This document shows positions 1 to 52,361 of a stretch of DNA of 52,361 bases, piece by piece; position 1 is the stretch's first letter, and every line of letters begins with the position of its first letter. The translations under genes and the position numbers were made by a program. Source of the DNA: a virus; IMG/VR virus record IMGVR_UViG_3300025309_000439, positions 1 through 52,361 of that record; one strand, 5' to 3'. The notes below the pieces were generated by a model. That model was given only the letters and a program-made list of their open reading frames with translations, was not told the DNA's origin and did no database searches.

Positions 1-42
1 TCAAGGCGAAGACCGCGGGTTCGAATCCCGTCGACCCCGCCA
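1..42 (+). tRNA. 3' end of a tRNA gene, probably tRNA-Glu (partial)
   Basis: The first 42 bases have the layout of a tRNA 3' half. There is a T-loop TTCGAAT at 20-26 flanked by a 5-bp T-stem (15-19 with 27-31), an acceptor strand at 32-38, discriminator G39 and an encoded CCA at 40-42. Fitting a 5-base variable loop (10-14) and the anticodon stem 3' strand (5-9) puts U and C at anticodon positions 35 and 36, so the anticodon is NUC (Glu or Asp). The sequence around it is closer to tRNA-Glu as I know that family. The 5' half lies outside the window. The identity is an inference; that this is a tRNA end is clear. Confidence 0.85.
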
Positions 43-1737
43 ATTATCCGGCAATTCTGCTACCGGTGTTCTATCACCGGAGTTTAGAGTTGCCGGTTTT
101 TTAGTGGGTAATTGCCCCCATCGTCTTAGCCCCGAATGGGATTTGAACTTTTCGCTGCCAGAGCCACCTTTTCCGTCGAGCGCCCGCTGCAGGTCATCCA
201 CCGGCAATTCGTGCAACTTCACCTCGCATTTCCCGTCCCACACGACCACCTGCCTTATCAATAAGTGGAGAGCCTGAATCCGGCGTTCCAGCGGTATCTT
301 GTAAATGAACCGGGTGAACCGCTGTAGCACCCCCTGCATCACATCCACATCGTAGACCGCCCGCTTGCGGAAACCTATCTTCGCGTCCAACTCCCCCAGC
401 TTCGCTTCCACATCCCGTTTGGCCGCTTCCAATCTCGCCATCTCGCGCTCCGCCTGCTGGTTGACGCCGTTGGCCTTCGCCAAACCGATGAGGTTGTGCA
501 TCTCCCGGCTTATCGTCTTGAAATTTTCCTCGAGAATGCGCCGTTCCTTCTCCAGATGCCTGACGCCCTCGGTGGTAAGACTCTCCACTTTCGCAACCAC
601 CCGCTCCAGAAGTTGCCGGTCATAGCCTATGCCAGCCAGCTTCTCGATAACCCACTCTTCCAGTTTATCGGCACCTATGCTGTTAAAATCGCATTTTATG
701 GACAAGCCGTTCTGTTTTCCCAGGCACTTGTAGTATCGATATACCTTGCCCTTCTTCGGCCGCGAGTAGCTCGATGCGGAACTCCCGCACTCTCCGCAGC
801 GCACCAGTCCCTTCAGCAGATAACCGTGCGCGTTCCGGGCATATGTTATCTGCCCCTCACGCCTTTTATCATGGGAATACAGCAGTTGCTGCGCCTGGTC
901 AAATATCTGCTTTGAAATGATGGGCTTATGCTGGCCGGGGAACTCCGTTTTAGTCCTATGGTTGGTGATGATCCCGATGTAAACCTTTCGGCGCAGAATA
1001 CGCGTCAGCGTGTCTAGGTCGAAGGGCTTGCCTCCCGACACCCGGCCATCCTGAGTCTTATAAATCTTGCGCCGAAAACCCTGACTATTGAGTTCCTCGG
1101 CCACTTTTAAGGTCGAACCGCGCTCCAAATAGAGGCCAAAAATACGCCGAACCAATTGGGCTTCCGTTTCATTGACCACCAGATGCTTTTCCTTGAAGTC
1201 ATACCCCAGAATAGCCACGCCGCCGGACCATAGTCCCTTCTTCGCCCTGGATAGGTGCATATCCTTCGACCGCTCCACATCCAGTTCCCGGTCGTACTGG
1301 GCGAACTGCACCATGATCGCGGTCATCAGCCGTCCCTGCGGGCTTTTCGTGTCGATGGACTCGGTAGCCGAAACGAACGCCACGTTATGCTTTTCAAAGA
1401 GTTCCAATAAGGAATGGAAGTCCTTGCTATTCCGGGTCAGCCGGTCGAGCTTATAAACGATGATGGCCTGCACCCTGTCTTCCTCAACGGCTTTGAGCAG
1501 CCGCTGTATGGCAGGCCGTTTGAGGCTCTTGCCGGATTCCGCAGGATCATCAAATACCTCAGGATACTCCTGCCAGCCTTTTTCCTTTTGTATCTGAATA
1601 TAGGAACGGCAGGCGTTTTTCTGATTATCCAAGGACGTAACTTCGCCGGTCAGGTTTTCATCGTTGGATTTGCGCGTGTAAATCGCAACCCGGACGAGGG
1701 TCTGTTTTCCTTCCGCCATTGAATTATTCGCTATCAT
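1..1737 (-). CDS. Large serine recombinase (site-specific integrase)
   Basis: Catalyses integration and excision of the element through a 5'-phosphoserine intermediate. The N-terminal resolvase domain has YTRKS with the catalytic Ser near residue 24, and KLDRLTRN further on. A recombinase domain follows, then a zinc ribbon (CGEC with two later Cys) around residues 315-355 and a coiled-coil stretch around 400-455, which is the large serine recombinase layout. I chose ATG 1737 because GGGGGA lies 7 bases upstream; GTG 1770 and ATG 1719 are alternatives. The frame has no stop until TGA at 1-3, so the last 14 or so codons are the antisense of the tRNA. Its ending (RRDSNPR...) is a well-known sign of reading through a tRNA gene. 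About 578 aa. Confidence 0.93.
   Translation of the reverse strand: MIANNSMAEGKQTLVRVAIYTRKSNDENLTGEVTSLDNQKNACRSYIQIQKEKGWQEYPEVFDDPAESGKSLKRPAIQRLLKAVEEDRVQAIIVYKLDRLTRNSKDFHSLLELFEKHNVAFVSATESIDTKSPQGRLMTAIMVQFAQYDRELDVERSKDMHLSRAKKGLWSGGVAILGYDFKEKHLVVNETEAQLVRRIFGLYLERGSTLKVAEELNSQGFRRKIYKTQDGRVSGGKPFDLDTLTRILRRKVYIGIITNHRTKTEFPGQHKPIISKQIFDQAQQLLYSHDKRREGQITYARNAHGYLLKGLVRCGECGSSASSYSRPKKGKVYRYYKCLGKQNGLSIKCDFNSIGADKLEEWVIEKLAGIGYDRQLLERVVAKVESLTTEGVRHLEKERRILEENFKTISREMHNLIGLAKANGVNQQAEREMARLEAAKRDVEAKLGELDAKIGFRKRAVYDVDVMQGVLQRFTRFIYKIPLERRIQALHLLIRQVVVWDGKCEVKLHELPVDDLQRALDGKGGSGSEKFKSHSGLRRWGQLPTKKPATLNSGDRTPVAELPDNWRGRRDSNPRSSP
30..100. other. Probable left prophage attachment junction (attL) at the tRNA 3' end
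   Basis: A recombinase gene abuts and runs into the 3' end of a tRNA gene, the classic position of a prophage boundary. The exact crossover cannot be set from one end. The core probably lies in the T-arm to CCA segment (15-42) or just after it. I looked for a second copy of the T-arm/acceptor sequence in the rest of the window and found none, so the right junction is not in view. Large serine recombinases use tRNA genes less often than tyrosine integrases do, so a host protein-coding target nearby cannot be excluded. Confidence 0.5.
48..102 (+). terminator. Rho-independent terminator downstream of the tRNA
   Basis: An 11-bp outer stem (48-58 with 86-96, one G-U pair) encloses a second perfect 6-bp hairpin (63-68 with 75-80). 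A run of six T follows at 97-102. On the plus strand this is a standard terminator for the tRNA transcript, with an unusual two-level stem. On the other strand the same bases encode the C-terminal tail of the serine recombinase. The dyad could alternatively belong to a recombinase attachment site. Confidence 0.7.
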
Positions 1738-1801
1738 AGACGCATCCCCCGCTTTCCACTCACTGATCACTTACAAGGTTTCCAGGCGGAAATCAAGGCC
1801 C

Positions 1802-2002
1802 TCATGACACATTACCTTCCTTCCCGCCCGACATCAAGCCGTTCGCCGTAACAGGATTGCACTTATCATCAGAAAGGACTTCGTCCAGCTGTCCGGTCAT
1901 GGCGAGGTGCAGGAATCCCTCTGCCAGCACTTCAGCCAAGGCGTCCAAGCGTTCTTCGGAAAGAATTTCTTCTGATTTTGCCGAAAATTTATGAGTGTCC
2001 AT
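1802..2002 (-). CDS. Small hypothetical protein upstream of the serine recombinase
   Basis: An acidic 66-residue protein (80 residues if started at ATG 2044) transcribed in the same direction as the recombinase, whose start lies about 65 bases downstream. It is rich in Glu and Leu with a predicted helical middle (LSEERLDALAEVLAEGF). It has no recognised domain. Its position suggests a recombination directionality factor or a regulator, but this is inference from context only. Neither start has a convincing ribosome binding site. Confidence 0.45.
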   Translation of the reverse strand: MDTHKFSAKSEEILSEERLDALAEVLAEGFLHLAMTGQLDEVLSDDKCNPVTANGLMSGGKEGNVS

Positions 2003-2181
2003 ACCATAAACCAACGGGATTTTTTGGAAATTTGCCCCCAGCATGAGATATAGGGATAATACTTAATAAAATATCTGTCCTTTTATGGGTTTATAGCTAA
2101 GGCTTTATACCGACGAACTTATGCGATACAGGCGTTCTTTTGCATATTATAGGCCCTGTATATCACATTACCAATGGATAT

Positions 2182-2211
2182 TTGACAAATTAAAGCGAAT
2201 AATGCTTAAAT
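2182..2211 (+). promoter_or_regulatory. Candidate promoter for a possibly leaderless gene
   Basis: TTGACA at 2182-2187 is a perfect -35 box. A TTAAAT at 2206-2211 lies 18 bases further. Transcription would start near 2218, only a few bases before the ATG at 2221, and no Shine-Dalgarno sequence precedes that ATG. The flanking 2045-2220 region is AT-rich and divergent, as expected of a control region between the leftward integration genes and the rightward genes. Confidence 0.5.
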
Positions 2212-2220
2212 TCTAGTATT

Positions 2221-2451
2221 ATGGAAGCGCAAGAAACCAACAAGGAAAGCAAAAGCGACAAGTTTAAGCGGATTGCGGAATATAGGACCAACAAGGTACT
2301 TGATGCCTTGCGCGTACTGGGAAACTGCTCCAACAAGGTGACCTATTCTTACACTGAAGAAGATGTGAATAAAATTTTCACCAGACTGGAGGAGGAGGTA
2401 AAGCAGACCAGAAATTTATTCGGCACAAAGAAAGAAAAATTTCAGCTGTAA
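2221..2451 (+). CDS. Small conserved hypothetical protein of mobile elements
   Basis: A 76-residue charged, helical protein. The core (RTNKVLDALRVLGNCSN, then a TEEDVNKIF helix) resembles a short family I associate with plasmids and integrated elements of several anaerobic bacteria, where its function is not known to me. It has no transmembrane segment. The start ATG has no ribosome binding site and lies directly after a good promoter, so it may be translated from a leaderless message. It stands alone: about 170 bases without a gene follow. Confidence 0.7.
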   Translation: MEAQETNKESKSDKFKRIAEYRTNKVLDALRVLGNCSNKVTYSYTEEDVNKIFTRLEEEVKQTRNLFGTKKEKFQL

Positions 2452-2621
2452 AGCAAACAGCCCCTAAACACAGAACCTTGGCGGGTAGCGGTTTAGAAGC
2501 TGTTTCGAGAGAAAAACAAGGCGTATTTCTACACCCGGACTCTGCTTTCTAATTATACCTTTTTTCCCTCCCAACGCAACTCATAGCGGGCATAGCGCCC
2601 CTATATATCACGGAGAACTAT

Positions 2622-3683
2622 ATGGTTATGGAATCTGTTGAATTACTTGCCCCACCCAAACATACCGTCGAGGAACAAGAGGCGCTTATCGACTTCGTAC
2701 TTGCGTTGAGGAAATCCCACATAAAAAAGTTCCTCGATCAGCATGAACTGCAGAAATCCGGCACAAAGCCAGACCTGCGCGAACGGATCAAGGCCGCGAT
2801 TGAAGAGGGCCAGATTACCATTGAGAAAATCGTAGAGTTCCTGGATTCCGTTGTGCCATGGGGGAAGCAGCACGTCATCATATACAAGGGGCCACATGAT
2901 GATTTACAGACATGGAAAAAACCTGACCACGTATTAGACCTTTTACGGCAACACCGCCTAGGGAAACTTTTCAATGCCACTCAACCTTTAATCCTCCCGG
3001 AGAAGCTTACCCTCTCGTCCGTAACACATTCTAACGGCAAGCTGCGAGTTACCGCCATACAGAAACGTGAATATGCCGAACGGACACCCGAGCGAGACGA
3101 AGAAAGGAAAACAGACGACGGCAAGAAGGTCACCCTCATGGCCCATGTTCTTCACCTTACCCGCACACTCGTAGCCTTCGAGTGGGATATTAACGCCAAT
3201 GTCGCAATGCTCCAGATTACACAACTCCAACGCGATGGCGACTATGAGAAAGTTGCCGAGGAATTTTTCCAGTTGATCGGAGGCTGGCTAAACATCAAGC
3301 AATTTACTCAGGTGGATATGAAGCGTATTATCTCTAAGCTGGACGAACTGGAAAGCAGCGGACACGCCGAAACCCGTTCCCATAAAATCAACTTCCGGTC
3401 GCTTCAAGGCAGGGGCATGTCGGTAGAAAGCCCAAGCCGTAGAGACTCAGTACGTGGCGAGGCGCACATCGATAGAGCAATGGACGATGCCCGTAAACAT
3501 GGTATAGGGCACCTGGGAAACTTTTACTGGCTGCCAAAGATTCAGCCGGGACCATGCCCCAATCCGTTAAAGGAAGATGCACACGTGATTATAGTAGGCG
3601 CAAAATCCCGCATTAATTTCCCGAAACCATATAGCGAAGAGGTGGTGCGATATGTTCTCCACAGAGTGCGTGCGCTTAGCTAA
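2622..3683 (+). CDS. Uncharacterised protein with N-terminal SAP-like domain
   Basis: 353 residues. Residues about 28-62 (RKSHIKKFLDQHELQKSGTK, then a DLRERI helix) match the helix-gap-helix pattern of SAP DNA-binding modules. The remaining 290 residues form no fold I recognise and include mixed beta segments around 120-260. GGAG lies 8 bases upstream of ATG 2622. The 3' end overlaps the next gene by 32 bases, so the two are almost certainly co-expressed and may form a complex. Base composition is lower in GC than the phage core. Function is unknown; a DNA-binding component of a two-gene cargo or defence module is an inference. Confidence 0.8.
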   Translation: MVMESVELLAPPKHTVEEQEALIDFVLALRKSHIKKFLDQHELQKSGTKPDLRERIKAAIEEGQITIEKIVEFLDSVVPWGKQHVIIYKGPHDDLQTWKKPDHVLDLLRQHRLGKLFNATQPLILPEKLTLSSVTHSNGKLRVTAIQKREYAERTPERDEERKTDDGKKVTLMAHVLHLTRTLVAFEWDINANVAMLQITQLQRDGDYEKVAEEFFQLIGGWLNIKQFTQVDMKRIISKLDELESSGHAETRSHKINFRSLQGRGMSVESPSRRDSVRGEAHIDRAMDDARKHGIGHLGNFYWLPKIQPGPCPNPLKEDAHVIIVGAKSRINFPKPYSEEVVRYVLHRVRALS

Positions 3684-4434
3684 GCAGCAGCCCGATCTTG
3701 CCGTTGCCATCCAGAAGATTTCCGACCAGTTCCAAAAGATGGGAACTGCGGAAATCATCAGGCCCGCCGACCTGGCGTGCTTTCTCGACCTGGACCAGAA
3801 TCAGGTTCGGGCCGTGCTGGAGGGTTTTTCCAGCACCGGCCTATTACGTGCCGAGGCGATGGTCGAGTGCACTCATTGTGGAATGGCTGTTCTTCGGTCT
3901 GATTACGAACAGTCCTATGAAGAGGATGGTGAGTATTGCTGCACTGGCTGCGAGCGCCGGTTGGGTAGCGACACAATACAAGCTATAACCACCTACCGTT
4001 GCGGCACGAAATGGCCTAAAATTCCGTCCAATTCCACATCAAAGCCTGATACAGTCAAGCGTAAGCTACTTACACCTCAATTTAATACCCCTGTTGGCAC
4101 GACGTGGTCCGATATCAAAATGAGATTTACTACAGGGGAGACACTAACCATTACGATCAACGGACGACACACCAAGGTGAATTACAGCGATATGGGGATG
4201 AAGGATGCCAGGGCGCATAAAGCAACTAAGCAGTGGAAGCTTCTCAATGATTTCGCTGACGGGCATGGCTCTTTAACGTGGGACAGCTCAGAAGCGACCA
4301 GGCATAATCAAAAACGCCGCGAAATCCTCTCTAAAAACCTTAAGGACTATTTTGGCATAGACGACGACCCCATAGAATATGTCCAGGCCACAAAAGGCTG
4401 GAGGATAAAATTTGAGATAAATCCAGTAAGCTAA
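3652..4434 (+). CDS. Uncharacterised zinc-ribbon protein, partner of the SAP-domain protein
   Basis: 260 residues. An N-terminal helical part (about 1-65, possibly winged-helix: LACFLDLDQNQVRAVLEGF) leads into a zinc-ribbon-like knuckle pair (CTHC near 74 and CTGC near 97). The last 60 residues (from KQWKLLNDFADGHG to the end) look like a second small DNA-binding domain of the type that ends in GWRIKFEI. GAGGTG precedes the ATG at suitable spacing. The start lies inside the end of the previous gene. A strong terminator follows 47 bases after the stop, so the pair is a closed transcription unit. I do not recognise the family. Confidence 0.8.
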   Translation: MFSTECVRLAKQQPDLAVAIQKISDQFQKMGTAEIIRPADLACFLDLDQNQVRAVLEGFSSTGLLRAEAMVECTHCGMAVLRSDYEQSYEEDGEYCCTGCERRLGSDTIQAITTYRCGTKWPKIPSNSTSKPDTVKRKLLTPQFNTPVGTTWSDIKMRFTTGETLTITINGRHTKVNYSDMGMKDARAHKATKQWKLLNDFADGHGSLTWDSSEATRHNQKRREILSKNLKDYFGIDDDPIEYVQATKGWRIKFEINPVS

Positions 4435-4481
4435 CCGCACCCCCATCGAATTTTCGATGGCCTCATAAAAAGTATTTTTTT

Positions 4482-4520
4482 AGCCAAAACCCACTTTTCA
4501 TTGTGGGTTTTGGCTTTTTT
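4482..4520 (+). terminator. Strong rho-independent terminator after the SAP/zinc-ribbon pair
   Basis: A perfect 13-bp stem (4482-4494 with 4503-4515), an 8-base loop and a T-run (4515-4520). Just upstream, 4442-4460 holds a smaller dyad (CCATCGA/TCGATGG). The element separates the cargo pair from the early phage operon. Confidence 0.93.
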
Positions 4521-4550
4521 ATTCCCTAAAAACGCCTTTCACCGAAAATT

Positions 4551-4650
4551 CGCCATTTAATGGCGACAGGTCCTAATTCCGGGCGCAGAGATAGAACCGC
4601 CTGGAACAGCCCTCTCAGGGATACTGGACCTGTCCCCTGAGATGGCTTTT
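4551..4650 (+). ncRNA. Candidate structured RNA with H-type pseudoknot
   Basis: Four helices can be drawn by eye. A: 4551-4555 with 4561-4565. B: GACAGGTCC 4565-4573 with GGACCTGTC 4626-4634, 9 bp perfect. C: 4577-4585 with 4598-4606, 9 bp including one G-U, closing a purine-rich 12-base loop. D: 4608-4620 with 4635-4647, 12 of 13 positions pair. B and D interlock (order B, D, B', D'), giving an H-type pseudoknot with hairpin C inside. Helix D ends in TTTT, so D could also act as a terminator that competes with, or is stabilised by, B. The element lies in the leader of the sigma-like gene (ATG at 4717). I do not recognise it as a known riboswitch or ribozyme. Pairing is seen; function is inferred. 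Confidence 0.6.
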
Positions 4651-4716
4651 CTTATTCCAGCAGTGTAGTCGCGTAGCACAGGTTCTGTCAATGCGTCCTA
4701 AACACGGAGGACGTAT

Positions 4717-5319
4717 ATGGACAGAAAACTTGTTTGTGGTTGGAAGGAATTCAGTGATTGGGAAGTTAATCTCGTAAAAGGAAAGGCGAAAAGCCTATCG
4801 GCAAAACCCGGCTTCTCCCAGGAAGATATCCCGGATATCGAACAGGAGTTGCTGCTGACAGTCCATCGCAAACGTCACGCCTCGGATAGTTGGGCGGAAA
4901 TCAAGGCATCCAAGCGCACCATACTGAGTCGTATCCTGGATAATCGCATCCGGGACCTCATAGACTCAGCCAATACAGACAAGCGGCGAGTCCATACACT
5001 TACGGACTCGCTAAATGAGGTGGTTTCTCTTCCAGAAAAGGGGCAGCCCAAAATACTGGAAGATTACCTTGGCGATGACCACATCATAGCGATGCGGCGC
5101 CAGCCTATCGCTACACCGCAGGACCTTGAAATAGAACTCTCCTTGCGCCGCCGCGAGCTATCTACACTCCAACGCCGGATGAGCGAACTGCTTAAGCAGG
5201 GATTCTCCGTAACGGAAACCGCCAAGGTGATGGGACTTCCTCGCACCACGCTGTACCGGGAAATAGACCGCCTGCGTGAAATCTTCCAAGAGGAGGGACT
5301 ACAAGTTTACGTCGAATAG
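4717..5319 (+). CDS. Phage sigma-factor-like regulator
   Basis: 200 residues. The N-terminal helical part (about 30-90) includes DIEQELLLTVHRK and a following long helix ending in RDLIDSANTDKRR, like sigma region 2. The C-terminal part (about 140-195) has a region-4-type helix-turn-helix (GFSVTETAKVMGLPRTTLY). It probably directs transcription of the phage early or late genes. GGAGG sits 6 bases before the ATG. A complex RNA element lies just upstream. It is the first gene of the early rightward operon. It could alternatively be a non-sigma HTH protein of the same general shape. Confidence 0.75.
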   Translation: MDRKLVCGWKEFSDWEVNLVKGKAKSLSAKPGFSQEDIPDIEQELLLTVHRKRHASDSWAEIKASKRTILSRILDNRIRDLIDSANTDKRRVHTLTDSLNEVVSLPEKGQPKILEDYLGDDHIIAMRRQPIATPQDLEIELSLRRRELSTLQRRMSELLKQGFSVTETAKVMGLPRTTLYREIDRLREIFQEEGLQVYVE

Positions 5320-5378
5320 CCGTTCTCTCGCGTCATCCTCGCGATATTACCCGTTGGTTTAGGACAGGGAGAAAAAAC

Positions 5379-5654
5379 ATGGTCTACAGGTTCAAGTTCA
5401 AGGAAAACATTCCGGTCAAAGAGATAGAGGACTCCCTCTTCTGGGCGGTCTTTAATGCCGAATCCCTTTACGGCAAGACAAAAGTCCGCCTGGATGCCTC
5501 TTTCCTCTTTGACCGGGAAAGGAGCGTCTGCGTCATCGATAAAACCACCGATGTCGGCCAGCATATAGCCCAGATATTTACATCCTTAGTAACCCACGAA
5601 TTTGGAGAAGACGCGTTCAAAGTTGAACGCCTGCCCACCAAGGAAAAACCATGA
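5379..5654 (+). CDS. Hypothetical early phage protein
   Basis: 91 residues, acidic and mixed alpha/beta (FKENIPVKEIEDSLFWAVF at the start, then a strand-rich middle). No recognised domain. An AGGGAG ribosome binding site precedes the ATG. The stop overlaps the start of the exonuclease gene by 4 bases (ATGA), so the two are translationally coupled. Small proteins of this kind often sit before phage recombination genes, but I cannot assign a role. Confidence 0.75.
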   Translation: MVYRFKFKENIPVKEIEDSLFWAVFNAESLYGKTKVRLDASFLFDRERSVCVIDKTTDVGQHIAQIFTSLVTHEFGEDAFKVERLPTKEKP

Positions 5655-6496
5655 AATTACCAGAACCCAAATATATCGTAAGCGATGCGAACCACAAATA
5701 CAGCATCGTACTCCCCACAGGCGAGACTGCCGGGCCGTTCAAATCAGTGACCGGAATCCTCCAGGTCCTTGATAAACCGGCTCTCGTAGGCTGGAGCGCC
5801 AGGGAGTCGGCCAATTACTTCAAAGCTGAACTGCTCCGCCTTGGGCGCAGCGCGCTTGATCCGGCCATGCTCGACCAGATAGCCAAGGACGCGGCAGGGG
5901 CGCACCGCCGTAAGTCCAAGGACGCTGCTGACCTGGGCACCCGAGTACATGGCTTGTGCGAGGCAATTATTAAAGGAGAGGAACCTGCCGACATCCCGGC
6001 TGAACTGGCCGAACCCGCCCTCGACTTTAAGCGCTGGCGTATGCAGAGCGACATAGAGCTCGTCGCTCTTGAGCTTCCTGTCGCCTCTCTGGAACACCAC
6101 TTTGGCGGCCGCATCGACGCCGTCGGTTACTCAGCCACACGCGGCGGCCTGGGAATAGTGGACCTTAAGACTTCTTCCGGCTTCTACGGCAATGAATATT
6201 CCTATCAGGTCGGCGGCTATGCCGCAGCCCTGGCCGAGCAGTACGGCATTAATGTCGCCTGGGCCGAAATAGTCCGCTTCGGTAAAAAGCCACCTTACGA
6301 TTCAGAAGGCCGCCCTGTCACAGACCTTCCCGCAGCCATACAAGGCTTTCTAAACGCTGCTGCAGTCGCGCTCTCTAATTCCGTCCCGCTAATCGGAGAG
6401 CCCGACTTTTGCACGAAAACTATACGCGCAGAAGAGGCGGCCCGCGCGGCTAAAACGACCACGCCCAAATCCAAGAAAACGGCGTTCCCATTTTAG
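5651..6496 (+). CDS. Cas4/RecB-type PD-(D/E)XK exonuclease
   Basis: 281 residues. The nuclease core is visible: an early helix region with TRVHGLCEAII (about 98-108), FGGRIDAVG (Asp near 155), then GIVDLKTSSG (Asp near 172, Lys near 174), and a conserved YSYQVGGYAAAL helix. This is the motif series of RecB-family phage exonucleases that resect DNA ends for recombination. It overlaps the previous gene by 4 bases and is followed 32 bases later by a Sak4-like ATPase, so it very likely forms an exonuclease-annealase pair. The Lys-rich tail ends in FPF. Cysteines for a Cas4 iron-sulfur cluster are not evident. Confidence 0.88.
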   Translation: MKLPEPKYIVSDANHKYSIVLPTGETAGPFKSVTGILQVLDKPALVGWSARESANYFKAELLRLGRSALDPAMLDQIAKDAAGAHRRKSKDAADLGTRVHGLCEAIIKGEEPADIPAELAEPALDFKRWRMQSDIELVALELPVASLEHHFGGRIDAVGYSATRGGLGIVDLKTSSGFYGNEYSYQVGGYAAALAEQYGINVAWAEIVRFGKKPPYDSEGRPVTDLPAAIQGFLNAAAVALSNSVPLIGEPDFCTKTIRAEEAARAAKTTTPKSKKTAFPF

Positions 6497-6527
6497 TGTC
6501 GGTAAATTAAACGCATAGGAGACCATA

Positions 6528-7355
6528 ATGAACACAGAAACAGCAGCACAAGGCAACCAGGCGCCGCCGCCGAAGTTCAAACTTGCGCCACCCCGGGGTA
6601 AGTTAAAAACGGGCATGCCGACCGACGGCCTTTGGATTCTGGCCGGGCTTCCGAAAGCCGGGAAGACATCCTTATCGGCCAGCATCCCTAATTCCATCCT
6701 GCTCGAACTTGAGCGGGGCGGCGCGGACCGCATTGACGGCTGGGTCCAGGAGATCCCCGACATCGCCACCTTCCGCCAGGCGGTCGTAGCCGCCGTGGAG
6801 GAACCGAGCATCAAGGCATTGGTGATAGATAGCCTCGACGTAATAAGCGACTGGCTTGAGGCCGAGGTAGCCGAGAAATACGAACTTGAAAGCATCAGCG
6901 AGCGCAAAGAGGGAGTCAACGGCTTCGCCGTCTGGAAGGAGTTACGCGGTAAATTCGAGAAGCTTATCGGCTACCTCAAAACGTCCGGAAAGCTGGCCGT
7001 ACTCGTCGCCCATAGCAAAGAGCCCCGCATAGATGCGGACGGAAAGGTTGTGGTCCCGGCCGGGATTCAGGTACCCGGTAAGCTGGGCTCATACATCGCA
7101 GCCGAGGCCGACGCCATCGGGCATTGCTACAAAAAGCAGGTCGGCAACGCGACGCAGTACTTCGTGAGCTTCCAGGGCGGCCCGCTTGGCACATACGGCA
7201 GCCGCATCCCGGAACTGGAAGATAAGACCATCCCCCTCCCCAAAACCAACCAGTGGGCCGCCATCCAGGCGGCTGCCGAGGCGAAGCCGCCGGTAGCCGA
7301 ACCCGCCAAAGAGCCTGAAAAGAAACCCGCAGCAAAAACCAAAGGAGGCAAATAA
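6528..7355 (+). CDS. Phage RecA-like ATPase (Sak4-type, AAA_24)
   Basis: 275 residues. Walker A GLPKAGKT at 40-47, Walker B ALVIDSLD near 97-104, and a RecA-core order of strands after that. Proteins of this type act in phage single-strand annealing together with a phage SSB; here the next gene is an SSB-like protein and the previous one an exonuclease, matching that set. The last 35 residues are a Pro/Lys/Ala-rich flexible tail. AGGAGA precedes ATG 6528. The specific Sak4 assignment rests on motif layout and neighbours. Confidence 0.82.
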   Translation: MNTETAAQGNQAPPPKFKLAPPRGKLKTGMPTDGLWILAGLPKAGKTSLSASIPNSILLELERGGADRIDGWVQEIPDIATFRQAVVAAVEEPSIKALVIDSLDVISDWLEAEVAEKYELESISERKEGVNGFAVWKELRGKFEKLIGYLKTSGKLAVLVAHSKEPRIDADGKVVVPAGIQVPGKLGSYIAAEADAIGHCYKKQVGNATQYFVSFQGGPLGTYGSRIPELEDKTIPLPKTNQWAAIQAAAEAKPPVAEPAKEPEKKPAAKTKGGK

Positions 7356-7356
7356 C

Positions 7357-7920
7357 ATGGCACGCATCAACTACAAGGGCGACGCTGGAGCGGAAATCAC
7401 CGGACAAGGCGGAGGCGCACAGTTCTCGCCAGCGCCGCGCGGTATCTACACGCTGCAGATAGCCGACCACTCGGACGGCCTGGTAACACAGGGCGGCAAG
7501 AATCCCGGCACGCCCCTTACAAAGCTGACCTGCGAGGTAGCGGACGAAGGCGAGCACTTCGGCAAGCGCGTCTGGCATAACGTGGTCTGGGTCCCGCGCG
7601 GTAACGGCGAGAAGGCCAACCCGGGCCACGGTATGGCGGTGCATTTCCTGCACGCCGTCGGGCTGCAATACGACGGCGAGTTCTCGTTCGAGGAGTCTGA
7701 CCTGCAGGGGCGCACTTTTCGCGCGCTCCTGGGTATAACGACTTACGACAAGGTCGTTAACGGGCGGACCTACAGCAACGAGAAGAACTTCATTGAGGAA
7801 ATCTACACCGACAAACACCCCGAGCCCGCCAATGACGCGCTACCCGCGCCGCGTAAGAACGCGCCGCCGCCGGTAAAAGAGAAGCCAGCGGACGCCAAGA
7901 GCGGCTCCGTTCCCTTCTGA
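7357..7920 (+). CDS. Single-stranded DNA-binding-like protein (DUF669-type)
   Basis: 187 residues. The N-terminal two thirds are strand-rich (PAPRGIYTLQIADHSDG, then LTCEVADEGEHFGKRVWHNV), resembling phage DUF669-type OB-fold proteins. The C-terminal 45 residues are Pro-rich and disordered, ending in GSVPF, similar to the partner-binding tip of bacterial SSB. It lies one base after the ATPase stop with GGAGG upstream. Likely coats ssDNA for the exonuclease/Sak4 pair and the replication proteins. Unlike the SSB tip, the acidic residues before the PF end are few. Confidence 0.72.
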   Translation: MARINYKGDAGAEITGQGGGAQFSPAPRGIYTLQIADHSDGLVTQGGKNPGTPLTKLTCEVADEGEHFGKRVWHNVVWVPRGNGEKANPGHGMAVHFLHAVGLQYDGEFSFEESDLQGRTFRALLGITTYDKVVNGRTYSNEKNFIEEIYTDKHPEPANDALPAPRKNAPPPVKEKPADAKSGSVPF

Positions 7921-7927
7921 GCGCCAC

Positions 7928-9508
7928 ATGGAAACCGGCATTGCCTTACGCCCTTATCAGGAGGCCGCCATTGAAGCCTGGGAGTCCAGGTTAAATGGCG
8001 GCCTCAGGCGCGGGATAATAAACCTGCCCACGGGCTGCGGCAAAACGGTAACCGGCCTCGCAATAGCTAAACGCCGGGGCGGCCGGACGTTATGGCTCGC
8101 ACACCGCGACGAACTCATCGAGCAGCCGCTACGCGCTATCCGCGCTGTCTGGCCGGAGGCCTCCACCGGCGTTGTAAAGGCGGAACGCAATGAAACAGAC
8201 GCGCAGATGGTATTCGGCTCGATACAGACAGTCTCCCGAGCGAATCGTCTTAGGGCGCTATCCGGATTCGATCAGGTCGTAGTGGACGAGGCGCATCACG
8301 CGGCAGCCGACACCTATATGCGGACGATGGACGCGCTCGGCTGCTTTAAGCCGGACGGGCCGCCTGTTTTAGGCCTTACCGCCACCGTCGAGCGCGGCGA
8401 CAGTATCGGGCTGGATAAATCGTTCGAAGCCATCGTCTACCAGATGCAGCTGCTACAAGCCGTCAAAGACGGATGGCTGGTAGACCTGCGCATGCAGCAG
8501 GTCGCGCTGGACTTCGACCTCGACACTATTCCCACCGTAAACGGCGACTATAACCAAGGCGAGCTAGGCAATGCCATGCTCCGGGCTGGCGCAGCCGAGG
8601 CCACCGCCAATGCCTACCAGAATTATGGCGCAGGCCGAAAAGCACTGATCTTCACAGTCACCGTGGACCAGGCGCGGCGCACAGCGGAGGAATTGCAAAG
8701 TCGTGGAGAATTCGCAGAATGGCTATGCGGGAACACACCTATCGAAGAGCGCAGGGCTATATTACAGCGCTTCAAGACCGGCGAGACTCAGATAGTGGCC
8801 AACTGCGCCGTCCTGACCGAGGGCTTTGACGAGCCGTCCGTGGACGCCATCTTGATAGCCCGGCCCACGCAGTCTAAAACGCTTTACCTCCAGATGATAG
8901 GTCGCGGCACACGCATCTTCCCCGGCAAAGAGGACTGCCTGATAATCGACCTCGCGGGCGCGTCGCGCAAGCACAAGCTCGTCCAGGCACCCGTTTTATT
9001 CGGTTTAGACCCAGACGAGGCAAACGGCGAAACAGTCACGGAAGCGCTTAAAAAAAAGCGAAAGCGCGAGGACGCACTCGTCTCATCACTGGTCACGGCC
9101 AACCGGGCACTGCCTGAGCGGCAGCAGTTCCACTGGACAACCTCTGAGAATACGTTTTATGCCGCCTCTGCAGGACGGCGCGGCACTGTAATGCTCATCC
9201 GCTCAGGTGACGGCTGGATAGTCGAGGTCTCGCCAAAAGATCGCCTCGAAGCACCGACCATACTTGAGCCCCAGCCAGTGGAACTAGAAATGGCGCAAGG
9301 CATAGGCGAAGATTACATCCGGCGGGCAATGGCAACCGTCCTGGCGGCCGAGAACGCGGGCTGGCGACTGAAGCCCGCTTCTGAGAAGCTGTTGGCGGCG
9401 CTCAGTAAATGGCGCGTGCAGGTGCCCAGCGGGATAACCGCAGGCGCGGCGTCGGACCTCTTAACCATTGCGATAGCCAAGGCCTGGCTCTGGCGGAGGA
9501 AGCAATGA
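7928..9508 (+). CDS. SF2 DEAD/DEAH-box helicase
   Basis: 526 residues. Motif I LPTGCGKT at 33-40, motif II VDEAHH near 119-124, motif III LTAT near 150, motif VI QMIGRGTR near 323-330. The two RecA-like domains are followed by a C-terminal region of about 150 residues without a clear family. It is of the phage replication helicase type related to the UvsW/restriction-helicase group. No clear ribosome binding site; the 7-base gap from the previous stop suggests coupled translation. The stop overlaps the primase start (ATGA at 9505-9508). Confidence 0.9.
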   Translation: METGIALRPYQEAAIEAWESRLNGGLRRGIINLPTGCGKTVTGLAIAKRRGGRTLWLAHRDELIEQPLRAIRAVWPEASTGVVKAERNETDAQMVFGSIQTVSRANRLRALSGFDQVVVDEAHHAAADTYMRTMDALGCFKPDGPPVLGLTATVERGDSIGLDKSFEAIVYQMQLLQAVKDGWLVDLRMQQVALDFDLDTIPTVNGDYNQGELGNAMLRAGAAEATANAYQNYGAGRKALIFTVTVDQARRTAEELQSRGEFAEWLCGNTPIEERRAILQRFKTGETQIVANCAVLTEGFDEPSVDAILIARPTQSKTLYLQMIGRGTRIFPGKEDCLIIDLAGASRKHKLVQAPVLFGLDPDEANGETVTEALKKKRKREDALVSSLVTANRALPERQQFHWTTSENTFYAASAGRRGTVMLIRSGDGWIVEVSPKDRLEAPTILEPQPVELEMAQGIGEDYIRRAMATVLAAENAGWRLKPASEKLLAALSKWRVQVPSGITAGAASDLLTIAIAKAWLWRRKQ

Positions 9509-12500
9509 ACGAAACGCTTCTCTCGCCCAATAAGTCGGCCATTGCTGCGCATCTGCGGCATCTGTTCGAACCTTTACCCGATGCGTTGGTGGAATTGGCA
9601 TGGACGGATGCGGCAGACGGCCGATTGCGGCACGCGCGGCTATTTAGTCCGCAGGATTTAGCCGGTATCGCGGAGTTTGCCGCCGCCCGGAACGCCGTGG
9701 CGGGTCAAAACCTATACCTCGGTGCTGCGCTGCGGCGGATGGACACACGACGGGACAGGAGGTCATCTGATGCTGATTTTCGCGCGCTCACCGCCTTATA
9801 CGCAGATTTCGACGATGAGGGGGCACTGGAACAGGCCGAGAAGTTATGCGGCGAGAAAGGCGTTCCACCCACCGCTAAGGTAATCACAGGCCACCAGCCG
9901 TACTCACGCGGCCAACTGTGGTGGCGGCTGCGGGAGCCGCTCCGCGACGGCGAGGCCTGCCGCCGCATAAACCGCGCCATAGCGGAGGCGTTGGGCGGCG
10001 ACACGGCAGTTTTCAATACCGGCCGCGTCATGCGCATGGGCGGCTCGGTCGCCTGGCCGCGTAAGAAAGGCCGCGTCGCAGAAATCACCTCTTTTGAGGA
10101 ACTCTCGCCGCGCAGATATGCACCCGAGGAACTTGAGGCCGCTTTTCCCCCCGCGCCGCCAACAGCTGCGCCTACCGCGCCAGCAACAACCAGCCGCCAG
10201 CCGTCGCCCGGCATAGACGCACTGCTGGCGCAGATAGGACCGAGTAACTGGCATCTGCCGATGCTACGCGCGGTCGCCAGAATGGTGGCCTGCGGCTGGA
10301 CGGATCAGGATATACTGGCAAAGGCCGAACGCCATACTTTACCCGGCTGGAGCAGCGAGCAGACGCGGAGTGAAGTACTGGCCATGATAGGCGGAGCCAG
10401 GCGGAAGGGCTTTGGCGACGGCAAAAAGATTCCACGACTTATCTCTGACGTCCCGCCCGGCTACGATACGCAGCCATTGCCGCGTGACGAGGCGTCCGCA
10501 CAGCTTAAATCCGTTATCGCGGGCTGGTTCGACCGCGCGGTGCCACTCGCACAGGCGCGTAAAGAACTAGCCAGACGCCATCGCGCCAGATTTGCACGTA
10601 AGCTGCCGCCAGGAGTCGCGGAGGAACTCCGGACGGCGGTCAAGGAGCAATACGGCATACCCAGCCTGCGTGACGCGCCGCGAGTGGCGGTGCAGGCGGC
10701 GGCGGGCCTGGGCAAGACAATACAGGTGGCCCATGAGATAATGGCGCGGAAAGCAGTCTGGGATATGCGCGTCTGGATAATGGTTCCCACCATCGACCTA
10801 GCCGATCGCCTGGCAGAGCAATTCGCGCAACTCTCGTGCGACCCCGCCCATGCGCCAGGCCCGGACGTGCGCGTTATGCGCGGACGACTCGCACGGGCGC
10901 ATGAGTTGCGGCGGCCACACGAGCCCAAGACCATGTGCCGCAAGCCGGACGCGGCTGATGCCGCCGGCCGATTGGGCCTGAACGTTTATAAGACCCTCTG
11001 CAAATCCACAACCGGGGACTGCAAGTTTTACTATCACTGCCCTTGGATACGCCAATGGGAGAGCCATGGGCCGGGCGTGCGCATCTGGTCGCATGAATAC
11101 CTGCATTTACCCATGCTGTCCGACTACCCGCCGCCGGATATGGTCATCTGCGATGAGTCCGTCGTGGAGGTCTTGGCCGGTGGCCTGCAATTCGCACCCG
11201 ACCGGCTGACAGAGAAACCCGCATGGGCCGACGGCGAAGATGCAGAGCACCTCACAAGGTGCATGACCGATATTCACGCAGCACTCGCGGAAGGCGGGCC
11301 GGAACTGTCGGCCATACGGGCAAAAGACCTCACGCACGCCATGCTCGTAAAGGCTGCCGATATCGCGGAGGGCAGAGAGGACGGCGACACCGGCATAACA
11401 CCGGCCATGCCGGAAGAAGAGGCGGTGGAACGCCTCAACGCGCTTGAAGAGTCAGAGCGCGAGAAGATAGCGCGGCTCATACGGCAGCTGTCAAAAGAGA
11501 TAAACCTCCCGCGCGTTATCTCGCATACCGTGGAACTACAACGCAACGTGCCGGTTCTGGTGGACGGCAAACCAGAACGCCAGAACCGGGTAAGCGTCCG
11601 GTGGCGGCGGAAGGTACTTATAGGCCGGACTCGACCACTACTGGTCATAGACGCGGATGCCGACGAGGAAATCACCCGGCGCCTGTTTGGCGGGCAGATT
11701 GAGCATGTCACCATTCCGGTCAGGCGGAACGCGGTGGTCACACAGTGCCATACTTCAAATTTCTCGCGGCAATCCCTGCTGGGCTTCGACGGCGCTGCGC
11801 CGGATTTCAACGCCAAGGCCGCGCAACGCCTTGAGAGCGTCAAGCTCGCCATCCGTAAACTCAGCAAATCTTCCAGACTACTTGTCGTCTGCCCGTTACC
11901 GGTCAGGCGGGCCATAACGGGCGAGGATGCCCCGCATCTACCGCTGTCCTGCGAATGGGAAGGGGCTACTATCTCACATTTCGGGCGTATACGCGGCGTG
12001 GACGACTGGAAAGGTTATGAGGCGTGCCTTACCATAGGCCGGGAACAACCGCCGCCGCTGGCGGTAGAGGCGCTGGCACGCTCGGTATGGGATGACGACC
12101 CAAAACCGCTTAACCTGCCTGGCACATACAGCAAAGCGCCACGCGGATACCGAATGCGCGGTGGCGCGAAGCTGGGTGTTGAGGTTGACGTGCATCCCGA
12201 CCCGCGCGTCCAACGGGTCCTTGAGCTTAAGCGCGAGCGGGAGTCGCTGCAAGCCATCGACCGCATCCGGCTTATCCATCCGGACCATATGAAGGACGTT
12301 TACATCCTCTGCAAGGTGCCTTTGGACATCGATGTCGACCGGTTAGCGGGCTTCGCGGAGCTATTAAATTGCGAGGGGACAAAACTTGAGCAAGCGTACC
12401 GCAGGGCGCGGCTTGGACTGCCACTTTGTGCAGACCAGATATCGAAGAATTGGCCGGACCTGTTTTCCTCAAAAAGAGTAGGAGAACACTGCATAATTCG

Positions 12501-12831
12501 TGATTTAGAAGGTGCCAGATTTGATATACCCAAAAGGGAAATATTATCTATTCCCCATTTGGGTATATCAAAAGCTGAGCCTAAAAATACCCTCCAATTG
12601 GTCCATTTTGGCAACTCAGATGCCATCCTAATCCGCTTTAGACCTCGCTCGAATGGCCGTGGAGGTCATCGCAACTGGTCAAGGGCGTTGGTCGCTGCCG
12701 ACACGCCCTATTTCCGGGCACGCGTGCGCGACGCGATGAGTTGCGAGCTTGAGTTCGAGTTCCCCCCAACCGGTCTTGTCTCGGCCTCAGCTAAGCAAAT
12801 CCAAACAACAGTCACAGGAGGAATCGTATGA
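9505..12831 (+). CDS. Primase-helicase (AEP-like primase fused to SF1/SF2-type ATPase)
   Basis: 1108 residues, starting at ATG 9505 with GGAGGA just upstream. The N-terminal domain (about 1-200) looks like a RepB/AEP primase: DFD at 101-103, a GHQPYSRGQLWWRL segment and GRVMRMGGSVAWPRK near 173-187. A helical linker follows. The second half has Walker A AAGLGKT near 398-405 and a Walker-B-like VICDES near 546, so it is an ATPase/helicase. It would prime and unwind phage DNA. The region coding residues about 990-1030 is AT-richer and contains a large dyad (12520-12572). The stop overlaps the next start by 4 bases. The exact helicase superfamily is uncertain. Confidence 0.83.
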   Translation: MNETLLSPNKSAIAAHLRHLFEPLPDALVELAWTDAADGRLRHARLFSPQDLAGIAEFAAARNAVAGQNLYLGAALRRMDTRRDRRSSDADFRALTALYADFDDEGALEQAEKLCGEKGVPPTAKVITGHQPYSRGQLWWRLREPLRDGEACRRINRAIAEALGGDTAVFNTGRVMRMGGSVAWPRKKGRVAEITSFEELSPRRYAPEELEAAFPPAPPTAAPTAPATTSRQPSPGIDALLAQIGPSNWHLPMLRAVARMVACGWTDQDILAKAERHTLPGWSSEQTRSEVLAMIGGARRKGFGDGKKIPRLISDVPPGYDTQPLPRDEASAQLKSVIAGWFDRAVPLAQARKELARRHRARFARKLPPGVAEELRTAVKEQYGIPSLRDAPRVAVQAAAGLGKTIQVAHEIMARKAVWDMRVWIMVPTIDLADRLAEQFAQLSCDPAHAPGPDVRVMRGRLARAHELRRPHEPKTMCRKPDAADAAGRLGLNVYKTLCKSTTGDCKFYYHCPWIRQWESHGPGVRIWSHEYLHLPMLSDYPPPDMVICDESVVEVLAGGLQFAPDRLTEKPAWADGEDAEHLTRCMTDIHAALAEGGPELSAIRAKDLTHAMLVKAADIAEGREDGDTGITPAMPEEEAVERLNALEESEREKIARLIRQLSKEINLPRVISHTVELQRNVPVLVDGKPERQNRVSVRWRRKVLIGRTRPLLVIDADADEEITRRLFGGQIEHVTIPVRRNAVVTQCHTSNFSRQSLLGFDGAAPDFNAKAAQRLESVKLAIRKLSKSSRLLVVCPLPVRRAITGEDAPHLPLSCEWEGATISHFGRIRGVDDWKGYEACLTIGREQPPPLAVEALARSVWDDDPKPLNLPGTYSKAPRGYRMRGGAKLGVEVDVHPDPRVQRVLELKRERESLQAIDRIRLIHPDHMKDVYILCKVPLDIDVDRLAGFAELLNCEGTKLEQAYRRARLGLPLCADQISKNWPDLFSSKRVGEHCIIRDLEGARFDIPKREILSIPHLGISKAEPKNTLQLVHFGNSDAILIRFRPRSNGRGGHRNWSRALVAADTPYFRARVRDAMSCELEFEFPPTGLVSASAKQIQTTVTGGIV
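12520..12572. repeat. Palindromic element inside the primase-helicase gene
   Basis: A perfect 15-bp inverted repeat (12520-12534 with 12558-12572) continues into a second 5-bp pair (12536-12540 with 12551-12555) around a 10-base loop. It sits in an AT-rich patch (about 12,470-12,640) within an otherwise GC-rich gene and keeps the frame open. It could be a small inserted palindromic element, a recombination scar, or an internal RNA structure. Confidence 0.85.
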
Positions 12832-13178
12832 GCAATCGTTCGAAAGGCAATATGCATGAGAAGAAAGTCGCGGATTACCTGAAAGGACAAGGGTATCTGG
12901 TGGAACGCAGTTTTGGTAAGCCCGGGTGGCAACCGGGCAGGGGCATAGTATTCTGCGCGCGTGATCTGTTCGGCGCGTTTGATATTGTCGCGATCAATCC
13001 GCCGAGCGAGGTGCGTTTCATCCAGGTAACCTCGGGTGCGGTAGCGGTACGGCGCAACAAGACATTCTCGGTCTGGCCACAGGCGGAGGTATGGGAACAC
13101 CTTAGAGCTGGCGTTTACCGCATCCACAAGTCCGACGGCAACTCCGAAGTCATAGATGTAAAGGCGGCGGCATGCTGA
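12828..13178 (+). CDS. Holliday-junction-resolvase-like PD-(D/E)XK protein
   Basis: 116 residues. The layout resembles Hjc-type resolvases: KGNMHEKKVADYLKGQGY (Glu on the first helix), FGAFDIVAI (Asp near 50) and a following strand FIQVTSG. In canonical Hjc this strand reads ExK; here it reads QVT, so the catalytic Lys is replaced. This may be a diverged subfamily or an inactive fold. It overlaps the primase gene by 4 bases and would resolve recombination or replication intermediates before packaging. Confidence 0.7.
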   Translation: MSNRSKGNMHEKKVADYLKGQGYLVERSFGKPGWQPGRGIVFCARDLFGAFDIVAINPPSEVRFIQVTSGAVAVRRNKTFSVWPQAEVWEHLRAGVYRIHKSDGNSEVIDVKAAAC

Positions 13179-13438
13179 CACCGCTCATTCGCCAAGTCAT
13201 TATCCGTAAAGGCTGGTCGCCAGTAGAGCTTCCCTGGCTTAAAGGCGAGCGAGTACTGGTTGTCTCAAGCGATACCCAAGTGGCTGCGGCAAAGGAGAAA
13301 TACCCTGGCCTCGTGGATTATCTGCTGGAAGAATTAGACCTCATCCTGCCGCACGAGCGGGATTTCACGGCATTGAAAAACATCAATCTCGTGAAAAAGC
13401 ACATCGGCGGCAGGATCATCGAGCGTCAAACTGTTTAA
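13172..13438 (+). CDS. Hypothetical small protein
   Basis: 88 residues: LPWLKGERVLVVSSDTQVAA, then a helical middle and a basic C-terminus. No recognised domain. It overlaps the resolvase-like gene by 7 bases and is read in the same operon. Its stop codon lies inside an 18-bp near-palindrome (13428-13445) that recurs near 22355. It probably belongs to the DNA-metabolism set, but the role is unknown. Confidence 0.7.
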   Translation: MLTPLIRQVIIRKGWSPVELPWLKGERVLVVSSDTQVAAAKEKYPGLVDYLLEELDLILPHERDFTALKNINLVKKHIGGRIIERQTV

Positions 13439-13452
13439 ACAGCTTTATGGAC
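13427..13452. repeat. Palindromic motif copy 1 (shared with 22354-22379)
   Basis: AAACTGTTTAAACAG, then CTTTATGGAC. The 26-base stretch matches 22354-22379 at all positions but one. Its core is a near-perfect palindrome. Copy 1 overlaps the stop of the preceding gene and lies about 23 bases before the start of the zinc-finger-like gene. It is best explained as a binding site for a dimeric phage regulator. Confidence 0.75.
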
Positions 13453-13474
13453 TTTAACGAGGAAACCGACCAAA

Positions 13475-13660
13475 ATGTATAAAGAGAAAATTTGCCGATT
13501 CTGCAAAGAACCGTTTAAGCCGGAGTTCTCTAACCAGAGCTACCACCCGAAGTGCAGACGCGCCTGGCGCAGGGATTACGAGCGCAAGTATAACCGGGAG
13601 TATCAGCGCAAGGTCAGGAAGCTTTTGAAAGAGGATTGGGCACAGGAGATAGACCAGTGA
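13475..13660 (+). CDS. Small zinc-finger-like protein
   Basis: 61 residues. CRFC near 7-10 and a later HPKC near 24-27 form a likely zinc knuckle, followed by a very basic helix (RRDYERKYNREYQRKVRK). Likely a nucleic-acid-binding protein. The short size and position just before the small terminase fit the small HNH or zinc proteins often found beside terminases, but no HNH catalytic His-Asn-His is present. The stop overlaps the GTG start of the next gene. Confidence 0.75.
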   Translation: MYKEKICRFCKEPFKPEFSNQSYHPKCRRAWRRDYERKYNREYQRKVRKLLKEDWAQEIDQ

Positions 13661-14187
13661 AAGGACGAAAACCGAAGTATCCGCAGGAAGAAATAAACCA
13701 AGTCGCGGCAAGACTGGCCGCAGGTGAAAGCCCCTCAGCATTGTCGAAGGAGTTGGGCTGGCCGCGCACGTCCATCCTGCGCTGCTCCGATAGCGCACGA
13801 GCTCCGTCACAGGTTACCGAGCAGGCCAAGAAAACCATCAAGGACAAAAAAGCCACCCAGCGAGAACGGCTATTCTGGCGGTTCGTGGAAGCCAATCTGC
13901 GACAGGGCATCCAGAAAGCGTCAGAAGCCGCGCCAAAAGAGGTCGCGGCGATGCTTGACTCCGCAGTGAAACTGAAAGCGCTCATGACCACTTCCGGCGG
14001 CGGGACGCGCGGCTCACTTATCAACTTCACCGAGGACACTATTATGCAGTTTACCCGCTTCATCAAGGGAGAAGTGGTTCCTGCTGTCGCGGCTGAGCAG
14101 GTAGCAGAAGCTGGCCTAGGCGAGGCCAAAGCCGACGTTTTGGAAAACGATCCCGAGGCGCGGTCTGAGGAGCGAAATGGCGAGTGA
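13657..14187 (+). CDS. Terminase small subunit-like HTH protein
   Basis: 176 residues from GTG 13657, which overlaps the previous stop and has AGGAGA upstream. The N-terminal helix-turn-helix (ARLAAGESPSALSKELGWP) would bind packaging-site DNA. The rest is helical with a segment typical of small terminases or terminase-associated regulators, and an acidic tail. It lies just before the large terminase, the usual place of TerS. A general HTH regulator is the alternative. Confidence 0.68.
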   Translation: MKGRKPKYPQEEINQVAARLAAGESPSALSKELGWPRTSILRCSDSARAPSQVTEQAKKTIKDKKATQRERLFWRFVEANLRQGIQKASEAAPKEVAAMLDSAVKLKALMTTSGGGTRGSLINFTEDTIMQFTRFIKGEVVPAVAAEQVAEAGLGEAKADVLENDPEARSEERNGE

Positions 14188-14211
14188 ATCCGCGAAGAAG
14201 CGCGGGATTCA

Positions 14212-14238
14212 CCTGACATAATGCACGATTATGTCAGG
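14212..14238 (+). terminator. Perfect hairpin between terminase genes, weak terminator or processing site
   Basis: A perfect 11-bp stem (14212-14222 with 14228-14238) and 5-base loop, followed only by CTTTACC, so termination would be weak. A second imperfect hairpin (14184-14194 with 14201-14212) directly precedes it. The pair may limit read-through or protect mRNA ends. Confidence 0.55.
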
Positions 14239-14259
14239 CTTTACCGACGAGAAACGACT

Positions 14260-14385
14260 ATGAACAGACAGGTAAAAAATAGCGTAAATTTTGAGGCCGG
14301 AACGCGGTACGCTCCCCCTTTACAGATTTTGCGACAGTCTGATTTTGACCGAAATTATTTTTTTGCGGCAAAACAACTCTCATGA
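14260..14385 (+). CDS. Very small ORF coupled to the large terminase
   Basis: A 41-residue frame (begins MNRQVKNSVNF, ends FFAAKQLS) fills the gap before the large terminase. Its stop overlaps the terminase ATG (ATGA at 14382-14385), as for many neighbours in this operon. No strong ribosome binding site is visible and no domain is recognised. It may be a genuine small protein, a leader peptide for coupled translation, or the residue of an ancestral N-terminal extension of the terminase. Confidence 0.4.
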   Translation: MNRQVKNSVNFEAGTRYAPPLQILRQSDFDRNYFFAAKQLS

Positions 14386-15800
14386 CCAACCGAATACTTA
14401 ATCAGGGCCCCCTCCCAGAACTGGACGCCAAGAGCCTCCAGCGGAAGCTGTTCGACCTCTTTGCCTTTGCGCGGGACGTACTGGGCTATCACCACATCAG
14501 CAAGCTGCACCTGCGCTGGTATAAAGAACTGCTGGATCATCGCTATATCCTGCTTTTGAGCCCCCGGGGGCATCTCAAGACCTCGGCAGTCACAGTGGGC
14601 TATTCCCTCTGGCGGCTTACGCAGGACCATAACCTGCGCATTTCCATCCTTAACGAAGTGCTCGGCAACGCCAAAGATATCCTCCAGACCATCAAGGCGC
14701 ATATCTCCAGCGAAAAGTTCCAGGAGCTTTACGGCCACTGGGACACCCTGAGCAGCATGTGGACGGCTGAGAAGATTCTTATCCCCCGCGACAAGGTGCT
14801 CAAGGAGCCCAGCATCTCGGCTGCGGGCGCACTGGGTACCATCGTAAGCCAGCACGCGGACCTGATAGTGATAGACGACCCACACAGCGAGAAGAACTCC
14901 CAGACGCCGAACCAGCGCAAGAAGATAATCTCGTGGTTCCAGAATACTGTCATGCCCATTCTGGAGCCGTCCGGCCAGCTGATAGTCTGCATGACCCGCT
15001 GGCATAAAGACGACCTGGCCGGGCATATTATGTCCGATCCCGGCTTCAAGAACTGGCACGTAATCGAGCAGCGTGCAGAATGGACTGATGAGGCCGGTAA
15101 ACGCCAAATCTTATTCCCTGAAAAATGGTCACCGGAAGCACTGAACCAAATTAAGGCCAATATGGGCAGCCAGGCCTACCGTACGCAGATGCTCAACGAT
15201 GTCGCCGGTCAGGAAGGCTCGGATTTCAAAATTGAATGGCTCACCGCCTGCCGCTATGCGGAAAAGCCGAAGGACATGAATATTTACATAGGCGTGGACC
15301 TTGCGGCCGGCAGTGCTGAGTCCCATTCGAAGTTCGCCTATGTGGTCCTGGGAATCCCAAAGGGCGACAAAGACGCCTATGTGCTGGCGGCGCATAAGGA
15401 CAGCATCCAGTTCCCGGAGCAGGTAAAAACCATCAAATGGCTCTGCAAGTTCTATGAGCCCACCGAGGTGGGCATCGAAGCCAACGCCTATCAGCAGTCT
15501 ATGCTGCAGGTGTTGCGAGTGGATGAGGAGACATCCCGCCTGCCGATAAAAGGCATCACCACTCAGGGCGACAAGCAGCGACGCATCAGAGGGCTGGCGC
15601 TGCTGTTTGAAAACAGGGCTCTCCGGCTGCCCGAAAGCTTGCCGGAGCTGGAAGAGGAACTCCTGCATTTCCCATTGGGTAATGACGACCTGCTGGATGC
15701 GCTCTGGCTGGCGATGGAGGTCCTGCGAAAAAAGAAGGTGCCGCCGAACATCAGATATGTCTCTGATTTCGGCCAGAGCAGATACAATGACTATATCTAA
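14382..15800 (+). CDS. terL: Terminase large subunit
   Basis: 472 residues. The ATPase has a Walker-A-like SPRGHLKT at 60-67 and Walker B DLIVIDDPHSEKN near 157-169. The RNase H-like nuclease domain begins at GVDLAAGS near 303 and contains DDLLDALW near 434. It packages concatemeric DNA into proheads through the portal, which lies two genes on. Length matches the usual 420-560 residues. Start ATG overlaps a tiny upstream ORF. The 3' end overlaps the Mom-like gene by 14 bases. Confidence 0.93.
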   Translation: MTNRILNQGPLPELDAKSLQRKLFDLFAFARDVLGYHHISKLHLRWYKELLDHRYILLLSPRGHLKTSAVTVGYSLWRLTQDHNLRISILNEVLGNAKDILQTIKAHISSEKFQELYGHWDTLSSMWTAEKILIPRDKVLKEPSISAAGALGTIVSQHADLIVIDDPHSEKNSQTPNQRKKIISWFQNTVMPILEPSGQLIVCMTRWHKDDLAGHIMSDPGFKNWHVIEQRAEWTDEAGKRQILFPEKWSPEALNQIKANMGSQAYRTQMLNDVAGQEGSDFKIEWLTACRYAEKPKDMNIYIGVDLAAGSAESHSKFAYVVLGIPKGDKDAYVLAAHKDSIQFPEQVKTIKWLCKFYEPTEVGIEANAYQQSMLQVLRVDEETSRLPIKGITTQGDKQRRIRGLALLFENRALRLPESLPELEEELLHFPLGNDDLLDALWLAMEVLRKKKVPPNIRYVSDFGQSRYNDYI

Positions 15801-16560
15801 TGCGGATGATAGCGGCTTGTCTATAAGACTCGTCAGTAATGTGACTGGCCGGGAATTTGTCGCGGCACATCATTATGCCGTCATCTGCCCCCCCATCACG
15901 AAGATAACCTACGGCCTATTCAAAGGCGAGAAATTGGTAGGCGTTGCTCTCTGGGGCTTCGGCACCCGGCCCATGCACACCATCCGAAAGCTGTTCCCGT
16001 CCCTGAGCGTGAATAATTATCTGGAACTTAACAGGTTCTGCGTCCTGGACGAGATGCCCCGGAATACCGAGAGCATGTTCCTGAAGCAGTGCTGCCAACA
16101 TATCAGGCAGGATTTTCCGAATGTCCATGTGCTATTCAGCTGGGCCGACGGCCTCAGGGGCAAACCCGGCTATGTCTACCAGTCGGCCAACTGGCTATAC
16201 GGTGGTTTTATTAAGAGCCAATTTTACTGCACGGGAGACGGCGAAGTGGTTCATCCCCGGCTTTTGATTACCCGTTACGGGACGAGAGCCAACGAATTCA
16301 CCCGTGGTATCGGCCTGACCAAAATATCAGGCTTCCAGTTCCGCTACTGTAAATTCATGTGCTCGCATAAACTGCGAAAGGCCTTAATCAAGGAGTCGCC
16401 GTTTAACTGGCGCAGCAAATATCCGAAGAATGGCGATTTGCGGTGGTGGATAGATGCGGAGGAGGGCTCAAGAGAGAGCCGTGAGGTTCCCATCCTCAAG
16501 GGGTCGGGGCGGTTCCGGCACTCCGCTGGGATTTCAACGGGGGACACGCTATGGGCATAA
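15787..16560 (+). CDS. Mom-like DNA modification protein
   Basis: 257 residues. The middle carries the signature I associate with phage Mu Mom and its relatives: LELNRFCVLDEMPRNTESMF, then VLFSWADG, GKPGYVYQSANWLYGG. Mu Mom is a GNAT-fold enzyme that modifies adenine in phage DNA and so protects it from many restriction enzymes. Starting at ATG 15787, inside the terminase end, avoids an implausible long overlap. The last 80 residues extend beyond the Mom core. It sits between terminase and portal, so it would be made late, as DNA is packaged. Assignment is by motif only; the exact modification is not known. Confidence 0.8.
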   Translation: MTISNADDSGLSIRLVSNVTGREFVAAHHYAVICPPITKITYGLFKGEKLVGVALWGFGTRPMHTIRKLFPSLSVNNYLELNRFCVLDEMPRNTESMFLKQCCQHIRQDFPNVHVLFSWADGLRGKPGYVYQSANWLYGGFIKSQFYCTGDGEVVHPRLLITRYGTRANEFTRGIGLTKISGFQFRYCKFMCSHKLRKALIKESPFNWRSKYPKNGDLRWWIDAEEGSRESREVPILKGSGRFRHSAGISTGDTLWA

Positions 16561-18512
16561 GGGAACAACTGATAAATGCGCTATTCGGCGGCGTGATCCG
16601 TGCCGAGGTCGAGAAGTCGTCCAAACAGATAATCTCGTATGTCACCGGCCTGCCCGCCACCGGCGACGGCATCCTGCCAGATATCGACTTTGAGATTTTC
16701 AACCAGATGTACGAGCAGACCTCCTGGGTCCGCGCCGTAGTCGGGGTTATCTGCAAGGCTGTAACTGCCCGAGGCTATTCGCTGGCACCCGCAAAGGTTA
16801 ATGCCGACCCAAAGAATGCTGAAACTCTGCAGGAGTTCTTTGCCAACTGTAATCCCAACGATACCCTGCTGGAGATACTGGACGATATAGCTCGCGACGT
16901 TTATGTGTTTGGGAATGCGTTTCTTGAAGTGGTTTATGGCCCGGACGGCAAACCACGCGAGTTGTGGAACCTCGACGCGACCAGCATACGGGTAAAAGCA
17001 GACGAGCACGGTTCCATTACAGGTTACATCCAGGTCCCGCGGAACCAGCCGGGAAAGGTCGAATTTAAAACCAGAGAGGTTATTCACTTCAAACTGGGAA
17101 CCAAGGGGGCTACCCTATACGGCCTTTCCCCGCTGGCTTCGCTGATACTGCCGGTGACGGTGGACAAATACGCCCAGATATACAACCGGGCGTTCTTCCT
17201 GAACGGCGCGAAAATCCGGGGCGCGTTCATCATGAAAGACGCGACACCGGAGCAGGTGGACCGCAACCGTGACTACATGGCGGCCCGCGCCAAGAATCCG
17301 GATATGGCGCACTCAGACCTCGTGCTGGAGGGCGACATCGAGTTCAAACAGATAAGCACGACCCAGAAGGACATGGAGTTTCTGGAACTCAGGGAGTTCA
17401 CCCGGAACGAGATCCTGGCCGTTTATGGTGTGCCGCCGAGCAAGGTCTCTATAATCGAGACCGGCAATATCGGCAGCGGCAGCGGCGAGCAGCAGACGGC
17501 GACGTTTTACGATGAGACTATTTCGCCCTTCCAGATGCGGCTGGCGGAGAAAATCACAAAGCACGTCATCCGGCAGGGCTTCGGCATCTCGGACTGGTCG
17601 TTCCAGTTTAATAAGCGGGCGATAGACGAAAAAGACCAGGCCGAAATATTTAACATCTACCTGCAAAACGGCGTTTTCAGCCCGGATGAGGTCCGCAGGA
17701 TTGTAGCGCCACGAATGCCGGAGATGCAGAAATCGCTGAACCCGCGCGAGACTATCGCCAACGCCACCCGTGCCGTAGTTGCCCTTGAGAACAGGTTTGT
17801 TGACGCGGTAAGGGCCATCTTCCGCAAGATAGGCGACGTGGTGAAGGCAAAACTGCCGGGCCTGAAACGCGAAGGCGACCTGGAGGTCCTGCTCCAGCTG
17901 GTGGACAAGGACAAGGTCGCCAGGACCATAGAACGGTTCGCCCTGGAATCCGCATATAAGGGGCTGGAACTATCGGCACAGCGGGCCGGGCTTGAGGGCA
18001 TTGAGGACTTAAGCCATGCGGCACATGAGAAACTCAAAACCGAGGCCTCAGCGCTGGCCGATGACCTGACGCGCGGCATGGTGGACCGGCTCCGGGAGGA
18101 ACTGTCGGCCGGCATCAGGGCAAATGAGACCATCCCGCAGCTTATAAAGCGCATTGATACCTGGGTCGGCAGCCAGACTATCACGATAAAGCCGGTTCTG
18201 GATGCCGATGGAAATATCATCAGAGCCGCCAGCAGCCGGGTAATTGGCAAGAATGTGCTGGCCGAAGTGATAGCCCGCACGGAGGCCAACCGGGCCTATA
18301 ACGCCGGGAATTTGGACGCGCTCAAGCAGGCTGGCGTTGAAAACGTGCAATGGCTACTGGCCTCGGACGCCTGTAAAGAATGCGCCGAGTTGGCTGAAGT
18401 TGCGCCCGGAGAGAAGCTCGGCAAGATTATGGCGCTGGATGATGCACAGGACATGCTGCCCGCGCATCCAAATTGCCGATGCACATGGGTTACAGTACTG
18501 GAGGAAAAATGA
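16551..18512 (+). CDS. Portal protein fused to Mu gpF-like head morphogenesis domain
   Basis: 653 residues. Residues about 1-400 are an HK97-type portal (VRAVVGVICKAVTARGYSL, REVIHFKLG, EILAVYGVPPSKVS, ATFYDETISPF). Residues about 480-653 match the phage Mu gpF minor head family: VIARTEANRAYNAGNLDAL, a CKEC cysteine pair and PAHPNCRC at the end. Normally these are two adjacent genes; here they are one polypeptide with a helical linker. It forms the DNA entry vertex and helps start head assembly. GGGGGA precedes ATG 16551, which overlaps the Mom-like gene by 10 bases. Confidence 0.92.
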   Translation: MGIREQLINALFGGVIRAEVEKSSKQIISYVTGLPATGDGILPDIDFEIFNQMYEQTSWVRAVVGVICKAVTARGYSLAPAKVNADPKNAETLQEFFANCNPNDTLLEILDDIARDVYVFGNAFLEVVYGPDGKPRELWNLDATSIRVKADEHGSITGYIQVPRNQPGKVEFKTREVIHFKLGTKGATLYGLSPLASLILPVTVDKYAQIYNRAFFLNGAKIRGAFIMKDATPEQVDRNRDYMAARAKNPDMAHSDLVLEGDIEFKQISTTQKDMEFLELREFTRNEILAVYGVPPSKVSIIETGNIGSGSGEQQTATFYDETISPFQMRLAEKITKHVIRQGFGISDWSFQFNKRAIDEKDQAEIFNIYLQNGVFSPDEVRRIVAPRMPEMQKSLNPRETIANATRAVVALENRFVDAVRAIFRKIGDVVKAKLPGLKREGDLEVLLQLVDKDKVARTIERFALESAYKGLELSAQRAGLEGIEDLSHAAHEKLKTEASALADDLTRGMVDRLREELSAGIRANETIPQLIKRIDTWVGSQTITIKPVLDADGNIIRAASSRVIGKNVLAEVIARTEANRAYNAGNLDALKQAGVENVQWLLASDACKECAELAEVAPGEKLGKIMALDDAQDMLPAHPNCRCTWVTVLEEK

Positions 18513-20503
18513 GCACTGAAACGATGAAGATTGATTTTGCGGACTACGGACAATTGTTCCGCTCGGACCCAGCCAAACTGCCGGACCAAGACCTGCTGGC
18601 AATGGATTTCATTCTGCACAGGGCATGGGCCATGCTGCAGGCGGGACATAAGGTGTTTGATGAAAAGACGAACTGGGACGCGCAGGATATTCTGGTTCTG
18701 CATGTCATAGTCCTCCAAGAGATGAGCCGCCGGGCCTTTCAGCATACGATACAGGACAATTTGCAGGAACAAACCCTGGCTATTATAGCTGACGAAACCG
18801 ACGTGGAAGCTGAGGAGGATGCCGAGAAGGGTGTGCGGCAGGCCTTCGGCTCCTACGGTGGCAAGCGCTTCCTGGCTCACCGCATCGCCTCGTATATCCC
18901 CCACCACCGCACATATGTCGAACCGTTCGCGGGCGGGGCCGCCGTTCTCTACGCCAAAGACCCGTCGCCGCAGGAAGCATTGAATGACCGCGACGCGGAA
19001 ATAGCCTTCATGCACAAATTCATCCGCGACCACAGCCAGGAGGACACGAACGCTCTCGCAAAGCGGGAGTGGACAATCCTCAGGGAGACCCACGAACGGC
19101 TTAAGGCTATGAAGCCGGAAACGGATCGGGACAGGTTCTATAAAGCGTTCTATCTCACACGATCCTCTTACGGCAAAATGCGCGGCGGCTCATTTAATCC
19201 CGCTAACGAGGGCGTAAAAATAGACTTTCCGAACACAGTAGAACGCGCTCAGGAGCGCCTGCGCAACGTGGCGGTCAGCAATAAAGACTACCTGCAAGTC
19301 CTGAAGGAGTATGACAGCCCAGACACGTTCTTCTATATGGACCCGCCATATCCGGACAAGTTCAACCTCTTCGATTTCGGCTTCAAGGAGGAAGAATTTC
19401 TGAAAGCTGTTAAAGCCCTCAAGGCAAAATGGATTGTCTCATACCCATCGGAACATGCCAAGGTTTTCAAAGGCTATCACGTCTATATCGTGAAGCGCCG
19501 GAACCAGATGCGGGGCCCGGGCGGCAACAAGGAGTGGGTTACAGAAATGATGGCCTCCAATTTTCCCTTGAAGCCGGTGCATCTCTACATAGAAAAGGAT
19601 GCATTGCCGGAGCCGGAGTCAATAAACCAAATACCAGAGATTTTCCCCCATTTGGTTGATCCATTGGAGAAGATACGCGGCGCGTTCAAAAGTCCGGGCG
19701 GCAAATACCGGCTATATAAGAAAATCATCTCCCTCATCCCGGAGCATAAAACTTTCGTAGAAGGATTCTGCGGCGGCGCACAAGTGTTTTTCCACAAGAA
19801 GCAGTCGGACACGGAGGTGATGAACGACATCAACTCTGACCTCATATTCGCATACCGCTTCATCAAAGGCATGTCGCCGGAGGATTTGGCCTGGCTTAAG
19901 AAACAAAACTGGATAATCTCCAAGGCGCACGCAAAGAAGGTGTTTGAATCTGTGCCCAAAACGCCCAGAGAACATTTTTACCGTGTGGCATATCTGAATA
20001 AGGCCACATACTGGGGCCGGACCGACGTGATGGAAGGCGTCCGGAATCACGGCTCAAGCGGCGAAGGGATGCCGATAAGGCTCGTAGACCATCTGCCGGA
20101 AATACAGGAGCGCCTCAAAAGCACAAGACTTCATTCGTGGGACTGGAAAGAGGTTATAAAGGAATACGACTCGGACAACACCTTCTTTTACTTGGACCCG
20201 CCCTATCCTCTCCACTGGCCCAAGGAAGGCGGCAAGCATGGCTCAAAATTCTTCAAGGAAGAAGATCTAGTCCCGACACTCAAAAGCATAAAGGGCAGAT
20301 TCCTCTTGAGCTATGAGCTGGAAAAGATAGGGCTGTTCAAGGGATTTAAGACGTACCGCATCAAGACATTATGGACGGGAGTGCATCACATGGGAGCAAG
20401 GAAGAAGTATGAATTGTTAGTGGCGAACTATCAAGTCATGCCGATGGACATCTATTTGGAGAAATTGGCACAGACTAGTGTAATGGAGACACACCCAAAA
20501 TAG
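18509..20503 (+). CDS. Tandem Dam-type (D12) DNA N6-adenine methyltransferase fusion
   Basis: 664 residues from ATG 18509 (GGAGG upstream, ATGA overlap with the portal gene). After a 110-residue N-terminal region of unknown fold come two complete D12-class methyltransferase domains. First: YGGKR near 115, motif I EPFAGGAAV near 137, catalytic DPPY near 278. Second: SPGGKYRL near 395, EGFCGGAQV near 417, DPPY near 563. Both keep the AdoMet loop and the catalytic motif in alpha-class order. Two joined D12 domains are known in M.FokI, where each methylates one strand of an asymmetric site. Its 3' end overlaps, tail to tail by 29 bases, a leftward gene with a nuclease-like core. Confidence 0.9.
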   Translation: MSTETMKIDFADYGQLFRSDPAKLPDQDLLAMDFILHRAWAMLQAGHKVFDEKTNWDAQDILVLHVIVLQEMSRRAFQHTIQDNLQEQTLAIIADETDVEAEEDAEKGVRQAFGSYGGKRFLAHRIASYIPHHRTYVEPFAGGAAVLYAKDPSPQEALNDRDAEIAFMHKFIRDHSQEDTNALAKREWTILRETHERLKAMKPETDRDRFYKAFYLTRSSYGKMRGGSFNPANEGVKIDFPNTVERAQERLRNVAVSNKDYLQVLKEYDSPDTFFYMDPPYPDKFNLFDFGFKEEEFLKAVKALKAKWIVSYPSEHAKVFKGYHVYIVKRRNQMRGPGGNKEWVTEMMASNFPLKPVHLYIEKDALPEPESINQIPEIFPHLVDPLEKIRGAFKSPGGKYRLYKKIISLIPEHKTFVEGFCGGAQVFFHKKQSDTEVMNDINSDLIFAYRFIKGMSPEDLAWLKKQNWIISKAHAKKVFESVPKTPREHFYRVAYLNKATYWGRTDVMEGVRNHGSSGEGMPIRLVDHLPEIQERLKSTRLHSWDWKEVIKEYDSDNTFFYLDPPYPLHWPKEGGKHGSKFFKEEDLVPTLKSIKGRFLLSYELEKIGLFKGFKTYRIKTLWTGVHHMGARKKYELLVANYQVMPMDIYLEKLAQTSVMETHPK

Positions 20504-20984
20504 AATAATTCTCTAAATACTTTTGCGCCGAAATATATTCACCAACCGATTTCGCATCACTCATTTTTTCATTTGCTGGTTTTGCATTTAACGCGAACTT
20601 ATAGCTATCGCTTTTGGAAAATCCCTTTTTGCGATAAAAGTATTTTAAGGCATCAGCAACGATGCCTGCAGGGAACACATACACATCAGGGTGTGGTTTG
20701 GCGGTTAAATCCACACAACACACCCACCTACGCTCTAGTGAAATAACATCATACTGCGGATTAGCATACTTCTTTTGAAGCGCCCATCTTCTGGGATACG
20801 ACGCGGTCGATTTCACCTCTATAAAAGCATTGTTGCCATTTTTGTCAAAGACCAAGAGATCGTAGCCGATAGTTGCGCCCCATTGCAATGACACCATGTA
20901 TCCGCGCTGAGTCAATCGTGATGCGACAAGGAACTCACCTGCAAGTCGACTTAGATTTTTTCGCTCGTTGGATATCTTTTTCAT
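20475..20984 (-). CDS. PD-(D/E)XK nuclease-like protein
   Basis: 169 residues. LAGEFLVASRLTQRGY (Glu17), GYDLLVF (Asp42) and FIEVKST (Glu56, Lys58) form a complete E-D-ExK restriction-like nuclease core in the first 60 residues. The C-terminal 100 residues have no clear family. AT-rich and leftward, against the late operon. It lies 3 bases after the next upstream gene of the cassette and faces the tandem methyltransferase. It may be a restriction enzyme, an anti-phage nuclease or a Hjc-like resolvase. The active-site pattern is seen; the role is inferred. Confidence 0.75.
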   Translation of the reverse strand: MKKISNERKNLSRLAGEFLVASRLTQRGYMVSLQWGATIGYDLLVFDKNGNNAFIEVKSTASYPRRWALQKKYANPQYDVISLERRWVCCVDLTAKPHPDVYVFPAGIVADALKYFYRKKGFSKSDSYKFALNAKPANEKMSDAKSVGEYISAQKYLENYSILGVSPLH

Positions 20985-20987
20985 GGA

Positions 20988-21491
20988 TTACTCACACAGT
21001 GAAATCTGCTTTAAAAGCTCATCAAGAAGTTCATTAAAGTCCTGGTTAAAATCTATCTCCGCACCAGGCTCAACATAAAGCCAGGTTTTGCCTGCGCAGT
21101 GGAAATATTTAATGCGTGATTTTGATAAGTGAGGGGTGTATTTCTTAACGCTTTCAGGTCCGGTATTTATTCCAGCATAAAATATAGCTGGCAGGCTTAG
21201 TTTATATGGCTCCCACCATACTCCGATTTCAATTATGACTTCTTGTTTGATATTCTTAAATTTCCCATACAGCAGGGCATACGACCAATAGCCATACCCC
21301 GTTCCCTTTCCAGTGTCATTATCAAACGCGGTCCGTTTCTGTGATGGAGTGAAACTTTTCCAGTCTGTGCGATCTCTTAACACTTGCTCAATACGTCTCG
21401 GCATTTCTGCCTGAAACCTTTCCAATGTGACAAGAGCATCGATGTAACACCCAACCCCTTCTTTAAGGAATTCCTCGTGTGTTTGGTTCAT
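20988..21491 (-). CDS. Hypothetical protein of the leftward cassette
   Basis: 167 residues with an N-terminal helical part (EFLKEGVGCYIDALVTLERF) and an aromatic, strand-rich C-terminal half (YGYWSYALLYGKF, then VWWEPYKLSLP). No motif I can name. Its start overlaps the upstream gene's stop by 4 bases and its stop lies 3 bases before the nuclease-like gene, so the three are one unit. It could be a specificity, inhibitor or sensor subunit between the two nuclease-like proteins. Confidence 0.72.
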   Translation of the reverse strand: MNQTHEEFLKEGVGCYIDALVTLERFQAEMPRRIEQVLRDRTDWKSFTPSQKRTAFDNDTGKGTGYGYWSYALLYGKFKNIKQEVIIEIGVWWEPYKLSLPAIFYAGINTGPESVKKYTPHLSKSRIKYFHCAGKTWLYVEPGAEIDFNQDFNELLDELLKQISLCE

Positions 21492-22312
21492 TTCATTAGT
21501 CCTTGCTCCAGAATTTCCATCATTTTACCTATCCCACTATATTGTTTAGGCAACTTTCCGGCTTTAGGTATTACCGGAAAACCCAAGATCTTTTGTTCAA
21601 TCGATCCGCAAAAACCATGCGCATAGGAACACCATCTTAAATCCTCTTTTTGACGCAGTATGGCTTTTCGAAGCGCAATAGTCACGTCCTCCCAAAATAC
21701 TTCCTGAATTTTAATAACCCCTTGGACAGTACCCACACATTCTTCCCATAACTCGCGTGATTCGCGAGGGATTAATATATAGTCGGACCAACAATGAGAA
21801 CTACTATCCGAGTGTTTTCCATGCAACTCCGAAGCAGTACTAAAAGTTTTCAAAAAGCTCTCATCCCATAATTTAACTTCTAAATGCGTGGAGTGGCCTT
21901 CATCCCAATGTATGACCATATCGGCGCGATGCGTCTCTGTAGATTCCTCTCTGATTACTTCAGGATGATGATATGGATTGTTCTGTATTTCCAATTGCGG
22001 AAACAACTCAGCGGCAAAACCGACGTCTCGAGAAGTTTGTAGCAAATATCCCAGCCAATCAGACCACGCCTCTTCGCGACTTAACCGCAGTGGTCTCAGA
22101 CTTTCAGAATTGATCCGACAGGGATCTCCCCCATATCTCTCAAACACACTATCCCATTGGGTTAACAAGTCTGGCAATTTGGAGTAATCCTGCTCAAAAC
22201 ACTGCAATCCGAGTAATCTAAATCTTTTTGTGGCATCCCAGTCCTTCGACTTAGAAGGGCCCAATATCGCTTGCCAGTTTTTAAATACTTTCCATTGTGG
22301 GACTACTTTCAT
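21488..22312 (-). CDS. Large PD-(D/E)XK nuclease-like protein
   Basis: 274 residues. The core is EEAWSDWLGYLLQTS (Glu near 80), RADMVIHW (Asp131) and HLEVKLWDE (Glu145, Lys147), a full E-D-ExK site in the middle of the protein. The flanking 80-residue N-terminal and 120-residue C-terminal parts are not recognised. First gene of the leftward cassette; AAGGGGA lies about 7 bases before its ATG. The upstream control region (22313-22409) is shared with a rightward gene and carries the shared palindrome. Together with 20475-21491 it makes a candidate defence or restriction module. Confidence 0.75.
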   Translation of the reverse strand: MKVVPQWKVFKNWQAILGPSKSKDWDATKRFRLLGLQCFEQDYSKLPDLLTQWDSVFERYGGDPCRINSESLRPLRLSREEAWSDWLGYLLQTSRDVGFAAELFPQLEIQNNPYHHPEVIREESTETHRADMVIHWDEGHSTHLEVKLWDESFLKTFSTASELHGKHSDSSSHCWSDYILIPRESRELWEECVGTVQGVIKIQEVFWEDVTIALRKAILRQKEDLRWCSYAHGFCGSIEQKILGFPVIPKAGKLPKQYSGIGKMMEILEQGLMK

Positions 22313-22353
22313 AACCGATTTCCCCTTTAGCAGATTTTAACATTTTGACTATG

Positions 22354-22379
22354 CAAACTGTTTAAACAGTTTTATGGAC
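22354..22379. repeat. Palindromic motif copy 2 (shared with 13427-13452)
   Basis: AAACTGTTTAAACAGTTT at 22355-22372 is a perfect 18-bp palindrome, followed by TATGGAC shared with copy 1. It lies in the 97-base gap between the leftward nuclease cassette and the rightward small gene at 22410. A TTGACT at 22345-22350 just left of it could be a -35 box. This is the position expected of an operator controlling both directions. Confidence 0.8.
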
Positions 22380-22409
22380 AAACGCAAGCCGATGCATTAG
22401 AATTTATAT

Positions 22410-22586
22410 ATGCCAGAAATGCAGGCGCCGGAAACACTGGAGTCTAAATTTGAGGAGCTTACAGCACAGCTCCGCCGGGAGCGTTTCTACGGCACACTCG
22501 AGGTCCACTATCAAGATGGCCAGCTTGTGCGTGTAAAGAAGCACGAAACTGTCCTCGTAAAGGACATGCGCAGTTTGCGGGAATAA
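22410..22586 (+). CDS. DUF2292/YezD-like small protein
   Basis: 58 residues, missed by many gene finders because of its size. A helical N-terminus (LESKFEELTAQLRRE) leads into RFYGTLEVHYQDGQLVRVKK, a two-strand pattern typical of the DUF2292 (YezD) family, whose function is unknown to me. It is read with the late genes. The ATG follows an AT-rich leader without a strong ribosome binding site. A terminator follows 28 bases after the stop. Confidence 0.65.
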   Translation: MPEMQAPETLESKFEELTAQLRRERFYGTLEVHYQDGQLVRVKKHETVLVKDMRSLRE

Positions 22587-22613
22587 TTTTTTAGCGCTGT
22601 CGAACTGAGTCGA

Positions 22614-22658
22614 AGCGTTGTTGGTCCCAGTAGCATCGGGACCGGCAACGCTTTTTTT
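22614..22658 (+). terminator. Rho-independent terminator before the head genes
   Basis: A 15-bp stem with two G-U pairs (22614-22628 with 22638-22652), a 9-base loop and seven T. A smaller hairpin just upstream (22595-22613, loop around 22604-22609, extendable into 22614-22617) shares bases with the terminator's 5' arm, so the two are mutually exclusive, an attenuator-like arrangement. The prohead protease ATG is only 14 bases after the T-run. Confidence 0.85.
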
Positions 22659-22671
22659 GTTTTGGGTAATC

Positions 22672-23688
22672 ATGAAGAACGAGAACACACTGCAGGAAAA
22701 AGTCGGGTTCAATTTCCCGGTACAGGTATTGAAATATGCCGAGGAGGCTGGCGAGTTCCACGTGGTGGGCTATGCTGCCACGAGCGATTTCGACTTGCAG
22801 GGTGACATCATCACCGAGGAGGCCTTGAAAGCCTCATCGCTGGACCTGCTGAAAAACTCCACCGTACTGCTCAACCACGACATGAAGCTGCCCATCGGCA
22901 AAGTTACCAAGGTCGAATTCGACCAGCATGGCCTCTTGATAGACGCGCTTATTTCAAAGACCGAGCAGGACATCATCCAGAAAATCAAGGAAGGCGTCCT
23001 CAACAAGTTTTCGATTCGCGGACAGGTGCTGGAACGGGAAAGACAGTTCTCCCCGGAACACGACCGCATGGTCAACATAATCCAGCGCATGAGCCTGGTT
23101 GAAGTGTCGCTCGTATCGGTCCCGGCAAACCCGGAGGCAAAGGCTATCGGCTGGTATATAGCGAAAGCCCTTGACGAAACAGAAGAACAAGGAGGCAAAA
23201 CAATGCCAGATGAAGTGATCATAGAGGAATTACCGGCGCAGGACGCAAATCCCGCGCCGCCGCCTGCCGCCGAGCCGCCTGCCGCACCGGCCCCGGAAGA
23301 AAAGCCCAAGCCCGCCGACGCGGTCGCGCAGGTGCAGGCGCAGAAACCGGCTGAGATCCAGAAATCGGATGTCGGCGGACTGCTGGATAAGCTGATAACC
23401 ATCGGCGGCCAATCCGGTGTTATCGCGCAGCAGCTTAAAACGCTGCTCAAACCGCCCACCGCAGAACCGGCCCCGGCGGCAGTCAAGCCGGTCGAACCGG
23501 CAGACCTGGCCAAACTTATCGCAGGTGAGGTCGCCAAGCAGCTGGAGTCCGCGCTAAAAGCGGTTCCCACCCTGCGCAAAGGACTTGTCCAGCCGGATAA
23601 CGAGGCCGATGAAATCAGGAAGCAGTTCGACAGCCTGCCACCCGAGAAAAAGCTCCGGGCGGTACTGGCGGTTCGGGACAACAAATAG
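22672..23688 (+). CDS. HK97-type prohead serine protease with scaffold-like extension
   Basis: 338 residues from ATG 22672 (earlier in-frame starts lie inside the terminator). Residues about 15-175 are a U35 prohead protease: GYAATSDFDLQGDII, LLNHDMKLPIGKV (His), KFSIRGQV (Ser) and MSLVEVSLVSVPANPEA. The rest is a Pro/Ala-rich linker followed by a helical segment (VGGLLDKLITIGG onward) resembling a scaffold or delta domain, which may be fused here because no separate scaffold gene exists. It cleaves capsid and scaffold during maturation. Only a weak ribosome binding site (GGGT) is present. Confidence 0.9.
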   Translation: MKNENTLQEKVGFNFPVQVLKYAEEAGEFHVVGYAATSDFDLQGDIITEEALKASSLDLLKNSTVLLNHDMKLPIGKVTKVEFDQHGLLIDALISKTEQDIIQKIKEGVLNKFSIRGQVLERERQFSPEHDRMVNIIQRMSLVEVSLVSVPANPEAKAIGWYIAKALDETEEQGGKTMPDEVIIEELPAQDANPAPPPAAEPPAAPAPEEKPKPADAVAQVQAQKPAEIQKSDVGGLLDKLITIGGQSGVIAQQLKTLLKPPTAEPAPAAVKPVEPADLAKLIAGEVAKQLESALKAVPTLRKGLVQPDNEADEIRKQFDSLPPEKKLRAVLAVRDNK

Positions 23689-23700
23689 GAGGAACACAGA

Positions 23701-24603
23701 ATGAATGATTTGGAACAGCTCAAAAAGGCGTTAGACATGGCAAACGCGGGCGGTGCGCTCCAGCAGCCCATGGTGGACAAGGTGCTGCAGGAACTCATCG
23801 AGGTCAACAACCCGCTGCGTGTGAACCTGCCCCGCAAGCCGGGCTCCGGCTCCGCGTGGATACTGAACCAGCGCACCTCAAGAGGCGCGGGCGCCAGTTT
23901 CGTGAACGACAGCGAGGAACCCACGGAAACGCAGGGCAGCGTCGCGCAGAAGACGTTCCCTTATGCGAGCATTCTGGACCGCCGCAAGATTACCCGCAAA
24001 CTCCAGGCAGTAGGCAAAAGTATGCTGGATGTGGAGGCAGAGGAAGTCGAGAACGGCCTGCAGAACGTGCGGGATACCGAAGAAAACGCCCTAATCAACG
24101 GGGATGCTTCTATCAACAACAAGCAGTTCAACGGCATCCGTAAGCTTATCCCAAGCGGCCAGGTGGCGATTGCCGGGGCAAACGGCGCACCGCTGACCCT
24201 TGAACTGCTGGATGCGGCCATAGACCTCAACCGGGGCAATCCCAACATGATCATCATGTCGAAAAAAGCCAACCGCAAGCTGAACGGGCTTCTGCAGGCC
24301 CAGCAGCGGTTCACGGACACGATGGAGGTCAAAGGCGGATTCCGGGTACAGAGCTACAACGGCATCCCGATCTTCCGGTCCATCTGGATATCGGACGCGC
24401 AGACGCAGGGCACCGCCACCAACTGCACAGACATCTTCGTGCTGGACACCTCCTCCGTCTGGATAGGCGAGCTAACGCCGCTGAAAATGCTCCGGCTGGC
24501 GCAGAAGTCCTCGCAGGGCAGCGAGTTCGACATCTTCGAGGATATCACGCTGGTTCTGGCCAATGACATCAAAGCGTCCCGGCTGGCCGGTGTGACACTG
24601 TAA
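23701..24603 (+). CDS. Major capsid protein (HK97 fold)
   Basis: 300 residues. The N-arm/delta-like start is followed by typical HK97-fold segments: EENALINGDAS, FNGIRKLI, NPNMIIMSKKANRKL, YNGIPIFRSIWI, DIFVLDTSSVWIGELTP. A GGAGG ribosome binding site precedes the ATG. It directly follows the protease gene. At 300 residues it is on the short side, consistent with a short or already trimmed N-terminal arm. Confidence 0.93.
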   Translation: MNDLEQLKKALDMANAGGALQQPMVDKVLQELIEVNNPLRVNLPRKPGSGSAWILNQRTSRGAGASFVNDSEEPTETQGSVAQKTFPYASILDRRKITRKLQAVGKSMLDVEAEEVENGLQNVRDTEENALINGDASINNKQFNGIRKLIPSGQVAIAGANGAPLTLELLDAAIDLNRGNPNMIIMSKKANRKLNGLLQAQQRFTDTMEVKGGFRVQSYNGIPIFRSIWISDAQTQGTATNCTDIFVLDTSSVWIGELTPLKMLRLAQKSSQGSEFDIFEDITLVLANDIKASRLAGVTL

Positions 24604-24612
24604 GGAGGCCGG

Positions 24613-24825
24613 ATGTTCAGACTTAAAAAACTGCATCCCCCGTTCGGGACCAAGGAAGCGCCGGTTATCGAAGCCTCCTATGCCGAAGGCACGGTCGAAG
24701 TCGTAGACGGCCTGTGCAAGGTAAAACTGCCGGAAACAAGGGACCGACTGCTTAAAACCGGCTATGTAGAGCTTACCACGGAGAAACCCGCACAGCCGAA
24801 CGGGAAAGGCAGGAAAAGGAGGTGA
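24613..24825 (+). CDS. Small head-associated hypothetical protein
   Basis: 70 residues: a strand-rich core (VIEASYAEGTVEVVDGLCKV) and a very basic tail (GKGRKRR). AGGAGG precedes the ATG. Immediately downstream of the capsid gene, where small decoration or head-completion proteins are usual, but no motif confirms this. Confidence 0.7.
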   Translation: MFRLKKLHPPFGTKEAPVIEASYAEGTVEVVDGLCKVKLPETRDRLLKTGYVELTTEKPAQPNGKGRKRR

Positions 24826-24831
24826 GTGCCC

Positions 24832-25257
24832 GTGGCGCATCCGTTCCCCTTACCACCGCCGCCCAATTTCAGGGTGGCGCAGGTCGAGCCGACGCATATC
24901 CGGCTGACATGGTCGGACTACCCGCCGGAGTTTATCGCCAACCGGCGATTACGCGGCTTCCGGCTCTATAAATCAGCCGTGGCTGGCGAGCTTGGCAGGC
25001 GCATAGCGGACGAATCAACGTTGAGCAACGGGGTTTATCAGTATGACGATAATGAGGCTGATGCTGGTTTTGATAGGTTTTACATTCTGGTAGCGGTTGA
25101 GGACACCGGCTGGGGCAACGGCACATATGGCATCGGCCCCTATGGCCAGCCAGATGCAGGCGGGTTCGATTTGATGCCGTATAACTCCCGGCCTTGGGGA
25201 GCGCCAGTCAGAGGATTCGGTGAAGCGCCATTTGGCGCAGAAGCATTTGGATTTTGA
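24832..25257 (+). CDS. Fibronectin type III-like phage structural protein
   Basis: 141 residues. Residues about 10-95 match an FN3 sandwich (PNFRVAQVEPTHIRLTWSD, LRGFRLYKS, FDRFYILVAVED). The C-terminal 45 residues are Gly/Pro/Phe-rich. GTG 24832 is 9 bases after GGAGG, better than GTG 24826. FN3-type domains on phage virions usually bind surfaces. Position beside the capsid gene favours a head decoration. Confidence 0.75.
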   Translation: MAHPFPLPPPPNFRVAQVEPTHIRLTWSDYPPEFIANRRLRGFRLYKSAVAGELGRRIADESTLSNGVYQYDDNEADAGFDRFYILVAVEDTGWGNGTYGIGPYGQPDAGGFDLMPYNSRPWGAPVRGFGEAPFGAEAFGF

Positions 25258-25266
25258 GGAACTTAC

Positions 25267-27714
25267 ATGGCTGAAACATTTACAGACAAGCTGAAACTTT
25301 CAAAACGCGACACCGGCGACCTTAACTGGGGCCAGGGCGCGAACGCCAATCTTGAGGCGTTGGACGCGCATAGCCAGCAGGCCTATCTTCGCCCACCTAG
25401 GACACTCCTCTCCACGTTAGGGAATGGTGGCGTTGGGGCCAATATATCAGGCGGAATAGCCTATTTTTACAAGATTACCGCGATCAACGCGGCAGGCGAG
25501 ACTACAGAAAGTAAAATCCCGGCAGTAGTTGAAGCGCAGATAACGCAGCCTGCCACACCGCTTCCCGTTATCCTGCAGTGGGAGCCGGTCAAAGGCGCAT
25601 CCGGTTACAAAATTTATAAAGCGACAGCCTCAGGCCAGCAGAAATACCTGGCCTCCGTTTCAGGCGAAGCCACCGTCACATATACTGACGACGGGAATAC
25701 CGCAACCAACCCGGGGATAGCGGTACCCACCGCTAACAGTGCCCGGACATCGGTTTCCAAGATAATCGCGGGTAATAACATCACGCTGACACCCACTGAT
25801 GGCACGGGGGATGTAACGATAAACGCGACAGGCGCAGCCGGTCCCGCCGATGCGTCGGACACTGTAAAGGGCATAACAAAACTCTCAGTCACACCTGCCG
25901 CCCCGACTAACCCAATCGCGGTCGGAGACAACGACCCCAGAAATAGCAATTCAAGAGCGCCAACCGGGAGTGCAAGCGGAGACTTAGCTGGAAATTACCC
26001 AAGCCCGACGGTCGCAAAGTTGCAGACCAAAGCAGTCTCAGCAACGGCACCGGCGGACGGACAGATATTGAAGTATGTGTCCGCCAATTCGCAATGGGAG
26101 CCAGCGACACCGGCAGCCAGCGGCGGAGGCTATGTCAAAGTGGTTGTCGCCGCGCCGTCCGGCGTCGCCGCAACCGACCAATCCAATATTCAAACCGCTT
26201 TGAATTCTATTGGGACAGACGGCGGCATTGTCCTCCTACGGGAAGGAATTTATCAGTTAACGGGCGCGCTGACGGTCAAGCTTAAGACCAGAATTCAAGG
26301 CCAGGGAATGGATGTGACCGTTCTTAAGGCTCCCAACCTGGCTCTAAATGCCAGCCTGTTTGTGAGTTCTACATTCCCCAATCCGTCCCAATCCATTGAG
26401 TTTTTGGATGTCGGTTTTGACTGGACTGCTGTTCAGGGAGAAGATACAGCACTGCTCTCCGGCACAGGCGGCGGCACCAATACCATCGACTTTGTCAAAA
26501 TCCTGCGCTGCAGATTCAAGGGACACACCTATACGCTAAGACTGCATATGACGAGGCTCGCCAATGGCTCAGCATATGGTTGGGAGATCGCCCACTGCGT
26601 TTTTGACGGGAACCAAAGGACAAATTTCCATTTCCTGAGCACTGCCAGCGTGGGCATGGTTTTCAAGACCAACATCCACCACAATATCTTCAAAAATTCA
26701 TACACGGAAGGGATATTCGTTCAGCTGCGGACACAGGACACTGTTTTCACGAACAACATCATCCATTCCCAGGCGGCGGGCGCATTGCTGGTGGAACGCA
26801 GCGATTCATCAGCGTCATCACTTGACTCAATCGTCAGCTCCAACATTATTTACACCGGCGCGGGACAGATGGCGCTTTATATCAGGGGCCCGAACGGCTC
26901 CTTTGTGGGTAATAAACTAGTCGGCGGCGGCAAGATTCTGCTGGAAGCCAACGGCACTAACAACCTCGTGGAAGCCAATCATGGCGACATTGAGCTGAAT
27001 TCCGGAGTGTACGGCAACAGCATCATCGGCAACAAAGGCACGTTGACCGATAATTCAGGCGCGGCAAATACGATAGTATCCACTTTCGTTTCGGGAGTAA
27101 GGAAATCAGGCGAGGCCGCCCCGCTGGCGGGCGACGTGAAACTTGAGGCGGGCAGTAACATTACCCTGACGCAGGACGCCGTAAACAACAAAATCAGCAT
27201 CGCGGCCAGTGTTGGGGCTTGGATAAAAGTTCACGAGGAAATCCTGACCAGTACCGCCAGCCAGTTCTCGGCCGTCACGGGGCTCGATCTCGACACACAC
27301 AAGCTTTACAGATTCATCCTTTCTATCAGGGACAAGTCGGGAACCGCAGGTGATCTCGAAGCGCAGCTCATAATGAACAACCTGACAACCCTTACGAATT
27401 ACCAGAGCCGCAGACGGATTTACGGCAACGACGGGACTATAACACTGAACGCCGCCGAGGCTGCGCCGGTTATAACGAAGCTGGATGACCACGCTTTTGT
27501 AGAAGGCTACATCCACAATCAGTCAGGGAATGACTATACCTGCCTTATCGCAAAAACGCATAAAGGCGTCCCGTGGTACTGGAGCATGGAAGATGTAATA
27601 CTGACCACATACAACATCGTCGGCATAAATCTCACACAGATTCAGGTTAAATCACACGACATAACGAAATATTTCGGCGCGGGGTCATGGCTGAGGATAT
27701 TAAGGCCCGCGTAA
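25267..27714 (+). CDS. Fibre or spike-like protein with FN3 and beta-helix regions
   Basis: 815 residues. The first 40 residues (FTDKLKLSKRDTGDLNWGQG) resemble a common fibre N-terminal attachment segment. An FN3-like domain lies at about 55-155, a fibre repeat region (ending DLAGNYPSPTVAKLQ) at about 190-260, a right-handed beta-helix of pectate-lyase type at about 270-600 (many N-x-I/F-x turns), and a C-terminal jelly-roll-like domain at about 650-815. It probably binds or degrades host surface polysaccharide. Its place between capsid and connectors suggests a head fibre rather than a tail fibre. Confidence 0.82.
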   Translation: MAETFTDKLKLSKRDTGDLNWGQGANANLEALDAHSQQAYLRPPRTLLSTLGNGGVGANISGGIAYFYKITAINAAGETTESKIPAVVEAQITQPATPLPVILQWEPVKGASGYKIYKATASGQQKYLASVSGEATVTYTDDGNTATNPGIAVPTANSARTSVSKIIAGNNITLTPTDGTGDVTINATGAAGPADASDTVKGITKLSVTPAAPTNPIAVGDNDPRNSNSRAPTGSASGDLAGNYPSPTVAKLQTKAVSATAPADGQILKYVSANSQWEPATPAASGGGYVKVVVAAPSGVAATDQSNIQTALNSIGTDGGIVLLREGIYQLTGALTVKLKTRIQGQGMDVTVLKAPNLALNASLFVSSTFPNPSQSIEFLDVGFDWTAVQGEDTALLSGTGGGTNTIDFVKILRCRFKGHTYTLRLHMTRLANGSAYGWEIAHCVFDGNQRTNFHFLSTASVGMVFKTNIHHNIFKNSYTEGIFVQLRTQDTVFTNNIIHSQAAGALLVERSDSSASSLDSIVSSNIIYTGAGQMALYIRGPNGSFVGNKLVGGGKILLEANGTNNLVEANHGDIELNSGVYGNSIIGNKGTLTDNSGAANTIVSTFVSGVRKSGEAAPLAGDVKLEAGSNITLTQDAVNNKISIAASVGAWIKVHEEILTSTASQFSAVTGLDLDTHKLYRFILSIRDKSGTAGDLEAQLIMNNLTTLTNYQSRRRIYGNDGTITLNAAEAAPVITKLDDHAFVEGYIHNQSGNDYTCLIAKTHKGVPWYWSMEDVILTTYNIVGINLTQIQVKSHDITKYFGAGSWLRILRPA

Positions 27715-27729
27715 CAAGGAGAAACTAAA

Positions 27730-29061
27730 ATGGCAATAATTGAATCGCAGTTATCGCAGCAGGTCGTAGGCAATCTGGCGGCTGATATCTTGTCAGCCGA
27801 ACCGCCTGTACTGGGGCTTATTCAAGCCAGCCAGTTTATAGACGGTTTAACACCCAAAGGCAAGACGCGACTTACCTTAAACTGGACTGCGCCGACCAAA
27901 AACGAGTTTATAGCTGGCGAACTGCTCAAAAATCCGGACGGCACACCCGATCTGTCAGACGGCGTGGCTAACGCGTTGCATGAAATGCAGTTCGACCCGA
28001 TAGTCGCCGGTTCCTTTGGCGTCTTTGAGCGCACAGGTGCGTCGGTGAGCGTTAAAACCCTTTCCGCTTCGACAGTACACGGCCAGCGCGTGATAAACAT
28101 CGGCACACCTGTTCCGGGTGATATCATCGCGGGGGCCAAGATAGTCATAGACGATGGCGTGACGAATAAAGAGGAATACGTCGAGGTTAAGGCGGTGAAC
28201 ACGCTGACCGGCGATGTAACGCTGGTCGACGGGCTGTTCTACCCACACGCCTCAGGCGCGGCAGTTAAGCAGGTTACTCTTTCGGCCAAGACTCTCTCCA
28301 CGCATTACAGCCTTGAGCTGTCTACCGGCGTTCTTACCGAGCTGGCTGGCGGTTTTACGGCTGGCAACCGGCTAGTCATCCGGTATCAGGGAACGCTACA
28401 GGACCTCGACCATTACGAGCTTTACCGGGTGCCCGGCAATGCGCCGGTCTCTATCCCGATCAAAGCGAACGTGCTGGCCGCGTCTGGCGTGTCAGCGGTA
28501 AGCTCCGCTATCCCATCCACGGCAACCTCCTTCCAGGATCAGACACCACTGGACCCGGATAACGGCAAGGACTTCACGTATTACCTGTTCAGCGTGGACG
28601 ATCAGGGCAATGCATCCAATCTGACCAGCGAGGTGATGACGCAGAACCAGCATCTGGCGTTTGTTGAGCTTATCCCGACTGTGCCGCAGAATCTGGCGAC
28701 CGAAGTATCGTCCAACAAGGTGGTGGTCTCCTGGGATGCGCTCTCGGACCCGAACGCCAACGGCTATAACATCTTCCGTGCGCCAGGCTCCACATTCGAC
28801 CCCGCGCAGGCCTTAAAGGTGAACTCCACGCTGATAGGGAAAGGCACAGGCCGGGTCAGTTTCGACGATAGCGCGAGCAACGCGTCCAACCGCAGGCCTG
28901 CCGGGGACGTGCCATACCCGCAGGACGGGCAGACTTACAGCTACAAGGTAGAGGCCGAGGACACCACGACCTACTGGACCGACGGTACGGCCAATATCCC
29001 CACACTAGACACCAGCGCCTCCAAAACGGCTGGCATCGGCGATGGGACAGGCGGGAGGTAG
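27730..29061 (+). CDS. FN3-repeat phage structural protein
   Basis: 443 residues. The N-terminal 200 residues are strand-rich and unassigned. Two FN3-like repeats follow at about 210-310 (LDHYELYRVPGN, DFTYYLFSVDDQGN) and about 315-435 (KVVVSWDALSDPNANGYNIF, TYSYKVEAED). Likely part of the same virion appendage as the fibre just upstream. GGAG precedes the ATG. Confidence 0.8.
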   Translation: MAIIESQLSQQVVGNLAADILSAEPPVLGLIQASQFIDGLTPKGKTRLTLNWTAPTKNEFIAGELLKNPDGTPDLSDGVANALHEMQFDPIVAGSFGVFERTGASVSVKTLSASTVHGQRVINIGTPVPGDIIAGAKIVIDDGVTNKEEYVEVKAVNTLTGDVTLVDGLFYPHASGAAVKQVTLSAKTLSTHYSLELSTGVLTELAGGFTAGNRLVIRYQGTLQDLDHYELYRVPGNAPVSIPIKANVLAASGVSAVSSAIPSTATSFQDQTPLDPDNGKDFTYYLFSVDDQGNASNLTSEVMTQNQHLAFVELIPTVPQNLATEVSSNKVVVSWDALSDPNANGYNIFRAPGSTFDPAQALKVNSTLIGKGTGRVSFDDSASNASNRRPAGDVPYPQDGQTYSYKVEAEDTTTYWTDGTANIPTLDTSASKTAGIGDGTGGR

Positions 29062-29063
29062 TG

Positions 29064-29384
29064 ATGTCTGACGGCGAGAATCCTGTATTAAACGTCAACC
29101 GGCCAGGCTGCGCCCCCAAGGCAGTTGTGTTTATGAATAAGAACCAGCGGCCTATGACGCCTGCAGAGGCCAAGCGCGCCCGGTTCGTTAAGAACCTCAG
29201 GAACAATTACGCCCGGCTTAATGAGGCGTTGGCGTTCTTTGAATACTTCGCCGGGATCTGCGAGCTTTCCTTTGACTGTCGAGAATCCATCAGGAAAGCC
29301 AATAAGGAGGCTATCGAAGAACTCGGCAGGAAATTGGCAGAGAAGCTTGCCGAATACGATAAACGGCTTAAGGGGGATGCGTAA
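29064..29384 (+). CDS. Hypothetical helical protein
   Basis: 106 residues starting at ATG 29064, 5 bases after GGGAGG. An N-terminal Pro/Asn-rich part is followed by helices (RARFVKNLRNNYARLNEAL, then KANKEAIEELGRKLAEKLAEY) with heptad character, so a short coiled coil is likely. Lies 3 bases before the connector gene. No family recognised. Confidence 0.72.
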   Translation: MSDGENPVLNVNRPGCAPKAVVFMNKNQRPMTPAEAKRARFVKNLRNNYARLNEALAFFEYFAGICELSFDCRESIRKANKEAIEELGRKLAEKLAEYDKRLKGDA

Positions 29385-29387
29385 CCC

Positions 29388-29981
29388 ATGGCACGACTGG
29401 CGTCACTCTTGTCACAGGGAATATCGGACGTAATACCAACGTCCTACACCATCCCCGCGTTGGTTTCGGCCATGACAGGCGGCGAAATACCAGAGTCCGG
29501 CATATTGCTGGAATGGATAGAAGCCGCCACAGAAGAAATAGACCGCCGGTCAGGCATGTGCTTCCGCGCCAAGCAGTTCACGAATGTATTGGACGGTGAC
29601 GACTCGGATTCCATCTTTCTGGACTGCTATCCGATACTGGAGATTACTTCTCTTGTGCTGGACGGCGATATTATCCAGCCAGAGGACTATATCGTACGGA
29701 AAAAGACCGGGATTATCCGGCTAAAAGACCGCGCGACACCTATTGGCATCGCTAACGTAATTGTCAGCGGCATACACGGCTGCCAAAAGGTCCCGGCGCT
29801 GGTTCAGAAGATAGCCACCCTGATAGCGGCAAAGACCGCCTTGTCATCCCGATTTGAGCCGTTGGTCGATAGCGAGAATATAGGCGATTTCTCGCAGACA
29901 CGCTCGTTCAAGAAACTTAATGACGAGCTGGACAGGGCATGGGCCGCGCTCGGCAAACGATTCAGGGTGACGACACTATGA
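29388..29981 (+). CDS. Head-tail connector (gp6-like)
   Basis: 197 residues. LLEWIEAATEEIDRRSGMCF, a strand-rich middle (ILEITSLVLDGD, DYIVRKKTGIIRL) and helical C-terminus fit the HK97 gp6-type adaptor that joins the portal ring. Its position, first of four small connector genes, supports this. The stop overlaps the next start (ATGA). Confidence 0.8.
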   Translation: MARLASLLSQGISDVIPTSYTIPALVSAMTGGEIPESGILLEWIEAATEEIDRRSGMCFRAKQFTNVLDGDDSDSIFLDCYPILEITSLVLDGDIIQPEDYIVRKKTGIIRLKDRATPIGIANVIVSGIHGCQKVPALVQKIATLIAAKTALSSRFEPLVDSENIGDFSQTRSFKKLNDELDRAWAALGKRFRVTTL

Positions 29982-30301
29982 TTGAAAAGCGGCTGCTGAC
30001 CGAAACAGTCACCATCCGCAAGCCGGTCCAGCAGTTTGTAAGCGGCACCAAGCAGCCGGTTTTCAACTATGAGACAGTCGCCACGGGTGTAAAAGCCAGA
30101 TTCAACCCGGGCGGGACAACGATAAATCGGAATGTGCTGGGGCAGACACCCAAAGGCTCGTTTAGGCTGTTTCTGAACCCGACCGAGCTTAAAGTGAACT
30201 ATGAAATTGTCCGTGAGTCGGACGGAGAAGCGTTTCTCGTAACCGATGTTAAGAATTTCTGGAACCATCATCTGGAAGCCATGTTGGAGGAAAAGAAGTG
30301 A
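29978..30301 (+). CDS. Head-tail stopper / head closure protein
   Basis: 107 residues from ATG 29978. A short all-beta protein (TVTIRKPVQQFVSGTKQPVF, VKARFNPGGTT, FLVTDVKNF) of the size and place of siphovirus head closure proteins. It overlaps the genes on both sides by 4 bases. Confidence 0.72.
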   Translation: MIEKRLLTETVTIRKPVQQFVSGTKQPVFNYETVATGVKARFNPGGTTINRNVLGQTPKGSFRLFLNPTELKVNYEIVRESDGEAFLVTDVKNFWNHHLEAMLEEKK

Positions 30302-30786
30302 TCCGCATCATCTTAAAGGAAAAAGGCGAGATAACCAAGACGCTACCGCAGTTGCCGCAACGGCTGCGCAACGCTATTGTGCGGGCCATGCGCGAATCGG
30401 CTGTGCTTGTCCAGAGCTACGCCAAGCTATATGCGCCGGTATTCCGAGGACTGTTACGAGTCTCAATAGCCCAGAACGTGACAGAAGAAGGCAACCGGAT
30501 AACCGGCGAGGTTGGCTCAGGACTGGTTTATGCTTCCGTACTTGAGGAAGGCCGTAATCCGTGGCCCGGCGCTATGCCGCCGCCGACAGGCGACCTGCGC
30601 ACCTGGGCACGGCGCAAACTGGGTGACGAACGGCTGGCATTTGTGGTCGCCAGAGCCATCAAGCGGCGCGGATTCCGGGCCCAGCCATATCTTAAGCCAG
30701 CGCTCTTGGGCGCAACGCCACGGATTCAGACTATTTTCCAGTCACGCATCCTGGAAGCATTACAGCAGGCGGGAGGTGCGACCTAA
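30298..30786 (+). CDS. HK97 gp10-like tail completion protein
   Basis: 162 residues from GTG 30298. RAMRESAVLVQSYAKLYAPVF, then GLLRVSIAQNV, VYASVLEEGRNPWP and FRAQPYLKPAL match the gp10-like family pattern (a helix followed by an aromatic strand region and a conserved basic end). It joins the tail to the completed head. One base overlaps the next gene. Confidence 0.82.
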   Translation: MIRIILKEKGEITKTLPQLPQRLRNAIVRAMRESAVLVQSYAKLYAPVFRGLLRVSIAQNVTEEGNRITGEVGSGLVYASVLEEGRNPWPGAMPPPTGDLRTWARRKLGDERLAFVVARAIKRRGFRAQPYLKPALLGATPRIQTIFQSRILEALQQAGGAT

Positions 30787-31277
30787 TGAGTGCGCCGCGC
30801 CTCCATGAAACGCTCATAGCCGAGCGCATAGTCGACCTCATTGACCGGAACCTGTCTGAAACGATGGGCCTTAAGGTGGTCGCCATAGGCGCACTCGAGT
30901 TTTTCCCCGCTTTGGAGAGCCTGGCTGACAATGTCCCGGCTGTATTTGTAAAACCTGCGCCCGCTACCAGTCTTGAGCGCATTACGACCGGCCAGACGTA
31001 CCGCATCGTCTATCATTTCCGGCTGGTGTTCGTAAAACCGTTCGGACCTAGCGAAGAGGTAGTCAAGCTCAAAACACTTGAGACGCAGAAGTTGGCTGAG
31101 CTGCTCATAGACCACGTGGACCTTGGCGGCCTGGCATTACCGAACGGACAGGTCTTGTTCTCGAGTCTGAAAGCTATCGAGTGGGAGCCGTCCGAGGATA
31201 ATCTGGTCGCCACCATAAACGCCAATATGACGGCAACCGCGCTGGTATTTACAGTGGAAACGACAAGTCGCAAATAA
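30786..31277 (+). CDS. Tail terminator-like protein
   Basis: 163 residues with the alternating helix-strand layout of tail terminators (AERIVDLIDRNL; VPAVFVKPAPATS; YRIVYHFRLVFV; a closing hydrophobic strand). Position directly before the tail tube gene is the usual one. It caps the tube end that meets the head. The assignment is by position and general fold. Confidence 0.68.
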   Translation: MSAPRLHETLIAERIVDLIDRNLSETMGLKVVAIGALEFFPALESLADNVPAVFVKPAPATSLERITTGQTYRIVYHFRLVFVKPFGPSEEVVKLKTLETQKLAELLIDHVDLGGLALPNGQVLFSSLKAIEWEPSEDNLVATINANMTATALVFTVETTSRK

Positions 31278-31292
31278 CGGAGGAATGAGAAT

Positions 31293-32255
31293 ATGCCCTA
31301 TGCAATCGAAAATCAGAAATACGGCTTTAAAAAAGAAGCCACTCGCGGGATAGCCGAAGCCGCGCCGCAGAAATTCCTGGCGGTCGGAGCTGAGGCTCTG
31401 CTGGACTATAAATCGCTGCTTATAGCAGACGACAAGATACGCGGTTCCAAAGAATCATTCCCCTCCACTGCCGGGGTGCGAGAAGGCAGCGGCAAGCTGC
31501 CCGCTATCGACATTGAAGCGGATACGCTGGGAGATCTGCTACTCGGCTGTCTCGGCAAGGTTACGACCACACAGCCGGACGCTGTCAACTCGCCTACTGT
31601 GTTCAGACACACTTTCAAACCCGACAACCGGGTGCTGTTCCCGTCCTTCACATATTTTGCCGATCTCGGGCTGGGCGTTAAACGCTATCCGCTCACGGTC
31701 ATCAAGAAATTGACTATGGCAGGCGCGGTTGACGGCAAAGGACAAGTCGAGGCGGAAGTGCTGTTTAAAAACGAGGAGCCGGCCGCCGCGTTCTCTGCGG
31801 TATTCGGCGCACCCAAACCGCTGATGTTCTTCCAGACCGAATTCAAACTCGATGGAGTCTTAAATCAGGACATTAAAAGCTGGACACTCAGTATAGACAA
31901 CGCCTCGGCAGTGCACAGGACCTTAAACCAGTCCAGAGACGCGAAGGATATTGTGTCCACGGGCAGATTCATCATAGAAGGCGGCTATGAGATATTCTTT
32001 GAGACCGAAGCCAACCGCCAGAAATTCATTGATAATCTGCCGCAGGCAATAGACCTCGCCCTTACCGGCGACATCATAGAGGATGCGTTCAAAAACAAGT
32101 TGGAACTGAGCATCCCGAAAGCCAAATATACCGCCTATGCGTTCGGGGCGCTGGAAGGCCTGTTCGGCTCAGCTGTAGCATTTCAGGCCGAGCTGGACCC
32201 AACGCTGGGCTACAGTCTGCAGGCTATTCTCACGAATGCGGTAACGGGGTATTGA
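31293..32255 (+). CDS. Tail tube (major tail) protein
   Basis: 320 residues. The start YGFKKEATRGIAEAAP, the central VREGSGKLPAIDIEADTLGDLL and the later SWTLSIDNAS are typical of the phage tail-tube family found before the tail chaperone and tape measure. GGAGG lies before the ATG. Polymerises into the tail tube around the tape measure. Confidence 0.85.
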   Translation: MPYAIENQKYGFKKEATRGIAEAAPQKFLAVGAEALLDYKSLLIADDKIRGSKESFPSTAGVREGSGKLPAIDIEADTLGDLLLGCLGKVTTTQPDAVNSPTVFRHTFKPDNRVLFPSFTYFADLGLGVKRYPLTVIKKLTMAGAVDGKGQVEAEVLFKNEEPAAAFSAVFGAPKPLMFFQTEFKLDGVLNQDIKSWTLSIDNASAVHRTLNQSRDAKDIVSTGRFIIEGGYEIFFETEANRQKFIDNLPQAIDLALTGDIIEDAFKNKLELSIPKAKYTAYAFGALEGLFGSAVAFQAELDPTLGYSLQAILTNAVTGY

Positions 32256-32257
32256 TT

Positions 32258-32635
32258 ATGAGCGAGCCGATAACGGCAGCCGAGCTTAAAATACGGCTGA
32301 ACCGCGAGAAAGTTGTCGAGGTCTGCGGCCTGGCGTTTAAAATACGCCGGGTGCCGCTGCTATTCCTTGGCGATGAGACCGCCGATTTCTGGACGCTTGC
32401 CCGACAGGGCAAGGACGCGCTCGCAAAGCGCATGAATGAGCTTATCGCCAATCCCAAGCTGCCACAATTCCGGCGCGTGCTGCTATACGGCGTTCTGTCA
32501 CCCAAGATATGCGTTGGCGACGAGGACAAGACTGCGGTTCCTGTCGACGATGTGTTGGCCGATTACCCGCTCGCGGTCGGGCTTTATGTCGAGATAATCA
32601 ATTTCACACTTGCTGCCATAACCAAGGAGGCTTAA
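32258..32635 (+). CDS. Tail assembly chaperone-like protein
   Basis: 125 residues from ATG 32258. It lies between tail tube and tape measure, where the tail chaperone is always found. The sequence (FKIRRVPLLFLGDETADFW, then helices) fits the size of chaperones, but I see no slippery site or second overlapping frame for the usual G/GT frameshift product. Confidence 0.62.
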   Translation: MSEPITAAELKIRLNREKVVEVCGLAFKIRRVPLLFLGDETADFWTLARQGKDALAKRMNELIANPKLPQFRRVLLYGVLSPKICVGDEDKTAVPVDDVLADYPLAVGLYVEIINFTLAAITKEA

Positions 32636-32638
32636 GTT

Positions 32639-34588
32639 ATGGCCGGCTTCGAGATAATCTTCGAGGCCATTGACCAGGCCTCGCCCGCCATACAACGGCT
32701 GTCACAGCAGTTGCTGGATGCCGCACAGCGCTCCGATACATTTGCTGGCGTAATAGAAAAGACCACAGCGCGGGCCGATAAGGCGTTCGCGGCACTCCCC
32801 CCCAAAGTAAACGCAACGGCACAGTCAATGACGGCTGTGCAAGGTGCGGCCAATCAACTTCTAAATCAGCTGGCCGGGTTTGCCACAGTTGCTGGCATCT
32901 CGGCATTCTTTAAATCCACAGCAGACGCGGCATTGAGCGAGGAAGAAGCATTGCGCCGCCTGCAATTCGCGGTGGAGGCGACCGGTGGCTCTTTCGGCAA
33001 AGAAAAAGACAGGATCACGGCATTTGCGCAGGAACAGCAGGCATTAACCCGATTCTCGGACACGGAAACATATGACGCATTAGGCAGACTGACGCGTGTG
33101 ACTGGTGATGCTGGCCAAGCTATGCAGGGCACAAGGCTCGCGTTCGGGCTGGCCTCCGCCTCAGGCAAGGATTTAAACACCATACTGGAACTACTGGGCC
33201 CGATACTGAATGGCGATGCATCACGCATGCGCGCGCTTAAGACCGAGTTCGGCGCGTTCATAGGGGATGCCAATACCGCGCAGGGCGTAATTGATGTCCT
33301 GTCCCAGAGGTTCGCAGGCGCGGCCGAGAAAGAAACCGGCTTTGCCATGCAACTGGCTTCATTACGGAACCGGCTGGACGATTTTAAGGAAGTTGTGGGC
33401 ACGGGCGTGCTCCCGGTTTTCAAGTTTCTTCTTGAGGCGGTTCTTAAGGGCTCGCAGTTCTTTGAGGTACTTGGCGTGGTTATCGCCAACTGGGGCGCGA
33501 AGGCGATGGCTATCTTTGAGCAGACTGCCCGGGGCTGGGGCGCTATCTTCAAAGGAGAGTTCAGCCGCCTGCCTGATATCGTGCAGGAAGCCAACACAAA
33601 GATACAGGCCATCGAGGAAGCGTCTGTAGAGCAGGCAGCGGAGGTTCAACGCCGCTATTCCAACGAACGCCAAGGGCTGATAACGCAGGAGGCCGAGATC
33701 AAAGTCCGGGTTACTCAAAAATCAATCGAGGAAACCCGGCGCGAAGCTGATGAGAAAAAGCGTCAGGGGCAGGATGCGCATGACAAACTGACCCAGCTGG
33801 AAGCAGAGCGACTGGACTCGGAAGGCCGAAACCTTGAATCCCGCCTGCTACTCATAGAGCAGGAGAAAACCCAGCGGTTCCAAATGTTCGAAGAGCTGCG
33901 CAACAAGGGCCTGATAACCGAGGACGAGCTTATGGCGGCCCGCCTGAACGCCTCAGCCATCGCGATATCGGAATCCCAAAGAGTAAGAGATGCCATCAAT
34001 TCAGACCTTATAGTAGTGCGCGACACACAAAAAGCGGTCTCAGATGCTTTCGCCTCCTCGTTTTCCGGCGCGGTAGCAGACATGATAATGGAGGGTAAGA
34101 GTTTTGAGGAGGCCTGGAAATCCGTAATGAATACGGTTTTAAGGACGGCTATTGAAACCTTTACCCGTGTGGCCGTAGAGCGGGCTCTGGCAGATTCCGC
34201 AGTTTCATCAGGCAGCGCCGCCGGTGGGATGGGCGGCGGGCTGTTAGCCGCCGGGTTTATGGCTGTCGCACCATCAGTATCAAAAGGCTTGAAGAAGATA
34301 TTCGGCTTTGCCGAGGGCGCTATTGTCACAAAGCCCGTCCTAGCAACAATCGCTGAAAACGGCCCGGAAGCAGTTATCCCGCTTAACCAGTTAGGGAACT
34401 ATGGTGGCGGCATAAGCGTCTCGGTCACACAGCATAACAATATAACGGTCTCCGGCATGGGCGATGAGCAGGTGCGGCAATTAATGCGCCGCATGTCGGA
34501 GGCAACGCGCTCCGGCGCGGCAGAAGGCGCGGAGCTGGTGAAGTCTATCCTGGCCAGGCAGGGCCGGTTGTCGCGGGAATCGGTATGA
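32639..34588 (+). CDS. Tape measure protein
   Basis: 649 residues, mostly helical and coiled-coil (for example the Glu/Gln/Arg-rich stretch about 330-450). The hydrophobic segment GFATVAGISAFF near 83 and the ending FAEGAIVTKPVLATIAENGP followed by EAVIPLNQLG are hallmarks of siphovirus tape measures. By the usual 1.5 angstrom per residue the tail would be roughly 95-100 nm. The stop overlaps the next gene by 4 bases. Confidence 0.92.
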   Translation: MAGFEIIFEAIDQASPAIQRLSQQLLDAAQRSDTFAGVIEKTTARADKAFAALPPKVNATAQSMTAVQGAANQLLNQLAGFATVAGISAFFKSTADAALSEEEALRRLQFAVEATGGSFGKEKDRITAFAQEQQALTRFSDTETYDALGRLTRVTGDAGQAMQGTRLAFGLASASGKDLNTILELLGPILNGDASRMRALKTEFGAFIGDANTAQGVIDVLSQRFAGAAEKETGFAMQLASLRNRLDDFKEVVGTGVLPVFKFLLEAVLKGSQFFEVLGVVIANWGAKAMAIFEQTARGWGAIFKGEFSRLPDIVQEANTKIQAIEEASVEQAAEVQRRYSNERQGLITQEAEIKVRVTQKSIEETRREADEKKRQGQDAHDKLTQLEAERLDSEGRNLESRLLLIEQEKTQRFQMFEELRNKGLITEDELMAARLNASAIAISESQRVRDAINSDLIVVRDTQKAVSDAFASSFSGAVADMIMEGKSFEEAWKSVMNTVLRTAIETFTRVAVERALADSAVSSGSAAGGMGGGLLAAGFMAVAPSVSKGLKKIFGFAEGAIVTKPVLATIAENGPEAVIPLNQLGNYGGGISVSVTQHNNITVSGMGDEQVRQLMRRMSEATRSGAAEGAELVKSILARQGRLSRESV

Positions 34589-37314
34589 AAACAGTATCAC
34601 AAGCCTATAAAGCGGCGCAGGCATCAAATCTGATCTACCCGGTCCGGAAGGTGGAGCTTTATAGAAGGCTGGCCGACGGCTCGGGTTGGGAGGCAACGGC
34701 TATTGATGTGACCACGGAAGTGGTCCAACTGGACCGGCTCTCCTGGAAGCTGGACACCGATGCCCTGAACGAATACAAGGCCTCCAATATACGCATTGAG
34801 GTGGATAACAGCACCCGCCAGTGGGAAACCCGGTTTTTGGGATTTTTGAGGTTTCGGTCTAAAATACGCATTTCTTTGGGACATAAAGCGGCGGGCCCGG
34901 ACGAGGTCTTCCCGGTCTTTACCGGAGTTATTGAGGACGCGATTGAGGATTCCGGCGCACCTAAACTTCAACTGGAGGTGCAATCGATAGACCAGTTGCT
35001 TGAGGACGCAGATGCCGACAAAGCGGCTATACCGATCTCAAACGAACTGCTCGGCATAGGCGACGGTCTGAAATCAGAATTTGAACTGGCTCAAACTCCA
35101 GTCGGGCTGGTCAAAGAAGTCCGTGCAGGCGGTGAGGTCTTAAGACCGGGCACCAGATGGACAGCTTCGAACCTCAACGACCCGCAGAAGAAAGCGAAAC
35201 TAAGCTTTGACACTATTCAGCCAGCCTCTGGTGCAGAGGTGCGAACCGATTATATCGCCTGGAAGCGCGACCGACAGATACACGATATCGTAAACGACCT
35301 CCTAAATAGCGTACCAGCGGTCCAAAAACTATCCGTTGAAACCGTAAATTTCGAGCCCGCCGCACAGCGGGAGCTATTACACACCTGCATAGGCGATTTC
35401 ATGCCTTATAACCTGCGTCGGACCGTAATAACGCCTGAAGCCGACCCGCCGGAAGGCGACGGACAGTTAACGATAGACTCGTACGACACAATAGCCAAAT
35501 GGCAGGCAGCGTTAAGCAGCAGCCGCATCAATTTTTATCGCATCGCAAACGGCATCCACCCGCGCTGGACCTCCCAGTACGAGGCCGACTACGAACCCGC
35601 GCAGGAAAAATGGACAGTCGAAGGCAACGGCGCATTCCCGTGGTTCGAGTTCCTGCCTAATGGCACCACGGCGACGCTATCTGGCAGCGTGAGAACCGTG
35701 ACGCACGCGGGCGGTTCTGACTATGTCCTGCAGAATTCAGCCGAGGAGTTTACCCTGTCGCGCTGCGTCTGCGCACGGATCAGGTTTAGTTCTATAAGCG
35801 GCACAGTGACGCTCGGCACGATGGTACAGGCTTCCCCGTTTTTGGGCGCACAGATAGAATTTCTCAATCTGAACCAGGTCCGGGTGAGAACCGCAACGAC
35901 CAGCGCGAATTACAACGTGAACCTGACACAGTTCCACACATTCCGACTGGCGCTTACGCTGACCAGCATATCGTCCGGCACCTGGGCGTTATTCGTGGAC
36001 AGCGCACAGGTCTTGTCCGGGACTTTGGGCGCGTTTTCCAGCGGCACGTCCGGCATACGCATGCAATCCAGCGGGTCGAACACGTTCCATATCGACTACC
36101 TGCGCTATTTCGGCGTGGCGCCGACACCCGCCACCGGGAACCTTACGCTTAAAGTGGATTACGGCCCGCAACTGGCTGGGCTGACTACATTTTCACTTAT
36201 AAACACGCTGGGGCCGTTCTTCGCGGAACTGCAGGGAGCAGCATCCGGCGCTCAATTCTATTATTCATGGAGCGCGGATGATATGTCTTACTCGGCCGAG
36301 ACTGCCATATCTAACGGCGGCAACGTCGGTAACTGGACGAATGTCCAGTCGCCAAGATACGTCAAGTTCAGGATAGTCCTCACGGATACGCTGGAATCAC
36401 TGCCTTACGGCATCAAACGCCTCTGGCTGCCCGCCATAGCGGAATCGCCGCTTATAGACGGCGGGACAGGGATCGTGTCATGGGATACCTGGAAAGCGGT
36501 CACAGAGGCTAATAACGGAACTGTCCAGCGGTTCACGGCGGCAGAGGCAAACAGCATGTCAGGTTTCAGCTTTCACAGGGCTATCGGTCCCGGAGATACG
36601 ATAATCTCTGATGAGTTTGCGTTCTCAATGGGCTTCCCGCTGCCCGCCAAGATGGCGTTTATCACGCTCATGAACACCTCCGGCGTCAATCCGCCAGTAT
36701 TCCGGCTCAGCGCGATAACGCTTACCACCCGGAATGTGCTGGTCTCTATGGCCAATTTTGCCAGCCGGTCGGTCCTAGAGGTTATCAAGGAGCTGGCCCG
36801 GCTTGCCGATTTCGAGATAGGCATGGACGGCGACGGCAGATTCTTCTTTAGGAACAAGGCGGCAGGCGCGACACCCGTGCTGACGCTCGACGGCTCCAAT
36901 ATCGAGAAAGTCCAAAGCATCTCCCCCGGCTGGGACAGGGTTTATAACAGCATCCGGGCCAGCTTCGGCCAATTCCTCAAAACTGCTGATTCCACCACCG
37001 AGGGTGACGCCGCGCCAACCTCTATCCAGCGATTCGGCGTACGCCCGCTATCAATAGGCGGCGGCAGCCTGACCTACCAGACCGACGTGGACCTGGCTTC
37101 AGTCATGGCGAAGCGTTATTTCAGCCGCTACAAAGAGCCAAAGCGCCGGGTTACGCTGGTTGCGCGGTTCATGCCGGAGCTGGAGTTGGGTGATCGAGTA
37201 ACTTTCAGCGTTCCGGAGCCACGACGGATAGGGCAGACCTTCGATGCGCGGGTCCTCGGCATAGCGCACGACCTAATGAATTTTCGAACCGAGTTGGATC
37301 TACTGGAGGTATAG
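34585..37314 (+). CDS. Tail hub / baseplate protein with lectin-like insertion
   Basis: 909 residues. The N-terminal part (about 15-240: NLIYPVRKVELYRRL, IRIEVDNSTRQWE, VFTGVIEDAIED) and the part at about 720-909 (VIKELARLADFEIGMDGDGR, FMPELELGDRVTFSV) have the broken tail-hub layout. Between them, about 330-510 looks like a concanavalin/LamG jelly roll (FRLALTLTSISSGTWALFVD) and a further strand-rich domain follows. It likely forms the tail tip and carries a carbohydrate-binding insertion. One codon overlaps the tape measure stop. Confidence 0.75.
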   Translation: MKTVSQAYKAAQASNLIYPVRKVELYRRLADGSGWEATAIDVTTEVVQLDRLSWKLDTDALNEYKASNIRIEVDNSTRQWETRFLGFLRFRSKIRISLGHKAAGPDEVFPVFTGVIEDAIEDSGAPKLQLEVQSIDQLLEDADADKAAIPISNELLGIGDGLKSEFELAQTPVGLVKEVRAGGEVLRPGTRWTASNLNDPQKKAKLSFDTIQPASGAEVRTDYIAWKRDRQIHDIVNDLLNSVPAVQKLSVETVNFEPAAQRELLHTCIGDFMPYNLRRTVITPEADPPEGDGQLTIDSYDTIAKWQAALSSSRINFYRIANGIHPRWTSQYEADYEPAQEKWTVEGNGAFPWFEFLPNGTTATLSGSVRTVTHAGGSDYVLQNSAEEFTLSRCVCARIRFSSISGTVTLGTMVQASPFLGAQIEFLNLNQVRVRTATTSANYNVNLTQFHTFRLALTLTSISSGTWALFVDSAQVLSGTLGAFSSGTSGIRMQSSGSNTFHIDYLRYFGVAPTPATGNLTLKVDYGPQLAGLTTFSLINTLGPFFAELQGAASGAQFYYSWSADDMSYSAETAISNGGNVGNWTNVQSPRYVKFRIVLTDTLESLPYGIKRLWLPAIAESPLIDGGTGIVSWDTWKAVTEANNGTVQRFTAAEANSMSGFSFHRAIGPGDTIISDEFAFSMGFPLPAKMAFITLMNTSGVNPPVFRLSAITLTTRNVLVSMANFASRSVLEVIKELARLADFEIGMDGDGRFFFRNKAAGATPVLTLDGSNIEKVQSISPGWDRVYNSIRASFGQFLKTADSTTEGDAAPTSIQRFGVRPLSIGGGSLTYQTDVDLASVMAKRYFSRYKEPKRRVTLVARFMPELELGDRVTFSVPEPRRIGQTFDARVLGIAHDLMNFRTELDLLEV

Positions 37315-39720
37315 ATGGCTATCAAGCGTATTTTAAACACCGCAGGCCAGTTCCAGGAGAATGTCGAGAACGCCAGCATAGACGTTTCCGCTATGCCCAT
37401 CAAACTGGCCATGACCTATCCGGTCACAACAGCCGACGATTTTAACGACGGCGTAAAGGACCCGCTTTGGAAAGAAGTGCCGCAAACAGAGGCCATATTC
37501 GAACAGCTTTTCAATATCGGTGCATTGAACCGCTTCTTTGAGATAAACGGCATCTCACACGCGCAGGCGTTCTCTTACGCGCGGGCTAAGAACGTGACCA
37601 AGGTGACGTTGCCGTTGCGGAGGTTCGGCACATTCGTCTCCGGCGAGAACCTACTTGTGGAGATACGCACCGCCACAGCCTACTCATTGCCCACCTCCAC
37701 CATCCTGGGCACGTCACAGCCGGTCGCCGCCTCCACCGTCCCCACTACCGAGGGCGCGGTAACTTTCACTTTCGCAACTCCAGTCGCCCTACAGGCGAAT
37801 ATTCCGTATGCCATTGTCTTGAAAGCCACCTGGGCATCGCACACCTATCCAAACGTTATCCAGTGGGGTGCGCAGATGATCAGTCCACTGAGCCCTTACA
37901 GTTCTGGTAGGCCGAGTTTTTATAGCTCCGGCACATCATCCTGGAATTACATTTGGGAATTGGTAGTCATGGATCTGAAGGACCTGATAGATTTCCATTT
38001 CCAGCTATGGGGCACGTCCCCGCCCGGAACGGCAGACCCGCCGGAGGCTGGCGGGTATCTTGACTTCGACTACACGTCCGAGACCTCGCCAAAGAATATC
38101 GAGACCTTGCGTAACTCGGCGCTAAACTCGATGGAGTGCGAGACCCGGTTTCTGTTTAGCCGCTACGGCGCGGCGGCCACGCCAAGCACCGCTAAATGGG
38201 GCTTTGGCATACTGCAGGCCAATCCAATCCCCTCGGCAGTTCCGATAGCGAACAAGAATGGCATCCTGCTGTGGGAAATGCTTGTCTCGACCTCCCCGGG
38301 AAACAGCACGGTTTATTTCACGCCGGTTGTAGTCGCCACTGGTGGCCAGGAATGGACCTGGAATGGCTCGGCATGGGTAACATTTAACCGCGCCTCACCC
38401 ACCGTGATATTCCCTGTTAACACGATAAGCATGCCTTTTACCCTCTACGTTACGCAGGGCCCACTAGGCACGATAAAGATGAAGCTCATCAAAAACGATA
38501 ATCCGGCACAGGTTGTTCTTGAGACAACGGACTCACCGGTTGTCAGAACCCTATCGGGCAACCGGTTTCTGGATATCGGTAATTCCGACCAGATGTATGC
38601 CTCACGTTTTCGGTTTGATTATTTCAAACTGTCCGGCACTCCGGTAGAGGCTGATTCCGGGCATGTAACGCTGCGGCACACGTTCGCGCAGAAGCATCGG
38701 GTAAGCGCGTTTACACTGGACCGGACCCTGCCAGCGCCGGGCAGCAAAATAAACGTGCGCGTCCGGGCCGGGAATACGATTGAGGAAGTCCAAGCGCAGT
38801 CATTTGGTGTTCCTTTAGCCACAACTGTTAGTGGCAGCAAAGAAACGGGGCAATTGACGTTACCTCCAGCCACTATCTTTGAAACCCAGCTGGAGTTTAT
38901 TAAGGCCAGTCCGGGGCCGACACTGAACTCGTTTGATTTCACCTCGGCTCTGACCGCTGTTGAGGACGACCAGCCGATAATTCTGTCACTCGACGAGGCA
39001 GGACCGGGGCTCGCGGCGGTGACCTCCAGCGAAGAAGGATTAAACGAAACCACTAACACCAAAAAGCTCATTGATGCGGATGCAGACACGCAATGGGCCT
39101 CGCTTGTGGCCTCTGATGCGACGCCGGTGACACTGCAGGTCACGTTCCTTGGGCCAGGCGGCGGGAATGAGCTGCGCAATATCAACTGCGTTATCCTGCG
39201 CAACACCAACATAAAGGCCCTGCGGGTTTATTCCGGGAGCACAACCTTGTTTGACGGCGAGATCACGGACGACGATGCGATAATCCCGTTCAACACTCTA
39301 TCCACCCCGGTTATCCAGATAGAGGCCAAGACCACCAAAGTGGCCAACCAGAACAAGAAAATTGGGGAGCTTTATTGTGGGCAGTTACTCCTCGCGCTGC
39401 CCAATTTCGAGTCGTATTCCCCGCAACGCGAACTTTTTGAGTCCGGCAGCTTCCGGACTTTGGGCGGCAAGCTCATCGCATATCGCGGCAAGAATAAATA
39501 TGCGAGCCGGTGGCGGGTGACACTGGCCGACCCGGCCTCAAAAGACACTGTCGAACTGCTGTTCAGGCAGAATCCGCTTGTCACGTTCTGGCCGGAGCCG
39601 AATGCCAGACCGCGCGATCTGTTCGACGTTGGTTGGAAGATAGAGGCCCTGCCATATGCCTATACCGACGTGTTCAAGCCAGCCGGGCACACCATCGAGG
39701 CCGAGGTAACGGAAATTTAA
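37315..39720 (+). CDS. Tail tip protein with carbohydrate-binding-like domains
   Basis: 801 residues, all-beta. An N-terminal segment (DDFNDGVKDPLWKEV) starts a LamG-like fold. A region around 570-690 (LIDADADTQWASLV, LRNINCVILRNTNIKALRVY) resembles a discoidin / F5/8C module. The C-terminal 100 residues are strand-rich. It starts right after the tail hub stop and is the last tail gene. Probably a receptor-binding or adhesion protein. No catalytic motif seen. Confidence 0.68.
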   Translation: MAIKRILNTAGQFQENVENASIDVSAMPIKLAMTYPVTTADDFNDGVKDPLWKEVPQTEAIFEQLFNIGALNRFFEINGISHAQAFSYARAKNVTKVTLPLRRFGTFVSGENLLVEIRTATAYSLPTSTILGTSQPVAASTVPTTEGAVTFTFATPVALQANIPYAIVLKATWASHTYPNVIQWGAQMISPLSPYSSGRPSFYSSGTSSWNYIWELVVMDLKDLIDFHFQLWGTSPPGTADPPEAGGYLDFDYTSETSPKNIETLRNSALNSMECETRFLFSRYGAAATPSTAKWGFGILQANPIPSAVPIANKNGILLWEMLVSTSPGNSTVYFTPVVVATGGQEWTWNGSAWVTFNRASPTVIFPVNTISMPFTLYVTQGPLGTIKMKLIKNDNPAQVVLETTDSPVVRTLSGNRFLDIGNSDQMYASRFRFDYFKLSGTPVEADSGHVTLRHTFAQKHRVSAFTLDRTLPAPGSKINVRVRAGNTIEEVQAQSFGVPLATTVSGSKETGQLTLPPATIFETQLEFIKASPGPTLNSFDFTSALTAVEDDQPIILSLDEAGPGLAAVTSSEEGLNETTNTKKLIDADADTQWASLVASDATPVTLQVTFLGPGGGNELRNINCVILRNTNIKALRVYSGSTTLFDGEITDDDAIIPFNTLSTPVIQIEAKTTKVANQNKKIGELYCGQLLLALPNFESYSPQRELFESGSFRTLGGKLIAYRGKNKYASRWRVTLADPASKDTVELLFRQNPLVTFWPEPNARPRDLFDVGWKIEALPYAYTDVFKPAGHTIEAEVTEI

Positions 39721-39768
39721 CCGCGTCAAAACCGGCGGCAATCCGGTTTATATGTATTGGAGGATAAC

Positions 39769-40341
39769 ATGAACAAAGCAAAATTGGAATTAGCCATCGA
39801 TGTGCCACGATTCCGACACTGGTCGGGCATAGTCTGGCATCATTCAGCCAGCCCTGACGGCACAATGCGGGACTGGGAGGCGATACGGAGATACCACACA
39901 GCCTATCGCGTAGACGGTGACATCGTTTCGGAAGCCGAGTACAAACGACGGTTGGCCGCCGGAATTGGGAAATCATTCCAGGCGCCTTGGTCTGATATCG
40001 GCTATCACGGCGGGACGGAATGGGTCAATGGCCAGGTCGTCTTCAATTGGGGCAGGCCACTCAGCCAGATAGGCGCACATGCGGGAGTCAAAAACGCCTC
40101 CAATCTTTACAATACGGAGTACTTGGGACTATGTGCCGTCGGAGATTTTGACAAAGCACCGCCTAAACCGGAGCACTGGGAGTTCAACCTGCGGCTTACG
40201 CGCACCTTTATGGAAGCCTTCCGCATACCGGCCAGCCATATAATAGGCCACCGGGAGGTTTATGACCGGCTCGGTGTTCCCCGACAAAAATCCTGCCCCG
40301 GAAAATGCTGGGACATGGAACTGTTTAGGAGCGAACTCTGA
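39769..40341 (+). CDS. N-acetylmuramoyl-L-alanine amidase endolysin
   Basis: 190 residues from ATG 39769 with GGAGG upstream. Amidase_2 zinc ligands are visible: the first His in VWHHSASPDG near 24-25, the second in IIGHREVYDRLG near 163, and a Cys in the SCPG motif near 176. It cleaves the amide bond between muramic acid and peptide during lysis. No signal peptide or cell wall-binding domain, so export depends on the holin-like gene just downstream, which overlaps its stop. A 7-bp hairpin (39729-39749) lies just upstream of the ribosome binding site. Confidence 0.92.
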   Translation: MNKAKLELAIDVPRFRHWSGIVWHHSASPDGTMRDWEAIRRYHTAYRVDGDIVSEAEYKRRLAAGIGKSFQAPWSDIGYHGGTEWVNGQVVFNWGRPLSQIGAHAGVKNASNLYNTEYLGLCAVGDFDKAPPKPEHWEFNLRLTRTFMEAFRIPASHIIGHREVYDRLGVPRQKSCPGKCWDMELFRSEL

Positions 40342-40661
40342 TGAACAGGATACGGCGGCTTACCCTGTCATTCGCGCGAAAAACCCTTAAAAGCGACTTC
40401 GCGCAAAACCTGATGCGGGATTTGAAGTCTCTTAGGACCCTTTGGAATTGGCTATACATGGCGCTCTATGCCTGGATTTGCATCTGGACGGTGCTGTACC
40501 ACCCAGACGCCATCTCCACGGTCGTAACCATAACTGGCGGCGTCGTATCGGTTATTTTTACCGGATATGTTCTGACCAAGACCTATGAGAAAGTTAAAAA
40601 CGGGAACGGCAACGGAAACCACAAGCCGCCCGGAGGAGATGGGAATGACGCTTCTGATTAA
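40341..40661 (+). CDS. Holin-like membrane protein
   Basis: 106 residues with two hydrophobic segments (about 36-56, WNWLYMALYAWICIWTVLY, and 59-81, STVVTITGGVVSVIFTGYVL), a basic N-terminus and a hydrophilic Gly/Asn-rich C-terminus. This is class II holin topology. It starts on the last base of the endolysin stop. It would form membrane holes at lysis time. Confidence 0.8.
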   Translation: MNRIRRLTLSFARKTLKSDFAQNLMRDLKSLRTLWNWLYMALYAWICIWTVLYHPDAISTVVTITGGVVSVIFTGYVLTKTYEKVKNGNGNGNHKPPGGDGNDASD

Positions 40662-41223
40662 ATTATTCGGGTTTGTTATCCGGCGACCGCATGAGGCCGC
40701 TATTATCTTGCTGGCCCTGCTGGTGGCAGTCTTATATTGGCAACTACGGCGAGAAACCGGTAGGTCAGAGCAACTGACCACTAAGATTGAAGGCCTGCCA
40801 CCAGACACGAAGCAGACGGTTACGATATACCGGGATCGCGTTGTTACCAAATGGCGTGACGGACCCACGAAGATTGAGTATCGCGACCGCTACATTCCAC
40901 CTGAAGGACATGTTGAGGTTGTGAGCAAGGTGGACCAACCGAATACGTCACCGGAGGTAGTGGTCAAGGATCGCGGCTTTACTCGGAGGTTGGGCGGCGG
41001 ACTGGTTTACTCTGACAAGCTACTGCCGCTGGTAGACATTAAGTTTGTCTACTGGCGGCGATATAGTCTCACCGTCGGCATCACGCCGGGATTCGGCGGG
41101 ATTGGTCTTTCACGCCACATTGAAGATTTTACGCCGTTTCAGAATCTAGAGCTACAATGCATCGCCGGTCTTGGATGGGATGCAGACCTTCACTTTGGTA
41201 TTGGACTGCGAACAAATTTTTGA
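40645..41223 (+). CDS. Membrane-anchored late protein, possible spanin
   Basis: 192 residues from ATG 40645 (GGAGGA 7 bases upstream). One N-terminal transmembrane helix (AAIILLALLVAVLYW) is followed by a charged periplasmic-type stretch and a C-terminal half of alternating strands (LGGGLVYSDKL, LPLVDIKFVYWRRYSLTVG, HFGIGLRTNF) that ends in Phe like an outer-membrane strand. Together with overlap of the holin-like gene this suggests a protein linking the two membranes. No lipobox. The spanin role is an inference and would imply a two-membrane host. Confidence 0.55.
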   Translation: MTLLIKLFGFVIRRPHEAAIILLALLVAVLYWQLRRETGRSEQLTTKIEGLPPDTKQTVTIYRDRVVTKWRDGPTKIEYRDRYIPPEGHVEVVSKVDQPNTSPEVVVKDRGFTRRLGGGLVYSDKLLPLVDIKFVYWRRYSLTVGITPGFGGIGLSRHIEDFTPFQNLELQCIAGLGWDADLHFGIGLRTNF

Positions 41224-41255
41224 TCAGAAGTTTCTGAACTGTTTCAAATTACTGC

Positions 41256-43823
41256 TTACAAAAGGCTTTTAATAGCGCTCCAATCCTTCCCCTTTGGCAT
41301 TACAAAAAGGCATTTACCATTGCTGCGTTTTGCCCATAGTTCTCCGATTTGGCGTTTTTCCTTGCTATCCGGTGTGTCCCAAATATTTTCGCCTTTATAT
41401 TCAACCACCAGTGTTCTACCGTCTTTTAACTGGCAGAGAAAGTCTGGGTAAAAGCGATCCGTGGCCGTCTGCAATGAGAAAGAATAGATTTTACGTTCAA
41501 TATTTCGAACCCAATATTTGACCTCATCGAGCTTTGAAAGAAAAAGAGCGCAATCAAATTCTTCGCCCTCAGCTTTTAAATCCCCTATCTCGGGGAAAAA
41601 GTGCTTTGTAAGTTTAACAAAGCCGGTATAGGGCCAGTTGTAGGCGTATTTACCCTCCTGGAAAGCTATGGCATTATCAAGATTGACAGAAAAGTTATCA
41701 TCATTAGATAAAAGCATTTGATGGTTTTTCCGCATTGCCTCGGCCTTGTTTTTCTTTACCAGATTTTCAAGGGCTGCCCGCAACCTAAACTTTGAATGGG
41801 CTAACTCGCTTAAAATAATTTTTCGATCACCAAGCAGATATGAAACCGCTTTATTTAGGAAAGCCGCCTTATCATCCGGCAGGATGGTAACATCTAAAAT
41901 GTTTTTATCCAGCCAGGAAACAAGTTCAACCTGTGACCATTCTTTATATCCCTCAAACAATCCAATTTCCATCTCAATCTTTTCAAAATATTCAAACTCT
42001 ATTCTACCTTTCTCACTGACGGCGAATTTGCCGCCGTCGGCACTCTGTCCGGAACGCTTAAATTCTGCCTCGGGAAGCTCATAAGAATAATCCACAAGCT
42101 TCCATCCTTTTTCAAGCAGATGGGTGTCCTCAAATGGCTCCCAAATGCCCGCGCTTTTATAAGCCAAAAGCGAAACTGTAAATATTTCTTTTTTTTCCGC
42201 CGGGCTTAGTTCCCTGGCTTCCCGCCCTGAATGCAGTTTGGCTATGGCTTTATGCGCTGCTTCTATACCTTTTTCGGTATGAAAAATCTTTTCAAAAGCA
42301 ACTTCTTGAGGCTTGGTCAAAGTCCCTTTTATTGTAATCGAACCGGTTTCCTGCGCCACCTCTATCTTACTCTTCAGGTTATCAGGGATGGATTCCACAG
42401 AGGGCAGTTCCGGCGAGGCAAAGGTTACCGGTTGCGCCTTAAAAAGCTCCAGATCAGGCTGCCCATCCGAGATGTGTATAAAATCAGCGGCCTCCTGCTG
42501 TTCAAAGCCATTGCTAACCAAGCCGTCATGAAGACTTTTTACTGTGGCTTGAAAATCGCTTGAAGTCACATAGGCGTAGGCGACATTAAGTTCCGGGGCC
42601 TGCTTCTTTTTGGCTTTGGGCATACGCATTATGCGCCCTAAAATCTGCTCTGCTGCAGTGGAAGAGTTTGTGTTGCGGAAAGTGCAGAGCACATAAGCAA
42701 AAGGACAATCCCACCCCTCACGCAGTTTATCAATGGTTATGATAAATCTCTTATGGCTTTTTTCTGAAAGAATATTTTCACCTTTCAAGTCATCCACAGC
42801 ACCAGTAGCGATAGCGATTTGCCCTTCCGGAATTTTGAAGTCATCAATTAAAGATTTTTTTACCAGCTCTGGGGAGAGGGTTTCTTTCCCCTGCTCTCTA
42901 CGCTCAGCCTGTAAAAGCATCACAGGGCGGATATATTCCCCCGTTAATGCGCGTTCCGCATCGGCTTTAGTCTGTAAATTATTCAAGCGGGCAATAGCAT
43001 CCCTTAATGCATCTTCCCAATTATCTCGGCGGACAAGCTCCAACGGCATTTTTATCATCTCTTCCGCCTGTAAAGAAGCCGCCGAAACACTAAACAGGAC
43101 ATTGCTAGGGGAAAATGTGCGATCCGGTGTGGCGGTGAGTTCTAAAATAGCGCTGGGCTCAAACCTTGCCAGGGTTTCAAAAGCTAAAGGCGTTCCTTGG
43201 TTGTGTGCTTCGTCAACAACAATAAAGGGATGGCGCATCCTTAAAACATCAACAAAAGAATGATTACCTTTTATTTCCGGGTCCTGCACGTTCTCAAAGT
43301 GAGGCATTAACACCCCGCTTTGCTTATAAACGTTGAGCCGGTCTGTATCAGCCTGTTTAAATGCCTGCATGGTGGCAACTATTATCACATTAGACCCATT
43401 TAACACAGCAGGTTGAATGTGGAGCGCTTCTTCAATACCCAGGACACTTACATCGCCTAAAGATGAAAAGACAAAATCATGCAGCAGGTTACCGGAAGTT
43501 TTTAGCGCCTGCAAGGTTTGCTCCCTTATTGGCTCCGACGGAACAAGCCAAAGGGTTACACTATGCTGAGTAAAAAGCAGGCTACGGTTGGCCCTCTCTA
43601 TAGCCATACCGCCGATAAGAGTTTTGCCACCACCGGTTGGTATACGCAAACAGATATACGGGACATCTGTGAGTGTGGGCAGTGAACGATAATGTAGAGG
43701 ACTACCGAACCATTCGGCAGTGGTATGTTGAAAAGCCTGTGTAGTGTTGCCAGTTGTTTTACAGATTTTGAAAAAATTCTCTAGGTGGTCCAATGCCTGC
43801 TGTTGATACTGTTTTAAAATCAT
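41256..43823 (-). CDS. res: Type III restriction endonuclease Res subunit
   Basis: 855 residues. SF2 helicase motifs: Walker A PTGGGKT at 62-68, VVDEAH near 203, LTATPDRT soon after, and QILGRIMRMP later. A C-terminal PD-(D/E)XK domain has YPDFLCQLKDGRTLVVEYKG near 800. It needs the Mod subunit for site recognition and cuts DNA with inversely oriented sites. Its start overlaps the mod stop by 4 bases. Slightly shorter than EcoP1 Res. Convergent with the lysis genes; AT-richer than the phage core. Confidence 0.93.
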   Translation of the reverse strand: MILKQYQQQALDHLENFFKICKTTGNTTQAFQHTTAEWFGSPLHYRSLPTLTDVPYICLRIPTGGGKTLIGGMAIERANRSLLFTQHSVTLWLVPSEPIREQTLQALKTSGNLLHDFVFSSLGDVSVLGIEEALHIQPAVLNGSNVIIVATMQAFKQADTDRLNVYKQSGVLMPHFENVQDPEIKGNHSFVDVLRMRHPFIVVDEAHNQGTPLAFETLARFEPSAILELTATPDRTFSPSNVLFSVSAASLQAEEMIKMPLELVRRDNWEDALRDAIARLNNLQTKADAERALTGEYIRPVMLLQAERREQGKETLSPELVKKSLIDDFKIPEGQIAIATGAVDDLKGENILSEKSHKRFIITIDKLREGWDCPFAYVLCTFRNTNSSTAAEQILGRIMRMPKAKKKQAPELNVAYAYVTSSDFQATVKSLHDGLVSNGFEQQEAADFIHISDGQPDLELFKAQPVTFASPELPSVESIPDNLKSKIEVAQETGSITIKGTLTKPQEVAFEKIFHTEKGIEAAHKAIAKLHSGREARELSPAEKKEIFTVSLLAYKSAGIWEPFEDTHLLEKGWKLVDYSYELPEAEFKRSGQSADGGKFAVSEKGRIEFEYFEKIEMEIGLFEGYKEWSQVELVSWLDKNILDVTILPDDKAAFLNKAVSYLLGDRKIILSELAHSKFRLRAALENLVKKNKAEAMRKNHQMLLSNDDNFSVNLDNAIAFQEGKYAYNWPYTGFVKLTKHFFPEIGDLKAEGEEFDCALFLSKLDEVKYWVRNIERKIYSFSLQTATDRFYPDFLCQLKDGRTLVVEYKGENIWDTPDSKEKRQIGELWAKRSNGKCLFVMPKGKDWSAIKSLL

Positions 43824-45517
43824 AATGCGTCAACCTTCAGCTTATACGGAAGCTGTTTAAATATTATGTTTTCCCGGTTTAGGCGAGTCTCCCCTATGCG
43901 GCAGGCGGTTCCATAAACGACCTTGGGGCCAGAATGTTTCGGCAAGTGCGTCAATATTGTGGTGGTTAGAACATTGCCACCGTCTGGCGCTTTGTCTTTA
44001 AGAATACCATTATAAAGCAAGTAAACGGCAGTACTGTTATAGACACCGATCAGTGGGCTATTGGCTTTTGCGCCTTTCGGAAGTGGTTCTCCAGTTTCCG
44101 TGAAAAACACGTGCCGGGCTAAGTCATGAAACTTTACTGTGTTACGGATGTTACCTTTTTCATCAAAGAGGGCATCAGCAAGCTGACAGTATCTAAATCC
44201 ACCACCAATACCTTCAACAAAATCGCCTTTTAGGTTTTTATAGCCAAGTATAACTCTTTTATTTCTCTCGGAGGTAATAGTCCGTGCTATATCGGCATTC
44301 ATTTCACAAAGCACAAATCGTCTCCGGGTGTTTTCTTCTTTATTTAATTTTAAAACAGCATGTGCAGTTGTGCCCGAACCGCCAAATGAGTCCATTATTA
44401 AATCATCGGGGCCTGTAATCGCTTCAAATAATTTTTGCAAAACTTCTTCATCTTTAGGATTTTCGAAGACATCAGCCCCCATTATTTGTCGGAGTCGCTT
44501 CATTGATGCACGTCTATCTTTATAAATCACACTCGAGATAACAATATCATCCGTTTCCGATAAATACATTTTTAGTTTCGGCACTATTGATTCATCTTCC
44601 CCCCACTCCACACGCCCATCTGCAATTAGTTTATCCATGGTTGTTTTAGTTGGCCAACCACGCATAGGACGTTTACACGGCTTTTGGGTAATCGGGTGGA
44701 GAACATCGTATGGAGCACGAGTCCTACCGCTTTCCGCTGAAATGTCCCCAGCAAAATACACCCCTTTTAAATCGACCTGCTTATAATGGCGATGAGCCCA
44801 GGATGGATGTTTTTTCCCTATCTCAAGATACCATTCCTGCAAAGCAGTGTTAATCTTTTTATAGTTGTCCCCAAACTCTTTAGTCAACTTCTCTACTTTT
44901 TCGAAAATCTCATCAAGTCCTTCTTTTCCCATTCGCCATTTAGCACCTTTCAGTTTCTGTTTGTTTTTCGCATAGCACAAAATATAATCATGTGATATTG
45001 ATACAAGCCTAGAATCATTCTTTGAGGTGCCCTCCCAGATGATTTCTGCAATAAAATTCTGAGCGCCAAAAACCTCATCCATAAGAAGTCGCAAGTGATG
45101 AATTTCATGATCATCTATACTTACAAAAATTGCGCCATCTTCCCGCAGCATTTTTTGCAACAAAGAAACACGTGGAAGCATCATACACAACCACTTATCA
45201 TGCCTGGTTAAATCCTCCTCCTCTTCTCCTACCACTTTCCCAAGCCAAGCCCGAATTTCAGGGCTGTTAACATTATCATTGTAAACCCATTTTTCATTAC
45301 CAATATTGTAGGGTGGATCAATGTAAACACATTTTACCTGGCCTGCATAATATGGCAGAAGGGCTTTCAGGGCTACAAGGTTATCGCCCTCAACAATCAA
45401 ATTACCTGTGCCGGGTTCGCCAACTGAAAGTTCCGGCACATCTTTTAATAGGTGGAAAGGCACATGGCGGTGATGGTTTTCAACGGCTTTTTTTCCAATC
45501 CAGTTCAATGTTGGCAT
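43820..45517 (-). CDS. mod: Type III DNA adenine methyltransferase Mod subunit
   Basis: 565 residues from ATG 45517 (a TTG at 45535 is possible). Catalytic YIDPPYNIG at 65-73 precedes the AdoMet loop DSFGGSGTTAHAV near 382, the beta-class order of type III Mod proteins; the target recognition region lies between. It methylates adenine in one strand of an asymmetric site and guides Res. A promoter lies about 40 bases upstream. No simple-sequence tract suggesting phase variation was seen. Confidence 0.93.
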   Translation of the reverse strand: MPTLNWIGKKAVENHHRHVPFHLLKDVPELSVGEPGTGNLIVEGDNLVALKALLPYYAGQVKCVYIDPPYNIGNEKWVYNDNVNSPEIRAWLGKVVGEEEEDLTRHDKWLCMMLPRVSLLQKMLREDGAIFVSIDDHEIHHLRLLMDEVFGAQNFIAEIIWEGTSKNDSRLVSISHDYILCYAKNKQKLKGAKWRMGKEGLDEIFEKVEKLTKEFGDNYKKINTALQEWYLEIGKKHPSWAHRHYKQVDLKGVYFAGDISAESGRTRAPYDVLHPITQKPCKRPMRGWPTKTTMDKLIADGRVEWGEDESIVPKLKMYLSETDDIVISSVIYKDRRASMKRLRQIMGADVFENPKDEEVLQKLFEAITGPDDLIMDSFGGSGTTAHAVLKLNKEENTRRRFVLCEMNADIARTITSERNKRVILGYKNLKGDFVEGIGGGFRYCQLADALFDEKGNIRNTVKFHDLARHVFFTETGEPLPKGAKANSPLIGVYNSTAVYLLYNGILKDKAPDGGNVLTTTILTHLPKHSGPKVVYGTACRIGETRLNRENIIFKQLPYKLKVDAL

Positions 45518-45557
45518 AAAATTAAGATATTCCAAAGCCTTTGTGAGCTAAACGTTA

Positions 45558-45587
45558 ATTATATTGTTTTATGTGCGTGATTACCAA
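45558..45587 (-). promoter_or_regulatory. Candidate promoter of the type III system
   Basis: On the minus strand, TTGGTA (45587-45582) and a perfect TATAAT (45563-45558) are separated by 18 bases and point toward mod. Confidence 0.6.
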
Positions 45588-45637
45588 AAAAAGAATCGGA
45601 AGTTTAAATTTTCTAATAGACTGCACTTAGGGGATTA

Positions 45638-46522
45638 TTAAAACCTTGGATGTGCCTTCCTACATGAATCATGAAGCAGTTCCACAGTGACGTGCGCATA
45701 GCGTTGCGTTGTCATTATCGAGCTATGGCCCATGAACTCCTGCAAGACCCTTATATCTGCGCCACCCGCCAACAGATGTGTCGCTGCGCTATGTCGGATT
45801 TGATGCGGTGTGATCCTGCCCTGTATCCCAGCCCTCTTGGCCATTCGCTTGAGTTCCCACCAAAACGTGCCCCTGTTTAGTGACTGACCGCGCGGATTCA
45901 CAAAAAGGATAGCCTGTGGTATATGCAAGCGTTGATTCCTGGCATCTAGGTAACGCAGGATGGCTTCTTTAGCCTGATTTCCAAACGGAATGATGCGCTC
46001 CCGGCCGCCCTTGCCACAGATACGCGCAGAGCAATCATCTAAATTAACTCGGTCCACCGTAAGCCCAAGCAGCTCCGATACCCGCATGCCGGTGGCATAC
46101 ATGAGTTCCATCATCGCTTTATTTCGAACATGGTTAAATTTACTGCCTATGGGCGCATCAAGGAGCCGCGCTATCTCCGGAACGCTTAGCGGCTCCGGCA
46201 GGCGTTGCTTAAATTTGGGTAGCTTCATCCCGATGGTAGGGTCCGCCGAGGCATGACCGCGCTCCGCTAGGAAGCGATGGAATTGCCGGATAGCTATGGC
46301 CGCCGCGAAAAGCGAACTGGACGCCACCTGAGCGTTTTTTCTGGCCTCCAGATAACCCAGGACAGATTCTCTGGTGGCGGTGGCCGGTGTGATCCCACGG
46401 GAGGCCAGACATCGCATATAGTCACGGATTTGATAACCGTAGCTGGTCCAAGTACATGGTGAGAGACCTCGCTCCACCCGCAGGTGCTGAATAAATCCGG
46501 CCAGCATGGCATCAGGAGTCAT
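45638..46522 (-). CDS. XerD-like tyrosine recombinase
   Basis: 294 residues. N-terminal SAM-like core-binding domain (about 5-85), then the catalytic domain with TGMRVSELLGL (Arg), HQIRHSAATHLL (His-x-x-Arg) and GHSSIMTTQRYAHV (His and the Tyr nucleophile). Start ATG 46522 overlaps the stop of the peptidase-like gene. Closely XerC/XerD-like in length. It could be a second phage recombinase, a resolvase, or the integrase of a separate element; it is the last gene of a leftward chain of small genes. Confidence 0.92.
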   Translation of the reverse strand: MTPDAMLAGFIQHLRVERGLSPCTWTSYGYQIRDYMRCLASRGITPATATRESVLGYLEARKNAQVASSSLFAAAIAIRQFHRFLAERGHASADPTIGMKLPKFKQRLPEPLSVPEIARLLDAPIGSKFNHVRNKAMMELMYATGMRVSELLGLTVDRVNLDDCSARICGKGGRERIIPFGNQAKEAILRYLDARNQRLHIPQAILFVNPRGQSLNRGTFWWELKRMAKRAGIQGRITPHQIRHSAATHLLAGGADIRVLQEFMGHSSIMTTQRYAHVTVELLHDSCRKAHPRF

Positions 46523-47025
46523 GGCGTTCCGCTCCCGGCCCACCGCTGGGCCTCCCGGTCGACCGCTTTGGCACCGCGCCGCCGGGCTTGGCGTATCTTG
46601 TAAGCCACATAGCTCTTGGCCCGCCTCAGCGATTTCCGGGGTATGGGGATGCCGGACTCGCGCATGCGGTCAAAGGCCCACTGCTCAGCCTCGTATTCCT
46701 CAACATGGCGTGGTTTGCGCCTGACCCTTGGCTCTGAGGCCGCCTGGACTGGCCCGGGGCCGCCGTGGGGCAACGTGGGCGCAAAGTGGGCGGCTTTTAC
46801 ATGCCCCAAGGCTACATGGGCGCATTCATGAAGAAAAATGTGCAAGGCCCGCCGGGTAACCGGCCTCGGCACCGCTATCTCGGCGGCGCTATAGGCCCTG
46901 CCTGACAGCGTTTTGCGGATGCGGACGACCCTGACCGTCGCCGGTGTATTGGTCAGGGCCGCCTGAATACAGAGTTGCCGCATCCTTTCCTTGCCCGCTT
47001 TGAGCTTCTCCGCGTATAGCTCCAT
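46519..47025 (-). CDS. ImmA/IrrE-like metallopeptidase
   Basis: 168 residues. The zinc motif HECAH at 66-70 in HIFLHECAHVALGH, with a likely third ligand in EEYEAEQWAFD near 109-118, is the M78/ImmA pattern. Such proteins often cleave a neighbouring phage repressor, but no XRE-type repressor is adjacent here. The C-terminal 40 residues are basic and Arg-rich. Its stop overlaps the recombinase start. Confidence 0.8.
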   Translation of the reverse strand: MELYAEKLKAGKERMRQLCIQAALTNTPATVRVVRIRKTLSGRAYSAAEIAVPRPVTRRALHIFLHECAHVALGHVKAAHFAPTLPHGGPGPVQAASEPRVRRKPRHVEEYEAEQWAFDRMRESGIPIPRKSLRRAKSYVAYKIRQARRRGAKAVDREAQRWAGSGTP

Positions 47026-47029
47026 TGGG

Positions 47030-47491
47030 TTACCCCTTCTTCTGGGCGACTTTCACACGCTTTTTGTCGTCTTTGAGCACCTGCCAGCCCTTGCGGGTAT
47101 AGCTCACCATCCTGGCGCGAATGTTCGCCGCCAGGTCTTTCCCCTTGCCCGCTTCCCCGGCCTTCTTGGCCAACTCCACAGTGATCTCAGCCACCGTTTT
47201 TCCGCCAGCCAGAAGGAAAGGGTCTATTATGGCTGCCAGTGATCCTTCCTTCTTTGCTTTGGCCTTTCCCTCCGCTTTGCCCTTGCCGTTGACCTTAAGG
47301 AGCAGCTTGGAGTCCTTGCCGACCCCTTTCTCTTCATAAGGCTTCAGTTCATAGTCCCCGTTCACCATCGTGAACGTGCCGGTCGTCTTCAGCTTGATGA
47401 GGAACTTCCCATTTTTGGGCCCGACCATCGTGACCGGGATACCCGTCCGGGACAGATACATCTCGCCCACCTTCGCTTCATTTGCTTTCAT
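47030..47491 (-). CDS. Hypothetical protein with Lys-rich linker
   Basis: 153 residues. A beta-rich N-terminal domain (about 1-65: EMYLSRTGIPVTMVGPKNGK, FLIKLKTTGTFTMVNG) is joined by a Lys/Gly/Ala linker to a helical C-terminal domain with a likely DNA-binding winged helix (IRARMVSYTRKGWQVLKDDK). No family named. Its start overlaps the stop of the gene at 47488. Confidence 0.72.
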   Translation of the reverse strand: MKANEAKVGEMYLSRTGIPVTMVGPKNGKFLIKLKTTGTFTMVNGDYELKPYEEKGVGKDSKLLLKVNGKGKAEGKAKAKKEGSLAAIIDPFLLAGGKTVAEITVELAKKAGEAGKGKDLAANIRARMVSYTRKGWQVLKDDKKRVKVAQKKG

Positions 47492-47706
47492 GGCTGCCTC
47501 CTGGGGCGCATAGCCCCTATAACCCGCGCTGTCGCCCGCCCTTCCGCATGGCGTTGGTTGAACTCATAAACGCCGTGGTGAACTCCGCTTCTCACCGCCG
47601 CTTCCACTTCATCGCGGCGGAAGCCTAGCTGCAACGCCCGGCGGACCTGATCCGCGACCAGGTCCGTCAGCAAGGCGTCCAGCGCGTCATCATTGGGGAT
47701 GTTCAT
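47488..47706 (-). CDS. Small hypothetical protein
   Basis: 72 residues from ATG 47706, seven bases after AAGGAGG. Helical (DALDALLTDLVADQVRRAL, then DEVEAAVRSGVHHGVYEF). No family. It overlaps both neighbours by 4 bases. Confidence 0.65.
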   Translation of the reverse strand: MNIPNDDALDALLTDLVADQVRRALQLGFRRDEVEAAVRSGVHHGVYEFNQRHAEGRATARVIGAMRPRRQP

Positions 47707-47876
47707 TCGCATGCCTCCTTGATTACACCACCGCTCCGGCTCGAAGCCGGCCGACTTCGCTTCTTTTCCAGCCGCCGCAGGACTTCCTGCGCGCCTTTCT
47801 TGTAAACGGCTAGGCATATCAGTTCGCCGCCGTCCGCGTAAACCGCCCAATACCGGCCTCGTCTTATAATTTTCAT
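47703..47876 (-). CDS. Small hypothetical protein (57 aa)
   Basis: 57 residues: begins MKIIRRGRYWAVYADGGE, continues CLAVYKKGAQEVLRRLEKK, and ends EACE. A small strand-strand-helix fold is likely. It fills the gap between two neighbours, its ATG overlapping the upstream stop and its stop overlapping the downstream start (both ATGA). Below usual length cut-offs, but its fit in the chain is strong evidence that it is real. Confidence 0.7.
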   Translation of the reverse strand: MKIIRRGRYWAVYADGGELICLAVYKKGAQEVLRRLEKKRSRPASSRSGGVIKEACE

Positions 47877-48205
47877 TGCGCGACCGCCTGCTTCATCGCC
47901 TCTTTAAAATATGCGATAACCAGCGCGGCAGTCAGCTTATGCTCGCCGCCGATATGCCAGTCCACGTTATCCTTGGGGATAACGGAGGTCTTGTAATCGT
48001 AGATGGTGAAAACTAGACCGTTTATGCGCCCAAACCATTCCACTTGTATCTTCCCATCCGGGGACCGCCCGGACTGGGGCTCGCCAAAGACACGCACGAG
48101 GTCCTTGTAGTAGGTCCCGGCTGGCATGTATTCCATCAGGGCTGTTCCGTAGATATCGCCCTGCCCCATCTCCAGCTTCGCTTCCACCTTTATTGTAATA
48201 TCCAT
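47873..48205 (-). CDS. Hypothetical protein
   Basis: 110 residues, strand-rich (MDITIKVEAKLEMGQG; GKIQVEWFGRINGLVFTIYD) ending in a helix (LTAALVIAYFKEAMKQ). No family recognised. AAGGGGAAGG lies before the ATG. Part of the leftward chain. Confidence 0.75.
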   Translation of the reverse strand: MDITIKVEAKLEMGQGDIYGTALMEYMPAGTYYKDLVRVFGEPQSGRSPDGKIQVEWFGRINGLVFTIYDYKTSVIPKDNVDWHIGGEHKLTAALVIAYFKEAMKQAVAQ

Positions 48206-48217
48206 AACACCTTCCCC

Positions 48218-48421
48218 TTATGATGCAGGGGGCAATAGCCCCGCATCCCGATATGCGGCCAACAGCCCGACCGCTTCTTTCGCAGCCCGCACGAGCTGGC
48301 CTCGCGTCTGCCAGTCCAGCGTGGAGTGGAAGATATCGTTCCGCATGATATCCTCGATGTGTCCGGCATCCTGCTTATTCGAGCCGGTGGCTTCAATTAT
48401 CAGGTCTTGGTAAAGAGTCAT
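48218..48421 (-). CDS. Small hypothetical protein
   Basis: 67 residues from ATG 48421, five bases after GGAGGA. Helical: YQDLIIEATGSNKQDAGHIE, then QLVRAAKEAVGLLAAYRDAG. No family. It follows the 48435 gene by 13 bases. Confidence 0.68.
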   Translation of the reverse strand: MTLYQDLIIEATGSNKQDAGHIEDIMRNDIFHSTLDWQTRGQLVRAAKEAVGLLAAYRDAGLLPPAS

Positions 48422-48434
48422 GGCTTCCTCCCGT

Positions 48435-48632
48435 TTAGACAATCGGCGCGGCCTCGTAACCGGCCTTGATAAGCTTTTCAAAGTCTACCGGACGGCAGAC
48501 CCAATACCTATCGTCATCACCGTGGATGATGTAGCCCGGCCACTTCGACTTGTTGCTCCAGCTTATCGCGTTCGCCAGGCTCTGGAACCGGGTAACGCGT
48601 TTCTTCAGCTCGTCGAACTTCTTGCGATTCAT
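48435..48632 (-). CDS. Small hypothetical protein
   Basis: 65 residues: basic N-terminal helix (KKFDELKKRVTRFQSLANAI) then an aromatic strand region (KWPGYIIHGDDDRYWVCRPV). Good AAAGGAGGG ribosome binding site. No family recognised. Confidence 0.68.
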   Translation of the reverse strand: MNRKKFDELKKRVTRFQSLANAISWSNKSKWPGYIIHGDDDRYWVCRPVDFEKLIKAGYEAAPIV

Positions 48633-48670
48633 GTTTTTGCCCTCCTTTTCCTTCGGCCGCCCGTCGCTAC

Positions 48671-48701
48671 GATCATGATCTACAAGGTTTCTTCGAAGAA
48701 A
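48671..48701. promoter_or_regulatory. Two palindromes in a control region
   Basis: GATCATGATC (48671-48680) and TTTCTTCGAAGAAA (48688-48701) are perfect palindromes in the 99-base gap upstream of the leftward gene at 48632. They are candidate operators; no promoter boxes are clear. Confidence 0.4.
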
Positions 48702-48731
48702 GCAAGGGGATTCTTCTCGTCGAGGAATGGG

Positions 48732-48926
48732 TCATTTTGGGACTTTTCCGCCGTTTTCCGCGCACACCCCCAGCCTCTGAATTTTACGCAGACATGGCAG
48801 GAATCCATCAGCCGGTTTCCGGGTCAGTAGATGCCACAGGAATTTGTCGAAGCCGTTCAGCACAATCTTATCCGAATAGACCTGAATGACGAACTCCGTA
48901 AGCAGCACTCTCCGCTTCTTTGACAT
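48732..48926 (-). CDS. Small hypothetical protein
   Basis: 64 residues from ATG 48926 with GAGGAG upstream. Begins MSKKRRVLLTEFVIQVYSD, followed by FDKFLWHLLTRKPADG. First gene of the leftward chain, divergent from the 49128 gene across a 201-base gap. No family. Confidence 0.5.
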   Translation of the reverse strand: MSKKRRVLLTEFVIQVYSDKIVLNGFDKFLWHLLTRKPADGFLPCLRKIQRLGVCAENGGKVPK

Positions 48927-49127
48927 ACAGTTTCTCCTCGGGCACGTCGCCACAGGAAGGAACTTACCTTCGTCGCGGCAAAGAGTCAAGGCAAAGATAA
49001 AAAGACAGCCTGCTGTGCAGTTTTGTAGAATTAGCATGTTGGAACGGGGGCATTTATCTGCAAGAGCACATCTCTGTAAGCTTCTTTTTAGTTGTCTGGC
49101 TCTTATGTTTCCCATCAAAGGAGTTTT
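48927..49127. other. Divergent intergenic region
   Basis: About 200 bases between leftward small genes and the rightward DUF4268 gene. It marks a sharp shift from GC-rich to AT-rich sequence. It includes the ribosome binding site AAAGGAG for the gene at 49128 and a 5-bp stem hairpin near 48956-48971. No clear promoter boxes could be fixed by eye. Confidence 0.4.
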
Positions 49128-50066
49128 ATGAAAAAGAATTTGTCGAAGCTGAATAAAGTGGAATTGCGCGAGGTATGGGACCATGAAGCACTCGATTTCA
49201 CAAAATGGCTGGCTCAGCAGGAAAATCTTGACCTCTTAAGCGAGGAAATCGGGCTGGATATTAAGTTGACGAGGATAGAGGCACCTGTCGGAAAATTCAG
49301 TGTTGATATTTTGGCCGAGGAAGAAGGAACTGGCCGAAAGATTATCATTGAGAATCAGCTTGAGGATACGAACCACGACCACCTTGGGAAAATAATCACT
49401 TATGCATCCGGATATGATGCAGAGGTTATTATTTGGATAGTTCGTGATGTTCGGGAAGAATATCAAAAAGCTATTGACTGGCTAAATGATCACACCGACG
49501 ATAAAATTAGCTTCTTTTTAATAAAGGTTGAATTATGGCAGATTGAGGGTTCCAATCCAGCCCCTAAATTCGAGACGATTGTTGCACCCAATGAGTGGGC
49601 TAAAGCAATAAAGCAAAGTGGCGCAACAGGGGAACTTACTGACACAAAGATACAACAGTTGGATTTTTGGACAAATTACAGGAAATATGTCAAAAACATA
49701 GATTCACGCGTCCGTTTGCAGACACCGCGTCCACAACATTGGTATGACGTGAGTATGGGGAGTTCAGACGCACACATCACTCTGACGATAAACACCCGAG
49801 AGAATCTCATCGGATGCGAGATATATATAAGCCGAAAAAAAGACTTGTTCGCTTTTTTACAAAACCGTAAAGCTGATGTCGAAAAACAAATAGGGCAAAA
49901 AATTGAATGGGTCGACGCAAATGTCGCTTCACGAGTAAAGATTAGAAAGGAAGTGACGGATGTTTTTGACGTGGCAGCAACCGAGGCACACTTCAAATGG
50001 CTCTATGAGAAAATGAGTCTTTTCCAGACTGTATTTGGTAAATACTTAAGTGAATTTAAGAAATAA
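49128..50066 (+). CDS. DUF4268-type nuclease-like protein
   Basis: 312 residues from ATG 49128. The N-terminal part (about 15-125) has a NucS/RecB-like nuclease core: FSVDILAEE (Asp60), IIIENQLEDTNHDHLGKI (Glu75, Gln77, and the D/HLGK helix), then EVIIWIVRDV. The C-terminal part (about 170-312) with FWTNYRKYV and the later LFAFLQNRKADVEKQIG resembles DUF4268. Family members occur near restriction and defence genes. AT-rich. It probably cuts or senses foreign DNA; no partner methylase is adjacent apart from the type III system 3.6 kb away. Confidence 0.82.
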   Translation: MKKNLSKLNKVELREVWDHEALDFTKWLAQQENLDLLSEEIGLDIKLTRIEAPVGKFSVDILAEEEGTGRKIIIENQLEDTNHDHLGKIITYASGYDAEVIIWIVRDVREEYQKAIDWLNDHTDDKISFFLIKVELWQIEGSNPAPKFETIVAPNEWAKAIKQSGATGELTDTKIQQLDFWTNYRKYVKNIDSRVRLQTPRPQHWYDVSMGSSDAHITLTINTRENLIGCEIYISRKKDLFAFLQNRKADVEKQIGQKIEWVDANVASRVKIRKEVTDVFDVAATEAHFKWLYEKMSLFQTVFGKYLSEFKK

Positions 50067-50088
50067 TCCGTGAAGGAAGTAAAACTTT

Positions 50089-50559
50089 ATGAACGATACA
50101 ATTCCCATCCTTTCTCTCGTCGTTGCGATACTAGCAGTTTTTATTGGTCCCCTGATTGCTTCCCATAGTGCAAAACAGCAAGTCAAATCCTCCCTCGCAA
50201 TTGCAAACAATCAAGTTATTGCACCCATGCGCCAGGCATGGATCAATGACTTGCGCAATCTTCTGGCTGAATTACTAAGCAGTACGCTTTACTATTACGT
50301 TGCAGGCTATGAAAACAGGACAGATGCGGAGTACTCCAATCTTACTTTACTCGAATATCGAATCGCACTTATGTTAAATTCAGCCGAGGATGACCACAAG
50401 AAACTTGAAATATCTATTAGAAAACTGATTTCTCTACTTCAAAAAGGACACCCAGCAAATGAACCATTCCCTGACGTTCATACGGAAATTAAAACACTAT
50501 CCCGCTCCATTCTTAAGCAGGAATGGAATCGAGTTAGGGCGGGCGTGAATACGTTATAA
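50089..50559 (+). CDS. Small membrane-anchored hypothetical protein
   Basis: 156 residues. One N-terminal transmembrane helix (ILSLVVAILAVFIGPLIAS) and a helical cytoplasmic-type remainder (QAWINDLRNLLAELLSSTLYYY; LEISIRKLISLLQKG). Such one-helix proteins with a helical bundle are common among membrane effectors of defence islands, but function here is unknown. Lies 22 bases after the DUF4268 gene. Confidence 0.7.
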   Translation: MNDTIPILSLVVAILAVFIGPLIASHSAKQQVKSSLAIANNQVIAPMRQAWINDLRNLLAELLSSTLYYYVAGYENRTDAEYSNLTLLEYRIALMLNSAEDDHKKLEISIRKLISLLQKGHPANEPFPDVHTEIKTLSRSILKQEWNRVRAGVNTL

Positions 50560-50648
50560 GCAGGTACAGCACCCAATCGCGTCGGGACCACATGAACTAA
50601 TCGGCATACTGTGATAAACTAGTAATTAGACGTTTCAAGAGGGAACTT

Positions 50649-52361
50649 ATGGAAAAGTTTGATGGGGAATGGGCGGGACGGATAACTATATCCAACCCGG
50701 TAAATCTCATTAACGAAATCGCGCGCCGATACTCCACGCTCGAAAGGGTAATAATGGAGTATATCGACAACTCGCTCGACGATGCCGATGATGCCGCCAA
50801 AGCGAACAACAACATTTATCCACACCCGATAGGCATCGACGTAGTTATAGATAGAGCCCGCCAGAGCATTTTAATTCGGGATAACTGCCGTGGCATGGAA
50901 CTTACTACGCTGAGCAGGATCGTCCACAACATCGGAGAATCACAAAAGCGGTTCTGCCCCTGGCTCAATGGTCAATTCGGATTTGGCGTTCATGCCTTCC
51001 GTGGCTTCTGCCAAGAAATCTTTTTCCGTACCAAGCACGTCAACGATAAGCACTACCTACTTGCGATGAAGCGGGACAACCTTTGGGTTTCCAGGCCTCG
51101 AATAGAGCAGGGCGAGTTCTTCTCTGCCAGTAAGACCGGCACCGTTGTTACCCTTGAAAAGTTCGACGAAGACATCTTCGATGGTGTCACCGCAGAAGCC
51201 ATTAAGGAGGAGATCGAATCCCACTTCGAGGCAATGCTGAGAAAGGATAATGTCCGTATCAGAGTCGGCTATCGAGACGAGAAGTTGCTACATTGCCGGC
51301 CTTATGACTACAGCAAAATTCCAGGAAAGGTTTTCCACGCCACCGAAAATATATCACTATATGACAATACCTTCCCTTTGGAGATTTTCCTGAAGGTTGC
51401 CGACATCCCCGTATCCAAAACACCGAGGTTCTTCGCCAAAGGCCGCAGAGTTCTATCAGTCAACGAGGATAAGTCCTTCCTTGGAAAATCCAAATATCGG
51501 ACCTTCGTTTGGAACCACAACAATCTTACTGGCTATATTGAGGTTGGAGAGCTGGTCAGCCCGGTAATTACCAGGGATGGATTCAAACGCGGAAAAAATC
51601 GAACACTCTTGTATGATACTATCCTCCGATTTGAAGAAGACTTAAAGAAAGCGATTGACGACATCAACAAAAAGTATGAGGACCACAATCTAAACAAGAT
51701 TGAGGACGCCATATCAAAAGTAATCCGTAAGCTGGCGAAGGAAGACTCCTTAAAGTTCATGCCGGACCATGTTACCGGAGGAAATGAAATAAGATTGGCC
51801 TCCGGTGGTGGATCGGATACTGCTGACAATGCCGGAGCAGGCACAACCCATAGCGGAACTGGCACTATTGTTAACCCTGGCGGCGCAGAGGAGGGCACAG
51901 GCACCGGGCCGTCCGGCAGTGGCAGCGGACCAACCCAAGGGACAGGTTCTGATGGCCCTTTACCAGAATCCGGCGACTCAGATCATACAGGGCATAAAGC
52001 GAAGAAAAGCGGATTTGCCATTAAATTCCTGCGCCTCCCCCCTGATGCCGAAGGAAATGTTCTAAGATCTCAATTTAACAATGGGGTGATTAGTATTAAC
52101 ATGGAACACCCCGATTTTGAAAAACGAATAAAGCGCACGCACCAAGGTGCGTTAAAAATAGAGGACCGCTTGATTTCATACCTGGCGGCAGTAATCAGCA
52201 TCCACTACAAAGACCAGTATTACGAAAAGTATCGCAACCAGCCGGATGTTCGCACGGAGCTATTCGACCAGCAAGTAGATTTCATATTCAAACTGGAAAG
52301 CGCCCTGGCTCCTTTCTTGAAGGAAATTGACGACATTCTATTTAAGGATAGCCAAACATGA
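50649..52361 (+). CDS. GHKL (MORC/Hsp90-like) ATPase
   Basis: 570 residues, complete to its TGA at the window edge. GHKL motifs: N-box LERVIMEYIDNSLDDAD (Glu37, Asn41), IRDNCRGM at 76-83 and GQFGFGVHAF at 108-117. An S5-like domain follows at about 225-330. A Gly/Thr/Ser linker (about 385-435) leads to a 135-residue C-terminal domain of helices. ATP-driven dimer clamps of this type occur in bacterial restriction-type systems related to eukaryotic MORC. The gene's partners would lie beyond the window. GAGGGA precedes the ATG. Confidence 0.85.
   Translation: MEKFDGEWAGRITISNPVNLINEIARRYSTLERVIMEYIDNSLDDADDAAKANNNIYPHPIGIDVVIDRARQSILIRDNCRGMELTTLSRIVHNIGESQKRFCPWLNGQFGFGVHAFRGFCQEIFFRTKHVNDKHYLLAMKRDNLWVSRPRIEQGEFFSASKTGTVVTLEKFDEDIFDGVTAEAIKEEIESHFEAMLRKDNVRIRVGYRDEKLLHCRPYDYSKIPGKVFHATENISLYDNTFPLEIFLKVADIPVSKTPRFFAKGRRVLSVNEDKSFLGKSKYRTFVWNHNNLTGYIEVGELVSPVITRDGFKRGKNRTLLYDTILRFEEDLKKAIDDINKKYEDHNLNKIEDAISKVIRKLAKEDSLKFMPDHVTGGNEIRLASGGGSDTADNAGAGTTHSGTGTIVNPGGAEEGTGTGPSGSGSGPTQGTGSDGPLPESGDSDHTGHKAKKSGFAIKFLRLPPDAEGNVLRSQFNNGVISINMEHPDFEKRIKRTHQGALKIEDRLISYLAAVISIHYKDQYYEKYRNQPDVRTELFDQQVDFIFKLESALAPFLKEIDDILFKDSQT

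What the first reader, a model, noticed from the sequence alone, without database searches (positions are those of the whole stretch)
4551..4650. Unrecognised H-type pseudoknot RNA in the leader of the phage sigma-like gene
Two long helices (B, 9 of 9 pairs; D, 12 of 13) interlock around an internal 9-bp hairpin, with a T-run after helix D. This is far more pairing than expected by chance in 100 bases, and the interlocked order is rare in simple terminators. It may be a riboswitch, an attenuator for the early operon, or a ribozyme/decoy RNA. I do not match it to HDV-like, twister, preQ1, SAM-II or fluoride folds.
Basis: seen in the sequence. Interest (0 to 1): 0.7.

Follow-up and report, generated by a model that had tools for sequence, protein, structure and literature searches.

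The report
Prophage leader RNA switch, new family
The 100 bases fold into two mutually obstructive RNA shapes just ahead of a phage sigma-factor-like gene, most likely an on/off switch for that gene, and relatives of the gene in other Elusimicrobia prophages carry a conserved, previously uncatalogued RNA switch at the same place.

Summary
The pairing is real: helices B (4565-4573/4626-4634, 9/9), C (4577-4585/4598-4606) and D (4608-4620/4635-4647, 12/13) are at the stated place, and 0 of 1000 shuffles give interlocked helices as strong. I do not favour a standing H-type pseudoknot. B's 3' strand lies inside D's loop with 0- and 5-nt linkers, so B and D obstruct each other. The region has two near-equal folds: A'+B+C (-47.5 kcal/mol, hides the terminator's 3' arm) and A+C+D (-44.0, terminator plus U-run). 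A strong hairpin hides the gene's Shine-Dalgarno (SD) sequence. Best reading: a transcription attenuator plus translational brake on a sigma-like gene. No homologue of the 100 bases was found, so covariation of B and D is untested. Orthologous sigma-like genes in Elusimicrobiota prophages have a conserved leader RNA of the same layout: antiterminator, terminator, SD hairpin. It has compensatory changes in both alternative stems and co-varying complementarity between terminator loop and SD region. It is absent from Rfam and found in 12 of 341 Elusimicrobiota genomes, in 11 ahead of a sigma-like gene. The window's RNA is not a sequence member of that family; it works like it. The trigger is unknown.

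The parts
4482..4520 (+). separate strong intrinsic terminator closing the upstream gene (13-bp stem, T6); the leader therefore probably has its own promoter downstream of it
4550..4566 (+). hairpin A (TCGCCAT/ATGGCGA); part of the terminator (OFF) fold
4552..4558 (+). 5' strand of alternative helix A' (GCCATTT), partner AGATGGC 4640-4646 in the terminator's 3' arm; part of the antiterminator (ON) fold
4565..4573 (+). helix B 5' strand (antiterminator)
   Evidence: pairing with the D loop, shuffled upstream segment reaches it in 0.1%
4577..4606 (+). hairpin C; its strand 4581-4598 can alternatively pair with 4681-4698
   Evidence: C against 4661-4716: -29.8 vs mean -16.9, p 0.0005
4608..4620 (+). 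helix D 5' strand (terminator stem)
4626..4634 (+). helix B 3' strand, lying inside the loop of D
4635..4657 (+). helix D 3' strand (4635-4647) and U-rich tail TTTCTTATT
4681..4698 (+). segment complementary to C strand 4581-4598 (14 of 18); overlaps the 5' arm of the SD hairpin
4691..4716 (+). SD-sequestering hairpin ATGCGTCCT-AAACACGG-AGGACGTAT directly before the start codon; strongest such hairpin among 28 starts tested in the window (-12.5 kcal/mol, z -3.5)
4717..5319 (+). sigma-factor-like gene (200 aa; PHROG 1740 'RNA polymerase sigma factor', E 4.9e-12; C-terminal HTH), first gene of an operon with exonuclease, Sak4-like, helicase genes

Best explanation
The 4540-4716 leader is a cis-acting RNA switch (transcription attenuator plus translational brake) controlling the phage sigma-like gene at 4717 and probably its recombination/replication operon. 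In the ON fold, B5' pairs with B3' around hairpin C, and A' hides the terminator's 3' arm, so RNA polymerase reads on. In the OFF fold, hairpin A and the D stem plus U-run form and transcription stops near 4650. B and D are alternatives: B3' sits in D's loop and abuts D3'. In read-through RNA the SD is held in the 4691-4716 hairpin, whose 5' arm can instead pair with the C strand (4581-4598), giving a possible second control at translation. Shown: the complementarities and their excess over chance, the near-equal energies, and the same layout with compensatory changes in leaders of orthologous genes. Inferred: that it is transcribed as drawn, that the folds switch in the cell, and which signal selects between them (phage protein, host protein or metabolite; unknown).
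For: Helices and chance tests. Two alternative folds, A'+B+C -47.5 and A+C+D -44.0; when growing RNAs are folded at equilibrium, B is formed at 4636 before D3' is complete and D wins only once 3' leader sequence is added. SD hairpin strongest of 28 starts. Orthologous sigma-like genes in Elusimicrobiota prophages are preceded by a conserved RNA in which GCGAYY pairs with RGTCGY (antiterminator), while the same RGTCGY strand also pairs with a downstream GCGAYY copy followed by U's (terminator). Both stems have double compensatory changes: antiterminator 94.6% of cells paired, 14 double-change cells vs 4.4 shuffled, 0/500; terminator 98.6%, 16 vs 6.0, 0/500. A covariance model of the antiterminator half finds 12 of 341 Elusimicrobiota genomes. 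In 11 of them it lies just upstream of a sigma-like gene, including members not used to build it: G181, G194, and also viral contig L106. Terminator loop and SD region are complementary in partner-specific fashion (permutation p < 5e-5 overall; 0.008 and 0.0004 in the two clades, see also 71).
Against: The window's RNA scores nothing with either family model, so support from the family is by position and layout, not homology. No homologue of the 100 bases exists in the collections searched, so B and D have no covariation test. The U-run is short and interrupted (TTTTCTTATT) and D's loop is 14 nt, so D may terminate poorly; the simple terminator scan did not list it. D-loop pairing with the downstream leader is not above chance (0.17). 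No convincing promoter was found between 4520 and 4550. A pseudoknot with a shortened D (8 bp) is sterically possible.
Confidence: 0.6

Rival explanations
1. A standing H-type pseudoknot: B and D (at least its inner 8 bp) coexist around hairpin C, forming a compact receptor (riboswitch-like aptamer or protein-binding RNA) in the leader.
For: Strands are in pseudoknot order with very strong helices; a D shortened to TCTCAGGG/CCCTGAGA leaves enough linker (geometric reasoning).
Against: 0-nt linker between B3' and D3' and 5-nt linker between D5' and B3'; full D plus B would need the C-bearing linker to span about 22 bp. The A/A' competition and the U-run are unexplained. Related leaders use mutually exclusive stems.
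Confidence: 0.2
2. A plain intrinsic terminator (D) followed by an independent promoter for the sigma-like gene; B and A' are by-products of GC-rich inverted repeats.
For: D ends in a U-run; five other 100-nt stretches of the window have equally strong interlocked helices by chance.
Against: A stronger terminator already lies at 4482-4520; B5' matches the D loop at p 0.001; SD hairpin and long-range C pairing are each at p 0.0005; orthologous leaders carry conserved antiterminators.
Confidence: 0.12
3. An independent small RNA gene (regulatory RNA or decoy) of about 100 nt ending at D's terminator, unrelated to the downstream gene.
For: Terminators flank the segment on both sides (4482-4520 and D); extensive structure.
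Against: No homologue in phages, in the Elusimicrobiota genomes or in the exact-match viral scan; complementarity to the SD hairpin arm ties it to the downstream gene; no promoter-like site detected.
Confidence: 0.06

Closest known systems
Unnamed leader-RNA family found here (sigma-like genes of Elusimicrobiota prophages; models R1/R2)
   Same: Same place before an orthologous gene; a 5' hairpin in one clade, antiterminator 5' strand, inner hairpin, terminator with U-run, SD hairpin directly before the start codon.
   Different: No sequence match. In the family the antiterminator's 3' strand is the terminator's 5' strand; in the window it lies in the terminator loop.
Bacillus subtilis trp leader (TRAP attenuator plus trpE SD hairpin; PMC12288461, PMC3913778)
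   Same: Competing RNA structures decide termination in the leader, and a second RNA structure sequesters the SD of the first gene.
   Different: No TRAP binding array; different gene, host and sequence; regulator here unknown.
Transcription-attenuating riboswitches in general (own knowledge)
   Same: Upstream domain choosing between antiterminator and terminator; tandem copies also occur (in the family's G167 genome).
   Different: No Rfam match; no ligand known.

Membership tests
   best score in the region 7 bits; members score 31-83 bits
   no match in the window
   sigma-like gene at 4717 is 46% identical to that of L005/L028
   D loop vs downstream -12.5, reached by 17% of shuffles; C strand vs SD-hairpin arm is significant instead (p 0.0005)
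Any Rfam 15 family | Covariance-model match at gathering score | tested here: not met
   whole window; sub-threshold hits involve only the separate terminator 4482-4520
H-type pseudoknot (as one standing structure) | Both stems formed at once with linkers able to span the grooves | tested here: inconclusive
   strand order met; linkers 0 and 5 nt make full-length coexistence unlikely; not measurable with these tools
Intrinsic-terminator attenuator | Mutually exclusive antiterminator and terminator plus U-run in a 5' leader | tested here: met
   two folds; U-run; termination itself not testable here

The most novel reading that the evidence does not exclude
Elusimicrobiota prophages control a fast-changing sigma-like regulator by a previously unknown class of leader RNA in which an antiterminator/terminator switch is physically coupled, by co-varying base pairing of the terminator loop with the SD hairpin, to translation of the same mRNA. 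The window carries a rearranged version in which the antiterminator pairs with the terminator loop itself. The switch would be a new riboswitch or phage-protein sensor of the lysis-lysogeny decision.
Probability: 0.35. Interest if true: 0.75.

Novelty: new variant of a known kind. Interest (0 to 1): 0.55.

Why it matters
Little is known about gene control in Elusimicrobiota phages; one full-text search turned up no paper on their phage regulation among the 15 papers listed. A conserved, Rfam-absent leader RNA that precedes the sigma-like gene (11 of 12 genomes with a model hit), with compensatory changes in both alternative stems and a terminator-loop to SD-loop contact, gives a concrete switch that can be tested in vitro without the uncultured host. 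If the trigger is a metabolite or a phage protein it would define a new riboswitch or autoregulatory class.

Tried and rejected
Rfam at gathering and at E<=10: only the neighbouring terminator gives sub-threshold hits. Blastn of the leader against phages, exact core pattern in viral contigs, DNA search of 341 Elusimicrobiota genomes: one 22-nt match (L058), judged by reading to be coding-sequence chance. tblastn of the sigma-like protein in phages and single-sequence search of viral contigs: none; relatives came through the neighbouring exonuclease. Known pseudoknot ribozyme/riboswitch folds: HDV order does not fit because hairpin C lies between B5' and D5' (own knowledge). Leader-peptide attenuation: a 26-codon ORF (4560-4637, stop inside D3') exists but has no ribosome site and no counterpart in the family; not pursued. 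The G102 model hit (E 0.007 per genome, no sigma-like gene nearby) is taken as chance. D loop pairing with the downstream leader: not significant.

Full report
What is there. The window is a virus record with integrase/recombinase genes near both ends and a temperate-phage gene set. The exonuclease gene at 5651 is 95-96% identical at protein level to that of two related viral records, L005 and L003. The sigma-like protein of L005 is identical to the one in the Elusimicrobia genome held as G001 (the record is named), so the window's host is probably an Elusimicrobiota bacterium (inference). The 100 bases lie in the 282-bp gap between a 260-aa ORF ending at 4434 and a 200-aa sigma-factor-like gene at 4717 (PHROG 1740, E 4.9e-12). 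The upstream ORF has its own strong terminator at 4482-4520.

The observation. Helices B, C and D are exactly as described. The segment folds far better than shuffles (z -5.1), and the interlocked B/D pair is reached by none of 1000 shuffles. In the same test five other 100-nt stretches of the window scored better, some in GC-rich coding DNA, so interlocking alone is weak evidence of function. Further elements: hairpin A (4550-4566), an alternative helix A' (4552-4558 with 4640-4646), and a hairpin hiding the SD (4691-4716), the strongest of 28 starts tested and matched by only 0.05% of shuffles. A strand of C (4581-4598) is complementary to 4681-4698, which includes the 5' arm of the SD hairpin (p 0.0005).

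Switch rather than knot. B3' lies in the 14-nt loop of D and touches D3' without a spacer; D5' reaches B3' by 5 nt. Full B and full D together would force the C-bearing linker along about 22 bp, so I infer that they are largely exclusive. Constrained folding gives two nested states of similar energy: A'+B+C (-47.5), in which A' also removes the terminator's 3' arm, and A+C+D (-44.0), a terminator hairpin before TTTTCTTATT. When growing RNAs are folded at equilibrium, B is complete at 4636, before D3' is made; D takes over when the 3' leader is added. These are equilibrium calculations, not kinetics. The direction of the default and the trigger are not known.

Related genes. The protein search gave no relatives in the phage records, but the exonuclease neighbour led to viral relatives whose sigma-like genes are 45-46% (L003, L005) or about 26-28% (L006, L010) identical to the window's. 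A profile of these found one more genome record and matches in 57 of 341 Elusimicrobiota genomes, about a dozen of them strong. Upstream of these genes lies a conserved RNA: GCGAYYYTAAMAGAGCC ... GCnGGCCAGAGCC ... GCCAGCGCC.GCTnGAGCCYRGTCGY, an apical hairpin, GCGRYYnGGCTC and U's, then a hairpin holding the SD. The first GCGAYY and the later GCGRYY can both pair with the same RGTCGY strand, the textbook antiterminator/terminator arrangement.

Support for that RNA. Antiterminator stems: 94.6% of cells pair, 14 cells with changes on both sides against 4.4 in shuffles (0/500), and sliding the partners destroys pairing. Terminator stem: 98.6%, 16 against 6.0, 0/500. These shuffles ignore relatedness, so they are indications, not probabilities. 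The model R2 finds 12 of 341 genomes. In eleven of them the hit lies ahead of a sigma-like gene; the twelfth, G102, is weak and without one. G181, G194 and viral contig L106 were not in the training set and do sit before sigma-like genes. G167 has tandem copies. Rfam has no match to the twelve leaders scanned.

Loop coupling. The apical loop of the terminator and the SD hairpin region are complementary within each member: UGCGU/ACGCA in L032, CACGU/ACGUG in L036, CAUGU/GCAUG in L034 (read). Exchanging partners among members weakens the duplexes: p < 5e-5 for all, 0.008 and 0.0004 in the two clades (automatically cut segments, hand-cut). The members are related, so the p values are optimistic, but the change of both partners in step is direct. 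It suggests a long-range contact that ties termination to translation. In the window the corresponding D-loop pairing is not above chance, while C-to-SD-arm pairing is.

Is the window a member? No by sequence or model. It shares position, terminator, SD hairpin, a 5' hairpin and competing stems. Either it has diverged beyond recognition or the leader was replaced together with the sigma-like gene. The gene is only 45-46% identical to its counterparts in L003 and L005, although the exonuclease two genes downstream is 95-96% identical, so this module changes much faster than its surroundings, as phage specificity modules do. I therefore claim that it works like the family, not that it belongs to it.

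Known relatives in logic. The B. subtilis trp leader combines attenuation with a structure that sequesters the trpE SD (PMC12288461). The present leaders resemble that in logic only. Full-text searches found no description of such an RNA in Elusimicrobia (titles and abstracts of the listed papers only), within the limits of an open-licence library.

Noticed in passing
4717-5319 against L003/L005: The sigma-like gene is 45-46% identical to its counterparts while the next gene (5379-5654) is 82-83% and the exonuclease (5651-6496) 95-96% identical: a fast-exchanging module inside a conserved operon.
   Followed up: partly
L060:101-270; L091:1387-1569 (genome G167): Tandem copies of the family leader RNA, the upstream one degenerate in one case; the same genome has several sigma-like genes.
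   Followed up: partly
L039 upstream of position 1480 (reverse strand); L065 3' end: A different leader type for distant sigma-like genes: a terminator enclosed by a roughly 14-bp outer helix (TGACCACGGACAGG/CCTGTCCGTGGTCGG) plus an SD hairpin.
   Followed up: no
4560-4640: 26-codon ORF beginning in hairpin A and ending with TGA inside the D 3' strand; no ribosome-binding site.
   Followed up: no
1-1770 (-) and 45638-46543 (-): Integrase/recombinase genes near both ends of the record (a serine-integrase-like protein at 1-1770; integrase PHROGs at 45638-46543).
   Followed up: no
15607-20503 and 43820-45535: Mom-like DNA modification protein and at least two DNA methyltransferase-like genes, suggesting modified phage DNA.
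   Followed up: no
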